Below the pieces are notes generated by a model. It worked only from the letters and a program-made list of their open reading frames with translations, was not told the origin of the DNA and did no database searches. From Ascidia mentula (lineage: Eukaryota; Chordata; Ascidiacea; Phlebobranchia; Ascidiidae): 64,000 bases of DNA. The position numbers and the translations under genes were made by a program. Below, piece by piece: positions 1-64,000 of this stretch. Where the stretch lies: contig OX387199.1 in assembly GCA_947561715.1 (NCBI GenBank), positions 439,001-503,000 on the forward strand, given 5' to 3'. The stretch's first letter is position 1; every line of letters starts with the position of its first letter.

Positions 1-205
1 TTTGGCAACTGAACATTCTTCTCACAAACCCATTCACATACACTTTAACACACACAGAAGGCAGGGTCGCCCCACTGCGCATGTCCTTTCTTAGCGATCA
101 CAGTTATCGTATCGAGACATTTAAATGCACTGACATTGCAGCTAAACTAGATTGAAAGGCACGTTTTCCCCGACAAGATAGTGCGAGAACCACAGAGTCA
201 TACCG

Positions 206-419
206 TGACGTCACGTGAACCCACCTTGCTCCTACGTAATAAACCTGTGCTGCCATCAAGCGTTCGAATATATGAGCCAGTGGAAGATATGAGATGTAAA
301 CATCTGTGGCGTTCATTTCGAAGAAGTGCTGCAACATACAACGTGTCTATTACTATCGCTATTTGTTCACAAACAAGGGCAGTGGACTTGGTTTGCGACA
401 ACGTCATATTATGACGTCA
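206..419. promoter_or_regulatory. Two perfect CRE palindromes beside ACSL exon 6
   Basis: tgacgtca occurs at 206-213, overlapping a CACGTG E-box, and again at 412-419. They sit in the introns on either side of ACSL exon 6 (225-328). An E2F-like ttggcggga follows at 438-446. Motif matches only. Confidence 0.25.
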
Positions 420-2397
420 ATATACATTTAAATGAAATTGGCGGGAAACAACGACACAGTTTAAAAGTAGTCTTGTGATCATTCTGTTCGTGGGGAGCAA
501 GATACAATGAGAGTAAGATTATATTTGCAAGGAATGTGATATCAGTATCATATTGTTCCGCTGCAAGAACCAAGAAATTATTTGCCACAAAAACAAAAAA
601 ATCCTAAAAAAATTGATTTATGTCAACCATACGTCTTTTCCCGCAGCGTAGACTCCACTCTGATTGGCGACAACATTTCCATGAGTAAGCATCACACCTT
701 TGGGGGCGCCAGTGGTTCCGCTTGTGTAACAAATCGTGCACAAATCTTCTCCTTTCGGCGGCTTAAACGAGAAATAAGTCAGTTGTGAAGAAGCAAACTC
801 ACACGACCGCCAAGTCATGCATTTCTATTTACCACAAATTCCTTTAAATTTTTCTTTCCGTTTTCTTCAACCTCGCTGAAGGCCACGACCTTGACCCCAG
901 ATTCTTCCGCCAATTTCTTGGTTTCTTCGTTAATTTCCACGGCGCTGATAATGACCTTCACCGAATATTTGCCATCTTGGACCCCCTTTATAAGTTTTGC
1001 AGCTTTCTCGTTCTTGTCCACAACAATAATCTCAAGTTCGCCTAAGGATGCGTAAAGGTATCACGATCATTTTCACAACTTAGAAATACACTTTATTGAA
1101 ATGTAGTGACTCGTTATTGTGATCAACCTTCGACCACATATGATGATGTTGCCAGAATAATTGACAAAAAACTGCACTCAGTGAAGTTCCAACTTTACAA
1201 TTTGTAAAACTCTCAAACCAATTGCTAAAAAAGTTTCGCAAAATTCAGTTGAAAGCAATTAACAGTAGAAGAATACTTACACTGTGCAACGATATGATCA
1301 ATCGCTGCCGGTCCCAACGTATCGTACAAAGTAACCACAACCATAGAGAAAGAGTTGCAAGCTTGTTCTGTTATTTTCCACTCGACTCTGTTTTGGGAGA
1401 AAATTCCAATGAACTGGGATTGGTCGTGTTTGGCGCCCTCTAGCAGTAGACCTGATCCAAAATGCTGGCTTCGATCCAACACTTGTTGGTAAGTCAACCA
1501 CTTGTAACCTTGATCGGGGCCCGGGCGCCAACCAAGACAGGGTCCACCATCTGTGAGCAAGCAAGCAAGATTGTATTTTAAGTAACGAGGCGTTGCAAAG
1601 AAGTTTAGCAAAACACATCAGTTATCAACTATTTAAACTGTAATAAATCTGGAAGGGACAAAAGTAGCAAAAAGTAGTGTTGACGTGGGGGATTTACCTA
1701 TATTGTCAACGGGGAAAGACATTCTTCATTACTTGAGGTCAGAGTCAGACAACTTTACTTACTTGACACTCTCACTCCCCTGAGGAAGGAATCGTGCAAA
1801 GTCCTCACACCTTTCTCGAGGTAATGAATAATTTGTCCATTGTGCAGACAAGGTGAAGCCCTCGCGTGAGTTTCTTCCTTAAAACACAACATGTCCATTA
1901 AAAGCAAGTGGTGAAATTACTGCATGTTTTCTATTTAAATTAAAATACTGTAGTAATCTTAGATCAAGTAGAGAGAAATGTTAAGGGACCTTAAGTAGGA
2001 GTAAGTTTGATTTGTTTGGCAAATTTAAACTTACATCCACCACCACAGTTTGTTTGAGATGAAACTCAGACAATGGAATTGATTTAAACTTGCATAATGG
2101 ATCATCTTCACTTGGTCCTGCGTCTCCGTTTTCCGGTTTTTGTTGTTGTTGTTGCTGTTGTTGTTCTACTTGTCCATTTTCTTCTTGTTGTTCATTTTCT
2201 TTAGGATTTTCTTCAGCGGCCCCCTGTCCTTCTGTAGTTTCTTGTTGTTCGTTTGTAGCTTGTTGTTGTTCGTCTGTAGCTTCTTGTTGTTCGTCTGTAG
2301 CTTGTTGTGGTTCATCTGTAGCTGTTTGTTCTGTTTGTATTTGTGTTTTGTCCTGTTGTTGCTCTTCTATCGAAGCCGCAACTTGTTCCTCCGACAT
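225..2397 (-). CDS. ACSL: Long-chain fatty acid-CoA ligase (ACSL1/5/6 type), N-terminal half; runs off the left edge
   Basis: Activates long-chain fatty acids to acyl-CoA through an acyl-adenylate, normally on ER, outer mitochondrial or peroxisomal membranes. Six coding exons read right to left with consistent phases: 2397-2035, 1877-1763, 1550-1281, 1043-833, 761-633 and 328-225. Together they give about 397 residues of an expected 650-720. Seen in order: a Q/E-rich leader (residues 1 to about 100), [16 protein letters not shown] followed by [18 protein letters not shown], the adenylate-forming P-loop [19 protein letters not shown], and [10 protein letters not shown]. The last visible exon ends in phase 2 at a GT donor, so the fatty-acid gate and C-terminal domain lie left of the window. 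ATG 2397 is chosen because it opens the leader exon and is in frame. Odd: the leader replaces the N-terminal membrane helix usual in vertebrate ACSL1 and contains a heptad-like repeat. Family assignment is firm; the exact paralogue is not. Confidence 0.9.
2120..2380 (-). repeat. 21-bp coding minisatellite and CAG-type run in ACSL exon 1
   Basis: On the minus strand the exon encodes four to five imperfect heptads of the type ATDEQQ(E/Q), followed by an eight-glutamine run. At DNA level the plus strand shows repeated gtctgtagcttgttgttgttc-like 21-mers and a (gtt)n run near 2141-2165. Both are in frame, so the repeat can change length without breaking the gene. Confidence 0.75.
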
Positions 2398-5300
2398 CTT
2401 AATTTCTCGACAGTAAACACGAAAATGACAAAATTACTTTTCTATTCTTCCTACGCGAACTGCTGTCATAAAATGTTTGTGAATGAATATGTGAGCAAAT
2501 TTCGGGATAATTTAAATAAGAACCATCACTGAGTTACATAAAGGCCAAACACGAACTTCTGCACATTGTAACGGAACTTCGTACAAAATACATCACAGGG
2601 TCAATTTCACAAAATCTTCACGATCGGACAATCGGTAAAACAACAAGAAATAACAAACAACTATTTGCAACAAACTTTCTAAAACGTCCCGCCCTCCTCG
2701 CATTCACACAGACACGAGTGAGCTGGCTGGAATGCCGCAAGCAAAACTGCCCTCATTTCTAACCACTCTCCAGTGGTGACCGCTCACAGCACAAGCAGTC
2801 ATGCAAGGCATCAGTTATGTTGTTACACGGAAGCTGGGAAACGTGACACGCCCCCGGACACGAACCATCGCCACGATCCCATGCTTTCCTGTAGTGAATT
2901 CATAAACACGGAATAACTTATTGCTGAATACTGCTCTTAAAACATGCATGGCAGCATCAGTAACAACTTATTCACGGAGTAACTTTTCGGTCCAACACAA
3001 CATGCCAACGCACAATTGGTTTCAAATCCCCATTTAACCAATTGTCTATGACAACAATAGCTACTGACACCTGGCATTCTGGACTGCAATTACCGCTAAC
3101 GACGTCACTTGCAACTACTTTTTGCTGCAAAGCAAATAATTGCCGAAGTCATTTACTCCTTTTGAATTAGTTTGAACAATTATTAACTCAGCGACTTGTG
3201 GATGAACGGGCAAAATTACGAATAGATTAAAGTTGAATTCTTCAACTTGCGTCAAACAATCTCAGACACAACATGTAACTGTAAAATTATCAACACAGTT
3301 ATAATTTACTGCAATTGCGTCTCTACAGTAATACGTGTGAGAGTTAGGTCACAAAAGAATGTCCTGATCCACTAACACAAAAGTTAACCCGCAAAACTGA
3401 CAAGCCAAAAACCAGGTTAATACAATGTCACGGTTGACTGATCTCCGTAAGATGACACGCCTGTTTGGAAACCTCTGGAGGAAAAGAAACTTTTTCTTTT
3501 TTTTCTGTTCTAAACTTTGTATTAATGTTGCGTCACCTTTTATATCTCGAGTCATTGAACAAAGCCAACAGAGGTTTTTTCCTCCAAACTGTCGTCACAT
3601 AAGTAAGACAAAAAGTACGTATTGACTGCATTATAATTTCCACATGTAAACAAAATAACCAATGTTTCAAAATAAACGTTTCCTAAATCATTTCCCCACA
3701 ACAAATATATTCCACTCCAACTTCCCACCTCTCAAAACGGAAACTGCTGCCGAGTTCCAACGACGCGAAAGTGGATTTTTACTACGTTAGCACGGGATCG
3801 CCTCGGGCATTCACATAAATAGTGTTTACACAGGCGTGGAATGTTGCGAACAAATATTCCACCATAGTTGAGTTGCACTTCGACTACCTGCTATTCAACA
3901 TAACAAGTCTTCCGTACCCACTGCATTGTTCGGCACCCGATTCGACCTCAACGTTATTGCGCAACTTCTCTCCAGGGGCCGACGCGAAATAATCCAGGGT
4001 TTGGTTTGGTTCTGTCGTCACGGTCCACTGCTCTCGATCCGCCCGAGCTAAAAAAAGAACTTTTTCATCGAAATTTCAACCAAACAAAATCCAGCACGAC
4101 AAAATATTTGTTGCTTTTCGTCAAGCACTGAGGATTAGAAAGACAATTCTCCATAGCTAGAGAATGCCATATTGTGGCGGAACATGAATATTTTGTTGAT
4201 TTTTGGCTGAAGATATGTTTTATTGTAAATAGCTTTGCAGCCACAGTAACACAATACACTTTCTGCGCTGCGTGCATTTTTACTAAATAAAACCCCGCAC
4301 AAAATTTGCCGCTGTGAAAATGTTCGTGTTGATATCCTGCAACGATCAACAGAACTTCTTTCCACTCTATCGTCACGAGTCCGAACAAATCTGTCTTCGT
4401 GCAAGCAAGCAGAACATTACTCATTCTAAGTCTTGCCGCGCATCCAAAGTCCAATCTGACGCAACTGTTTTTGGGCCAAAACTTTTGGCTCTGATTCCTC
4501 GGACACGAGACAACGCTCAATTTGTGGAAATGTTGAAATAATCGTTTTCTGCCCGAACGCCAACACTGGCGATCCTTTTCACCAAACACAAGAGTGGCTG
4601 ATTGCCTTGCGCAAGGTTTTGATACAAATTTATTCTGTTTTCTTTTGAGAAACCTTGGTTTTGTTGATGTTATTCGTAGCGATATATGAACGCACAAAAT
4701 GCACAGAATTACAAAACTTCTGACTCTGCTTCAGTATCATGGCTTAATTAAGATATCCTGGCTTAATTAAGATATCCTGCCTTCAAGCTTTTGGTAAAAT
4801 ATCCTGGCTTAAAGCTCCGTTGAACGACATTAGCGCGTATTTTACCAGCAAAGTTAGACCACTTGGTATTTTACTTAAGTCAAATATCATAGCAGTATAG
4901 TACAGCATGACCACAAGCCAAACGCGACCATTACTGCATCCGCACGTAATCTGAACCAACACAATTTGCCGCCTCAGGAAGTAATAAGAATACAACATGT
5001 TCCAACTACTACTTGCTCGAAAAAGGGCGCTCGCGAGCTTAAATTTTAAATATGGGAAAGTGAGTCACGGGTGGCCAAGATTCACAACTCATTAATGTTG
5101 AACACAAAGTCACAGGAGAACTTTAAAACTGTCTGGCTCGTCCGTTGTCTCGTTTCACTTTCGGGAAATGAAAACGAAAACTTAATAAATTACGAACCTC
5201 TAAAACAAGTGGTTGAAAACATCGTCATTCCAAACCGGTTCCTTTTAAAGAACGAAGTGTTAATTTCACAACAAGCAACAAAATAGAAGTTGGATCAACC

Positions 5301-8261
5301 ACAAAAAGTCTGTCTCCTGAACTGACAAGCAGAGCAACGTCTACCGGTTATAGCGGAACTACCTCCGGAAGTTGCGACGCATAATACGTGTGGTGACGTC
5401 ATGAACGCTCGGCGTTAGTAGCGACGTCTGTGATGAATAATAGCGAGGTTACTTTGTGCCATTCAGATTATTCACTTGTTGTTCGGCTCAAAAGTGTTCA
5501 CTTAATCACTCAAATTATCGACAACAATCGACCACAAATAACAACATTATCGCACCGTTTTTTGCAAAAATATCTGACAACCCGCCTTACTTTAACTAAG
5601 TTAGTTCGTCGCATTTATCTTGCTACATTTTAGCATCTGCGCCACTAAAACATTTGTCTTGTACGCCAGGGTTGCCCGAAATCAGGTACCTGTCCATGAG
5701 ACATCTGTATTCGGCACAGAAAGTGCAATGGCAATAGTATGAGTGTTCGACACACTTATAGTCTGGTCTGTGACACTACTACCTTATCCGGTCCATAATG
5801 CACGCAAGTTTGGGGTACTCTGTTGTACACAAGCAGAAGGAACTGGAAATTACTGCAGGAAGTGTTCATTGTGACGTACACAAAAAGGACAGTACAACGA
5901 AGTCTTTTAAAGTATGACAAAACAATGTATTTGCAACCTTCCATACACAAAAAACTTCTCTAAATATGAAACCAATCTGTAAAAATTAAACCTTTCTTGG
6001 CCGCAAATCTTCAGGTTTTAAAGCGGACCTCAGTCCATCTGACACAAGGACTACATTCCTCCCAATCAAAATATTTGCCACGCACTTTTAGGCGAGGCAA
6101 CGCGAGCAGTCGAGCGTGTCGTATTGACCAATCACGTCACAGCCTTTCGGTTTGTGACGAATTGCCCGGGGACACGGCACAATTGTGACGGAATGCTGTT
6201 TATGATATCACAATGCTGTTATTATGCGGTTTAAATCTGTATCTATTGTTCAGGTCGTTTATCTTGCTGGAGGCAGTTGAAATTGGACAGCGGACAAGCG
6301 AACATTCTTCTTCCCTTAATCGACGACCTCGCCATGCTTTCGTCACCAATTTGTACGTAATATTTGTTGATGTAACCGAGCAGTGCAAACGCTTAAATTA
6401 AGCTATCAGTTTCTTGTTAAATCCTGGCCACAAACCATGGCTTTCTACTGAGTATATTTGTCTGCAAACTCTTAAATACACTAAAACCGACTTGCGTCCG
6501 CTATGAAAATCTTAAATACAAAACGGTATTTTTGGGTCATATTTCAGCAAGTGCGGGTCGAATATAAATTAAATTTGAAGTTGACTCCACATGAAAATAC
6601 CTTGTTTGCTTCACGATCAGTTGATAATTACAAAACCTAATACAGGCGGTCGCATTTGATGAATAAACATTCGTAAATCTATAGAGATCACAAAGCAGTT
6701 GCATTTTTACCATCACTGTTTACGACAAACAATAATTTGCCGGTAAAAAATCTCATGACCTTTTTTTCTTATCACCGAATTGTACAAATCTCTCAAAGCG
6801 CCATTTAGCGGTTATAAATTAAATTGTTTACTTCCGTGTGGTTGAGCCTTTCATGACACACACGGTAAAGTTTACTTCGTCGTTTTGATTGTCATTGCGT
6901 TCTTCCGTGTGCATGTTGTGTCTTTTGTTACTGAGCGTTTAATTTGCTAAATTATTAAATCATGTTTTGATGGCCACACTTCGGGTTTCCGCGCTAACAT
7001 GTTGTGCTGCTGATGTCAAACAACCTACGGGAAATGTCATCAGTGTCTTGGCCATTAACACCAGTTGATTGTTTTGTCGCTAATATTGGGTTACTTTAGT
7101 TGTCACTTCCATCGGAACGTGGCATCACAAACAGTTTGAGCCCAGGAGCAAATCATTGCGTTGTGTTTCAGTGCCAGGGAGTGATTGGATCCAAGTTTGC
7201 TTCGAGCAGAAATCAACCCGTGGCTCACGCAAAGACAAATCGCATGGTTTTCTGCTTCCAGCATTCTGCTCAATCCAATCAATAGAAAAAAAGTTTAAAC
7301 GCTTTTAACAAATAAACATTTTGATCGCAGAAGCCAAGTTGCCCCTGCGGCATCGCTTTGTGTCAAAAAATCTTGAAAAAAGGATTTTCCTCTGCACCTG
7401 TTGTGGATTTTTTGCTGCATCGTGTGCGTTAATGTTGTCTAAAGTCGCGTTTAAAGGCACTGGATGGATGTTGCGTTGCTACCAGACATTGTGTTTTATT
7501 TAATCATTCACCTGGACATACGTGCTGTAGTATTACCCTGATGACTAACAGAAGCATACGTTCAAATGTGCCAGACGAACTAAGTATCTGAAATACTGGA
7601 TGGATGAATTGACAAATCATAAATGGATTTACTTTAAATGAAATTTAAGGTTGACTCTCTGATGTAAACAGACCGAATATATCTACAACAACTATTTTAT
7701 CATCAACTTGTTCATATTCGGAAACAATTAGAAAAATCATTTCTACATTTTAATATGAACAGAATAGCCAATACAGTGCTGGAAAACTTCATGTAAAGGT
7801 TTCGATTGTTTCTACAACCATTATCAATACAAATGAAGGTAATTTTCAACGTTAAATTTCCATCGTTTTTTTGCAGATTTGAGCCAAAGATTTCAGCAAA
7901 ATGGAAAAGAACTTTTCCACCGATGTGTATTTTCCACATTACTCAACACGGCTATCAACAGAAGCAAAAGGGACAGAAAGAATGACTAAGATCTTTTCTG
8001 CGTCATGACCATCATTATCAGGTGAACTATATTTTTGAAACGCCGTGTACACTTTAAGGGACTGAAACTGTCTAAAAACTAATTACGTCTCTCGTCACAT
8101 ATCAGTGGTTTAACAGCTTTTCACTTAATGTCATGATGTAAGATGTCTGTGTCGTTTCCCAAGTTTGACGGCGTTTCCATAATTTAATTCCGGTGTTGGA
8201 ATCGTTGATATTTGTTTTTGCAGCTTTTTTTTTTCATTATGCGTTGGTCAGCGATAATTAT
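2398..8261. other. Gene-free stretch, 5.9 kb
   Basis: No reading frame here shows a recognisable domain, consistent splice signals or a homologue that I know. The longest open frame (minus strand, 4065-4697) is Cys/Lys/Phe-rich with no domain and is treated as chance. It probably holds the 5' flank of ACSL. Noted inside: a short direct repeat of cttaattaagatatcctg around 4740-4780, several CpG-richer patches (3720-3990, 5330-5430, 6040-6190, 6830-6920), and a paired cttccgtgtg motif near 6830 and 6900. Confidence 0.6.
5335..5425. promoter_or_regulatory. Promoter-like patch with ETS and CRE motifs
   Basis: A CpG-richer island in AT-rich DNA. It contains an ETS core (cctccggaagt, near 5362-5372) and a perfect CRE palindrome tgacgtca at 5394-5401, 30 bp apart. 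No gene is recognisable directly beside it. It lies 3 kb upstream of the ACSL start codon and could be a distal ACSL promoter or an orphan start site. Inference from motifs only. Confidence 0.3.
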
Positions 8262-11200
8262 TAAACTTTAGCTGTTGTTGTTTCGCTGTTGGCGTTGCCT
8301 CGCCGTTATTCATCCGGGGTTCACGGTCATGTCGCTCCCTGACAGTTCCGCTGTCGATCGCCTTCGGCGTGAGATATGAACGCTCGCCATAGTGATGTGG
8401 CAAGTTCCCTTGGTTGAAGGCATCTCCGCGCTTAGTGGTTGTTTATTTGTTAAATTCCGCTTAAGTTGTTAAGTTTAGCTGTTGTTGTTTCGCTGTTGGC
8501 GTTGTTTCGCCGTTATTCATACGGGGTTCATGGTCATGTCGCTCCCTGGCAGTTCCGCTGTCGATCGCCTTCGGCGTGAGATATGAACGCTCGCCATAGC
8601 GATGTGGCAAGTTCCCTTGGTTGAAGGCGTATCCTCGCTTAGTGGTTGTTTTTTAGTTAAATTCCGGTTAAGTTGTTAAGTTTAGCTGTTGTTGTTTCGC
8701 TGTTGGCGTTGTCTCGCCGTTATTCATCCGGGGTTCATGGGCATGTCGCTCCCTGACAGTTCCGCTGTCGATCGCCTTCAGCGTGAGATATGAACGCTCG
8801 CCATAGCGATGTGGCAAGTTCCCTTGGTTGAAGGCGTATCCTCGCTTAGTGGTTGTTTTTTAGTTAAATTCCGGTTAAGTTGTTAAGTTTAGCTGTTGTT
8901 GTTTCGCTGTTGGCGTTGTCTCGCCGCTATTCATCCGGGGTTCATGGTCATGTCGCTCCCTGACAGTTCCGCTGTCGATCGCCTTCAGCGTGAGATATGA
9001 ACGCTCGCCATAGTGTTTCGGCAAGTTCCCTTGGTTGAAGGCGTATCCTCGCTTAGTGGTTGTTTTTTAGTTAAATTCCGGTTAAGTTAAGTTTAGCTGT
9101 TGTTGTTTCGCTGTTGGCGTTGTCTCGCCGCTATTCATCCGGGGTTCATGGTCATGTCGCTCCCTGACAGTTCCGCTGTCGATCGCCTTCAGCGTGAGAT
9201 ATGAACGCTCGCCATAGCGATGTGGCAAGTTCCCTTGGTTGCATGAAGGCGTCTCCGCGCTTAGTGGTTGTTTTTTAGTTAAATTCCGGTTAAGTTGTTA
9301 AGTTTAGCTGTTGTTGTTTCGCTGTTGGCGTTGTCTCGCCGTTATTCATCCGGGGTTCATGGGCATGTCGCTCCCTGACAGTTCCGCTGTCGATCGCCTT
9401 CAGCGTGAGATATGAACGCTCGCCATAGTGTTTCGGCAAGTTCCCTTGGTTGAAGGCGTCTCCGCGCTTAGTGGTTGTTTGTTTGTTAAATTCCGGTTAA
9501 TTTGTTAAGTTTAGCTGTTGTTGTTTCGCTGTTGGCGTTGTCTCGCCGCTATTCATCCGGGGTTCATGGTCATGTCGCTCCCTGACAGTTCCGCTGTCGA
9601 TCGCCTTCAGCGTGAGATATGAACGCTCGCCATAGTGTTTCGGCAAGTTCCCTTGGTTGAAGGCGTCTCCGCGCTTAGTGGTTGTTTGTTTGTTAAATTC
9701 CGGTTAATTTGTTAAGTTTAGCTGTTGTTGTTTCGCTGTTGGCGTTGTCTCGCCGCTATTCATCCGGGGTTCATGGTCATGTCGCTCCCTGACAGTTCCG
9801 CTGTCGATCGCCTTCAGCGTGAGATATGAACGCTCGCCATAGTGTTTCGGCAAGTTCCCTTGGTTGAAGGCGTATCCTCGCTTAGTGGTTGTTTTTTAGT
9901 TAAATTCCGGTTAAGTTGTTAAGTTTAGCTGTTGTTGTTTCGCTGTTGGCGTTGTCTCGCCGCTATTCATCCGGGGTTCATGGTCATGTCGCTCCCTGAC
10001 AGTTCCGCTGTCGATCGCCTTCAGCGTGAGATATGAACGCTCGCCATAGCGATGTGGCAAGTTCCCTTGGTTGAAGGCGTCTCCGCGCTTAGTGGTTGTT
10101 TGTTTGTTAAATTCCGGTTAATTTGTTAAGTTTAGCTGTTGTTGTTTCGCTGTTGGCGTTGTCTCGCCGCTATTCATCCGGGGTTCATGGTCATGTCGCT
10201 CCCTGACAGTTCCGCTGTCGATCGCCTGCGGCGTGAGATATGAACGCTCGCCATAGCGATGTGGCAAGTTCCCTTGGTTGAAGGCGTATCCTCGCTTAGT
10301 GGTTGTATTTTAGTTAAATTCCGGTTAAGTTGTTAAGTTTAGCTGTTGTTGTTTCGCTGTTGGCGTTGTCTCGCCGTTATTCATCCGGGGTTCATGGTCA
10401 TGTCGCTCCCTAGCAGTTCCGCTGTCGATCGCCTTCGACGTGAGATATGAACGCTCGCCATAGTGTTTCGGCAAGTTCCCTTGGTTGAAGGCGTCTCCGC
10501 GCTTAGTGGTTGTTGTTTTTTTCTTCAATTCGAGTAAAATTGTTAAGTTTAGCTGTTGTTGTTTCGCTGTTGGCGTTGTCTCGCCGTTATTCATCCGGGG
10601 TTCATGGGCATGTCGCTCCCTGACAGTTCCGCTGTCGATCGCCTTCAGCGTGAGATATGAACGCTCGCCATAGTGTTTCGGCAAGTTCCCTTGGTTGAAG
10701 GCGTCTCCGCGCTTAGTGGTTGTTTGTTTGTTAAATTCCGGTTAATTTGTTAAGTTTAGCTGTTGTTGTTTCGCTGTTGGCGTTGTCTCGCCGCTATTCA
10801 TCCGGGGTTCATGGTCATGTCGCTCCCTGACAGTTCCGCTGTCGATCGCCTTCAGCGTGAGATATGAACGCTCGCCATAGTGTTTCGGCAAGTTCCCTTG
10901 GTTGAAGGCGTCTCCGCGCTTAGTGGTTGTTTGTTTGTTAAATTCCGGTTAATTTGTTAAGTTTAGCTGTTGTTGTTTCGCTGTTGGCGTTGTCTCGCCG
11001 CTATTCATCCGGGGTTCATGGTCATGTCGCTCCCTGACAGTTCCGCTGTCGATCGCCTTCAGCGTGAGATATGAACGCTCGCCATAGTGTTTCGGCAAGT
11101 TCCCTTGGTTGAAGGCGTATCCTCGCTTAGTGGTTGTTTGTTTGTTAAATTCCGGTTAATTTGTTAAGTTTAGCTGTTGTTGTTTCGCTGTTGGCGTTGT

Positions 11201-14200
11201 CTCGCCGCTATTCATCCGGGGTTCATGGTCATGTCGCTCCCTGACAGTTCCGCTGTCGATCGCCTTCGGCGTGAGATATGAACGCTCGCCATAGCGATGT
11301 GGCAAGTTCCCTTGGTTGAAGGCGTATCCTCGCTTAGTGGTTGTATTTTAGTTAAATTCCGGTTAAGTTGTTAAGTTTAGCTGTTGTTGTTTCGCTGTTG
11401 GCGTTGTCTCGCCGTTATTCATCCGGGGTTCATGGTCATGTCGCTCCCTGACAGTTCCGCTGTCGATCGCCTTCAGCGTGAGATATGAACGCTCGCCATA
11501 GCGATGTGGCAAGTTCCCTTGGTTGAAGGCGTCTCCGCGCTTAGTGGTTGTTTGTTTGTTAAATTCCGGTTAATTTGTTAAGTTTAGCTGTTGTTGTTTC
11601 GCTGTTGGCGTTGTCTCGCCGCTATTCATCCGGGGTTCATGGTCATGTCGCTCCCTGACAGTTCCGCTGTCGATCGCCTTCGGCGTGAGATATGAACGCT
11701 CGCCATAGCGATGTGGCAAGTTCCCTTGGTTGAAGGCGTATCCTCGCTTAGTGGTTGTATTTTAGTTAAATTCCGGTTAAGTTGTTAAGTTTAGCTGTTG
11801 TTGTTTCGCTGTTGGCGTTGTCTCGCCGTTATTCATCCGGGGTTCATGGTCATGTCGCTCCCTAGCAGTTCCGCTGTCGATCGCCTTCGACGTGAGATCT
11901 GAACGCTCGCCATAGTGTTTCGGCAAGTTCCCTTGGTTGAAGGCGTCTCCGCGCTTAGTGGTTGTTGTTTTTTTCTTCAATTCGAGTAAAATTGTTAAGT
12001 TTAGCTGTTGTTGTTTCGCTGTTGGCGTTGTCTCGCCGTTATTCATCCGGGGTTCATGGTCATGTCGCTCCCTAGCAGTTCCGCTGTCGATCGCCTTCGG
12101 CGTGAGATATGAACGCTCGCCATAGCGATGTGGCAAGTTCCCTTGGTTGAAGGCGTATCCTCGCTTAGTGGTTGTTTTTTAGTTAAATTCCGGTTAAGTT
12201 GTTAAGTTTAGCTGTTGTTGTTTCGCTGTTGGCGTTGTCTCGCCGTTATTCATCCGGGGTTCATGGGCATGTCGCTCCCTGACAGTTCCGCTGTCGATCG
12301 CCTTCAGCGTGAGATATGAACGCTCGCCATAGTGTTTCGGCAAGTTCCCTTGGTTGAAGGCGTCTCCGCGCTTAGTGGTTGTTTGTTTGTTAAATTCCGG
12401 TTAATTTGTTAAGTTTAGCTGTTGTTGTTTCGCTGTTGGCGTTGTCTCGCCGCTATTCATCCGGGGTTCATGGTCATGTCGCTCCCTGACAGTTCCGCTG
12501 TCGATCGCCTTCAGCGTGAGATATGAACGCTCGCCATAGTGTTTCGGCAAGTTCCCTTGGTTGAAGGCGTATCCTCGCTTAGTGGTTGTTTTTTAGTTAA
12601 ATTCCGGTTAATTTGTTAAGTTTAGCTGTTGTTGTTTCGCTGTTGGCGTTGTCTCGCCGCTATTCATCCGGGGTTCATGGTCATGTCGCTCCCTGACAGT
12701 TCCGCTGTCGATCGCCTTCAGCGTGAGATATGAACGCTCGCCATAGTGTTTCGGCAAGTTCCCTTGGTTGAAGGCGTATCCTCGCTTAGTGGTTGTTTTT
12801 TAGTTAAATTCCGGTTAAGTTGTTAAGTTTAGCTGTTGTTGTTTCGCTGTTGGCGTTGTCTCGCCGCTATTCATCCGGGGTTCATGGTCATGTCGCTCCC
12901 TGACAGTTCCGCTGTCGATCGCCTTCAGCGTGAGATATGAACGCTCGCCATAGCGATGTGGCAAGTTCCCTTGGTTGAAGGCGTCTCCGCGCTTAGTGGT
13001 TGTTTGTTTGTTAAATTCCGGTTAATTTGTTAAGTTTAGCTGTTGTTGTTTCGCTGTTGGCGTTGTCTCGCCGCTATTCATCCGGGGTTCATGGTCATGT
13101 CGCTCCCTGACAGTTCCGCTGTCGATCGCCTTCGGCGTGAGATATGAACGCTCGCCATAGCGATGTGGCAAGTTCCCTTGGTTGAAGGCGTATCCTCGCT
13201 TAGTGGTTGTATTTTAGTTAAATTCCGGTTAAGTTGTTAAGTTTAGCTGTTGTTGTTTCGCTGTTGGCGTTGTCTCGCCGTTATTCATCCGGGGTTCATG
13301 GTCATGTCGCTCCCTAGCAGTTCCGCTGTCGATCGCCTTCGACGTGAGATCTGAACGCTCGCCATAGTGTTTCGGCAAGTTCCCTTGGTTGAAGGCGTCT
13401 CCGCGCTTAGTGGTTGTTGTTTTTTTCTTCAATTCGAGTAAAATTGTTAAGTTTAGCTGTTGTTGTTTCGCTGTTGGCGTTGTCTCGCCGTTATTCATCC
13501 GGGGTTCATGGTCATGTCGCTCCCTAGCAGTTCCGCTGTCGATCGCCTTCGACGTGAGATATGAACGCTCGCCATAGTGTTTCGGCAAGTTCCCTTGGTT
13601 GAAGGCGTCTCCGCGCTTAGTGGTTGTTTGTTTGTTAAATTCCGGTTAATTTGTTAAGTTTAGCTGTTGTTGTTTCGCTGTTGGCGTTGTCTCGCCGTTA
13701 TTCATCCGGGGTTCATGGTCATGTCGCTCCCTGGCAGTTCCGCTGTCGATCGCCTTTGGCGTGAGATATGAACGCTCGCCATGGTGATGTGGCAAGTTCC
13801 CTTGGTTGAAGGAGTCTCCGCGCTTAGTGGTTGTTTTTTTTTGTTCAATTCGAGTAAAATTGTTAAGTTTAGCTGTTGTTGTTTCGCTGTTGGCGTTGTC
13901 TCGCCGTTATTCATCCGGGGTTCATGGTCATGTCGCTCCCTGGCAGTTCCGCTGTCGATCGCCTTCGGCGTGAGATATGAACGCTCGTCATAGTGTTTCG
14001 GCAAGTTCCCTTGGTTGAAGGCGTCTCCGCGCTTAGTGGTTGTTTATTTGTTAAATATCGGGTAATTTCTTAAGTTTAGCTGTTGTTGTTTCGCTGTTGG
14101 CGTTGTTTCGCTGTTATTCATCCGGGGTTCATGGTCATGTCGCTCCCTGACAGTTCCGCTGTCGATCGCCTTCGGCGTGAGATATGAACGCTCGCCATAG

Positions 14201-15912
14201 TGATGTGGCAAGTTCCCTTGGTTGAAGGCGTCTCCGCGCTTAGTGGTTGTTTGTTTGTTAAATTCCGGTTAATTTGTTAAGTTTAGCAATTGTTGTTGTT
14301 TCGCTGTTGGCGTTGTCTCGCCGTTATTCATCCGGGGTTCATGGTCATGTCGCTCCCTGACAGTTCCGCTGTCGATCGCCTTCGGCGTGAGATATGAACG
14401 CTCGCCATAGCGTTTCGGCAAGTTCCCTTGGTTGAAGGCGTATCCTCGCTTAGTGGTTGTTTTTTAGTTAAATTCCGGTTAAGTTGTTAAGTTTAGCTGT
14501 TGTTGTTTCGCTGTTGGCGTTGTCTCGCCGTTATTCATCCGGGGTTCATGGTCATGTCGCTCCCTGACAGTTCCGCTGTCGATCGCCTTCAGCGTGAGAT
14601 ATGAACGCTCGCCATAGTGTTTCGGCAAGTTCCCTTGGTTGAAGGCGTATCCTCGCTTAGTGGTTGTTTTTTAGTTAAATTCCGGTTAAGTTGTGAAGTT
14701 TAGCTGTTGTTGTTTCGCTGTTGGCGTTGTCTCGCCGTTATTCATCCGGGGTTCATGGTCATGTCGCTCCCTGACAGTTCCGCTGTCGATCGCCTTCAGC
14801 GTGAGATATGAACGCTCGCCATAGTGTTTCGGCAAGTTCCCTTGGTTGAAGGCGTATCCTCGCTTAGTGGTTGTTTTTTAGTTAAATTCCGGTTAAGTTG
14901 TTAAGTTTAGCTGTTGTTGTTTCGCTGTTGGCGTTGTCTCGCCGCTATTCATCCGGGGTTCATGGTCATGTCGCTCCCTGACAGTTCCGCTGTCGATCGC
15001 CTTCAGCGTGAGATATGAACGCTCGCCATAGCGATGTGGCAAGTTCCCTTGGTTGAAGGCGTCTCCGCGCTTAGTGGTTGTTTGTTTGTTAAATTCCGGT
15101 TAATTTGTTAAGTTTAGCTGTTGTTGTTTCGCTGTTGGCGTTGTCTCGCCGCTATTCATCCGGGGTTCATGGTCATGTCGCTCCCTGACAGTTCCGCTGT
15201 CGATCGCCTTCGGCGTGAGATATGAACGCTCGCCATAGCGATGTGGCAAGTTCCCTTGGTTGAAGGCGTATCCTCGCTTAGTGGTTGTATTTTAGTTAAA
15301 TTCCGGTTAAGTTGTTAAGTTTAGCTGTTGTTGTTTCGCTGTTGGCGTTGTCTCGCCGCTATTCATCCGGGGTTCATGGTCATGTCGCTCCCTGACAGTT
15401 CCGCTGTCGATCGCCTTCAGCGTGAGATATGAACGCTCGCCATAGCGATGTGGCAAGTTCCCTTGGTTGAAGGCGTCTCCGCGCTTAGTGGTTGTTTGTT
15501 TGTTAAATTCCGGTTAATTTGTTAAGTTTAGCTGTTGTTGTTTCGCTGTTGGCGTTGTCTCGCCGCTATTCATCCGGGGTTCATGGTCATGTCGCTCCCT
15601 AGCAGTTCCGCTGTCGATCGCCTTCGACGTGAGATATGAACGCTCGCCATAGTGATGTGGCAAGTTCCCTTGGTTGAAGGCGTCTCCGCGCTTAGTGGTT
15701 GTTTGTTTGTTAAATATCGGGTAATTTGTTAAGTTTAGCAATTGTTGTTGTTTCGCTGTTGGCCTTGTCTCGCCGTTATTCATCCGGGGTTCATGGTCAT
15801 GTCGCTCCCTGGCAGTTCCGCTGTCGATCGCCTTCGGCGTGAGATATGAACGCTCGCCATGGTGATGTGGCAAGTTCCCTTGGTTGAAGGAGTCTCCGCG
15901 CTTAGTGGTTGT
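8262..15912 (+). repeat. 207-bp satellite array, about 37 monomers (left arm)
   Basis: Tandem head-to-tail monomers of about 207 bp. Successive copies of the cgctcgccat landmark lie at about 8381, 8589, 8795, 9002, 9206 and 9417. Each monomer carries a gctgttgttgtttcgctg block, a ccggggttcatggtcatg block, a cgatcg-centred segment and a variable linker (tgtttgtttg, tgttttttag or tgtttttttcttc). Two subtypes alternate, one with gatgtggcaag and one with gtttcggcaag. Monomers are about 95% alike, so the array is young or homogenised. It gives long chance reading frames on the minus strand (119 codons) that are not genes. The same monomer recurs in inverted orientation at 23.7-26.8 kb. Confidence 0.95.
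10325..13590 (+). repeat. Higher-order repeat inside the 207-bp array: 1452 bp, 7 monomers
   Basis: A diagnostic variant linker (cttcaattcgagtaaaattg) occurs at about 10525, 11977 and 13429, spaced exactly 1452 bp (7 x about 207 bp). The minus-strand open frames covering it start at matching offsets (10325, 11777, 13229). Neighbouring monomers follow the same subtype order, so two complete 7-mer units plus the start of a third are present. A related but diverged linker at about 13840 marks where the register breaks. Confidence 0.85.
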
Positions 15913-17029
15913 CTAACCAATATGTTTGTTTGCATTTCTTGTTTTCCATTTGTTTGTCGCTTGCTAGGAAGGTTTGAGGAGTTTACGTGGTGTTTATTTT
16001 AAAACTCTTGCTGAGTTTTTATTCCATCTGGTGGCAATCGTGTTTCCAGAGAGAAAACTTTAAGGTTGTTTTCTGTATATGTTGATGCGTTTATGCTGCT
16101 CCAGTTCTGCACTTAAACAAAAACTTGTTTCTTAGCTTTTTATGCAAAAAATAATGGGAAATAAAACAAGGTTTTTTTGACAAAAAAATTACCTGTGCCA
16201 CCAACAAAATGCAACTGAAATATGCGTAAACAGGATGAGGAAACTATTTGACTTCAACTCGACTCACGATCCTAAAACTATAAAGTCAATATGTCACGTG
16301 TTTATGCCTTTCAATAATCAGATTGTGGAAAATCACCAGCTTAGGGAAACGTATGAATCCAATGATGCTTAACACGTGGAGATGACGTAGCGTGACGTGA
16401 AGCTCTGGTGGAGGAAGCCACAAAACACTGGAATCTAACGATGAAAGGTTCGTCGAAAGGGTTATGGTGGGATTCTTAAATATAAACATGCTGATAAGTT
16501 TTTGCAAATACAATTTGATTTTAACCATTTTAAAAGGAAAATATTTCAGCTTTGTTCAATAAAGGATAAATTAAGTCCCATGGTGAAGTGATGGTCATTA
16601 CGCAGTTTCAAAGCAAAATAATATTATAAGAGAAGGAATTTATTACATCTATTTTCAGGTTCTACGATCTTCGAACACAAAAAAAAGGAATGTCTCCCAA
16701 AATTTATTGCGAAATATTCAATAAAATTTATTTGCTTCGTTTCTGTTGAAGATTTTTAAATGAACTCAACTGGGGTCAATGAGTTCATTTTTGAAACACG
16801 GCAATTCCCGAATGAACTCGTTGACCCCAAAAATGATGCCGAATGAACCCAACTTCTTGTTTGAAACACGGCCACTCAGCAAACAATAATATTAAAACTC
16901 ATTGTTTCATTTATTAGTTTATTTGAAAAAACGCAACAAACTCACTGGCAAAAGCTTCTCAGAAAATGTTGGCATCACTAAAAGTAAATATTGTTCATGA
17001 ATAGAAGCAGAAAATAGTATTTATAGTCG
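15913..17029. other. Unique spacer between two satellite arrays
   Basis: About 1.1 kb of non-satellite sequence following the 207-bp array. I see no coding exon with splice signals. It contains a small inverted-repeat cluster at 16758-16872, listed separately. Confidence 0.6.
16771..16829. repeat. Hairpin-forming inverted repeat
   Basis: tggggtcaatgagttcatt (16771-16789) is the reverse complement of the segment at 16811-16829 with one mismatch in 19, around a 21-bp loop. The neighbouring phrase tttgaaacacggc occurs twice (near 16790 and 16860), and aatgaac-c-aac occurs three times, so this is a compact nest of inverted and direct repeats, perhaps the end of an old inverted-repeat element. 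Confidence 0.6.
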
Positions 17030-20000
17030 GTTATACTATTTACGTAATATATTAGTCAAACGAATAAATAGATTCGCGTTAAGGCAAAAATTATTGGATA
17101 CGGAATAACAAGTTACGTGCTGTATATGCTAGGTGCATAAATATATATGTATAATGGTATATATTCTAGGGCTATTCTACTTACTGTAGTGTATTAGATA
17201 GCGGCACAATTAGATTCGTATATTTGTATGTATTGTTGTAACTATTCTTTTCTAGTTATTAGTTAGTTGCATATATAGATTCGTAGTATGATAGGATATT
17301 TAGTAGTTATGTACTGTATTAGATAGTTGCATGTACAGATTCGTAGTATGATAGGATATTTAGTACTTGCATAAATGTATTCGTATAATAGTGTATATTG
17401 TTATAACTATTCTAGTTATGTACTATCTTAGAAAGTTACATATATAGATTCGTAGTATGATAGGATATTTAGTACTTGCATAAATGTATTCGTATAATAG
17501 TGTATATTGTTATAACTATTCTAGTTATGTACTATCTTAGAAAGTTACATATATAGATTCGTAGTATGATAGGATATTTAGTAGTTATGTATTGTATTAG
17601 ATAGTTGCATGTACAGATTCGTAGTATGATAGGATATTTAGTACTTGCATAAATGTATTCGTATAATAGTGTATATTGTTATAACTATTCTAGTTATGTA
17701 CTATCTTAGAAAGTTACATATATAGATTCGTAGTATGATAGGATATTTAGTAGTTATGTATTGTATTAGATAGTTGCATAAATAGATTCGTTGTATGATA
17801 GGATATTTGGTAGTTGCGTAACTGTATTCGTATAATAGTGTATATTGTTATAACTATTCTAGTTATGTACTATCTTAGAAATTTACATATATATATTCGT
17901 AGTATAATAGGATATTTAGTAGTTATGTATTGTATTAGATAGTTGCATAAATAGATTCGTTGTATGATAGGATATTTGGTACTTGCATAAATGTATTCGT
18001 ATAATAGTGTATATTGTTATAACTATTCTAGTTATGTACTATCTTAGAAATTTACATATATATATTCGTAGTATAATAGGATATTTAGTAGTTATGTATT
18101 GTATTAGTTAGTTGCATAAATAGTTTCGTAGTATGATAGGATATTTGGTAGTTGCGTAACTGTATTCGTATAATAGTGTATATTGTTATAACTATTCTAG
18201 TTATGTACTATCTTAGAAATTTACATATATATATTCGTAGTATAATAGGATATTTAGTAGTTATGTATTGTATTAGATAGTTGCATAAATAGATTCGTTG
18301 TATGATAGGATATTTGGTAGTTGCGTAACTGTATTCGTATAATAGTGTATATTGTTATAACTATTCTAGTTATGTACTATCTTAGAAAGTTACATAAATT
18401 GATTCGTAGTATAATAGGATAATTTGTAGTTTTGTATTGTATTAGTTAGTTGCATAAATAGTTTCGTAGTATGATAGGATATTTGGTAGTTGCATAACTG
18501 TATTCGTATAATAGTGTATATTGTTATAACTATTCTAGTTATGTACTATCTTAGAAAGTTACATAAATTGATTCGTAGTATAATAGGATAATTTGTAGTT
18601 TTGTATTGTATTAGTTAGTTGCATAAATAGTTTCGTAGTATGATAGGATATTTGGTAGTTGCATAACTGTATTCGTATAATAGTGTATATTGTTATAACT
18701 ATTCTAGTTATGTACTATCTTAGAAATTTACATATATAGATTCGTAGTATAATAGGATATTTAGTAGTTATGTATTGTATTAGATAGTTGCATAAATAGA
18801 TTCGTAGTATGATAGGATATTTAGTACTTGCATAAATGTATTCGTATAATAGCGTATATTGTTATAACTATTCTAGTTATGTACTATCTTAGAAAGTTAC
18901 ATATATAGATTCGTAGTATGATAGGATATTTAGTAGTTATGTATTGTATTAGATAGTTGCATGTACAGATTCGTAGTATGATAGGATATTTAGTACTTGC
19001 ATAAATGTATTCGTATAATAGTGTATATTGTTATAACTATTCTAGTTATGTACTATCTTAGAAAGTTACATATATAGATTCGTAGTATGATAGGATATTT
19101 AGTAGTTATATATTGTATTAGATAGTTGCATGTACAGATTCGTAGTATGATAGGATATTTAGTACTTGCATAAATGTATTCGTATAATAGTGTATATTGT
19201 TATAACTATTCTAGTTATGTACTATCTTAGAAAGTTACATATATAGATTCGTAGTATGATAGGATATTTAGTAGTTATGTATTGTATTAGATAGTTGCAT
19301 AAATAGATTCGTTGTATGATAGGATATTTGGTAGTTGCGTAACTGTATTCGTATAATAGTGTATATTGTTATAACTATTCTAGTTATGTACTATCTTAGA
19401 AATTTACATATATATATTCGTAGTATAATAGGATATTTAGTAGTTATGTATTGTATTAGATAGTTGCATAAATAGATTCGTAGTATGATAGGATATTTGG
19501 TACTTGCATAAATGTATTCGTATAATAGTGTATATTGTTATAACTATTCTAGTTATGTACTATCTTAGAAAGTTACATATATAGATTCGTAGTATGATAG
19601 GATATTTAGTAGTTATGTATTGTATTAGATAGTTGCATGTACAGATTCGTAGTATGATAGGATATTTAGTACTTGCATAAATGTATTCGTATAATAGTGT
19701 ATATTGTTATAACTATTCTAGTTATGTACTATCTTAGAAAGTTACATATATAGATTCGTAGTATGATAGGATATTTAGTAGTTATGTATTGTATTAGATA
19801 GTTGCATGTACAGATTCGTAGTATGATAGGATATTTAGTACTTGCATAAATGTATTCGTATAATAGTGTATATTGTTATAACTATTCTAGTTATGTACTA
19901 TCTTAGAAAGTTACATATATAGATTCGTAGTATGATAGGATATTTAGTAGTTATGTATTGTATTAGATAGTTGCATAAATAGATTCGTTGTATGATAGGA

Positions 20001-23000
20001 TATTTGGTAGTTGCGTAACTGTATTCGTATAATAGTGTATATTGTTATAACTATTCTAGTTATGTACTATCTTAGAAATTTACATATATATATTCGTAGT
20101 ATAATAGGATATTTAGTAGTTATGTATTGTATTAGATAGTTGCATAAATAGATTCGTAGTATGATAGGATATTTGGTACTTGCATAAATGTATTCGTATA
20201 ATAGTGTATATTGTTATAACTATTCTAGTTATGTACTATCTTAGAAAGTTACATATATAGATTCGTAGTATGATAGGATATTTAGTAGTTATGTATTGTA
20301 TTAGATAGTTGCATGTACAGATTCGTAGTATGATAGGATATTTAGTACTTGCATAAATGTATTCGTATAATAGTGTATATTGTTATAACTATTCTAGTTA
20401 TGTACTATCTTAGAAAGTTACATATATAGATTCGTAGTATGATAGGATATTTAGTAGTTATGTATTGTATTAGATAGTTGCATAAATAGATTCGTTGTAT
20501 GATAGGATATTTGGTAGTTGCGTAACTGTATTCGTATAATAGTGTATATTGTTATAACTATTCTAGTTATGTACTATCTTAGAAATTTACATATATATAT
20601 TCGTAGTATAATAGGATATTTAGTAGTTATGTATTGTATTAGATAGTTGCATAAATAGATTCGTTGTATGATAGGATATTTGGTAGTTGCGTAACTGTAT
20701 TCGTATAATAGTGTATATTGTTATAACTATTCTAGTTATGTACTATCTTAGAAAGTTACATAAATTGATTCGTAGTATAATAGGATAATTTGTAGTTTTG
20801 TATTGTATTAGTTAGTTGCATAAATAGTTTCGTAGTATGATAGGATATTTGGTAGTTGCATAACTGTATTCGTATAATAGTGTATATTGTTATAACTATT
20901 CTAGTTATGTACTATCTTAGAAATTTACATATATAGATTCGTAGTATAATAGGATATTTAGTAGTTATGTATTGTATTAGTTAGTTGCATAAATAGATTC
21001 GTTGTATGATAGGATATTTGGTAGTTGCATAACTGTATTCGTATAATAGTGTATATTGTTATAACTATTCTAGTTATGTACTATCTTAGAAAGTTACATA
21101 AATTGATTCGTAGTATAATAGGATAATTTGTAGTTTTGTATTTTATTAGTTAGTTGCATAAATAGTTTCGTAGTATGATAAGATATTTAGTAGTTATGTA
21201 CTGTATTAGATAGTTGCACATATAGATTCGTAGTATGAGAAGATATTTAGTAGTTATGGACTGTATTAGTTAGTTGCACATATAGATTCGTAGTATGATA
21301 GGATATTTAGTAGTTATGTACTGTATTAGATAGTTGCATGTACAGATTCGTAGTAAGATAGGATATTTAGTACTTGCATAAATGTATTCGTATAATAGTG
21401 TATATTGTTATAACTATTCTAGTTATGTACTATCTTAGAAAGTTACACATATAGATTCGTAGTATAATACGATATTTAGTAGTTATGTACTGTATTAGAT
21501 AGTTGCATAAATAGATTCGTAGTATGATAGGATATTTAGTACTTGCATAAATGTATTCGTATAATAGTGTATATTGTTATAACTATTCTAGTTATGTACT
21601 ATCTTAGAAATTTACATATATATATTCGTAGTATAATAGGATATTTAGTAGTTATGTACTGTATTAAATAGTTGCATGTACAGATTCGTAGTATGATAGG
21701 ATATTTAGTACTTGCATAAATGTATTCGTATAATAGTGTATATTGTTATAACTATTCTAGTTATGTACTATCTTATAAATTTACATATATATATTCGTAG
21801 TATAATAGGATATTTAGTAGTTATGTATTGTATTAGATAGTTGCATAAATAGATTCGTTGTATAGTTGCATGTACAGATTCGTAGTATGATAGGATATTT
21901 AGTACTTGCATAAATGTATTCGTATAATAGTGTATATTGTTATAACTATTCTAGTTATGTACTATCTTATAAATTTACATATATATATTCGTAGTATAAT
22001 AGGATATTTAGTAGTTATGTATTGTATTAGATAGTTGCATAAATAGATTCGTTGTATGATAGGATATTTGGTACTTGCATAACTGTATTCGTATAATAGT
22101 GTATATTGTTATAACTATTCTAGTTATGTACTATCTTAGAAAGTTACATAAATTGATTCCTAGTATAATAGGATATTTAGTAGTTATGTACTGTATTAGT
22201 TAGTTGCACAAATAGTTTCGTAGTATGATAGGATATTTGGTACTTGCATAACTGTATTCGTATAATAGTGTATATTGTTATAACTATTCTAGTTATGTAC
22301 TATCTTAGAAAGTTACATAAATTGATTCGTAGTATAATAGGATAATTTGTAGTTTTGTATTGTATTAGTTAGTTGCATAAATAGTTTCGTAGTATGATAG
22401 GATATTTGGTAGTTGCATAACTGTATTCGTATAATAGTGTATATTGTTATAACTATTCTAGTTATGTACTATCTTAGAAATTTACATATATAGATTCGTA
22501 GTATAATAGGATAATTTGTAGTTTTGTATTGTATTAGTTAGTTGCATAAATAGTTTCGTAGTATAATAGGATATTTAGTAGTTATGTACTGTATTAGATA
22601 GTTGCATAACTGTATTCGTATAATAGTGTATATTGTTATAACTATTCTAGTTATGTACTATCTTAGAAAGTTACATAAATTGATTCGTAGTATAATAGGA
22701 TATTTAGTAGTTATGTACTGCATAAGTTAGTTGCATGTACAGATTCGTAGTATGATAGGATATTTAGTAGTTATGTACTGTATTAGTTAGTTGCACAATT
22801 AGTTTCGTAGTATGATAGGATATTTAGTAGTTATGTACTGTATTAGTTAGTTGCACAATTAGTTTCGTAGTATAATAGGATATTTAGTAGTTCTGATTGG
22901 TATGGTAATAGATTGGTATGGTAGTACTGTTAGGACTATTGTAGCCTACGTACTGAACTAGATAGTTGCCTAAATAGATTCATATGAGAGTATATATTGT

Positions 23001-23230
23001 TAGAACTATGATATTTAAGTAATGCATTAGTGTGTCCCATAAATAATATTGCAACTTACTCGACAATCTAGATTCGTAGTGTTTCAGATAGTTGCATATG
23101 GTATTGTTGGATGTATTCGAAGTTATGTACTTTATTAATAAGCTGCATAATATATTCGAATGGTAGTATGTAGGTGGTAAGGGTGTAAGCTAGTGATGTA
23201 GTATAATATTTCGTTGCATATATACTGGCC
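17030..23230. repeat. AT-rich satellite array, mostly 169-bp period with sub-repeats of about 50-60 bp
   Basis: The landmark gtgtatattgttataactat recurs at 17391, 17510, 17669, 17838, 18007, 18176 and 18345: steps of 119 and 159, then repeatedly 169. Each unit is built from two or three related sub-units that share (t)tcgta-tat-atagga-attt and ttagttgcataaat-type phrases, so gains and losses of a sub-unit explain the off-register steps. The core is clean from about 17270 to 22890. Both edges decay gradually (17030-17270 and 22890-23230), the usual pattern for satellite margins. GC content is very low and no reading frame of note is present. Confidence 0.9.
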
Positions 23231-23689
23231 TATTACAGTATTGACAAGAAGTTTAACTTAGGATCTTAAGATAATTAGTTAGATGCAATAAGTAGACATA
23301 TTCCACTTAATAAATACAAGTTATTGTGAAGTATTAGAATAATCTAGTAAGTAGAATGAAATAAATAACGCGATAATCGAAACCTTTCACTTTCCAATCA
23401 CTAAACCAAACTACAACCTGACACCTTTCACCTCCGACGAGTTAACCTTTAACCCCGTCCCATCCCTCCCCCCAAACAACACAAAACGAAACATTTTATT
23501 TCACAAATCTTTATCATGTCGTCTTCTGGTGGTGATTGGATGAATCTTAAATCCCGAAAATAAATATTTGCCATTTTAAATTCAATAACAAAACATCGCC
23601 ATCAAAGACACAGAAATAGAGCTAAGAAATCAAGTTAGGTTTCAGTGTCCTTACCTCGGAAAGATGAATATCATCTAAACTTGTGAAGC
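23231..23689. other. Short unique spacer with a pyrimidine/C-biased tract
   Basis: Between the AT-rich array and the inverted 207-bp array. The segment about 23380-23500 is strongly strand-asymmetric (long runs rich in C and A, including a ccctcccccc run). No gene seen. Confidence 0.5.
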
Positions 23690-26600
23690 TATGGCGAGCG
23701 TTCATATCTCACGCCGAAGGCGATCGACAGCGGAACTGCCAGGGAGCGACATGACCATGAACCCCGGATGAATAACGGCGAAACAACGCCAACAGCGAAA
23801 CAAAAACAGCTAAACTTAACAACTTAACCAGAATTTAGCAACAAAAAAAACAACCACTAAGCGCGGAGACGTCTTCAACCAAGGGAACTTGCCACATCAC
23901 TATGGCGAGCGTTCATATCTCACGCCGAAGGCGATCGACAGCGGAACTGTCAGGGAGCGACATGACCATGAACCCCGGATGAATAACGGCGAAACAACGC
24001 CAACAGCGAAACAAAAACAGCTAAACTTAACAACTTAACCAGAATTTAGCAACAAAAAAAACAACCACTAAGCGCGGAGACGTCTTCAACCAAGGGAACT
24101 TGCCACATCACTATGGCGAGCGTTCATATCTCACGCCGAAGGCGATCGACAGCGGAACTGTCAGGGAGCGACATGACCATGAACCCCGGATGAATAACGG
24201 TGAAACAACGCCAACAGCGAAACAAAAACAGCTAAACTTAACAACTTAACCAGAATTTAGCAACAAAAAAAACAACCACTAAGCGCGGAGACGTCTTCAA
24301 CCAAGGGAACTTGCCACATCACTATGGCGAGCGTTCATATCTCACGCCGAAGGCGATCGACAGCGGAACTGTCAGGGAGCGACATGACCATGAACCCCGG
24401 ATGAATAACGGCGAAACAACGCCAAAAGCGAGACAACGCCAACAGCGAAACAAAAACAGCTAAACTTAACAACTTAACCATAATTTAACAAAAAAAAACA
24501 ACCACTAAGCGCGGAGACGTCTTCAACCAAGGGAACTTGCCGAAACACTATGGCAAGCGTTCATATCTCACGCTGAAGGCGATCGACAGCGGAACTGCCA
24601 GGGAGCGACATGACCATGAACCCCGGATGAATAACGGCAGGACAATGCAAACAGCGAAACAACAACAGCTAAACCTAACAACTTAACCAGAATTTAACAA
24701 AAAAAAACAACCACTAAGCGCGGAGACGCCTTCAACCAAGGGAACTTGCCGAAACACTATGGCGAGCGTTCATATCTCACGCTTAAGGCGATCGACAGCG
24801 GAACTGTCAGGGAGCGACATGACCATGAACCCCGGATGAATAACGGCGAGACAACGCCAACAGCGAAACAACAACAGCTAAACTTAACAAATTACCCGAT
24901 ATTTAACAAATAAACAACCACTAAGCGCGGAGACGCCTTCAACCAAGGGAACTTGCCGAAACACTATGGCGAGCGTTCATATCTCACGCTTAAGGCGATC
25001 GACAGCGGAACTGTCAGGGAGCGACATGACCATGAACCCCGGATGAATAACGGCGAGACAACGCCAACAGCGAAACAACAACAGCTAAACTTAACAAATT
25101 ACCCGATATTTAACAAATAAACAACCACTAAGCGCGGAGACGCCTTCAACCAAGGGAACTTGCCGAAACACTATGGCGAGCGTTCATATCTCACGCCGAA
25201 GGCGATCGACAGCGGAACTGCCAGGGAGCGACATGACCATGAACCCCGGATGAATAACGGCGAAACAACGCCAAAAGCGAGACAACGCCAACAGCGAAGC
25301 AAAAACAGCTAAACTTAACAACTTAACCAGAATTTAGCAACAAAAAAAACAACCACTAAGCGCGGAGACGTCTTCAACCAAGGGAACTTGCCACATCACT
25401 ATGGCGAGCGTTCATATCTCACGCTGAAGGCGATCGACAGCGGAACTGTCAGGGAGCGACATGACCATGAACCCCGGATGAATAACGGCGAAACAACGCC
25501 AAAAGCGAGACAACGCCAACAGCGAAACAAAAACAGCTAAACTTAACAACTTAACCAGAATTTAACAAAAAAAAACAACCACTAAGCGCGGAGACGCCTT
25601 CAACCAAGGGAACTTGCCGAAACACTATGGCAAGCGTTCATATCTCACGCTAAAGGCGATCGACAGCGGAACTGCCAGGGAGCGACATGACCATGAACCC
25701 CGGATGAATAACGGCAGGACAATGCAAACAGCGAAACAACAACAGCTAAACTTAACAACTTAACCAGAATTTAACAAAAAAAAACAACCACTAAGCGCGG
25801 AGACGCCTTCAACCAAGGGAACTTGCCGAAACACTATGGCAAGCGTTCATATCTCACGCTGAAGGCGATCGACAGCGGAACTGCCCGGGAGCGACATGAC
25901 CATGAACCCCGGATGAATAACGGCAGGACAATGCAAACAGCGAAACAACAACAGCTAAACCTAACAACTTAACCAGAATTTAACAAAAAAAAACAACCAC
26001 TAAGCGCGGAGACGCCTTCAACCAAGGGAACTTGCCGAAACACTATGGCGAGCGTTCATATCTCACGCTTAAGGCGATCGACAGCGGAACTGTCAGGGAG
26101 CGACATGACCATGAACCCCGGATGAATAACGGCGAGACAACGCCAACAGCGAAACAACAACAGCTAAACTTAACAAATTACCCGATATTTAACAAATAAA
26201 CAACCACTAAGCGCGGAGACGCCTTCAACCAAGGGAACTTGCCGAAACACTATGGCGAGCGTTCATATCTCACGCTGAAGGCGATCGACAGCGGAACTGC
26301 CAGGGAGCGACATGACCATGAACCCCGGATGAATAACGGCGAGACAATGCAAACAGCGAAACAACAACAGCTAAACTTAACAACTTAACCAGAATTTAAC
26401 AAAAAAAAACAACCACTAAGCGCGGAGACGCCTTCAACCAAGGGAACTTGCCGAAACACTATGGCAAGCGTTCATATCTCACGCTTAAGGCGATCGACAG
26501 CGGAACTGCCAGGGAGCGACATGACCATGAACCCCGGATGAATAACGGCGAAACAACGCCAAAAGCGAGACAACGCCAACAGCGAAACAAAAACAGCTAA

Positions 26601-26778
26601 ACTTAACAACTTAACCAGAATTTAGCAACAAAAAAAAACAACCACTAACCGCGGAGACGCCTTCAACCAAGGGAACTTGCCGAAACACTATGGCGAGCGT
26701 TCATATCTCACGCCGAAGGCGATCGACAGCGGAACTGTCAGGGAGCGACATGACCATGAACCCCGGAAGAATAACGAC
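23690..26778 (-). repeat. 207-bp satellite array, about 15 monomers, inverted relative to the left arm
   Basis: The reverse complement of the 8.3-15.9 kb monomer. The atggcgagcg landmark falls at 23691, 23902, 24113, 24324, 24550, 24759, 24966 and 25173, giving steps of 211, 211, 211, 226, 209, 207 and 207. The 226 step carries a small internal duplication (extra gcgagacaacgcc). Both subtypes of the left arm (gccacatcac and gccgaaacac in this orientation) are present, so the two arms share a recent history. The array breaks off inside a monomer at about 26778. Confidence 0.95.
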
Positions 26779-29700
26779 GAACTTTCTCTCAAATGTTGAA
26801 ACCATGAATCTAACTTCAATGTTTCTTTCGGTGATCCAAAACGCTCAGAAAAATCCAAAACTCAACCTTAAATACTTCCTCACCAACCAACCAACAACAA
26901 CAATCTGTTCCTGAGTGGAAACATCGCACGCAAGTTGCCTCTCCACGCCGAAAGCGGGATTCTTGATTGGTGCTGGAGGCATCGACGTCACGGAACTCAC
27001 AATTGTGACTCACACGGCGTGGCAAATGTTTTGCCTCACTCGGGGTGTCAAATTTGCATTGTATTTATTCCTAGTTTTTTGGTTTAATTGAGCTAATAAA
27101 CTGTAAACACGTGTACTTTCATGCTAACTTTTGTTTGGTTACGTTTAAACTGTTTACATCCCAGCAAACTCCTGCCATACGCGACCAACGACATAGTGAG
27201 GTGGAAACATTTCCAGATTCGACATTTTAACCATATTTGCTGCATTTCCTTCTCCGATGTTTCAAGAACGCATTTTTTATTCGACAAAGTTGATTTTCTG
27301 ATGCATTTGAAATATTTCAACAACAAAATATCTGCCGTAAAACTATAAGGTTTGCAGGCTTGCCTAATGATCGCGATACGATAGCCATTGCATGAAATAT
27401 GAAATAACTTCTAGCAAATTACTTCAAGTTAAAATCAATCAATTCCTTATCCTGGACACTAATTTCCATTAGGTTTGCTTCATTGTATATAGGCCGGTTT
27501 ACTTGGGTCTTGTTTTATGTGTTGCTGGTACAGCTCGGCGCCTATAGTGGTGGGGAGATTACAAAATATACCCACACCAGATGTCGCAAAATCACAGTCT
27601 GGGCAAAAAAATGGCTTTCATTCATCAAAGTGAAATACTTAACAACTATTTACGCTGAAGCCAAATTGTATATTTGTCTTTCACATAACAATAAAAAACT
27701 TGTTTTGATAAATCATCAATATTAATAATTAGTTGGTCGGCAACAGTCTCTGTTTGTTTTGATCATAGTCGCATTTTCACAGCAATAAATGGAAAATTTT
27801 GCAACAAGAAAAACACAATATTTTAATGAACAAAACAATCGAATTTCTGCAAGACGGTCAAAGAGTAAAAAACAATTGAACAGAACACACATCACCCTGC
27901 TGTGGAAAGAAACAACATCAAATATCACAAAGTTAAGCGTCCCTAAGTTTGTGGGAGAAGTTTATCCGCAATAATTTAGTTTCGACATGAGTTGTGTAAA
28001 TCATAACTATAGAATCACTTGTTATCACTGCAATATCATCAGCTTCTCCGGGCACTAACAGTGCGCTTAGCGGGTCAATGTGAGGCCACAAAAAGGAGTC
28101 ACTGCTCCAGACAAAGAAATCATTGCGACATGAAACTTCTCCGCCGGATTCAAAATCACCATTAGCAACGGATTGCAACAGACATGACGAGCTTGCTTAA
28201 AATACACAATGGGTCACGGATCATTTGACACAACCACAAAAAGTATCTTCTCTGCTTGTTTGCATTCCCGTTGTTCACTCTTCCATGCTAATCACTCATC
28301 CGTCACAATATTGTCGGAAGAATCCACGCGCGCCTAAATCATAATTCCATGACATCAGTTGTTAAACGATGACGTCATAAAAAATATTGGTCAATAGAAG
28401 AAATACAACCTACAAGCTATTAATACATCTTGTTGTAAGAGAGAACTTTATTGTTGGATTATGGTTGAACTTGTTGAAAAATTATAATACTCAGTTGTTG
28501 TAAGATGATGTTTTATTGCAAATCTCTTCCACAGAGAACTTATACAGTTGTAATACATTGGAGAGGAACGTGGAATTGCAATAGAGGAGGGCGCCATACT
28601 TTCCCTTAACCCAAAATCTAGTTTGTGATGAACATTATTGATCGTCTGCAAACACCCAGTGTTCGTGACACAAAACACGACGAACGCTTCTTTAAAGACA
28701 ACATACTTCCGCTTCAGCCAGGCGCTTAAGTGACACCACAATTAATCAACTGTTGCGTCATAGGAGAGATGCAGACAAACTCTGGTTCATTTGGACAATT
28801 ATTTCCAGTATTTGGAAAGCAATGCTGACATTTAGCGATATTTGTTCATAGCTGCTGAGATGCAAGTTGAGACTACAGCTGAGGTGAAGTGATTATGTTG
28901 GTTACATTCTGCAGGCAACATGTTGAAACTTACGACTTTCAAACCGGGTCGGGGTTTAATGTTGCATCACAGAGTGCAGCATGCTGTTTTGGCCTGAAAC
29001 AAATAAAAACTATGGAGCTTGCAAGTTATGTGTTTCTATTTAAATGATCCAACCACGGTGCTCGTCAGCGCAATATACAGTTGTTTGTCATTAGGTAAAA
29101 AGTTACGTTTGGGCTGTTTTTTATTCAAGTTGCTGATGTCAGGGCTTTGTTCTTTGTATGGAAATGATCAACAAAGTTATAAACAAAAACCATGACACGT
29201 CACGTAGTTGTGTCACGTAAGTCAGACATGTCATGCCACGTTTCACAGTTGGCCATGATCGTGCCATGGCACATCACGTTAAGGTTAGTTTTGTCAACAT
29301 ATGGAAGGATCAATTGGTTGAACGTCGGTGGAGAAGGAAGGTTGGATTTCATAACAAGTGATGAACCTTTGTTTTTCATAGAAATGAAAAAACTAAACCG
29401 TAAATTATTCTTCACTGTCGTAAAAGAATAATTGCAACAGATGTGAAGCAAAATTATGGAATCCTGAACTTTAAGGCGTGCCAGGAATGTTACAGTCTTA
29501 TACTCGTGTATTTTGTTAAACATGTTCGTCACTTGTGGTTTTGTGGTAATTGATTTTCCAATCAGGAGCAAACCACAATCAAACGTGTAATTTTCACAGA
29601 GTTTTCGAAACAAATATATTGATAAGCAAAAATTTGACATGTGAAGCCAATGATATAATTATGTGAGCTGCAGACAGATGGCCACTGTGTCGGTCTTATA

Positions 29701-29868
29701 AAGTCTCATCAGTGCAGCTGGTGTGACTTTCAGACGACTTTGCTGACCAAACGGCCAAGCAAAGACTTCCACTTTGTGGTGACAATCACCGTCCGTTTGG
29801 CACCAAACCATTAATGTTGTCAAATATATTAATATTGTGTTCATTCTAGGTATGTAGTTTAGTTAGAA
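26779..29868. other. Gene-free stretch, 3.1 kb
   Basis: No recognisable gene. Two minus-strand open frames (27933-28178 and 28448-28741) have moderately protein-like composition but no domain and no demonstrable exon partners. A minus-strand frame at 29200-29640 is likewise anonymous. The segment 29190-29285 is dense in CACGT/CACGTG-like words. The 3' part holds the upstream region of the receptor gene starting at 29869. Confidence 0.5.
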
Positions 29869-32800
29869 ATGCTGTGTTACATATATGTGCTTTGGGGCGT
29901 GACGCTGTCAGCAGTTAACGGAAACGAAGGTAAGACCATTAACTTTTTTTAAGTTCATGTGACCTTGAACATGTGTAACTTTTATAACCATAGGTTGCGG
30001 GTTCAAGTCCCCGCTTGGTCACAAAAAAAACATCCGACTTTTCACAACTTTCTAACATAAAGTTTTGCAAATTCGTAGAAGGGATTTTAAGCGAGCAACA
30101 AATCACACAGTTTGGTCAACAAGTCTTTACACAAAGTTAAATCTCTCGATGACAAACACAGATTGGAAAATATTTGCTAACGAGGTTCGATGTCGATTAT
30201 TTGTGGCCCTAATTTAACCCACAGCCGAGACGGAGGTTTCATATTAAGTGTGATCAAATCGATTCTGGCAGGAGATTGCGGGCGCCTGATTAATAAACGT
30301 GACGATCTTCGCATATTTCTCCGGTCTGCTTTGACTCTCACAACCCACAATATTCATTTCTGAGAAATTAAATATTTCTACACATTGTGGCGATAGTTAA
30401 CAGTCAAAACAAGCTGACTGGTGTACAGGGGTGAATGGGTTTACAGTGATTTCATCTCTAATACCACATAATTTACATACACCAGCGCACAAGCAGGACC
30501 GCTTAATTATGTTATATTGTAATGTGCTCAAACAGAAGTCCACAATTCATCCACTTCGGTTAATTTTAAATTGATTATGAGTTATAACCAGTACTTTAAA
30601 TGCGATTCATTCTAACCCAACTATTCAATTTGTTTAGTTTGGAGTTCGCACGCAACCAACAGAAATGAGTTTTACGTTTCGACGGCCCGAGCAAACTACA
30701 GCCAAGCAGAGGAATTATGTAGAATGCAGCAAGCTTACATCGCTTTGCTTCCAACAAACAACATTTTATTTGTGAAAAGCTTGCTGAAATATTCAAGTAA
30801 GTTGGTTGATAAAACCCCAGCAAACAAACTTTCCAAAAAACAAAAAGCTTTCGGGAAGAGCAGCGGGGTTATTTCAAGCTGTGTTTTAATATTTGAACAT
30901 TATCACCGTATTTCCCATAAAACCAACCGGGCAAAAATTTGAATCCAAGATGTTCAAAAAAAGGTGGGTTTCTGTTCTAAAAGCGTGAAAAATTAAACTT
31001 TCAACTAGAACATTTTTAAACGTGGGTTTCAGCCAGGTCACGAGAGTTTTGAAATTAAGGAAGTTGCTACTTGTGACGTCACAAAAACGTTGCGCCAAGT
31101 TAATTGAACTGTTTTGGGACCAAAACTCGCGCGGTTGATGATAATCGTGACATTACAATCCAAGCGCATCGTGTTGAGCCGAAAACTAATAAAGTATGTT
31201 CGTGAGAGACCAAAACTTAACTGGCCAAAAACGATCGCATACATAAATGGTAGCAACACAGGGCACCAACTAGTTTCCTACAACTCCACGATCACAAGTT
31301 ACACTTAAACAACTCCGAAACGATTGCGGACAACAAGTGTTTCACAATTTAAACCACTTGCGAAATTCGTAGTTAAATATCCCCGAATCGCAAACAGAGG
31401 TTCGATCAAATCAAATCATTTTTATTTTGGTAGTCATAGTTACCACGCACACGAACTATAAACAAAATCATCGCCTGCCCTAGATTAAACGTTAAGTGGT
31501 CATCCGGCCGTTCTGGCCACAGATTTAAACATCCCTGAGGACACGCGTGAAACCGTTATAACCACCATGAAATATTGATGTTTGATTCCCAATTTAACTG
31601 AAAAGTAGAAAAACGCTGACCAGATCCACTATTTGGATGCCCTTGAAACAGGAGTAGGACAACTGTAAAATTTATCTTGGTTTCAACAAACTTGATTAAC
31701 CATGGAACTGTGTGTTGTAAACAACCACACAACTACTAAAAGTCCACACTTTCTATTTGCATATAGCCCATGATCAAAAAACAATTTTTAAAGTTTGCAA
31801 ATAACTTATAATATTGTGTGTTTTCAGGAGTTTATTATGCAAGGGCAATCACTTTTTTTGATGGCCCACTCTCTGGACAATGCCCTACGTTACTAAAGAA
31901 TAAAACGAACCCTCTGTTTCCTGCAACCCCATGTGGAGATGCTCTTTACTACATTTGCCAAAGACCAAAAGGTGAAATACAGGTTTTGTTTGTGCAATGA
32001 AGCAGAACCTTACGATCGGGTGATCTTGTTAAAAACGCATAAAAGCTGAAACCAGTTACAGCAATTTTTTTCAGTTGAATTGTAAAACGTATGTCCTAAA
32101 GTTATTTGTACAAATTATAGTAATGGTTGTCCTTTGATGTGCATGTTTCAACGGTATGAAATCAAAAGTTTACATCTAAAAAGAAATATTTTTTATAAAC
32201 TCACCAGACATCATGTATGTCTTGATATACTTTTATGTTTAAGCCTGGCTTAAATATGTCTCAAATTTTACTCTTCAGCAAGTTCCTCGTGGAGTTCCTG
32301 GCAACAATGGACAACATGTCAACTATGTTTTAGTCACAAATCACAGCGTAGCAGAACTTGTGTACACCAGAATAATGTCGGGGTTGATTATTGTCAAAAT
32401 AAAACTCATCAAACACAGGTTAACAAAAATTTTGTAAACAAATTTCACATTTTTTTGTTAAGAAACTTTGTTCTTCCCTATATGATGTAGAACTGCAGTT
32501 TTGTTAAGATAACTTTTAAAGTATTGTGTTTGAAACAAGAAAATAATTTTGTTTAAAACAAAGCAAATAAACTTTTGCACTTTTGACACTTACAGGAAAG
32601 GACGTGCAATCCTGAGCAATGCAACCTGAATGATGTTGATATTCGAAAATCTCCCTGCAATGCAAAATGTGGAGACAAAGGCAACACAACTTTGTACGTG
32701 GTTTGCAACAAGACTGGATTAATTCCAGACCGCTGCAGATCAAGACAGACTGAGAATTGTACAACGGTCTGTGCTGATACCACCACAGTTTTACCCACAG

Positions 32801-35768
32801 TTACAACAACTACAAAATTATTCACAGGTGACATCCCTGGCCCTTTAATATAGGATGGTATACACAAGGTATTGTCACATTTGACAAACAGTACTAACAT
32901 AATAATAATGCATTACAAAATGTTGAAATTAAAAATAAAAACATAGTCAATAAACCCCATGTGGAGATGCTCTTTACTACATTTGCCAAAGGCCAAAAGG
33001 TGAAATACAGGTTTTGTTTGTGCAATGAAGCAGAACCTTATGATCGGGTGATCTTGTTAAAAACGCATAAAAGCTGAAACCAGTTACAGCAATTTTTTTC
33101 AGTTGAATTGTAAAACATATGTCCTAAAGTTATTTGTACAAATTATAGTAATGGTTGCCCTTTGATGTGCATGTTTCAACGGTATGAAATCAAAAGTTTA
33201 CGTCTAAAAAGAAATATTTTTTATAAACTCACCAGACATCATGTATGTCTTGATATACTTTTATGTTTAAGCCTGGCTTAAATATGTCCCAAATTTTACT
33301 CTTCAGCAAGTTCCTTCTGGAGTTCCTGGCAACAATGGACAACATGTGAACTATGTTTTAGTCACAAATCACAGCGTAGCAGAACTTGTGTACACCAGAA
33401 TAATGTCGGGGTTGATTATTGTCAAAATAAAACTCATCAAACACAGGTTAACAAAAATTTTGCAAACAAATTTCACATTTTTTTGTTAAGAAACTTTGTT
33501 CTTCCCTATATGATGTAGAACTGCAGTTTTGTTAAGATAACTTTTAAAGTATTGTGTTTGAAACAAGAAAATAATTTTGTTTAAAACAAAGCAAATAAAC
33601 TTTTGCACTTTTGACACTTACAGGAAAGGACGTGCAATCCTGAGCAATGCAACCTGAATGATGTTGATATTCGAAAATCTCCCTGCAATGCAAAATGTGG
33701 AGACAAAGGCAACACAACTTTGTACGTGGTTTGCAACAAGACTGGATTAATTCCAGACCGCTGCAGATCAAGACAGACTGAGAATTGTACAACGGTCTGT
33801 GCTGATACCACCACAGTTTTACCCACAGTTACAACAACTACAAAATTATTCACAGGTGACATCCCTGGCCCTTTAATATAGGATGGTATACACAAGGTAT
33901 TGTCACATTTGACAAACAGTACTAACATAATAATAATGCATTACAAAATGTTGAAATTAAAATACTATTTATATCAGAAAAATTAAAATTAGTGTTTGGC
34001 CTTTCTACTGCAGCAGTCAATGTGTCAAACTGGAGACTCTGTACACACTTTGATACCTTCATACGAGTCGCTTTCAATACATGTATAACATTTTGTGTTA
34101 TACAGAACCAGCATCTGCAACGGTTCCGGCTCCCGCTACAAACATGCCATTAATAGTTGGTTGCGCGCTTGGAGCAGTTTTGTTTATTATTGTAGTTATC
34201 ACAACAGTATTCTATAGGTAAGTGTTCTGCAACAAAAAAAGTTATGTTAAACCTTGTATTGTATTAACCTACAAGATATTAGGTGAACAAAGTTTTTGTA
34301 CATTGTAACAGGCACAAGCTATTTACATGTGGAAAAAAGAAATTGATACACAACACAAAACCTGGCAACACTCACGAAAGTTACAATCCTACACCACAGC
34401 ATGGTATGAACAATGGTTTCTCCAAGATTTGTCCCTTTAAACACAAACTTGCCTCCATATAAGATTGAGAAAACATCCAAAATTTATTGCAATTTTATAA
34501 AAGTACAAACTAATTTTTTTTTGAAACAGCTACAAACCAGTTGTCTTGCATTTTTTTAAACATAAAAGTCGATTGAACTTACAGAAGACTCTTTTGAAGA
34601 AGACAATTTATCAGCAAGCCACGCAGAGCATACAATTATGCGAGCGTCACCAGATGGCAGCAGCAACCAGGAGCCGCTTATACCAGGTGATAAAAAATAC
34701 ATGTTGTTGTTTAAAGATATATACAATAAAAAAGTTTAATAAACAGTAAAAAGATGTTCGTGTAAGTTTATAACACCCACAAAAAATAAAACTGCTAAAC
34801 AATAAACATATAGCTCTCTAGAAAATAATATGGTCACTTACTAAATGAGTTAAAATGCATCAAATTTCATTGCTTTACATCGATCTTGATACTGCCATCG
34901 CATAAATCAAACCTTAAATGTTGTTTCTTCAGAAACCCAAAGAAGTTCTTCGAGCAACATCTACGACCCGGTGGCTGATGAAGATGAGACTGAAATTTCA
35001 AAATTAAAAATTCATGTGGTCATAAATGAAAATCACCAAACTAAATTAACAGCAGGCAATCATCCAGATGATAATTATGAAGTAATTAATGAATTTCAAC
35101 AAGACAATCTCAACAAAAGTGAAAGAGTAGTAGAGAATAACCGCACAGAAGATGAAAAGTCAAATGATGAGACTCCAGACATAGAAACTGGGCCATTGGT
35201 TAGCAGAGAAATGAACAACATCGGTTATGACACTATGGAAGATGTAAGAGCAGAAATGTTAAAAATGAGACAAGGATCAGCTTTTACAAACAACTTGAAT
35301 GAAGAGACAATGACAATTACAAGAAAATTTGAACCAGGAACAATGCCCAATGAAGCAAACTATGACGATGTGACATTAAAACAAGCTTCAGCTGCTTTGA
35401 ACAATAATTTTATTGAAAAAACTAATGAATTTGCAGGAAATGACACCAAACATTTTACTGGCAATCAGTCACAACCACCCTATGAAGAAATACCTTTGCA
35501 AAAAATAGGACACCAAAGTGGATATGAAGATGATACTTGGGATGAATACGACCACTTGCAAGGGAGTAACTTGAAAACACACTCCTATTCCAATTTATCA
35601 TTGGAAGAACAAAGCAAAACTCACAAAAAGCAAAATAAAAAGTTGCACTTGCCTAATGCAGATAGGCCTTATGCCACCATAAATGGAAATTCCATAGTGG
35701 AGAGCAAAAATGACCATTTAAACTTAGTCAGTAATGTAATATATGACTCCTCAGTGAAGCGCTCCTGA
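29869..35768 (+). CDS. Single-pass receptor: C-type-lectin-like + two TSP1 modules + TM + tyrosine-rich tail
   Basis: Eleven exons with matching phases: 29869-29929, 30638-30796, 31828-31971, 32279-32418, 32596-32827, 33307-33446, 33624-33855, 34106-34217, 34312-34403, 34585-34686 and 34933-35768; 749 residues. Seen: signal peptide (1-20); a short C-type-lectin-like domain (about 25-120) with SQAEELC, GQCPTLL and the terminal YYICQR but no WIGL, EPN/QPD or WND, so calcium-dependent sugar binding is doubtful; two modules (about 122-245, 246-369), each with a TSP1 signature WSSWQQWTTC followed by SQRSRTC, a second TSP1-like CGDKG unit and a Thr-rich stalk; one hydrophobic span (about 384-405); a tail of about 340 acidic residues. 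The tail has at least ten tyrosine motifs: NIYDPV, NYEVI, GYDTM, NYDDV, PYEEI, EYDHL, SYSNL, PYATI and others. Likely a phosphotyrosine-signalling surface receptor, perhaps immune or adhesive (inference). I know no named orthologue. If the duplicated exons are an assembly artefact, one module (about 625 residues) remains. Confidence 0.85.
29959..30022 (+). other. tRNA-like 3' half / B-box relic in receptor intron 1
   Basis: Contains a pol III B-box-like gggttcaagtccc in a GC-paired stem. The ends gtgacc and ggtcac could pair as an acceptor stem, and an A-run follows directly. Only 64 nt long with no D-arm or credible anticodon arm, so it is not a functional tRNA. More likely a tRNA-derived SINE or tRNA relic. 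Confidence 0.35.
31925..33962 (+). repeat. 1028-bp tandem duplication covering the 3' part of exon 3 and both TSP1 exons
   Basis: 31925-32934 and 32953-33962 are near-identical copies with a period of 1028 bp. I count about ten differences, all in the first half (before about 32436); the last roughly 500 bp appear identical. The unit contains the end of exon 3 (without its acceptor, hence unusable in copy 2) and exons 4 and 5. Exons 4-5 start and end in phase 1, so copy 2 can be spliced in frame. The junction carries about 18 bp of extra sequence. Either a very young duplication or two haplotypes laid end to end by an assembler. Confidence 0.9.
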
Positions 35769-35842
35769 ATATATATTTACATGTTGTGCATTTGATTTGC
35801 TTTTGTTTTCTAACATTGTCCTACAGTAATACTTCTTTTACA

Positions 35843-35848
35843 AATAAA
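35843..35848 (+). promoter_or_regulatory. Poly(A) signal of the receptor gene
   Basis: AATAAA 75 bp after the stop codon at 35768, followed by an A-run; a well-placed 3' end signal. Confidence 0.6.
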
Positions 35849-36090
35849 AAAAAACACATGCATATTTCTGTATGTTTCAAGGACTTCAGAAATGCTTGCG
35901 ACTAGGACAGTTTCAAAAAAAATAGTGAAAAGCTTATTATGTGGTTTTAGTATCCAAAATTGTGGACCAACGTCATATGTAGTATTTTTTTACTTATATA
36001 AAATGGTTTTGTTAGAAGGTAAGAACTTGGAAACAGTTGGAAGTAATAATTGCTTATCACGGCGACGTGTACTAAAATTTTAAACAAAAA

Positions 36091-36101
36091 TTGGCGGGAA
36101 A
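36091..36101 (+). promoter_or_regulatory. E2F-like site upstream of MRPL9
   Basis: ttggcgggaaa, a full match to the E2F/DP consensus, about 415 bp upstream of the MRPL9 start codon. The only other copy noticed in the window is at 438-447 in ACSL. Motif only. Confidence 0.25.
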
Positions 36102-36516
36102 CGATGTTACTCAAAAAGGAAAATCAGAGTATAGTCTTTAGGCAAAGTGTACCAAAGTTCAGGCAATCAGATAACAAAATTTACCTATATTTAGCACAAA
36201 TTTACATTAGACAGAGAAATATGTAAATTTTAACCAACTACCAAAGCGTACACGACACAACGAACTTGCACAAACCTTGACAGAGGGTTTTTCTCTGAGC
36301 TGTGCGTTAGAATGTACGTGTATCTAGTCTCTAATCAAAATCTACATTCTGCTTAAAATAAAAACATAGTCAATAATTTTTGCGACAAAATAAATGACTT
36401 CAAAAAATATATTTTGTGTATTTTGAAGCTATTTGCATTGGTGACATGCGTTACAGTATGCGTTATTTTATATAACAGCACGTTACTCTGCTTAGCATTT
36501 TCTGCAGTTTGTAAAC

Positions 36517-38183
36517 ATGTTGTGCCGACGATTGTTGCAGAGCGTTGCTTCTCGAAGAATAATAACACCGTGTCAATCCATAGTTACCTGTCAGCCCCTG
36601 GTAAGTTATTTAAGTAATCGGAGGTGTGAATGTTTCAAGGTTTTGAACTGAAATTAAAGAAAATGTAACCTTTTTGTGACCTGAAAAACATTAATAGGCC
36701 TGTTTGTGTAAAAATTTTGCCTTCTGTAAACCAATGAAACAGATTTTGAGTCCTGACTTGAAATAATCTAACTTAGTTGTTTTTTTTTGAAGTTGGATGA
36801 AGTGTTTTTAAACAAATCTTTATATTTTTAGGGGAATACAATTCGAGTGAAACAACATTATCCCACGAAAAGGTTTAGGAATGGAAAACCTGTTTATTCA
36901 TGGAAAAATTTCATCTACACTGTTCATTCAGTGGAAAGTGGACCCAAACAATTAAAAGTTATATTAAAAACTGATATTTTAGGCAAGTAAAATTTGCTTA
37001 AAAAAAATAAATTAAAAGGGAATAAAGTGATAATTTTTTATTGTAGTTTAAAGTGTTTTTTATTTTATATTTTTTATGTTTTAGATGTTGGGGTAAAAGG
37101 TGAATTAGTGAATTTGCCCAAAAAAGTTTCTCGCTACCTTCTAAAAATGGATCTTGCCATGTACGCTTCACCTGAAAATATCGATGAATTTGTGGTGAAA
37201 TATGTAAGTTTATTGTATGCAGTGATCACTTGCAAGACTGACACAATATTATTTATTAATTACCAAAGGTACTTTTCTGAAGAGTAAAACCTGTCTTTCT
37301 TTTTTTTTATTTTGTTTCAAACTAGAAAACTTTAATGTCTTGTTTTGACTGTGATGTGTTCAATTTCCCAAACTCATATTTAATCTTATTTTTAATCTCA
37401 AAAAAACATATTGTTACTGTTCTATTCAAATTTTGTTTTTCAAACCATTAAGGCTATCAGTCTGAATTTGACGTTTCAAAATCCTTTAGTTTGTATATTA
37501 ACTGGTAATATTTTTTTTTGTTCAGTCTGAAGAGCAAACCCAGACAATCACCGGAAGGAAGACGATGATGTGGTTGATGCATCAGGATATCTTGGAAATT
37601 CCTCTACAGAAAGACATGGAATGGAAATTGACAGCAGAAGTTTTATCGAGAAATTTGTTAAAGGTTGGTTTTATATATTTGTAATTTAAGAAATAATTTG
37701 AATTGTTTCAATGTTGTATTGGACTGGATATTGTTTCACTATGAGTTAAAACACTTTTGTGCAGTTGTTTTACTAAATTGCTGATTATTGACCAAAATCC
37801 CATTGTTCCTGAAGTGATTAAAACAATAATTATGGTTTTGATGGTCGTTGTACACTGCTTAAAAAGTAACTGTATATGTTTGTTCAAACAGCACCACAAG
37901 CTCTATGCGCCCCCAGAAGCTATAACATTACCCAATTATGACATCACAAATGAAGATGTTGGAAAAGATGAGGAACACGAGTTAGGAATATCTGTGAGTA
38001 CAAACTATATTCTGGGCTGAGTGCTTAAAGAAGCAACATTCAGCATTGCTCTAAACTTAAATGAAATTGTTTATTTTTGAACAATACAGGGTATATTCAC
38101 ATGTATTTCTTCCTCAGGTTAATCAAGGTGAATCAATTCCAATCAAAATCAAACTTATTCCTGGTGTCCTGGTTCAAAACTGA
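36517..38183 (+). CDS. MRPL9: Mitochondrial large-subunit ribosomal protein bL9m
   Basis: Component of the mitochondrial 39S ribosomal subunit. Six exons: 36517-36600, 36832-36982, 37085-37203, 37526-37663, 37892-37993 and 38118-38183, giving 219 residues (human about 267). Residues 1-28 are Arg/Ser/Leu-rich without acids (MLCRRLLQSVASRRIIT), a mitochondrial import presequence. The bL9 core follows: DVGVKGELVNLPKKVSRYLL then GLA-type LAMYASPEN, matching the animal MRPL9 block around YASPEN, and a C-terminal domain containing MEWKLTAEVLSRNLLK. Exon 2 ends TTTTAG then GCAAGT. Only this GC donor keeps the bL9 frame into exon 3, so intron 2 is of GC-AG type. A tctgcag acceptor-like site ends 9 nt before the ATG. 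The gene converges on INPP5K, with about 1 kb between stop codons. Confidence 0.9.
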
Positions 38184-39173
38184 TCGACACTTCCTCCATT
38201 ATTAATTTATTTTCTGCATTATTACGATCTAAGCAAACCTCCATAGCTGTTACAGTGGCACTCAGTTTCATTGCATAATTGTTTCAAATATAAAAATATT
38301 TATAAAATTTACATTGTGGAAAAAACTTTAGGTTAAATTCAATCTGGTGCAAGATGTTAACGAGATCAATAATTTTGGGAGTCGCACAAAATTTACTGTT
38401 GTATTGTTTTCATGTGAATGAACAAAACCTTTTGTCTTTGTCAATTTGTGGTGCATGGAAGAAAATTGAGATATAGAAACAGCAGAAGAATACCAATCAT
38501 ATAGTTTTGCAAAACTGTTAGAGCAAGTATACAGATTGAAGAACAACGTTAGTTCAAATGTTAGCACAAAATTTATACAGTATGCAACAATTTTTAATGG
38601 GTACTAGTTTTTATAAAAACACAACAAAGCACACACGATAGTAACACCTAATACTTTTGACTTATCAGTAAAACAACACAAGCACTTTTTATCACAAACT
38701 TGCAAAAATCAAACTGCAATATTTCTGCATATCGTAATTCAACACAGAAACAATGGTGAATTCAGTTGAAGTTAAAAAAAACAGTACATTTGTTAGTGTT
38801 TACTCTGTCCAGGCTATAATGGGTGTTACGTCATACACATATTAGGAAGAACAAAATTATTTTTAATGATTGTTCACAAAACTCAGCTTAGTTTTCAAAC
38901 TTGCGTAAGTAAGGAATATTTTTTTGGTTAACTGCATTTTGGAAATGTGCAAATTACAAACTGGCAGTTTTTTGATTTTCATTTACAAAGCAAGGTAATT
39001 AGCATGCACACAGTGATTAGGAATGGATTGAAGCATTTAAAAAATTAATAAATTACATGGACACCAGATGCATAATATAAATCACATCACTGGATAATGA
39101 CATCATTTTGTGGTATAAGAAGTAATAGTTGTATGCAGACAACATCCAAATGGTTTATAAGTTTGTCATTACT
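38184..39173. other. Intergenic region between convergent 3' ends
   Basis: AT-rich; presumably the 3' UTRs of MRPL9 (plus) and the INPP5K-like gene (minus). No coding exon recognised. The minus-strand open frame at 38328-38567 has no domain and no splice partners. Confidence 0.5.
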
Positions 39174-42100
39174 TTAATCATCTTTCGATCGTGCTTGAAA
39201 TTTGAATGCTTCACTCAACCCCATTAAACATGACATCTTATCACTGTAATAACCGACACAATATGATTTTGATGGATCCACATCAGACACACTCGGAAAT
39301 TCATATTGACATATTTTAGTCTCTGTCACTTTGTCAGGGTCGTTGCTTTCTGGAACGTACATCCACGAGACATATGATCGAAAATCGGTTAGTGGTAACT
39401 GAAACGACAAAGGTGATGTTAAAACTGTGGTTGATGAAAGTTACTTGTCCACTGCCCAATCAACCCAGGTTAAATCCACAATCAGTTAAAAATTTCAACT
39501 GAAAGTTGAATTTCCCTGCCTACTTTTAACTGTGACTAAAGGGGCCAAGTTCTTTGTTGCAATATATGTGTAGGTTACTGTTTAATCAACAATCAATTAC
39601 ATTAAAAATCAATTCACGACCTACCTCATACACTGCAAGGTAGTCTGATGAATCTTTGTGCATCCCAAAACTGTACGACACAGAGAGTTTTGCCTCCTCT
39701 TCCAACTCCCATGATCCCAAAACTTTAACATCAACCAACTCATTCTGCTCCTTGGAAATCTGTGTCACAAGATTTAAACATGCACAAAATGGGGCAGAAA
39801 TTTGTTTAATATTCTGACACATTAGAGCAGTGTTTCCTAAACTTTTTTGTATGATGTTCATCAATTTACGAGAGTGGGAAAGTACGCAATAAAATTCTAC
39901 AAGGTTTATTTTTAAAAATTTTTGGATAAAATCAACCTAAAATTACAATAAAATTGTTTTTCATTGTGTGCTTCCTGGCATAGTGTCATCATAATGACAA
40001 TATAAATGTGTTTGTGACATCATGTTTGTCAAACGCTCTGGGAGTTATGGAGGTTTCTGATAAGGAAGCAGGAAATAGACCATAAAGTGGATGAATTGAA
40101 ATCACTTAACGCCTCCAACATGCAACCAGCTTAAAGCACGGAAATGATCACTTAATATCATTTAATATTCTACAACTATGAAGATGCTCATTTGTCATTA
40201 CATAGCTATAGCCAGTGCAAAGAGTTTGAACACATGCTGTCTTTAATATACACCTTAATGTGATAAAGTGCAGTCACAGGTTTGTGGTCACTTGATAAGA
40301 GGTAGGGATGACTTTTGTAAGAACCAGGAACTTGTGTGATGAAATCCCTGTCCGGTCCTTCACCCTTTGTCGTAAGTGCTGAAAAAAAGAAAGGTGTTGT
40401 TCCAGACATATGGTGGCCCTGAGGAAGCCAAGCTGTATAACAGGTGAAATGTTGGTAATAAAGTGGGCGCTTTACTGTGCCAGATGAACAGATTAATTAT
40501 AATTATGCCTTGCAGCAACAGCATCATGATATGTGGGTTAAGGTTTAGCAGAAATAATGAACTCTTTTTAACAAATTTTGTCCAGTTCTAACTTTCTCGA
40601 TCGAGGAGGAATCAACACAAATAAAAAAATTTCCATTGCAACGACAGCAGGGAAATACCCTAACCTGATGCATGAAGAAAATCTGGATGAATTCGAACAA
40701 GAATTCTATCAGTCCAAGCTGGTTTCCTCTGTTTTTCGCTCGTGTCAAAAACACTTGTTCCAAAATCATACTGAAAAAAGTTGATCCAACATTGATATTA
40801 GTAACTAAGACTAACATAAATATTTTGTTGAAAGTGGAATTAAGGGCTTGGTGTGGTTAAGCATTTTGTATTGCAGCAAACAACTACAATATAAGGCACG
40901 CATCACTATCTTACCAGTAATTACACAAGTTGGTACCTTGTATGTTGGTTGAAAAGTTATTTCACCCTCCTTAAACTCCATCAGAAGTTTGTCTTTTTTC
41001 TGATGCTTCTTCAACTAAGGATAAATTTTAAACATTGCAATGAAATAGTTAAAATTTATCCGACAACACATTGTGTTTACAAAGATAACGAGTGGATGGT
41101 TTGCCTGGCATGCTCAACAAACAAAACATATTTCACACAAGTGTGCTAATGGGAGAAACCTGATCGCATTCCAACAACTTTGTGTACGACTTCTTCTCAA
41201 CCGAGTGGATGATGTCATCACGTGTGATGTCATCGATGCGGAAGTTTGTGTCTCCAAACCAAAAACATGCACTGAAATTAAAAAATTTATTTGTTTTTAA
41301 AATAACAATGCACATTTACTCAAGTATGGTCAGTAAGTAAACATAATAAAAACAACAAAAACATAGTTATTTTTCTCTCACTCAATGTACAAATTTACTA
41401 AAATGCAAAAGTTTGTGTTTTTTGTGTTATAATGAAAAGTCTTTGAACAAACGCAAGCATAGTGTTGAAGTTTAAAAGCAGCAGTTACTCATGACTCAAA
41501 ACAGTTGCCGTGTCGTCAAAATCAATTCCTTCGATAACTTGATGAAAGTTATCGACCCTGTCGTCGTCATTGTCGAGGTGGGCTGCAAGGTGGGTGTTCA
41601 CGAGACAAACCTTCTCTCCATACACCCATGCTGATACTGATACTCCGCCCTTGTTTCCCTGGAAAAATAAATACTTGCTAATTCACATGTTTTCATCGAC
41701 AAAATTATTACAAACAACAATAATTTCAGTTCTAAATATCACTTCATTACCATTGAGGGGACAACACAAAAAACAGAAAAAATTTACACGTGAAAGTTGT
41801 ATAGTGTTTTTTTTGGTTTTGTTGAACTAATGGTCGTACCACAAGCATGGTAAAAAGGTTTAATCCCTTAGTTTTCTTAATTCAAGATAAAAAATACTAA
41901 TACAGCTAAATGTATAGGAACAACCAAGCAATACACCTGAATACGATATTTTCTTTAATGTTAAAAAAAAACAAATAGTTACCCATCTTCCACCAAATCC
42001 AGTTCTCTCATAACTTGTTTTAACAAACCGAATGTAAGGAAGATGGTTTAACTTCGCGAAGACCGACAACGACATTCCTTGCAAACGAACACTTTCCACC

Positions 42101-43374
42101 TGCGAAGAAAGGTTGCTGATGACATTAAAGGTACTTGACAATTTTTACTGGTAATCTTGCTACATTAGTAACATTTTTTTTCATGAGTTTATGAGTTAAC
42201 TGACACAAAATTATATAACCTCAAGGTGGCTGTAAAGCTGACAACAAAATTAGTTTCAATACTTTAATATTGCCTGTGCCGATCACAGTGTAATAAATGT
42301 AATGATGTAAATGCACGGTACAAAGGACAACAATTGTACGCCTGGTGTTTGAGGGTAATTGTAATGAAGTACAAACACTTGCTGTAATAAAAGTCATCTG
42401 AATATAACTTAGTTTGGAGGACTGGAGGTTATGTAAAGTGACTGGAGTTTACATTAAATCGCAACCAATGTTAATGGCCTTGTTGAAACAAGTCAATTGT
42501 GTTATGTGATTAGGAAACTGACCATGTAATATCCATGTTTAGTGAGAAGAGACAACAGTGATTTTGCCCATTCATCGTACGAGACAAAACTTTTTGCGGT
42601 TTCACTTGCCCCAGTTGATATTTCTTGAAGTCTAATAAACCAATTAGTTGTAAGTCATCACAATCCAACTATAGACATCACAGCTTAATTATGGTAGGAA
42701 AGACGGCAACATACCCCACTGCATACAAGTCAATGGGGTTTTGCTTCTCATCCAGATCAAGAAGTTTAAGAAAATCTTTTTCAGGTGCTGGGTCTCCTGA
42801 ACCAACATTCCAGGTACAAATATAAAATCTGCAATATAAAGTTGCCATTAAACATTTTATTACAAGCGCAGAGTTTCTGGATTGCCACGTATTTGACAAA
42901 AGTAGGATTTATTGCATAGTAAAGTATCAGAAGTGGTTAAAGTTACTTTAAAAAATATACATATCCAATGTAGCATCGCATTTTCCAGCATTAAGTGTAT
43001 TCCTTTGCATATTTGTGTACCCATGTATGACCGATTCATAACCTTAAAAAATTACAAAATCTGCACAGTAATTTGAAAAGGAATTCAGAAAACCAGATCA
43101 AACAAACCAAACATGATTCAAATCAGGGTTTACTCGAGTTTGATGTTAATTTGCTGAAGCATCCCAGCCATCTCTTGTTTAAGCAACTTTACAGTTTATT
43201 TATTACTTGTGAGATAATCCTTTCACTAAGCCTTGGAAAGGCCTGGAATTTTAATTCCTGTTGATACCCATTAAATAAACCAAGTTAACCTGGCATTATA
43301 GCTTGTCTGGGTCTAGTTTAAATGTAGAAGGTCAGGATTAATTAAAACATCAAGACTCACCGAAGTTGCTTCAT
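39174..43374 (-). CDS. INPP5K: Inositol polyphosphate 5-phosphatase with C-terminal SKICH domain (INPP5K/SKIP-like)
   Basis: Removes the 5-phosphate from PI(4,5)P2/PI(3,4,5)P3-type lipids and damps insulin/PI3K signalling in its family. Ten exons right to left: 43374-43361, 42828-42715, 42631-42523, 42099-41983, 41658-41489, 41271-41160, 41014-40915, 40378-40254, 39759-39625 and 39398-39174; 406 residues (human INPP5K 448). Visible: MKQLRFYICTWNVGSG, YAVGLQEIS, GFGGRW then GNKGGVSVS, VNTHLAAH (catalytic His), FWFGDTNFRID (family GDLNYR), FKEGEITFQPTYK, SYKSHPYLLSSDHKPV, then a SKICH domain ending YCVGYYSDKMSCLMGLSEAF. Odd: between TYK and the SDHKPV exon the family's YDTSxKxRxPAWxDRIL block is absent; no exon for it was found in 40379-40914. 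As joined here the enzyme would lack a phosphate-contacting motif. The first coding exon is only 14 nt, directly after an AG. Confidence 0.85.
40430..40475 (+). repeat. Dispersed-repeat tail motif in INPP5K intron
   Basis: ccctgaggaagccaagctg followed by ggtgaaatgttggtaataaa. The pairing of a GAGGAAG word, a GAAA(C/T)GTTGG word and AATAAA resembles 3' tails of dispersed retroelement-like repeats seen in many invertebrate genomes. Identification is from memory of the motif type, not a database. Confidence 0.3.
40578..40784 (+). other. Protein-like open frame, opposite strand, in the INPP5K intron
   Basis: Plus-strand frame of about 65 residues preceded by an acceptor-like tttttaacaaattttgtccag and ended by a stop at 40782-40784. 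Composition is protein-like (LDRGGINTNKK, YPNLMHEENLDEFEQEFYQ, SVFRSCQKHLFQNH). I do not recognise it. It could be the terminal exon of a nested gene or a fragment of an inserted element, and it sits exactly where the missing phosphatase exon is expected. Confidence 0.35.
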
Positions 43375-44026
43375 TCTAATTGCAAAGTTTAAAAAACCTA
43401 CAAATTACCAAAACCTGCAGAAAGAAACATTCACATTACAAAGCCAAAAACTCTAACTTGTTTTGAATACAATGAATAGACATAATATGGAATGCCTTAA
43501 AAACATGCAAGCGTAATAATAGATTTCTAAATGTAAAGATCAGTGGTGTGCAATGAATTAGGGAAGAAAAAATTGCTGTGATGTATTTTGCGTTTGAACC
43601 ACCTGTACTTTCCTACATAAAACATCCCACAACACAACACAATTCACCAAATATCTCTATCCAACGACCAGCTTAAAACACAACCATATTACAGTAACCC
43701 AGTAGTTTTATTCCTACAGGAATCTCACCAACAATTTTGGGAACCTAAGAACTTGTATAAAAAGATACATTTTGTACAACTTTAATGTTTAACATCTTTC
43801 ATGGAAAAATACTGGAAAATAAATTATAAACATTTGCTAAAGTTTCCCTGTATGTTGTACTAAGAAATTGAAATGAATAGATCACTTATTTTTCGGTTGA
43901 ACCAATGTCAAACATTCATGCAAAAGGACAATAAACCTGCATAACTAAACAGTTTTGAGTTTGATAAAAATTAAATCCAATAAATTTCACAGTATAATTC
44001 TACTGAAAGCAAGAACATCTTTACAT
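43375..44026. other. Intergenic, 0.65 kb
   Basis: Lies between the INPP5K-like first coding exon and the DNAJ stop codon, both minus strand. No exon recognised. Presumably the INPP5K 5' flank and the DNAJ 3' UTR. Confidence 0.5.
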
Positions 44027-44911
44027 TTAAAAATACTTTTTGTTGTGCTTTTTGTCACTACTATGCTTTTTCCTTTTCTTGCTGTGATCTCTCAAACTTT
44101 CCTCAGTGGCTTGTCTGACTGCTTCGTCTTCGTCGTAGTGGCTGTTGAAACCATAAGTGTTAAAGGTGTTGAATGTTCCTCTGGATGACTGATTGTAACT
44201 GGGCCCATCAACTGAAGAACCACCATTTTCTTTACTCAACTCAATCGCCAAGAGTTCATCGTCAGGTTTACCATCAACCATCAGTGACGTTAACTTTCCA
44301 TTTTTGCGAACCTCTACTCGTTCCTTTCCATTCTCCACAACTTTTTTTGTTTCAACCCTTTCTCCGTTCACAACTTTTGTAGTTTTTGTCACCGAACGGT
44401 GGCCACCGCCTCCACCAAAGCCCCCAGAAGTAAATGATGTAAAACTAGAGGAGCCACCACCACCCATGAAATCGGAACCACCAAAGTCGCTGAAAGCCTG
44501 AAAACCACCTCCAAACCCCATGTTGAATGGGTCGTGAATGTTTCCCCTCGAGCCATTTCTCCCTCCTGCTCCCCCAAAACCAGGAAACAACCCAGCAAAG
44601 GGATCAGAATCTCCGAAGAACTGTCGGAAAATATCTTCAGGGTTGTGAAATTCAAAGTGGAAATCAGGCATTCCACCCCCACCCCTGCCAGCCATCCCAT
44701 CCTTCCCGTATCTGTCGTACACTTTCCTTTTCTCCGGATCAGACAAGACTTCGTAAGCTTCAGATATTTCCTTAAATTTACTCTCGGACTCTTCTTTATT
44801 GTTTGGATTTTTGTCAGGATGCCATTTCAATGCTAATTTTCTGTACGCTTTCTTAATGTCATTCTCATTTGCACCTTTCGAAATACCTAAAGTTTCATAA
44901 TAATCCGACAT
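44027..44911 (-). CDS. DNAJB6: DNAJB6/DNAJB2-type Hsp40 co-chaperone, single coding exon
   Basis: J-domain protein that stimulates HSP70 ATPase activity and suppresses aggregation. 294 residues in one uninterrupted exon. J domain at residues 1-70 with the HPD tripeptide ([10 protein letters not shown]) and [17 protein letters not shown]. Then a Gly/Phe-rich region ([23 protein letters not shown]), an [14 protein letters not shown] stretch like the Ser/Thr region of DNAJB6, the [17 protein letters not shown] beta segment and [12 protein letters not shown], both typical of the B2/B6/B7/B8 group. The tail [18 protein letters not shown] fits a ubiquitin-interacting motif as in DNAJB2, followed by a Lys-rich end. 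The start is [10 protein letters not shown] at 44911; further upstream in frame there is no ATG, and a tattgtttcag acceptor-like site ends at 44960. B6 versus B2 cannot be settled; this may be the pre-duplication gene. Confidence 0.85.
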
Positions 44912-45689
44912 TCCACAATTTAGAAGAATGTTTTTATCAACTGTGTTCACCAAGTACTTCTGAAACAATATTTATTTGTAAAATTATGAGCAATAACTTT
45001 TTACGTTGTCATAGTCATAAATATACTACGTTCATATTTTATTCCTGTCACGCAATACTGTTTCATATTTTCATGCGATTTACGGTCATTTTTAACGAGA
45101 AGGCCGTTTCTCCGTTTGTACGAACACTTCAAATAATCAAGTAAAACGTCCAATATTTTCTGTACACCTGCAGCGTAAGTTTTTAAAGCTTAGCATTATT
45201 AGTTCCTCATTTGGTCAAGATGAACTACAGAGAAAAACTTGTCGCCAACTGAAGCGAAACAAGCCAGGAGGGATTTTCCCTTCCAGAAACTTCGAATGAC
45301 ATCACCACCATTTATCGTCATGTAATAAAAAAAAAAACATCGGCTTTCTTTTGATAAAATTTACAGCAAGGAGAACGCACCGAAATGACCTTATCTAAAA
45401 TTCAGTACATTGATAAGGGAAATAATTTTGACGTACTGCATAAAGGCACAAAAAAAACACAATTTTTTAAACAAAACGTTGAAATCTCTTATTTCTTTAG
45501 TGAAAGTAAAATGAATTTGTAAAAAAAGTAGTTCTTGCATTAATTGCCGTGCAAACGCTTTCAATGTAAAGTTCAAGTGCAAAATCTATCTACAAAACTG
45601 TCTTTTTTCTTTTGGAACAATATCACAAAACCACAGCGCCAACATAACTGGTAAGATGCACACACATATATAGGGACTGAAAGGTGTTA
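44912..45689. other. Intergenic, 0.8 kb
   Basis: Contains the DNAJ 5' leader (44912-44959) and the 3' flank of the TM9SF2-like gene. No other gene seen. Confidence 0.5.
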
Positions 45690-48600
45690 TCATAAGCTGT
45701 TTGTTTGTATGGTTAGAATGGGAAGTCCATGTGAGCCTTTTTCGTGTTCGTCAACCTCATTTTCAAATTTGGTGTAAATTTTGCAAAGAAACCAATAGCA
45801 AGAAAGAAATCCAATGGTACCTGTAAGTAATTATTTTAAGCATTTTGCAACGCTGTGGGTTGGGAAACACAACAAATGGATGCATTTTACCTGTACCAAG
45901 AAACAGAAATGTAGACACAATCAGAAGCCAGCAAAGATAAACAACAAAGTTCAGTAATCCATTCAAGTAAAGTTGTGTAAAATAGAATCGAAACGCGTAG
46001 ATGAGGAAATAAAACACAACAAATCCAGAAGTAATAAAAGACCTCCACCACCACCTGTAATCCTGCAGAAAAGTTGGACTTTTTGTTAAAATGATTGCTT
46101 TACAATCACATTAAACCATGTCAGTACTTTAAACTTTGGGTTTTAAGGGAAAAAATCTAACAATTACCTCAGCCGTAAGATGTAGATAGCAGAGCAGTAT
46201 AGTCACTACACAGCATGTTATTGCAAGTAGCACTGTAGTCAACAGAAGATTACCATAGATATTGTAGATTTGATGAGACCTGAAAATAGGTGTCAAGGTG
46301 TTCACTACTTTACATAAATATTTTATTATTATTGTTTTCTTTTTTCAGAATCTGTTTGAAAAATACTAATTGTGCATCCAGTTTTATTCAGTTTTTAAAT
46401 CAGAATAAATATTCATATAGCACCACTGCCAAGAAAAGATTTCTTACCAAATTGAGTTTAAGATGAAAAATAATTGAATAAAAATACAACTAAAGGGTAA
46501 AATCCCCCCCATGACGATCGTACATATGGGTTTCTTGCAACAGGAGTGGTTGGGGATGATTCTGCGTGCCACATTGACAGGAACTGGGTGTTTAAACATC
46601 TACAATAACATGAACAGATATAACAAATCAACTGAAGCGGTTTACTCGATCAACCACAACTGGATAGAAAAGCCAGAAAACTTTTTCATACTCTCAAGCA
46701 GGATGTTGATATTTTGTGCAACTTGTATATTTGTATAGGACACAGTCAGTAACAACAACAATCTACTAAAGTTCAAAGGAAACCTACTTTTTGTCTTAAT
46801 CCGAGGTAAGAGCCAAGAAATAACATTGGAACCAGCAAACAGAACCAGACTAACAATAATTCAAGTATTGTCATCGCTGGAACATAATCAGAACTTCGTT
46901 GACTCCAATAAATTAAATTAACCACATCAAAAATAATGAAGGTAAATCTAATAACAAAAAAATACATTTCAATTAAACAAACACACAAGTTTCCTTTCCC
47001 ACAGTTTAAATATTGTAGAAATGTCACTTAAAATTTATTTTCATAAATTTACACAGAAAGTAGAAATGAATATTAGACAAATTTTCTGTTATGAAATACA
47101 AAAGTTACCCAGGAAAGAGCAGTGCCGTCATCAAACTGTTTATTTTTGGCTTTTCACCTTGAAAGGCTGAGAAATATAACGATACAAACCATGAATCAGA
47201 AATACATTATCTGCTACTTTGTCATAAATCTGACAATTTTAAACAAAATTAACATTTTCTTACAATTTTTACTCTTTGTCTGACTAGGGATTATAGCCAA
47301 CATCACATGGATGGATGTGATCACTTACTTTTGTAAAACCTTGTCGAAATATATCCACCAACCAAACCACAAGATGCAAACGATAATGTTGCTGTTGTCG
47401 CAAGTGCTCCTCTGTTTGCTGGCGACAAAAGCCCAATGCAAGCCCCAGTGAGGGTCATAAGTGTGGCACATACTGTCTGCATAGCAAAGTAATTATTAAA
47501 TTTACCACCTTTGCACTCAATAATTTCACCAAAGGATTGCAATAAACTGTTAAAACTACTAAATAATGAAACACATTTTTATAAAGATGAGTTAATTTGA
47601 TCATTTCTATGTCTGAAGTTCACGCAGGAATTGAATATTTAAATCATTACCTGCACCCCAACACCAAGAAATATTGACAACATCATTGGTTTAGGAGGAA
47701 TTCTGAAAACATCACCGCGTACAACCTCCCATGCATAACATGCAGCAATCATCTACAGTTGTAATGTTTTAATTCTTTAAAAAAATCATCAAAACATATG
47801 TGGACTTTTTTTAAAGAACAAACAAACATTCCCAAGTAACCTGGGACATATTGAAACAACTTAAAACTAGATCATGATTTTCAACTTAGATTAAGTTGTT
47901 GCCAACCTTGGTCTTGTCCCCCTGACTTTTGTGTTTTCCGAATCTTTTGCAACTCAACCAAATCAGAATAAAACCAAGAAATGCGACAATAATCAAGGAA
48001 TTCAATGAGGAAAACATTAAAATATTGTTGTGAGGAAGCTGATCTAACAAATAATCCCAGCGGTTTTCCCACTTCAAGCTGTTGTCCTCCTGAAAAAAAA
48101 ATTCCACAAGTTTTTGGGATTTGCAAAAGTGAAATAAAAGTTACCTGAGCATTTTTAGTTTCTTAACTAGTGTTAAAAGCTGCTGTTAATTTTAACCTAA
48201 ACACATGAAAAGTTTGGTACCCGGAAGTAAACGCTGTATGTATAAGTGACATCAAGCGGACCTTCAAAATCTGCAGAGATGTTAAGCGGAGGTCCTTGAC
48301 ATGATGAACCCGAGAAACTAAAAATTTTTTAGGTTCTTTTGCTTCCAAGCAAAAATGTTTCAAAAGCGCATAAGATGTAAATAACAATTGCAAATGTTAC
48401 AACAAAAATATTACAATTACCTTTTTGGTGACACAGTAGCTTTGACAATATTACAATTATGATTGTAATATATTGTGATATCTGCATGGTTAAATAGGTA
48501 GTAACTGTCCTGCTCACTGAACGCCTCCTGAAAACAAGAAAACACACCTATTGTGGACAGTTCTGCATGCTCACAATCTTCAATGTCTGCAACTAGTTAG

Positions 48601-49818
48601 TAGATCACTTAATTAATTTAACATTTATCCACAATGCTTAATGTAATGAGTAAAGGCTTAGAAATACTCACAGATATCTGACAAGCGTCCATTTGAACCC
48701 CCTGGTTATTGACATAACAACCAATCGAAAAGCCTGGAGAACAATACTTGCCACCATCAAATGTTTCATAGCACCACGTAACCGGCAAGTTGTCAATTAC
48801 CCTGGTGGAAAATAAAGAAATCAAACATTATTTTTTAGGATGATAAACATAGAGGTTGATGTCATACAATATCATCATGGGTAACAAAGCAATTAAACAC
48901 ATTATGAATATACAAGATTACTTTTTAAAGAATTCCTTGAATTTAATTTTATAATTCAGGGCTTGGAAACATGAGTCTTCACATAAAAAGATCTTTTCTC
49001 TAATATGTATTTAAAGTGATATTCTTACAACCTTAAACTTTAAAAGCAATTTTAGTAAATTAAAATATCTTACCATCTATTTTCATAACTCATAAACATT
49101 CCTTTTTTCAGAAACATCATTGTGTTGTTGTTGTTTTGATCATAACGACTTTTACAAACATTCACACATTTTCTATCAGTGCGAAACAGAAACTAATGAA
49201 AGAAAAGGAACGACTGTTTGTCGTACTTTTCACCCACAAAACTGATACCGACAGCTTGGTTACCAACTACTTCACTATTATTTTATGTTTCTTGAACGAT
49301 TGTGCATGTTGTTTTTATTTGCCTCAACTTGAATTAATATCAAATAAATAAAGATCACATGTGAGTTATATAACATACTTTGTAAAGTGATTTTTGTGGT
49401 TGCTTTCCTATTAGTCTTTGTCCAAAGTTTTCAGTGACTGTGTTACCAACATCTAGTGGACAAAACCCGAATGATTCCACATTATAAGAAAAGGCAGAAT
49501 ATACTGAAACCAAAGGGTTCACTAATGTTTCAACGCGTTTCTGAAAAACAAACATGTTTTGATAAAAGTTCATCATAATTATAACCAAAACACAAATTTT
49601 GTTGTGTACCATTGACGTGATAGAACAACTTTACAGTCACAATTATACCAGGAATCATTCAAATTAATCAACATTTTTGCATCACTCACCTTCCAATCTT
49701 CCCCCACACCACAGTATTTTTTCCTGGGAAATCCCTCCCAATAAAATGCATAAGAAGAAGACCAAAACAATATAAAAATTAAACTTAAATTAAACATTCC
49801 TCTTCTCATTTTTCTCAT
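45690..49818 (-). CDS. TM9SF2: TM9SF2-like nonaspanin, divergent, with extended C-terminus
   Basis: Nine-span membrane protein of the endosome/Golgi, involved in sorting and glycan-enzyme localisation in its family. Fifteen exons with matching phases: 49818-49690, 49540-49379, 49192-49074, 48801-48672, 48527-48421, 48317-48221, 48089-47907, 47752-47651, 47476-47329, 47166-47109, 46947-46788, 46599-46448, 46279-46168, 46062-45891 and 45820-45690; 653 residues (human TM9SF2 663). Seen: signal peptide (1-25), ENFGQRLIG, VIDNLPVTWCYE and PGFSIGCYV (diagnostic for TM9SF2 rather than 1, 3 or 4), TYTYSVYFR, VVRGDVFRIPPKP, GLLSPANRGALATT, VMGGILPFSCIFIQLFF, NSIWSHQIY and TGTIGFLSCYWFLCKIY. Divergent: RSSDYVPAMT replaces GEGSSAAIPFGT, and HPVPVNVARRIIP replaces HPVRTNQIPRQIP. 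Normally the protein ends K-V-D right after the last span; here about 28 more residues follow, ending ILTIQTNSL. Probably a paralogue of TM9SF2. Confidence 0.88.
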
Positions 49819-50796
49819 ATTATACTGTTTTGCAACCTAAGGACCTACAAAGTCAACCCGTTACATTTCCCAAACTATCCTGATTGGACAGATTAATGCG
49901 TCACAGTTTAATTTCATTCCATTGTACGCCTGAGGGTATTCACAGTGTTTGTTGCAAAAAAGGCCACCGAAGTTTGTGCTAACGTTTTATGGGCCAAAGC
50001 TTATGTCATGTATGATGTATGCATATGACATGAGGGATTATAAGAACCAGAAGGGTATAAATAAAGGTTACTTAACATTAAATTTTTAGGCAATTTTAAT
50101 ATTGTCAGAAGCTCGTGCTATGTGCTTTTATCAATTATAAATTGGTAGTGGGGAAAATAAAGAACAAAAAGGGTTTTAAATAAATAAAAACATTTTTTCA
50201 TATATTATGTGAAAATCAATTTATATTTTTACCCAATTAAATTTGTCAACTATTTTAGTATTTTTCGAATTTTTCACATTTTAAAACCACGATAGTTCAA
50301 GGATCAACAACTAAATACAACATGATTAAAAATTATTTCATTAAAAATCGGAGGCCTCATTTGAATCAAGTTACAGGAAAAGAAGCACAGCTAAACCTTA
50401 ACACAACCAAAACGATGTTAACTTTCTCATTTAACTAACTTCTAAACACATAACAGCGATTTGTTTGATTAAAAATAAATCAAAATTTTCGACTGTTGTA
50501 CCTTATCAAAACCACGGACAAGGTTTAATTGTAACTGTTAAAACCCAGATTCTAACATGGAAAGTGGGGGTTTAACAGTTTAAACTTTAACTGCTTAACT
50601 TGTCTATGTTTTAAATCAAAATGTCCCCTTAACATTCCGGTAGATACATTGACCACATAACGGGGGCATCGACGCAAACCAGATTATGACGTCACAATCG
50701 CTTTTAACAATGGACAAGGTTGTGCGTGCGTCAAATGTGCGTGAAGTGCGCTGTAGTCTGAAACGTGTCAACTGAACCGTGAATGTTTTGAAGAAT
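49819..50796. other. Intergenic, about 1 kb
   Basis: Upstream of the TM9SF2-like start codon. No exon recognised. A CRE palindrome (tgacgtca) lies at 50687-50694 in a CpG-richer patch just before the 57-bp repeats. Confidence 0.5.
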
Positions 50797-51232
50797 ATAA
50801 TGTGGGTTGGGCCCAGATTTCAGTTATGGTGTAGCCTGGAAGCATTAAATACTCTAATGTGGGTTGGGCCTAGATTTCAGTTGTGGTGTAGTCTGGAAGC
50901 ATTAAATACTCTAATGTGGGTTGGGCCCAGATTTCAGTCATGGTGTAGCGTGGAAGCATTAAATACTCTAATGTGGGTTGGGCCTAGATTTCAGTTGTGG
51001 TGTAGTCTGGAAGCATTAAATACTCTAATGTGGGTTGGGCCCAGATTTCAGTCATGGTGTAGCGTGGAAGCATTAAATACTCTAATGTGGGTTGGGCCTA
51101 GATTTCAGTTATGGTGTAGCCTGGAAGCATTAAATACTCTAATGTGGGTTGGGTCCAGATTTCAGTGATGGTGTAGCGTGGAAGCATTAAATAATCTAAT
51201 GTGGGTTGGGCCTAGATTTCATTTATGGGGTA
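50797..51232 (+). repeat. 57-bp tandem repeat, about 7.6 copies
   Basis: Unit atgtgggttgggcc + tagatttcagttatggtgtag + cctggaagcattaaatactcta. Repeats begin near 50800 and 50858, and so on. A period of 57 (19 codons) leaves a plus-strand frame open for 129 codons, which I regard as chance. It abuts the outer edge of the 42-bp array. Confidence 0.92.
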
Positions 51233-51236
51233 ACAC

Positions 51237-54200
51237 TAATTTACGGAATAAGGAACCTAAGGAATCTAAGGAAACTCACACTAATTTACGGAGCTAAGGA
51301 ACTAAGGAACCTAAGGAAATTCACAGACACTAATTTACGGAGCTAAGGAACGGAAATAGTCTAAGGAAAATACACGCTGCTTACGGAACTGGCCAAGGGC
51401 GTCTAAGGAAAATATATTGAGCTTACGGAACTAACCAAGGGCGTCTAAGGAAAGTAGATAGAGCTTACGGAATTGGCGAAAGGCGTCTAAGGAAAATATA
51501 TTGAGCTTACGGAACTGGTCAAGGGCGTCTAAGGAAAGTAGATAGAGCTCACGGAATTGGCGAAAGGCGTCTAAGGAAAATATATTGAGCTTACGGAACT
51601 GGTCAAGGGCGTCTAAGGAAAGTAGATAGAGCTCACGGAATTGGCGAAAGGCGTCTAAGGAAAATATATTGAGCTTACGGAACTGGTCAAGGGCGTCTAA
51701 GGAAAGTAGATAGAGCTTACGGAATTGGCGAAAGGCGTCTAAGGAAAATATATTGAGCTTACAGAACTGGTCAAGGGCGTCTAAGGAAAGTAGATAGAGC
51801 TCACGGAATTGGCGAAAGGCGTATAAGGAAAATATATTGAGCTTACGGAACTGGTCAAGGGCGTCTAAGGAAAGTAGATAGAGCTTACGGAACTGACCAA
51901 GGGCGTCTAAGGAAAGTAGATAGAGCTCACGGAATTGGCGAAAGGCGTCTAAGGAAAATATATTGAGCTTACGGAACCGACAAAGGGCGTGTAAGGAAAG
52001 TAGATAGAGCTTACGGAACTGGCAAAGGGCGTCTAAGGAAACTAGTTAGAGCTCACGGAATTGGCGAAAGGCGTCTAAGGAAAGTAGATAGAGCTTACGG
52101 AACTGACCAAGGGCGTCTAAGGAAAGTAGATAGAGCTTACGGAACTGACCAAGGGCGTCTAAGGAAAGTAGATAGAGCTTACGGAACTGGCAAAGGCGTC
52201 TAAGGAAAGTAGATAGAGCTTACGGAACTGACCAAGGGAGTCTAAGGAAAGTAGATAGTGCTTACGGAACTGGCAAAGGGCGTCTAAGGAAAATATATCG
52301 ATCTTACGGAACTGGTCAAGGGCGTCTAAGGAAAGTAGATAGAGCTTACGGAATTGGCGAAAGGCGTCTAAGGAAAATATATTGAGCTTACGGAACTGGT
52401 CAAGGGCGTCTAAGGAAAGTAGATAGAGCTCACGGAATTGGCGAAAGGCGTCTAAGGAAAATATATTGAGCTTACGGAACTGACCAAGGGCGTCTAAGGA
52501 AAGTAGATAGAGCTCACGGAATTGGCGAAAGGCGTCTAAGGAAAATATATTGAGCATACGGAACTGGTCAAGGGCGTCTAAGGAAAGTAGATAGAGCTTA
52601 CGGAACTGACCAAGGGCGTCTAAGGAAAGTAGATAGAGCTCACGGAATTGGCAAAGGGCGTCTAAGGAAAATATATCGAGCTTACGGAACCGACAAAGGG
52701 CGTCTAAGGAAAGTAGATAGAGCTTACGGAACTGACCAAGGGCGTCTAAGGAATGTAGATAGAGCTCACGGAACTGGCCTATGGCGTCTAAGGAAAATAT
52801 ATCGAGCTTACGGAACCGACAAAGGGCGTCTAAGGAAAGTAGATAGAGCTTACGGAACTGACCAAGGGCGTCTAAGGAAAGTAGATAGAGCTCACGGAAT
52901 TGGCAAAGGGCGTCTAAGGAAAATATATCGAGCTTACGGAACTGGCAAAGGGCGTCTAAGGAAAATATATAGAGCTTACGGAACTGACCAAGGGCGTCTA
53001 AGGAAAGTAGATAGAGCTCACGGAATTGGCAAAGGGCGTCTAAGGAAAATATATCGAGCTTACGGAACCGACAAAGGGCGTCTAAGGAAAGTAGATAGAG
53101 CTTACGGAACTGACCAAGGGCGTCTAAGGAAAGTAGATAGAGCTTACGGAACTGGCAAAGGCGTCTAAGGAAAGTAGATAGAGCTTACGGAACTGACAAA
53201 GGGCGTCTAAGGAAAGTAGATAGTGCTTACGGAACTGGCAAAGGGCGTCTAAGGAAAGTAGATAGAGCTTACGGAATTGGCGAAAGGCGTCTAAGGAAAA
53301 TATATTGAGCTTACGGAACTGGTCAAGGGCGTCTAAGGAAAGTAGATAGAGCTCACGGAATTGGCGAAAGGCGTCTAAGGAAAATATATTGAGCTTACGG
53401 AACTGGTCAAGGGCGTCTAAGGAAAGTAGATAGAGCTCACGGAATTGGCGAAAGGCGTCTAAGGAAAGTAGATAGAGCTCACGGAATTGGCGAAAGGCGT
53501 CTAAGGAAAATATATTGAGCTTACGGAACCGACAAAGGGCGTCTAAGGAAAGTAGATAGAGCTTACGGAACTGGCAAAGGGCGTCTAAGGAAAATATATC
53601 GAGCTTACGGAACTGACCAAGGGCGTCTAAGGAAACTAGTTAGAGCTCACGGAATTGGCGAAAGGCGTCTAAGGAAAGTAGATAGAGCTTACGGAACTGA
53701 CCAAGGGCGTCTAAGGAAAGTAGATAGAGCTTACGGAACTGACCAAGGGCGTCTAAGGAAAGTAGATAGAGCTTACGGAACTGACCAAGGGCGTCTAAGG
53801 AAAATATATTGAGCTTACGGAACCGACAAAGGGCGTCCAAGGAAAGTAGATAGAGCTTACGGAACCGGCAAAGGGCGTCTAAGGAAAATATATCGAGCTT
53901 ACGGAACTGACCAAGGGCGTCTAAGGAAACTAGTTAGAGCTCACGGAATTGGCGAAAGGCGTCTAAGGAAAGTAGATAGAGCTTACGGAACTGACCAAGG
54001 GCGTCTAAGGAAAGTAGATAGAGCTTACGGAACTGACCAAGGGCGTCTAAGGAAAGTAGATAGAGCTTACGGAACTGGCAAAGGCGTCTAAGGAAAGTAG
54101 ATAGAGCTTACGGAACTGACCAAGGGCGTCTAAGGAAAGTAGATAGTGCTTACGAAACTGGCAAAGGGCGTCTAAGGAAAATATATCGATCTTACGGAAC

Positions 54201-57200
54201 TGGTCAAGGGCGTCTAAGGAAAGTAGATAGAGCTTACGGAATTGGCGAAAGGCGTCTAAGGAAAATATATTGAGCTTACGGAACTGGTCAAGGGCGTCTA
54301 AGGAAAGTAGATAGAGCTCACGGAATTGGCGAAAGGCGTCTAAGGAAAATATATTGAGCTTACGGAACTGGTCAAGGGCGTCTAAGGAAAGTAGATAGAG
54401 CTCACGGAATTGGCGAAAGGCGTCTAAGGAAAATATATTGAGCATACGGAACTGGTCAAGGGCGTCTAAGGAAAGTAGATAGAGCTTACGGAACTGACCA
54501 AGGGCGTCTAAGGAAAGTAGATAGAGCTCACGGAATTGGCAAAGGGCGTCTAAGGAAAATATATCGAGCTTACGGAACCGACAAAGGGCGTCTAAGGAAA
54601 GTAGATAGAGCTTACGGAACTGACCAAGGGCGTCTAAGGAATGTAGATAGAGCTCACGGAACTGGCCTATGGCGTCTAAGGAAAATATATCGAGCTTACG
54701 GAACCGACAAAGGGCGTCTAAGGAAAGTAGATAGAGCTTACGGAACTGACCAAGGGCGTCTAAGGAAAGTAGATAGTGCTCACGGAATTGGCAAAGGGCG
54801 TCTAAGGAAAATATATCGAGCTTACGGAACTGGCAAAGGGCGTCTAAGGAAAATATATAGAGCATACGGAACTGGTCAAGGGCGTCTAAGGAAAGTAGAT
54901 AGAGCTCACGGAATTGGCGAAAGGCGTCTAAGGAAAATATATTGAGCATACGGAACTGGTCAAGGGCGTCTAAGGAAAGTAGATAGAGCTTACGGAACTG
55001 ACCAAGGGCGTCTAAGGAAAATATATCGAGCTTACGGAACCGACAAAGGGCGTCTAAGGAAAGTAGATAGAGCTTACGGAACTGACCAAGGGCGTCTAAG
55101 GAATGTAGATAGAGCTCACGGAACTGGCCTATGGCGTCTAAGGAAAATATATAGAGCTTACGGAACTGGCCAAAGGCGTCTAAGGAAAATATATCGAGCT
55201 TACGGAACTGGCAAAGGGCGTCTAAGGAAAATATATAGAGCTTACGGAACTGACCAAGGGCGTCTAAGGAAAGTAGATAGAGCTTACGGAACTGACCAAG
55301 GGCGTCTAAGGAAAGTAGATAGAGCTTACGGAACTGACCAAGGGCGTCTAAGGAAAGTAGATAGAGCTCACGGAATTGGCAAAGGGCGTCTAAGGAAAAT
55401 ATATCGAGCTTACGGAACCGACAAAGGGCGTCTAAGGAAAGTAGATAGAGCTTACGGAACTGACCAAGGGCGTCTAAGGAATGTAGATAGAGCTCACGGA
55501 ACTGGCCTATGGCGTCTAAGGAAAATATATAGAGCTTACGGAACTGGTCAAGGGCGTCTAAGGAAAGTAGATAGAGCTTACGGAATTGGCGAAAGGCGTC
55601 TAAGGAAAATATATTGAGCTTACGGAACTGGTCAAGGGCGTCTAAGGAAAGTAGATAGAGCTCACGGAATTGGCGAAAGGCGTCTAAGGAAAATATATTG
55701 AGCTTACGGAACTGGTCAAGGGCGTCTAAGGAAAGTAGATAGAGCTCACGGAATTGGCGAAAGGCGTCTAAGGAAAATATATTGAGCATACGGAACTGGT
55801 CAAGGGCGTCTAAGGAAAGTAGATAGAGCTTACGGAACTGACCAAGGGCGTCTAAGGAAAGTAGATAGAGCTCACGGAATTGGCAAAGGGCGTCTAAGGA
55901 AAATATATCGAGCTTACGGAACCGACAAAGGGCGTCTAAGGAAAGTAGATAGAGCTTACGGAACTGACCAAGGGCGTCTAAGGAATGTAGATAGAGCTCA
56001 CGGAACTGGCCTATGGCGTCTAAGGAAAATATATCGAGCTTACGGAACCGACAAAGGGCGTCTAAGGAAAGTAGATAGAGCTTACGGAACTGACCAAGGG
56101 CGTCTAAGGAAAGTAGATAGTGCTCACGGAATTGGCAAAGGGCGTCTAAGGAAAATATATCGAGCTTACGGAACTGGCAAAGGGCGTCTAAGGAAAATAT
56201 ATAGAGCTTACGGAACTGGTCAAGGGCGTCTAAGGAAAGTAGATAGAGCTCACGGAATTGGCGAAAGGCGTCTAAGGAAAATATATTGAGCATACGGAAC
56301 TGGTCAAGGGCGTCTAAGGAAAGTAGATAGAGCTTACGGAACTGACCAAGGGCGTCTAAGGAAAATATATCGAGCTTACGGAACCGACAAAGGGCGTCTA
56401 AGGAAAGTAGATAGAGCTTACGGAACTGACCAAGGGCGTCTAAGGAATGTAGATAGAGCTCACGGAACTGGCCTATGGCGTCTAAGGAAAATATATAGAG
56501 CTTACGGAACTGGCCAAAGGCGTCTAAGGAAAATATATCGAGCTTACGGAACTGGCAAAGGGCGTCTAAGGAAAATATATAGAGCTTACGGAACTGACCA
56601 AGGGCGTCTAAGGAAAGTAGATAGAGCTTACGGAACTGACCAAGGGCGTCTAAGGAAAGTAGATAGAGCTTACGGAACTGACCAAGGGCGTCTAAGGAAA
56701 GTAGATAGAGCTCACGGAATTGGCAAAGGGCGTCTAAGGAAAATATATCGAGCTTACGGAACCGACAAAGGGCGTCTAAGGAAAGTAGATAGAGCTTACG
56801 GAACTGACCAAGGGCGTCTAAGGAATGTAGATAGAGCTCACGGAACTGGCCTATGGCGTCTAAGGAAAATATATAGAGCTTACGGAACTGGCCAAAGGCG
56901 TCTAAGGAAAATATATCGAGCTTACGGAACTGGCCAAAGGCGTCTAAGGAAAATATATCGAGCTTACGGAACCGACAAAGGGCGTCTAAGGAAAGTAGAT
57001 AGAGCTTACGGAACTGACCAAGGGCGTCTAAGGAAAATAGATAGAGCTTACGGAACTGGCCAAAGGCGTCTAAGGAATGTAGATAGAGCTCACGGAACTG
57101 GCAAAGGGCGTCTAAGGAAAGTAGATATAGCTTACGGAACTGGCAAAGGGCGTCTAAGGAAAATATATAGAGCTTACGGAACTGACCAAGGGCGTCTAAG

Positions 57201-57640
57201 GAAAGTAGATAGAGCTCACGGAATTGGCAAAAGGCGTCTAAGGAAAGTAGATAGAGCTTACGGAACTGGCAAAAGGCGTCTAAGGAAAGTAGATAGAGCT
57301 TACGGAACTGACCAAGGGCGTCTAAGGAAAGTAGATAGAGCTTACGGAACTGACCAAAGGCGTCTAAGGAAAATATATCGAGCTTACGGAACTGGCAAAG
57401 GGCGTCTAAGGAAAATATATCGAGCTTACGGAACCGACCAAGGGCGTCTAAGGAAAATAGATAGAGCTTACGGAACTGGCCAAAGGCGTCTAAGGAAAGT
57501 AGATAGAGCTTACGGAACTGACCAAGGGCGTCTAAGGAAAGTAGATAGTGCTTACGGAACTGGCAAAGGGCGTCTAAGGAAAGTAGATAGAGCTTACGGA
57601 ACTGGCAAAGGGCGTCTAAGGAAAGTAGATAGTGCTTACG
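51237..57640 (+). repeat. 42-bp repeat array, about 150 copies (left arm)
   Basis: Unit ggcgtctaaggaaagtagat + agagcttacggaactgacca + ag. Two main subtypes differ in the middle (aaagtagatagagc versus aaaatatatcgagc) and in ggaattggcgaaa versus ggaactgaccaag. The outer 180 bp (51237-51420) are degenerate and shorter-period (ctaaggaac...tttacgga). Because 42 is a multiple of three and the unit has no stop in one minus-strand frame, an uninterrupted 748-codon frame of a 14-residue repeat (SLDALGQFRKLYLL) arises at 54047-56293; no start context or splice evidence supports a gene. Confidence 0.95.
54241..56889 (+). repeat. 1344-bp higher-order duplication (32 x 42 bp) within the left arm
   Basis: The variant agcatacgg occurs at 54441 and 55785, and at 54945 and 56289, both pairs exactly 1344 bp apart. 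Sequences line up from about 54241/55585 until they diverge at about 55545/56889. A recent block duplication of 32 monomers. Confidence 0.8.
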
Positions 57641-57934
57641 GAACTTTTTCGTAACGCATTACTCAAAAGGTAAGTTTAATGATAAAACCAGGTTTGATTC
57701 ACGTTGATCTTTTTTTGTTTTATACATGCCCAATTCATATTGAGAAAAATGTGGCTTGAAAAACCTAAATACTTATAATGTTTTGTTTTCTGTTTTGAAA
57801 ACAAGACACAGTAAAATTAAAAACGATCGGCGTGAATCATGCCCTTTAACGACCTGTTAAAGCAACAGCACTGCACTCTGATACATTACATTTACGATTG
57901 TCAACATACAATAAATATTGTCTTGTTTACTGTT

Positions 57935-59304
57935 ACGCATTTTAACTATATTTTTTCACCGCAAAATACCTGAATTACAAACTAAATCATGCTCTAAGGA
58001 AGTGACGAAATCGGTAGAACGACGTATATGGAAGTCTTCTTTTTACCCAAGTGTAACCGAATTACAATGTAAATGATTTTGGAATTGATTTTTTTAGTTC
58101 AAATATAGGGGGAGACCGGGGATACCTCGGACACGGGGATACCTCGGACCAGGTATTTTACGTCACAATTAGGTATTGTTAAGACACTTTTGCAAGAGCT
58201 TTATGTTTCCATCAAACGTGAACAGGGACTTTGGAATTAAATCATGTATGCTTAAAAAGTTATAATCGAAAAAGTCAATTTATCAGTGAAACCAAGTTTT
58301 TCAATTTGTATGTGTAAGGCTATATATCTGTCACAGTTAATCAAAATGCAGTAATTTTGGGTTGATTGCATAATCAAATATGTATTCTTGGACAGGCCAA
58401 TGATGATTTTGTGTAACCTTTAAAAATACGGCCATAGTTTAAGAATTTCTATGTCGTCACGTGGTCGGGGATACTTCGGACATCATGGCAAAAAATCGCG
58501 AGAAGGCAACAATTTTTGAGTTTTATGAAAGATTATCGGTGATAGAAGAGAATAAACAGAGGCTGGATGAAATGATTGAACTTTGGCAGTAAGAAAAAGC
58601 CCCAAAGATAAAAAATCGTTTGTTGACTCTAAAATCTATGATATCCGTGCTGCCGTTAAATATACACGATTTACCCAAAGTATGAATGTGTGGAAGGGTC
58701 GAAACGATAAGTGGCCACGCCCCGATTCCTGAAAGCTTGAAAGATATTTTATGCGCTAATGCCCCAATGCTGATATTGCGCCAAGTTTGATTTCAGTTAT
58801 TTGTTAAATACACAAAAAAAACGTCTGATAAAACTTGCTGTCCGAGATATCCCCAGTCACGTCCGATGTTACCCCCGTACCGGGGTGACTTCGGACATTT
58901 GAGACCTGTTTAAAAAATGGGCTGAATAAACATTTTTAGTGAGCTAAAACGAACGAAAAACCTTTTGTTTTTTGAGTAATGCTTTACTACTTGCAATAAA
59001 ATAAAGTTTAAGAATGTGGTTCATAATTTAAAAAAAATATTAGCAATTTTCCCAAAACCGTCCGAGCTATCCCCGGTCTCCCACTACGGCACAGTTGGAA
59101 GTTGTATGGAGTTACGCATCTTAACTATATTTTTTCACCGCAAAATACCTGAATTACAAACTAAATCATGCTCTAAGGAAGTGACGAAATCGGTAGAACG
59201 ACGTATATGGAAGTCTTCTTTTTACCCAAGTGTAACCGAATTACAATGTAAATGATTTTGGAATTGATTTTTTTAGTTCAAATATACGGCACAGTTGGAA
59301 GTTG
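57935..59304 (+). repeat. Tandem duplication of about 190 bp, first copy split by a transposon
   Basis: gcat(t/c)ttaactatattttttc and the following roughly 170 bp occur at about 57937-58107 and again at about 59112-59286, nearly identical. Downstream of each, cggcacagttggaagttg also repeats (59087 and 59287). In the first copy the sequence is interrupted at a TA by the 977-bp element; in the second it is continuous. Confidence 0.85.
58108..59084. mobile_element. 977-bp non-autonomous DNA transposon, TA target duplication
   Basis: Terminal inverted repeats of about 25 bp: gggggagaccggggatacct at the left, and at the right the reverse complement of gtgggagaccggggatagct, both continuing cggac. 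It is flanked by TA on both sides (58106-58107 and 59085-59086). The empty site (aaatatacggcac) is preserved in the duplicate copy at about 59280. The word ggggatac(c/t)tcgga recurs inside both ends (near 58137 and 58470, and inverted near 58845). A short plus-strand frame from 58484 (MAKNREKATIFEFYERL) may be a remnant of a protein. Too little remains to name the superfamily; TA duplication fits Tc1/mariner-pogo kin. Confidence 0.85.
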
Positions 59305-60082
59305 CAGCATAATGGAAAACAGTGGTATTATAGCAGAGCAAACATAACTTCGTGCTTTTTAATACAAACTGATGGATCGGGTTCAGAAGGGTCGTGGAAT
59401 TACACTCGGCTAGGAAAAATTAAGAAACACACACTACTTTTTGAAACAATAAAACAACGATGCGGAAAAAGCAAAAGCCAAAGACTACATTTGGATTGGA
59501 AAACGACTTGACAGATAATAAATCGGCGAAACGAGGGTGGGACTGTTGCAGACTCTGCGTGAGTTTAATCAAAACCAGAGAAAACGAGGAACCAATTGAA
59601 GAAGTAGAATGACGGATCGGGGAGGGCCGTGTGAACGGACTCGGTAGGGAAGAATTCAATGTCAATAAGACAAAAGAATCTTGCATAGTAATTGTGGGCA
59701 ACCTCCTTTTGTTCCAGTTCGTGGTTCTCGCAATACGTTTTGAACGTGCAGATATTAAAGCTACCTTCAGGATAGTCCTAGAGTTTTAAACCCTTTGTGG
59801 TCATAGATTGTAGCCGAAGTAACTGACATTCGCTGTTTTTAACTGTAGGCAAACTGTGACTGCCACGTAAGCGTAGTACAGCAATTTTATTTACTTGTAA
59901 AAAGTAAATTTCAAGTTTAGACTAACGTATAATTTACAAAAGGCGAAGTTTTACGTAAGAAACATAATGCGATATAGAACTTGAGGTTTGCTTGTAGTAG
60001 TTCAGAGGTTTGTTGTGATCAACTTACTATCCTTTTTGTGTTGGTACCTATTACTGCAGTTACGTATAAGCAAACTACTACA

Positions 60083-63000
60083 ATGTCAGTAAAACTGTTA
60101 AAACTCGGCAATGCCCCGTTGTCTTTTGACGAAGCCAAACAACTACTCCGGTCTCCAAAAGATATTGCAAATTTTCCAGCTGTGAAGCCCAGAGCTGGGT
60201 TTGGTTATTTCTTTCAAGGTACATCAGAAAAATTTAGAAATGACTTAATTGTGATCAGTACCGATTTTACGCCGACGGTCAGCATACCAACAAAGGTGTG
60301 CTAAAGAGGTACTACAAGGTGAAAGATTCTGACCAAGCGGGAAGAAGCGTTTCATCGGCGTTTCAGCGACACGTGTTCACATTGCGTGGTAGCGAAGTTT
60401 CCCCACCCGTGTGCCTTGTGCATTATCTTGGGGACGAAACAGTTCACGTGGATTCAACTCATGGAAATGCCAAAAAGAAAACAGGTTTATACTTTCCCAC
60501 CTTAAAAACAGTGATGAGTGAAATTAGACAGAAAGTAGAAACTAAAACACCGAAGAATGTGTACGATGATTTGCAAGTTGAGAAAAGTCATGAGGACCAA
60601 TCGCGAATGCCTGTCGATCGCCCACGGGATAGAAAACAATGTGAAAACGTGCAACAATCAGAATCGACACGAAGAAAGTTCTCCAACGACGAATACTTCA
60701 GTACTCTTGAATTGGCAATACAAACCGGTACGTTTGTTCGTCAATTTACAGTTTATCCCGAACTAGTTATTCATTTGGGCAGTGAAGCAATATTATCAAC
60801 AACCAAACAGCTAATTCAACTTTCAGCAAAGTGTGGAAATCTGAAGCAAGTGATTTCCTATGATACAACATTTCTGTTGGGAGACTATTACGTTTCCGTG
60901 TTAGTTGCACGACAAACGCAATTGGAAGGTGATTCAATCTTTCCTGTGGCTTTTCTCATCCATGAAAGAAAGTTTTTGAAACACCACCGAGATTTTTTAA
61001 GAGACATCTTTCCGGCAATTGGATTTACCAGATCCCAAAACGTTCCCGTTGTAACAGACAGAGAAAAGGGGATTACAAAATGTTTAAAGTCACATTTTCC
61101 AAAATTGACCAATGTCTACTGCACAAACCATATTCTCAGAGATGTTGAATTCTGGCTGAAGAAATGCGGCGACAAAGAAGACATTAAAGTACTTAAAGAT
61201 GATGTTTCTAGACTGATAGACTGTGAAACCGAAGAAAGATTCAGCAAGTTATATAAAATTTTATCCAGTACGTGGTCGTTGCCATTTCTTGCTTATATAA
61301 AAACAACTGTATGATGATTTACTGTTGCATGCCTGTCGGTTTGTAACAAACAGGTTTGCAGCATTTTCCGATGGTTTGGTTACTACAAACAATATCAGTG
61401 AGAGTATGAACCATGTCATTAAAGCAGCCACGGAACACAAACAACTCCCTTTCGATGTGATTGTTATGATTTTTAGACAAATTCAAGACATATACCAATA
61501 CGATTTCGTTAGAGCATTGACTGGTTTTGGAAATTACCAACTGAAAAAAGAATTCATGTCGCTCCTGCAACCGCGGACAGACGTTGTCTTGCCACCGATT
61601 GTCAGCATGAAGCAAGTCGTGCACAATATTCTTTCTTCAGACGAGCCTATTCCTTGTACTGTGGAAAAAGGTACTTCTTTCAGGACGACTCAGCGTGCCA
61701 TGGCCCGTCTATGCGTACAAAGAGGTTTGGTTGGGTTTTCTTCCGCTACTTCATCCTTCTCTGTGATGAACCCTTTCGGGGGAGATGTTCACAGCGTGAA
61801 ATACTTTCCGAAGCCATCGAAATGTTCCTGTCCGAGTACAGGTCGATGCTACCACATTTTCGCAGTTCAAATGGCATTGAAGGAACCTGATGTCAACACG
61901 AAGGACAGGGAAAAGTATTCACTGTCTTTATTAGTAAAAAGAAGCAAGGGCAGAGAACGAAAGTCTGGGTCAAAACGTCCTCGTCAAAAAGATTATGACT
62001 ACGACGTTGATCCAGCACCCGATGCCCCTTTTCCACTGGACAGAAGCTCAATTAATCCTGTTGCTACCTCGACACCCAAAAAGAAGAGACGTCCTGACTC
62101 CATCAGTCTACTGGAGGTTTCAGACTCTTTCATAATAGATGAATTTTCCATGAATGAGACTTTGTCAGTTTCGCATGACTATACAACAGATATTGCTATT
62201 GAACATGGTGATATTGTTTCACCGTATCCCTGGGAGGAATATACTGAAACTGATTTCGTTTCAGTAAAAACCGGTCGAATTGCTGTCATTTCCGAATGTC
62301 TTCGTGGCTCCAATTGGCTTAATGACGAAGTGATTGAAACGGCCATCAAATCCTTTGTCAGTTGTGACGAGAGTTTTCTTCTGTGGGATTCCTGTTTTGT
62401 TCAGTTGGCGGCCAAACACATGCACGAGGCCATAAGCGGTTATGCTTGTCACAATGAAGCTCTTAACCACGATAATTATGTATTTCTTGTCAACCCTGGA
62501 GCACACTGGTTTATTGTTGTAGCCAACCTAAAAGAAAAACAAGTGATCTGCATCGACTCATTGATGTCTTTGACGTCGGAACCAAAACTAGAGTCCATAT
62601 TGTTAGATATATTTCAAATAATTAATGCAACTTTTGCCGTTGGTTCTGCATCAACAATGCTGCATCAACAACGGAATGGAACTTCTACAGGTGCCCAGAC
62701 GTTCCACAGCAAAAAAATTCATACGACTGCGGCGTACATGCAGTAGCAAATGCCTACTGCATTATCAACAAGCTCCAACTGCCTATCGAATTGCCATCAT
62801 CAAAGACCAGAAATTGGATTGCTAATGTCATCGCCAGTTCAGATAAATCACCAACAAAGACCAAGTCAAGAATCAAAATTGCTGAAGCAAGCGAAGCTGC
62901 AGAAAGAAATTGGTTGCCATCACACACCAAAATCACTGTCGGGGAAATAGAAGTGAAAAAAATGTTCCAAACCGAAGAAACAACAAGAGAAAACTGGAAG

Positions 63001-63156
63001 ATATGCGATGCACTTAAATGCCCGGGAAACAAGGAAACTGTTTTGCAGTTATTTTGCGTTTCGTGCAGAAAGTGGTTCCACAAAACTTGCCTCCCTGGTA
63101 AAGTTGCCGCCAAAGCAGGAACGTACTTTTCGTGCACAAAGGAATTAACAAGTTAG
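60083..63156 (+). pseudogene. MULE transposase with SWIM finger, Ulp1/C48 protease and PHD-like finger (frame changes)
   Basis: A transposase-sized coding region of about 1020 codons, read in four successive blocks separated by three frame changes (near 60245, 61310 and 62650-62680). In order: an N-terminal block (SVKLLKLGNAPLSFDEA, KGVLKRYYKV); a DDE core with VISYDTTF (first D), VPVVTDREKGI (second D), the Mutator hallmark CTNH in YCTNHILRDVEFWL, and TTNNISESMNHVIK (E); a SWIM zinc finger KCSCPSTGRCYH; basic nuclear-import-like KKKRRPDS; a Ulp1-type protease with WLNDEVI, GAHWFIVVANL (His), VICIDSL (Asp) and PQQKNSYDCGVHAVA (Gln, Cys); and a PHD-like CVSCRKWFHKTC. The frame changes suggest the copy is no longer intact, though sequencing error is possible. 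Strand and position place it inside the inverted 42-bp arms. KDZ-type elements also combine SWIM and Ulp1 domains; the CxxH core favours Mutator. Confidence 0.85.
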
Positions 63157-63385
63157 ACAAAACAACTTTAGTAAAACACATGTTAAGCACACGTTAAAAT
63201 ACAGTAGGCCCAACCAATATGTTTGTATCATTTTGCGCTGTCCCAGTTAATAATTTTGTAAGGTGCATCTTTTTCAATTCGTTTTTTTTTCATTGTATTT
63301 AATAAAATTTGCAATGAACGTTCAATCGGTGTAAATGAATTTCAATACTTACAGATAACTTATGTACAAGCTCAATATTTGTCGG
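63157..63385. other. 3' flank of the transposase with poly(A) signal
   Basis: AT-rich, with AATAAA at 63301-63306, 145 bp after the transposase stop, then a transition into decayed 42-bp copies. Confidence 0.5.
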
Positions 63386-64000
63386 TTCCGTAAGCTCAAT
63401 ATATTTTCCTCAGACGCCTTTCGCCAATTCCGTGAGCTCTATCTACTTTCCTTAGACGCCCTTGGTCAGTTCCGTAAGCTCTGTCTACTTTCCTTAGACG
63501 CCCTTGACCAGTTCCGTAAGCTCAATATATTTTCCTTAGACGCCTTTCGCCAATTCCGTGAGCTCTATCTACTTTCCTTAGACGCCCTTGACCAGTTCCG
63601 TAAGCTCAATATATTTTCCTTAGACGCCTTTCGCCAATTCCGTAAGCTCTATCTACTTTCCTTAGACGCCCTTGACCAGTTCCGTAAGCTCAATATATTT
63701 TATTTAGACGCCTTTCGCCAATTCCGTGAGCTCTATCTACTTTCCTTATACGCCCTTGGTCAGTTCCGTAAGCTCTATCTACTTTCCTTAGACGCCCTTG
63801 ACCAGTTCCGTAAGCTCAATATATTTTCCTTAGACGCCTTTCGCCAATTCCGTAAGCTCTATCTACTTTCCTTAGACGCCCTTGACCAGTTCCGTATGCT
63901 CAATATATTTTCCTTAGACGCCTTTCGCCAATTCCGTGAGCTCTATCTACTTTCCTTAGACGCCCTTGACCAGTTCCGTAAGATCGATATATTTTCCTTA
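63386..64000 (-). repeat. 42-bp repeat array, inverted (right arm), continues beyond the window
   Basis: Repeats of ttccgtaagctcaatatatt + ttccttagacgcctttcgcca, the exact reverse complement of the left-arm unit, with the same two subtypes alternating. About 14-15 copies before the window ends. The innermost copy is degenerate (tgtacaagctcaatatttg). Confidence 0.93.

Follow-up and report, generated by a model that had tools for sequence, protein, structure and literature searches.

The block of inverted 42-bp repeats at the right-hand end of the window, i.e. the whole 64,000-nucleotide stretch of Ascidia mentula DNA that was analysed (C52:439,001–503,000), is with a probability of about 0.92 a Foldback-type Mutator-like DNA transposon. 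It is 14,292 bp long and extends from window position 51,228 to 65,519 (C52:490,228–504,519), its last 1.5 kb lying past the window edge; it is called hereafter the home element. Its Foldback plan is seen in inverted, tandem-repeat arms of variable length, in the existence of members with a short core or none, and in target duplications. Its Mutator-like (MULE) nature is seen in a PF10551 transposase and in duplications of 8 bp, inside the 8–11 bp range expected for MULEs, which commonly make 9 bp (in part after PMC3169594). Relatives were searched in 195.8 Mb of the genome, distributed over 79 contigs. This genome gave two GH6 matches, where 14 control genomes had none, in keeping with a tunicate, the animal group that GH6 marks.

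Ends, arms and insertion site of the home element

The same tip, GGGTAACACTAATTTACGGA, is present at both ends of the home element, and the outermost 150 bp are identical between left and right. The left terminal domain (51,228–51,378, plus strand) is made of 36–49-bp imperfect repeats, and its mirror image, the right terminal domain, follows the right arm and ends at C52:504,519. Immediately outside lies a perfect 8-bp target duplication, CATTTATG, with its left copy at 51,220–51,227 (plus strand) and its right copy at C52:504,520–504,527, outside the window. The target was a tandem array of 57-bp units (TRF, 50,798–51,232, plus strand) that continues past the right end of the element; once joined, the two flanks show a single mismatch in 71 relative to a unit of this array. 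Because the duplication and the joined flanks restore a unit of the 57-bp array, the block is one insertion. A reading of the window made earlier from the sequence only had proposed that an outer right end and an 8–11 bp duplication framing the block be sought, and both were found. The block that it described does exist, with the 42-bp repeat running opposite ways on its two sides, as seen both by TRF and in the genome sequence to the right, but it starts at 51,228 instead of 51,237 and ends 1,519 bp past the window.

Between the terminal domains and the core are the arms. The left arm (51,379–57,645, plus strand) contains 149.3 copies of the 42-bp unit according to TRF; the right arm (63,385–64,000 in the window, minus strand) is an inverted array of which TRF counts 14.7 copies inside the window, and which runs on to C52:504,368. 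The arms are therefore unequal, with 149 units (6.3 kb) on the left and 47 units in total (2.0 kb) on the right. The sequence-only reading had put the left arm at some 150 units and 6.4 kb; calling it unusually large needs care, for Tetris-derived arrays of Drosophila virilis reach up to 66 copies of a 220-bp unit (in part after PMC4079207).

The left arm grew by recent block duplication. About 31 of its units were recently duplicated internally, two runs of 15 identical units are found at a step of 32 units, and 1.5-kb stretches of the 42-bp array share 95–96% identity with each other. Arms were also compared by size-matched draws. The home right arm was nearest to the home left arm in 71% of draws, and the home left arm was nearest to the array at C1:26.83 Mb in 50% and to the home right arm in 45%. 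For a second two-armed element, at C52:22.55 Mb, the left arm was nearest to its own right arm in 73% of draws, but the right to its own left in only 38%. Exchange or copying between arms (homogenisation) may have taken place, and is only partly supported. We also considered whether the 42-mer arose from the terminal repeat and discarded the idea: the match is weak, its score being reached by 15 of 2000 shuffles, and it corresponds to the partial unit at the border.

The terminal 150 bp are conserved among copies: those of the home left end, the home right end and C1:26.83 Mb are identical, and the four ends of the elements at C2 and C52:22.55 Mb share at least 98.7% identity with them. An 18-base pattern of the tip gave 87 matches in the genome at two mismatches or fewer, versus 12 for a backwards control, and 29 of the 87 were exact. 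Among the matches with two mismatches, some fall on repeats inside these very ends; a C71 group (GCAACAGTAATTTACGGA) is another, related-looking repeat. On this contig, C71:14,640,151–14,640,650 (locus L062) and similar places carry a related-looking tip, GGCAACAGTAATTTACGGAACAAGG, with nine variant-tip matches in all; at L062, no 42-bp unit was present in the 500 bp read beside it. The variant tip is possibly that of a sister family with simple ends.

A second foldback candidate in the window, with a 207-bp unit (8,255–15,915; inverted at 23,688–26,781), was rejected, as it has no common ends and forms single-orientation arrays elsewhere (C73:9.89 Mb, C73:14.99 Mb and C52:5.42 Mb). The 207-bp array and its inverted copy are about 91% identical, and flank a 169-bp AT-rich array.

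Core and transposase gene

The core (57,646–63,384, plus strand) lies between the two arrays, and its borders with the two arms fall at one position of the unit (GGAAC / GTTCC). It contains a secondary insertion (58,109–59,076, no strand assigned) with ends GGGAGACCGGGGATA and a TA duplication, both recognised by eye, of which a 95% identical copy is present on C72. Beside it, the segment 57,932–58,100 is duplicated at 59,111–59,279.

The sequence-only reading had placed a Mutator-superfamily transposase between the arms, and the profile search agrees: the open stretch at 60,244–61,314 (plus strand) matches the MULE domain PF10551 with an E value of 2.3e-7 and 31.6 bits, above the cut-off of 27.6. 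An upstream piece of the transposase is in a different frame (59,978–60,304, plus strand). Downstream, the frame changes again for the stretch 61,301–62,746 (plus strand), which holds the transposase's C-terminal portion and the beginning of an Ulp1-like (C48) domain, and the last stretch (62,626–63,156, plus strand), in the third frame position, holds the rest of the C48 domain and a PHD-finger-like end. The C48 match is above cut-off for the last piece and just below it for the preceding one (19.5 for a cut-off of 20.7); the PHD-finger-like end is below cut-off, and a distant signal of the IS256 family is far below its own. The home gene is spread over four open stretches that overlap, its frame changes at least three times, and no intact transposase is encoded. 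With its gene broken, the home copy has probably lost its autonomy.

The only intact transposase ORF seen belongs to a distant sister on C71 (C71:15,047,501–15,050,900, locus L063, ORF 509–3073 on the minus strand). This MULE-like ORF of 854 aa covers the transposase and extends into the first part of the C48 region, its C-terminus resembles Ulp1, and it shares 40 and 36% identity with the two main home stretches. In the alignment of the home and sister proteins, the Asp-Asp-Glu positions (SYDTTF, VVTDRE/VVVDRE, NNISES) and a SWIM-like CxC..CxH stretch were recognised by eye. With E values as large as 10 allowed, a search for FLYWCH matched neither the sister nor the home pieces, in which a frame change interrupts the N-terminus.

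The N-terminus of the sister gave a weak match, at E 0.0025 and 18.0 bits (below the cut-off of 23.5), to the CG-1 domain that CAMTA transcription factors carry. A search of the genome with the CG-1 family returned one place, likely the CAMTA gene on C67, and no transposases. A single match below threshold is therefore what hints at CG-1 in a transposase. A CG-1 domain common to the transposase and to CAMTA would merit a fold comparison.

Arm-bearing copies in the genome

Querying the genome with the array letters gave at least 65 matches which, together with the loci read, correspond to at least 13 places with 10 units or more. This list is incomplete, for one of the 13 was absent from the matches and emerged when a locus was read. 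Among the arrays found, all 13 with at least 10 units have the tip (0–3 mismatches in 20) at their outer end, and in all 13 the units run the same way with respect to the tip. In these arrays the 42-mer behaves as a transposon arm rather than as a free satellite. Free arrays spread over the genome, away from inversions and from the transposon, would have spoken against the sequence-only reading; among the matches listed, a tip stood behind every one of the 13 arrays.

Three of these 13 arrays are two-armed: the home element (149/47 units), one on C2 (8/19) and the one at C52:22.55 Mb (33/26). The last two, of 1.45 kb (C2:9,388,068–9,389,522) and 2.8 kb (C52:22,553,187–22,555,984), are coreless; their arms meet directly, out of phase, and each element is flanked by its own perfect 8-bp duplication. 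Copies inverted around no core, which the earlier reading had suggested looking for, therefore exist, but of copies inverted around transposase coding sequence, which it had suggested as well, the home element with its broken gene is the only one found. Shorter still, a MITE-like insertion of 0.3 kb on C70 has the same tips and a perfect 8-bp duplication; its copies on that contig are a single insertion because they have common flanks. The element at C1:20.01 Mb is of the same MITE-like form.

Two further arrays (2/13) have two ends and one arm. At C1:12.258 Mb, the second end (C1:12,258,238) is degraded, with 6/8 positions of the duplication and 9/20 of the tip; it was the only one obtained when second ends of one-sided copies were searched at 12 loci by duplication and tip. 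At C52:5.26 Mb, querying with the terminal domain afterwards revealed a truncated left end. Seven of the 13 arrays, of up to 72 units, show a single end within the roughly 5.7–8.7 kb read past the array. One-sided copies were compared by eye for equal duplications, which an inversion would have left as a trace, and no pair was found. The array at C72:9.945 Mb, one of the 13, is split by an insert of 8,277 bp (locus L023, 1217–9493) with LTR-like direct repeats of 384 bp, 90% identical.

On C67 at 12.52 Mb (locus L020, around 8423–9003), a one-sided 42-bp arm is enclosed by inverted 340-bp copies (88%) of the sequence that flanks it, and has perhaps inserted into another inverted-repeat element. 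On the same contig at 7.43 Mb, where two copies of one locus are present, just 22 bp of the tip are left between pieces of the repeated target; by eye, this looks like an imprecise excision.

Duplications were compared for seven two-ended elements. Four had all 8 positions identical (home, C2, C52:22.55 Mb and C70), and the others had 7/8 (C69:11.34 Mb), 6/8 (C69:3.59 Mb) and 3/8 (C1:20.01 Mb). Transposition of the family is shown by these 8-bp duplications. We infer from the domain and from the 8-bp stagger that it was probably catalysed by a MULE of the home type.

Origin of the element and comparison with known systems

Is the core part of the transposon? Among the copies found, arms and transposase coding sequence occur together in the home element only. 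Most transposase relatives are without 42-bp arms (close ones on C2 and at C52:13.73 Mb had no 42-bp unit in the 6.0 and 3.4 kb read), and most arm copies are without a core, as would be expected if a coreless foldback had been moved by an unrelated transposase and a separate MULE gene, not the mover of the arms, had been inserted or captured later. Whether NOF inside FB is a separate insertion is likewise an old question. We consider such a late capture improbable here. The core borders on either arm at one position of the unit, and by eye the junctions show no terminal inverted repeat or target duplication of a separate insertion. Moreover, the left-core segment is found in both contexts. 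It recurs beside 42-bp units on C69, with 78% identity over 546 bp across the junction (one copy read), in a degraded foldback copy represented by seven matches at C69:21.59–21.65 Mb (locus L061 included); as these are mostly about 9.2 kb apart, the copy sits in a tandemly multiplied segment. It also precedes, in rearranged form, the transposase of the armless copy at C2:19.22 Mb. Since the left core adjoins arms in one place and transposase in the other, arms, left core and transposase had been joined before the home insertion.

Two other explanations deny that the arrays moved at all. An ordinary 42-bp satellite could have been inverted by chance around a MULE; 7 of the 13 arrays do show one end only, and the 207-bp arrays of the window are inverted as well without being transposons. 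We judge this very unlikely, and it is refuted for the four separate insertions that have perfect 8-bp duplications; a tip stands behind all 13 long arrays found, whereas the 207-bp arrays share no ends and keep a single orientation elsewhere. Even less credible is an artefact of assembly or scaffolding that mirrored one array. Long tandem arrays are hard to assemble, but the two arms differ in length and unit content, distinct flanks carry the duplication, copies of less than 3 kb show the same plan, and the published matching assembly is HiFi-based with a QV of 64.9 (in part after PMC11109543).

With a Foldback-type Mutator-like transposon as the preferred explanation, we propose that the transposase would recognise the terminal domain, and perhaps also the 42-bp units, cut the element out and paste it with an 8-bp stagger. 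Arm length would shift by unequal exchange and by copying during the repair of excision gaps, and this repair may also delete cores, giving rise to coreless, hairpin-like elements and to short, MITE-like ones, both moved in trans. By analogy with Galileo, as discussed in a part of PMC4079207, the 42-mers may be serial transposase-binding sites. The home gene, with its three or more frame changes, and the single-ended state of 7 of the 13 arrays count against a living autonomous element.

The transposon may seed satellite DNA, as the sequence-only reading had suggested, though every long array found retains one tip or more. A bolder view would make the element a self-expanding satellite vehicle, in which the 42-bp units are serial binding sites, gap repair copies units within arms and from one arm to the other, each of the seven single-ended arrays (up to 72 units) represents a stage of arm release, and the transposase may carry a CG-1-like domain. 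We regard it as doubtful. If true, an arm cut off from its partner would become a stand-alone satellite, in a chordate.

The plan of a Foldback-type MULE was already known, and its stages are unusually clear in this one genome. Foldback elements that still hold a transposase between their arms are few, and here a full series is present, with a copy combining arms and transposase, coreless hairpin-like elements, one-ended arrays and MITE-like remnants, in which target duplications mark real insertions. How arms grow, how cores are lost and how an arm would turn into a satellite could be tested directly by comparing individuals and related ascidians, which belong to the sister group of vertebrates. 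A literature search for foldback elements in tunicates or ascidians, most subscription journals lying outside its scope, returned nothing on point.

In Drosophila, FB and FB-NOF elements have kilobase-long inverted arms of short repeats, a simpler outer zone and, in a rare member, a MULE-related gene in the core. The sequence-only reading took them as its precedent, rightly so in that a Foldback plan and a Mutator-class gene are both present here. The likeness extends to variable arm length and coreless members (as cited in parts of PMC3169594 and PMC4079207). The unit lengths and sequences differ, and the two are likened by plan, not by NOF sequence. The TU elements of sea urchins are Foldback elements of deuterostomes with inverted ends built of repeats. 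It is in these two respects, host and repeat-built inverted ends, that the Ascidia element resembles them, by their description as cited in a part of PMC4079207.

The Tetris/TIR-220 elements of D. virilis likewise have an outer terminal domain followed by tandem repeats within the terminal inverted repeat, duplications of 8–10 bp, satellite-like arrays derived from arms and short, MITE-like derivatives. They differ in that, within the part of PMC4079207 used here, no transposase-bearing Tetris was found, and in that their arrays escaped into long satellite arrays, an escape not seen for the 42-mer. Finally, Tm1 of root-knot nematodes, a Mutator/Foldback element, has a 14-bp motif, 9-bp duplications and a transposase of the Phantom type with a FLYWCH domain, the Phantom subclass being defined by an N-terminal FLYWCH zinc finger and a MULE domain (in part after PMC3169594). 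The Ascidia element has instead a 42-bp unit, arms of up to 6.3 kb, 8-bp duplications and an Ulp1-like domain after a transposase in which FLYWCH was not found. The two are alike in their composite, foldback-like ends of variable length with tandem motifs, in a MULE transposase carried by a rare member, in MITE-like non-autonomous members, and in a low copy number and decayed state (for Tm1, in part after PMC3169594).
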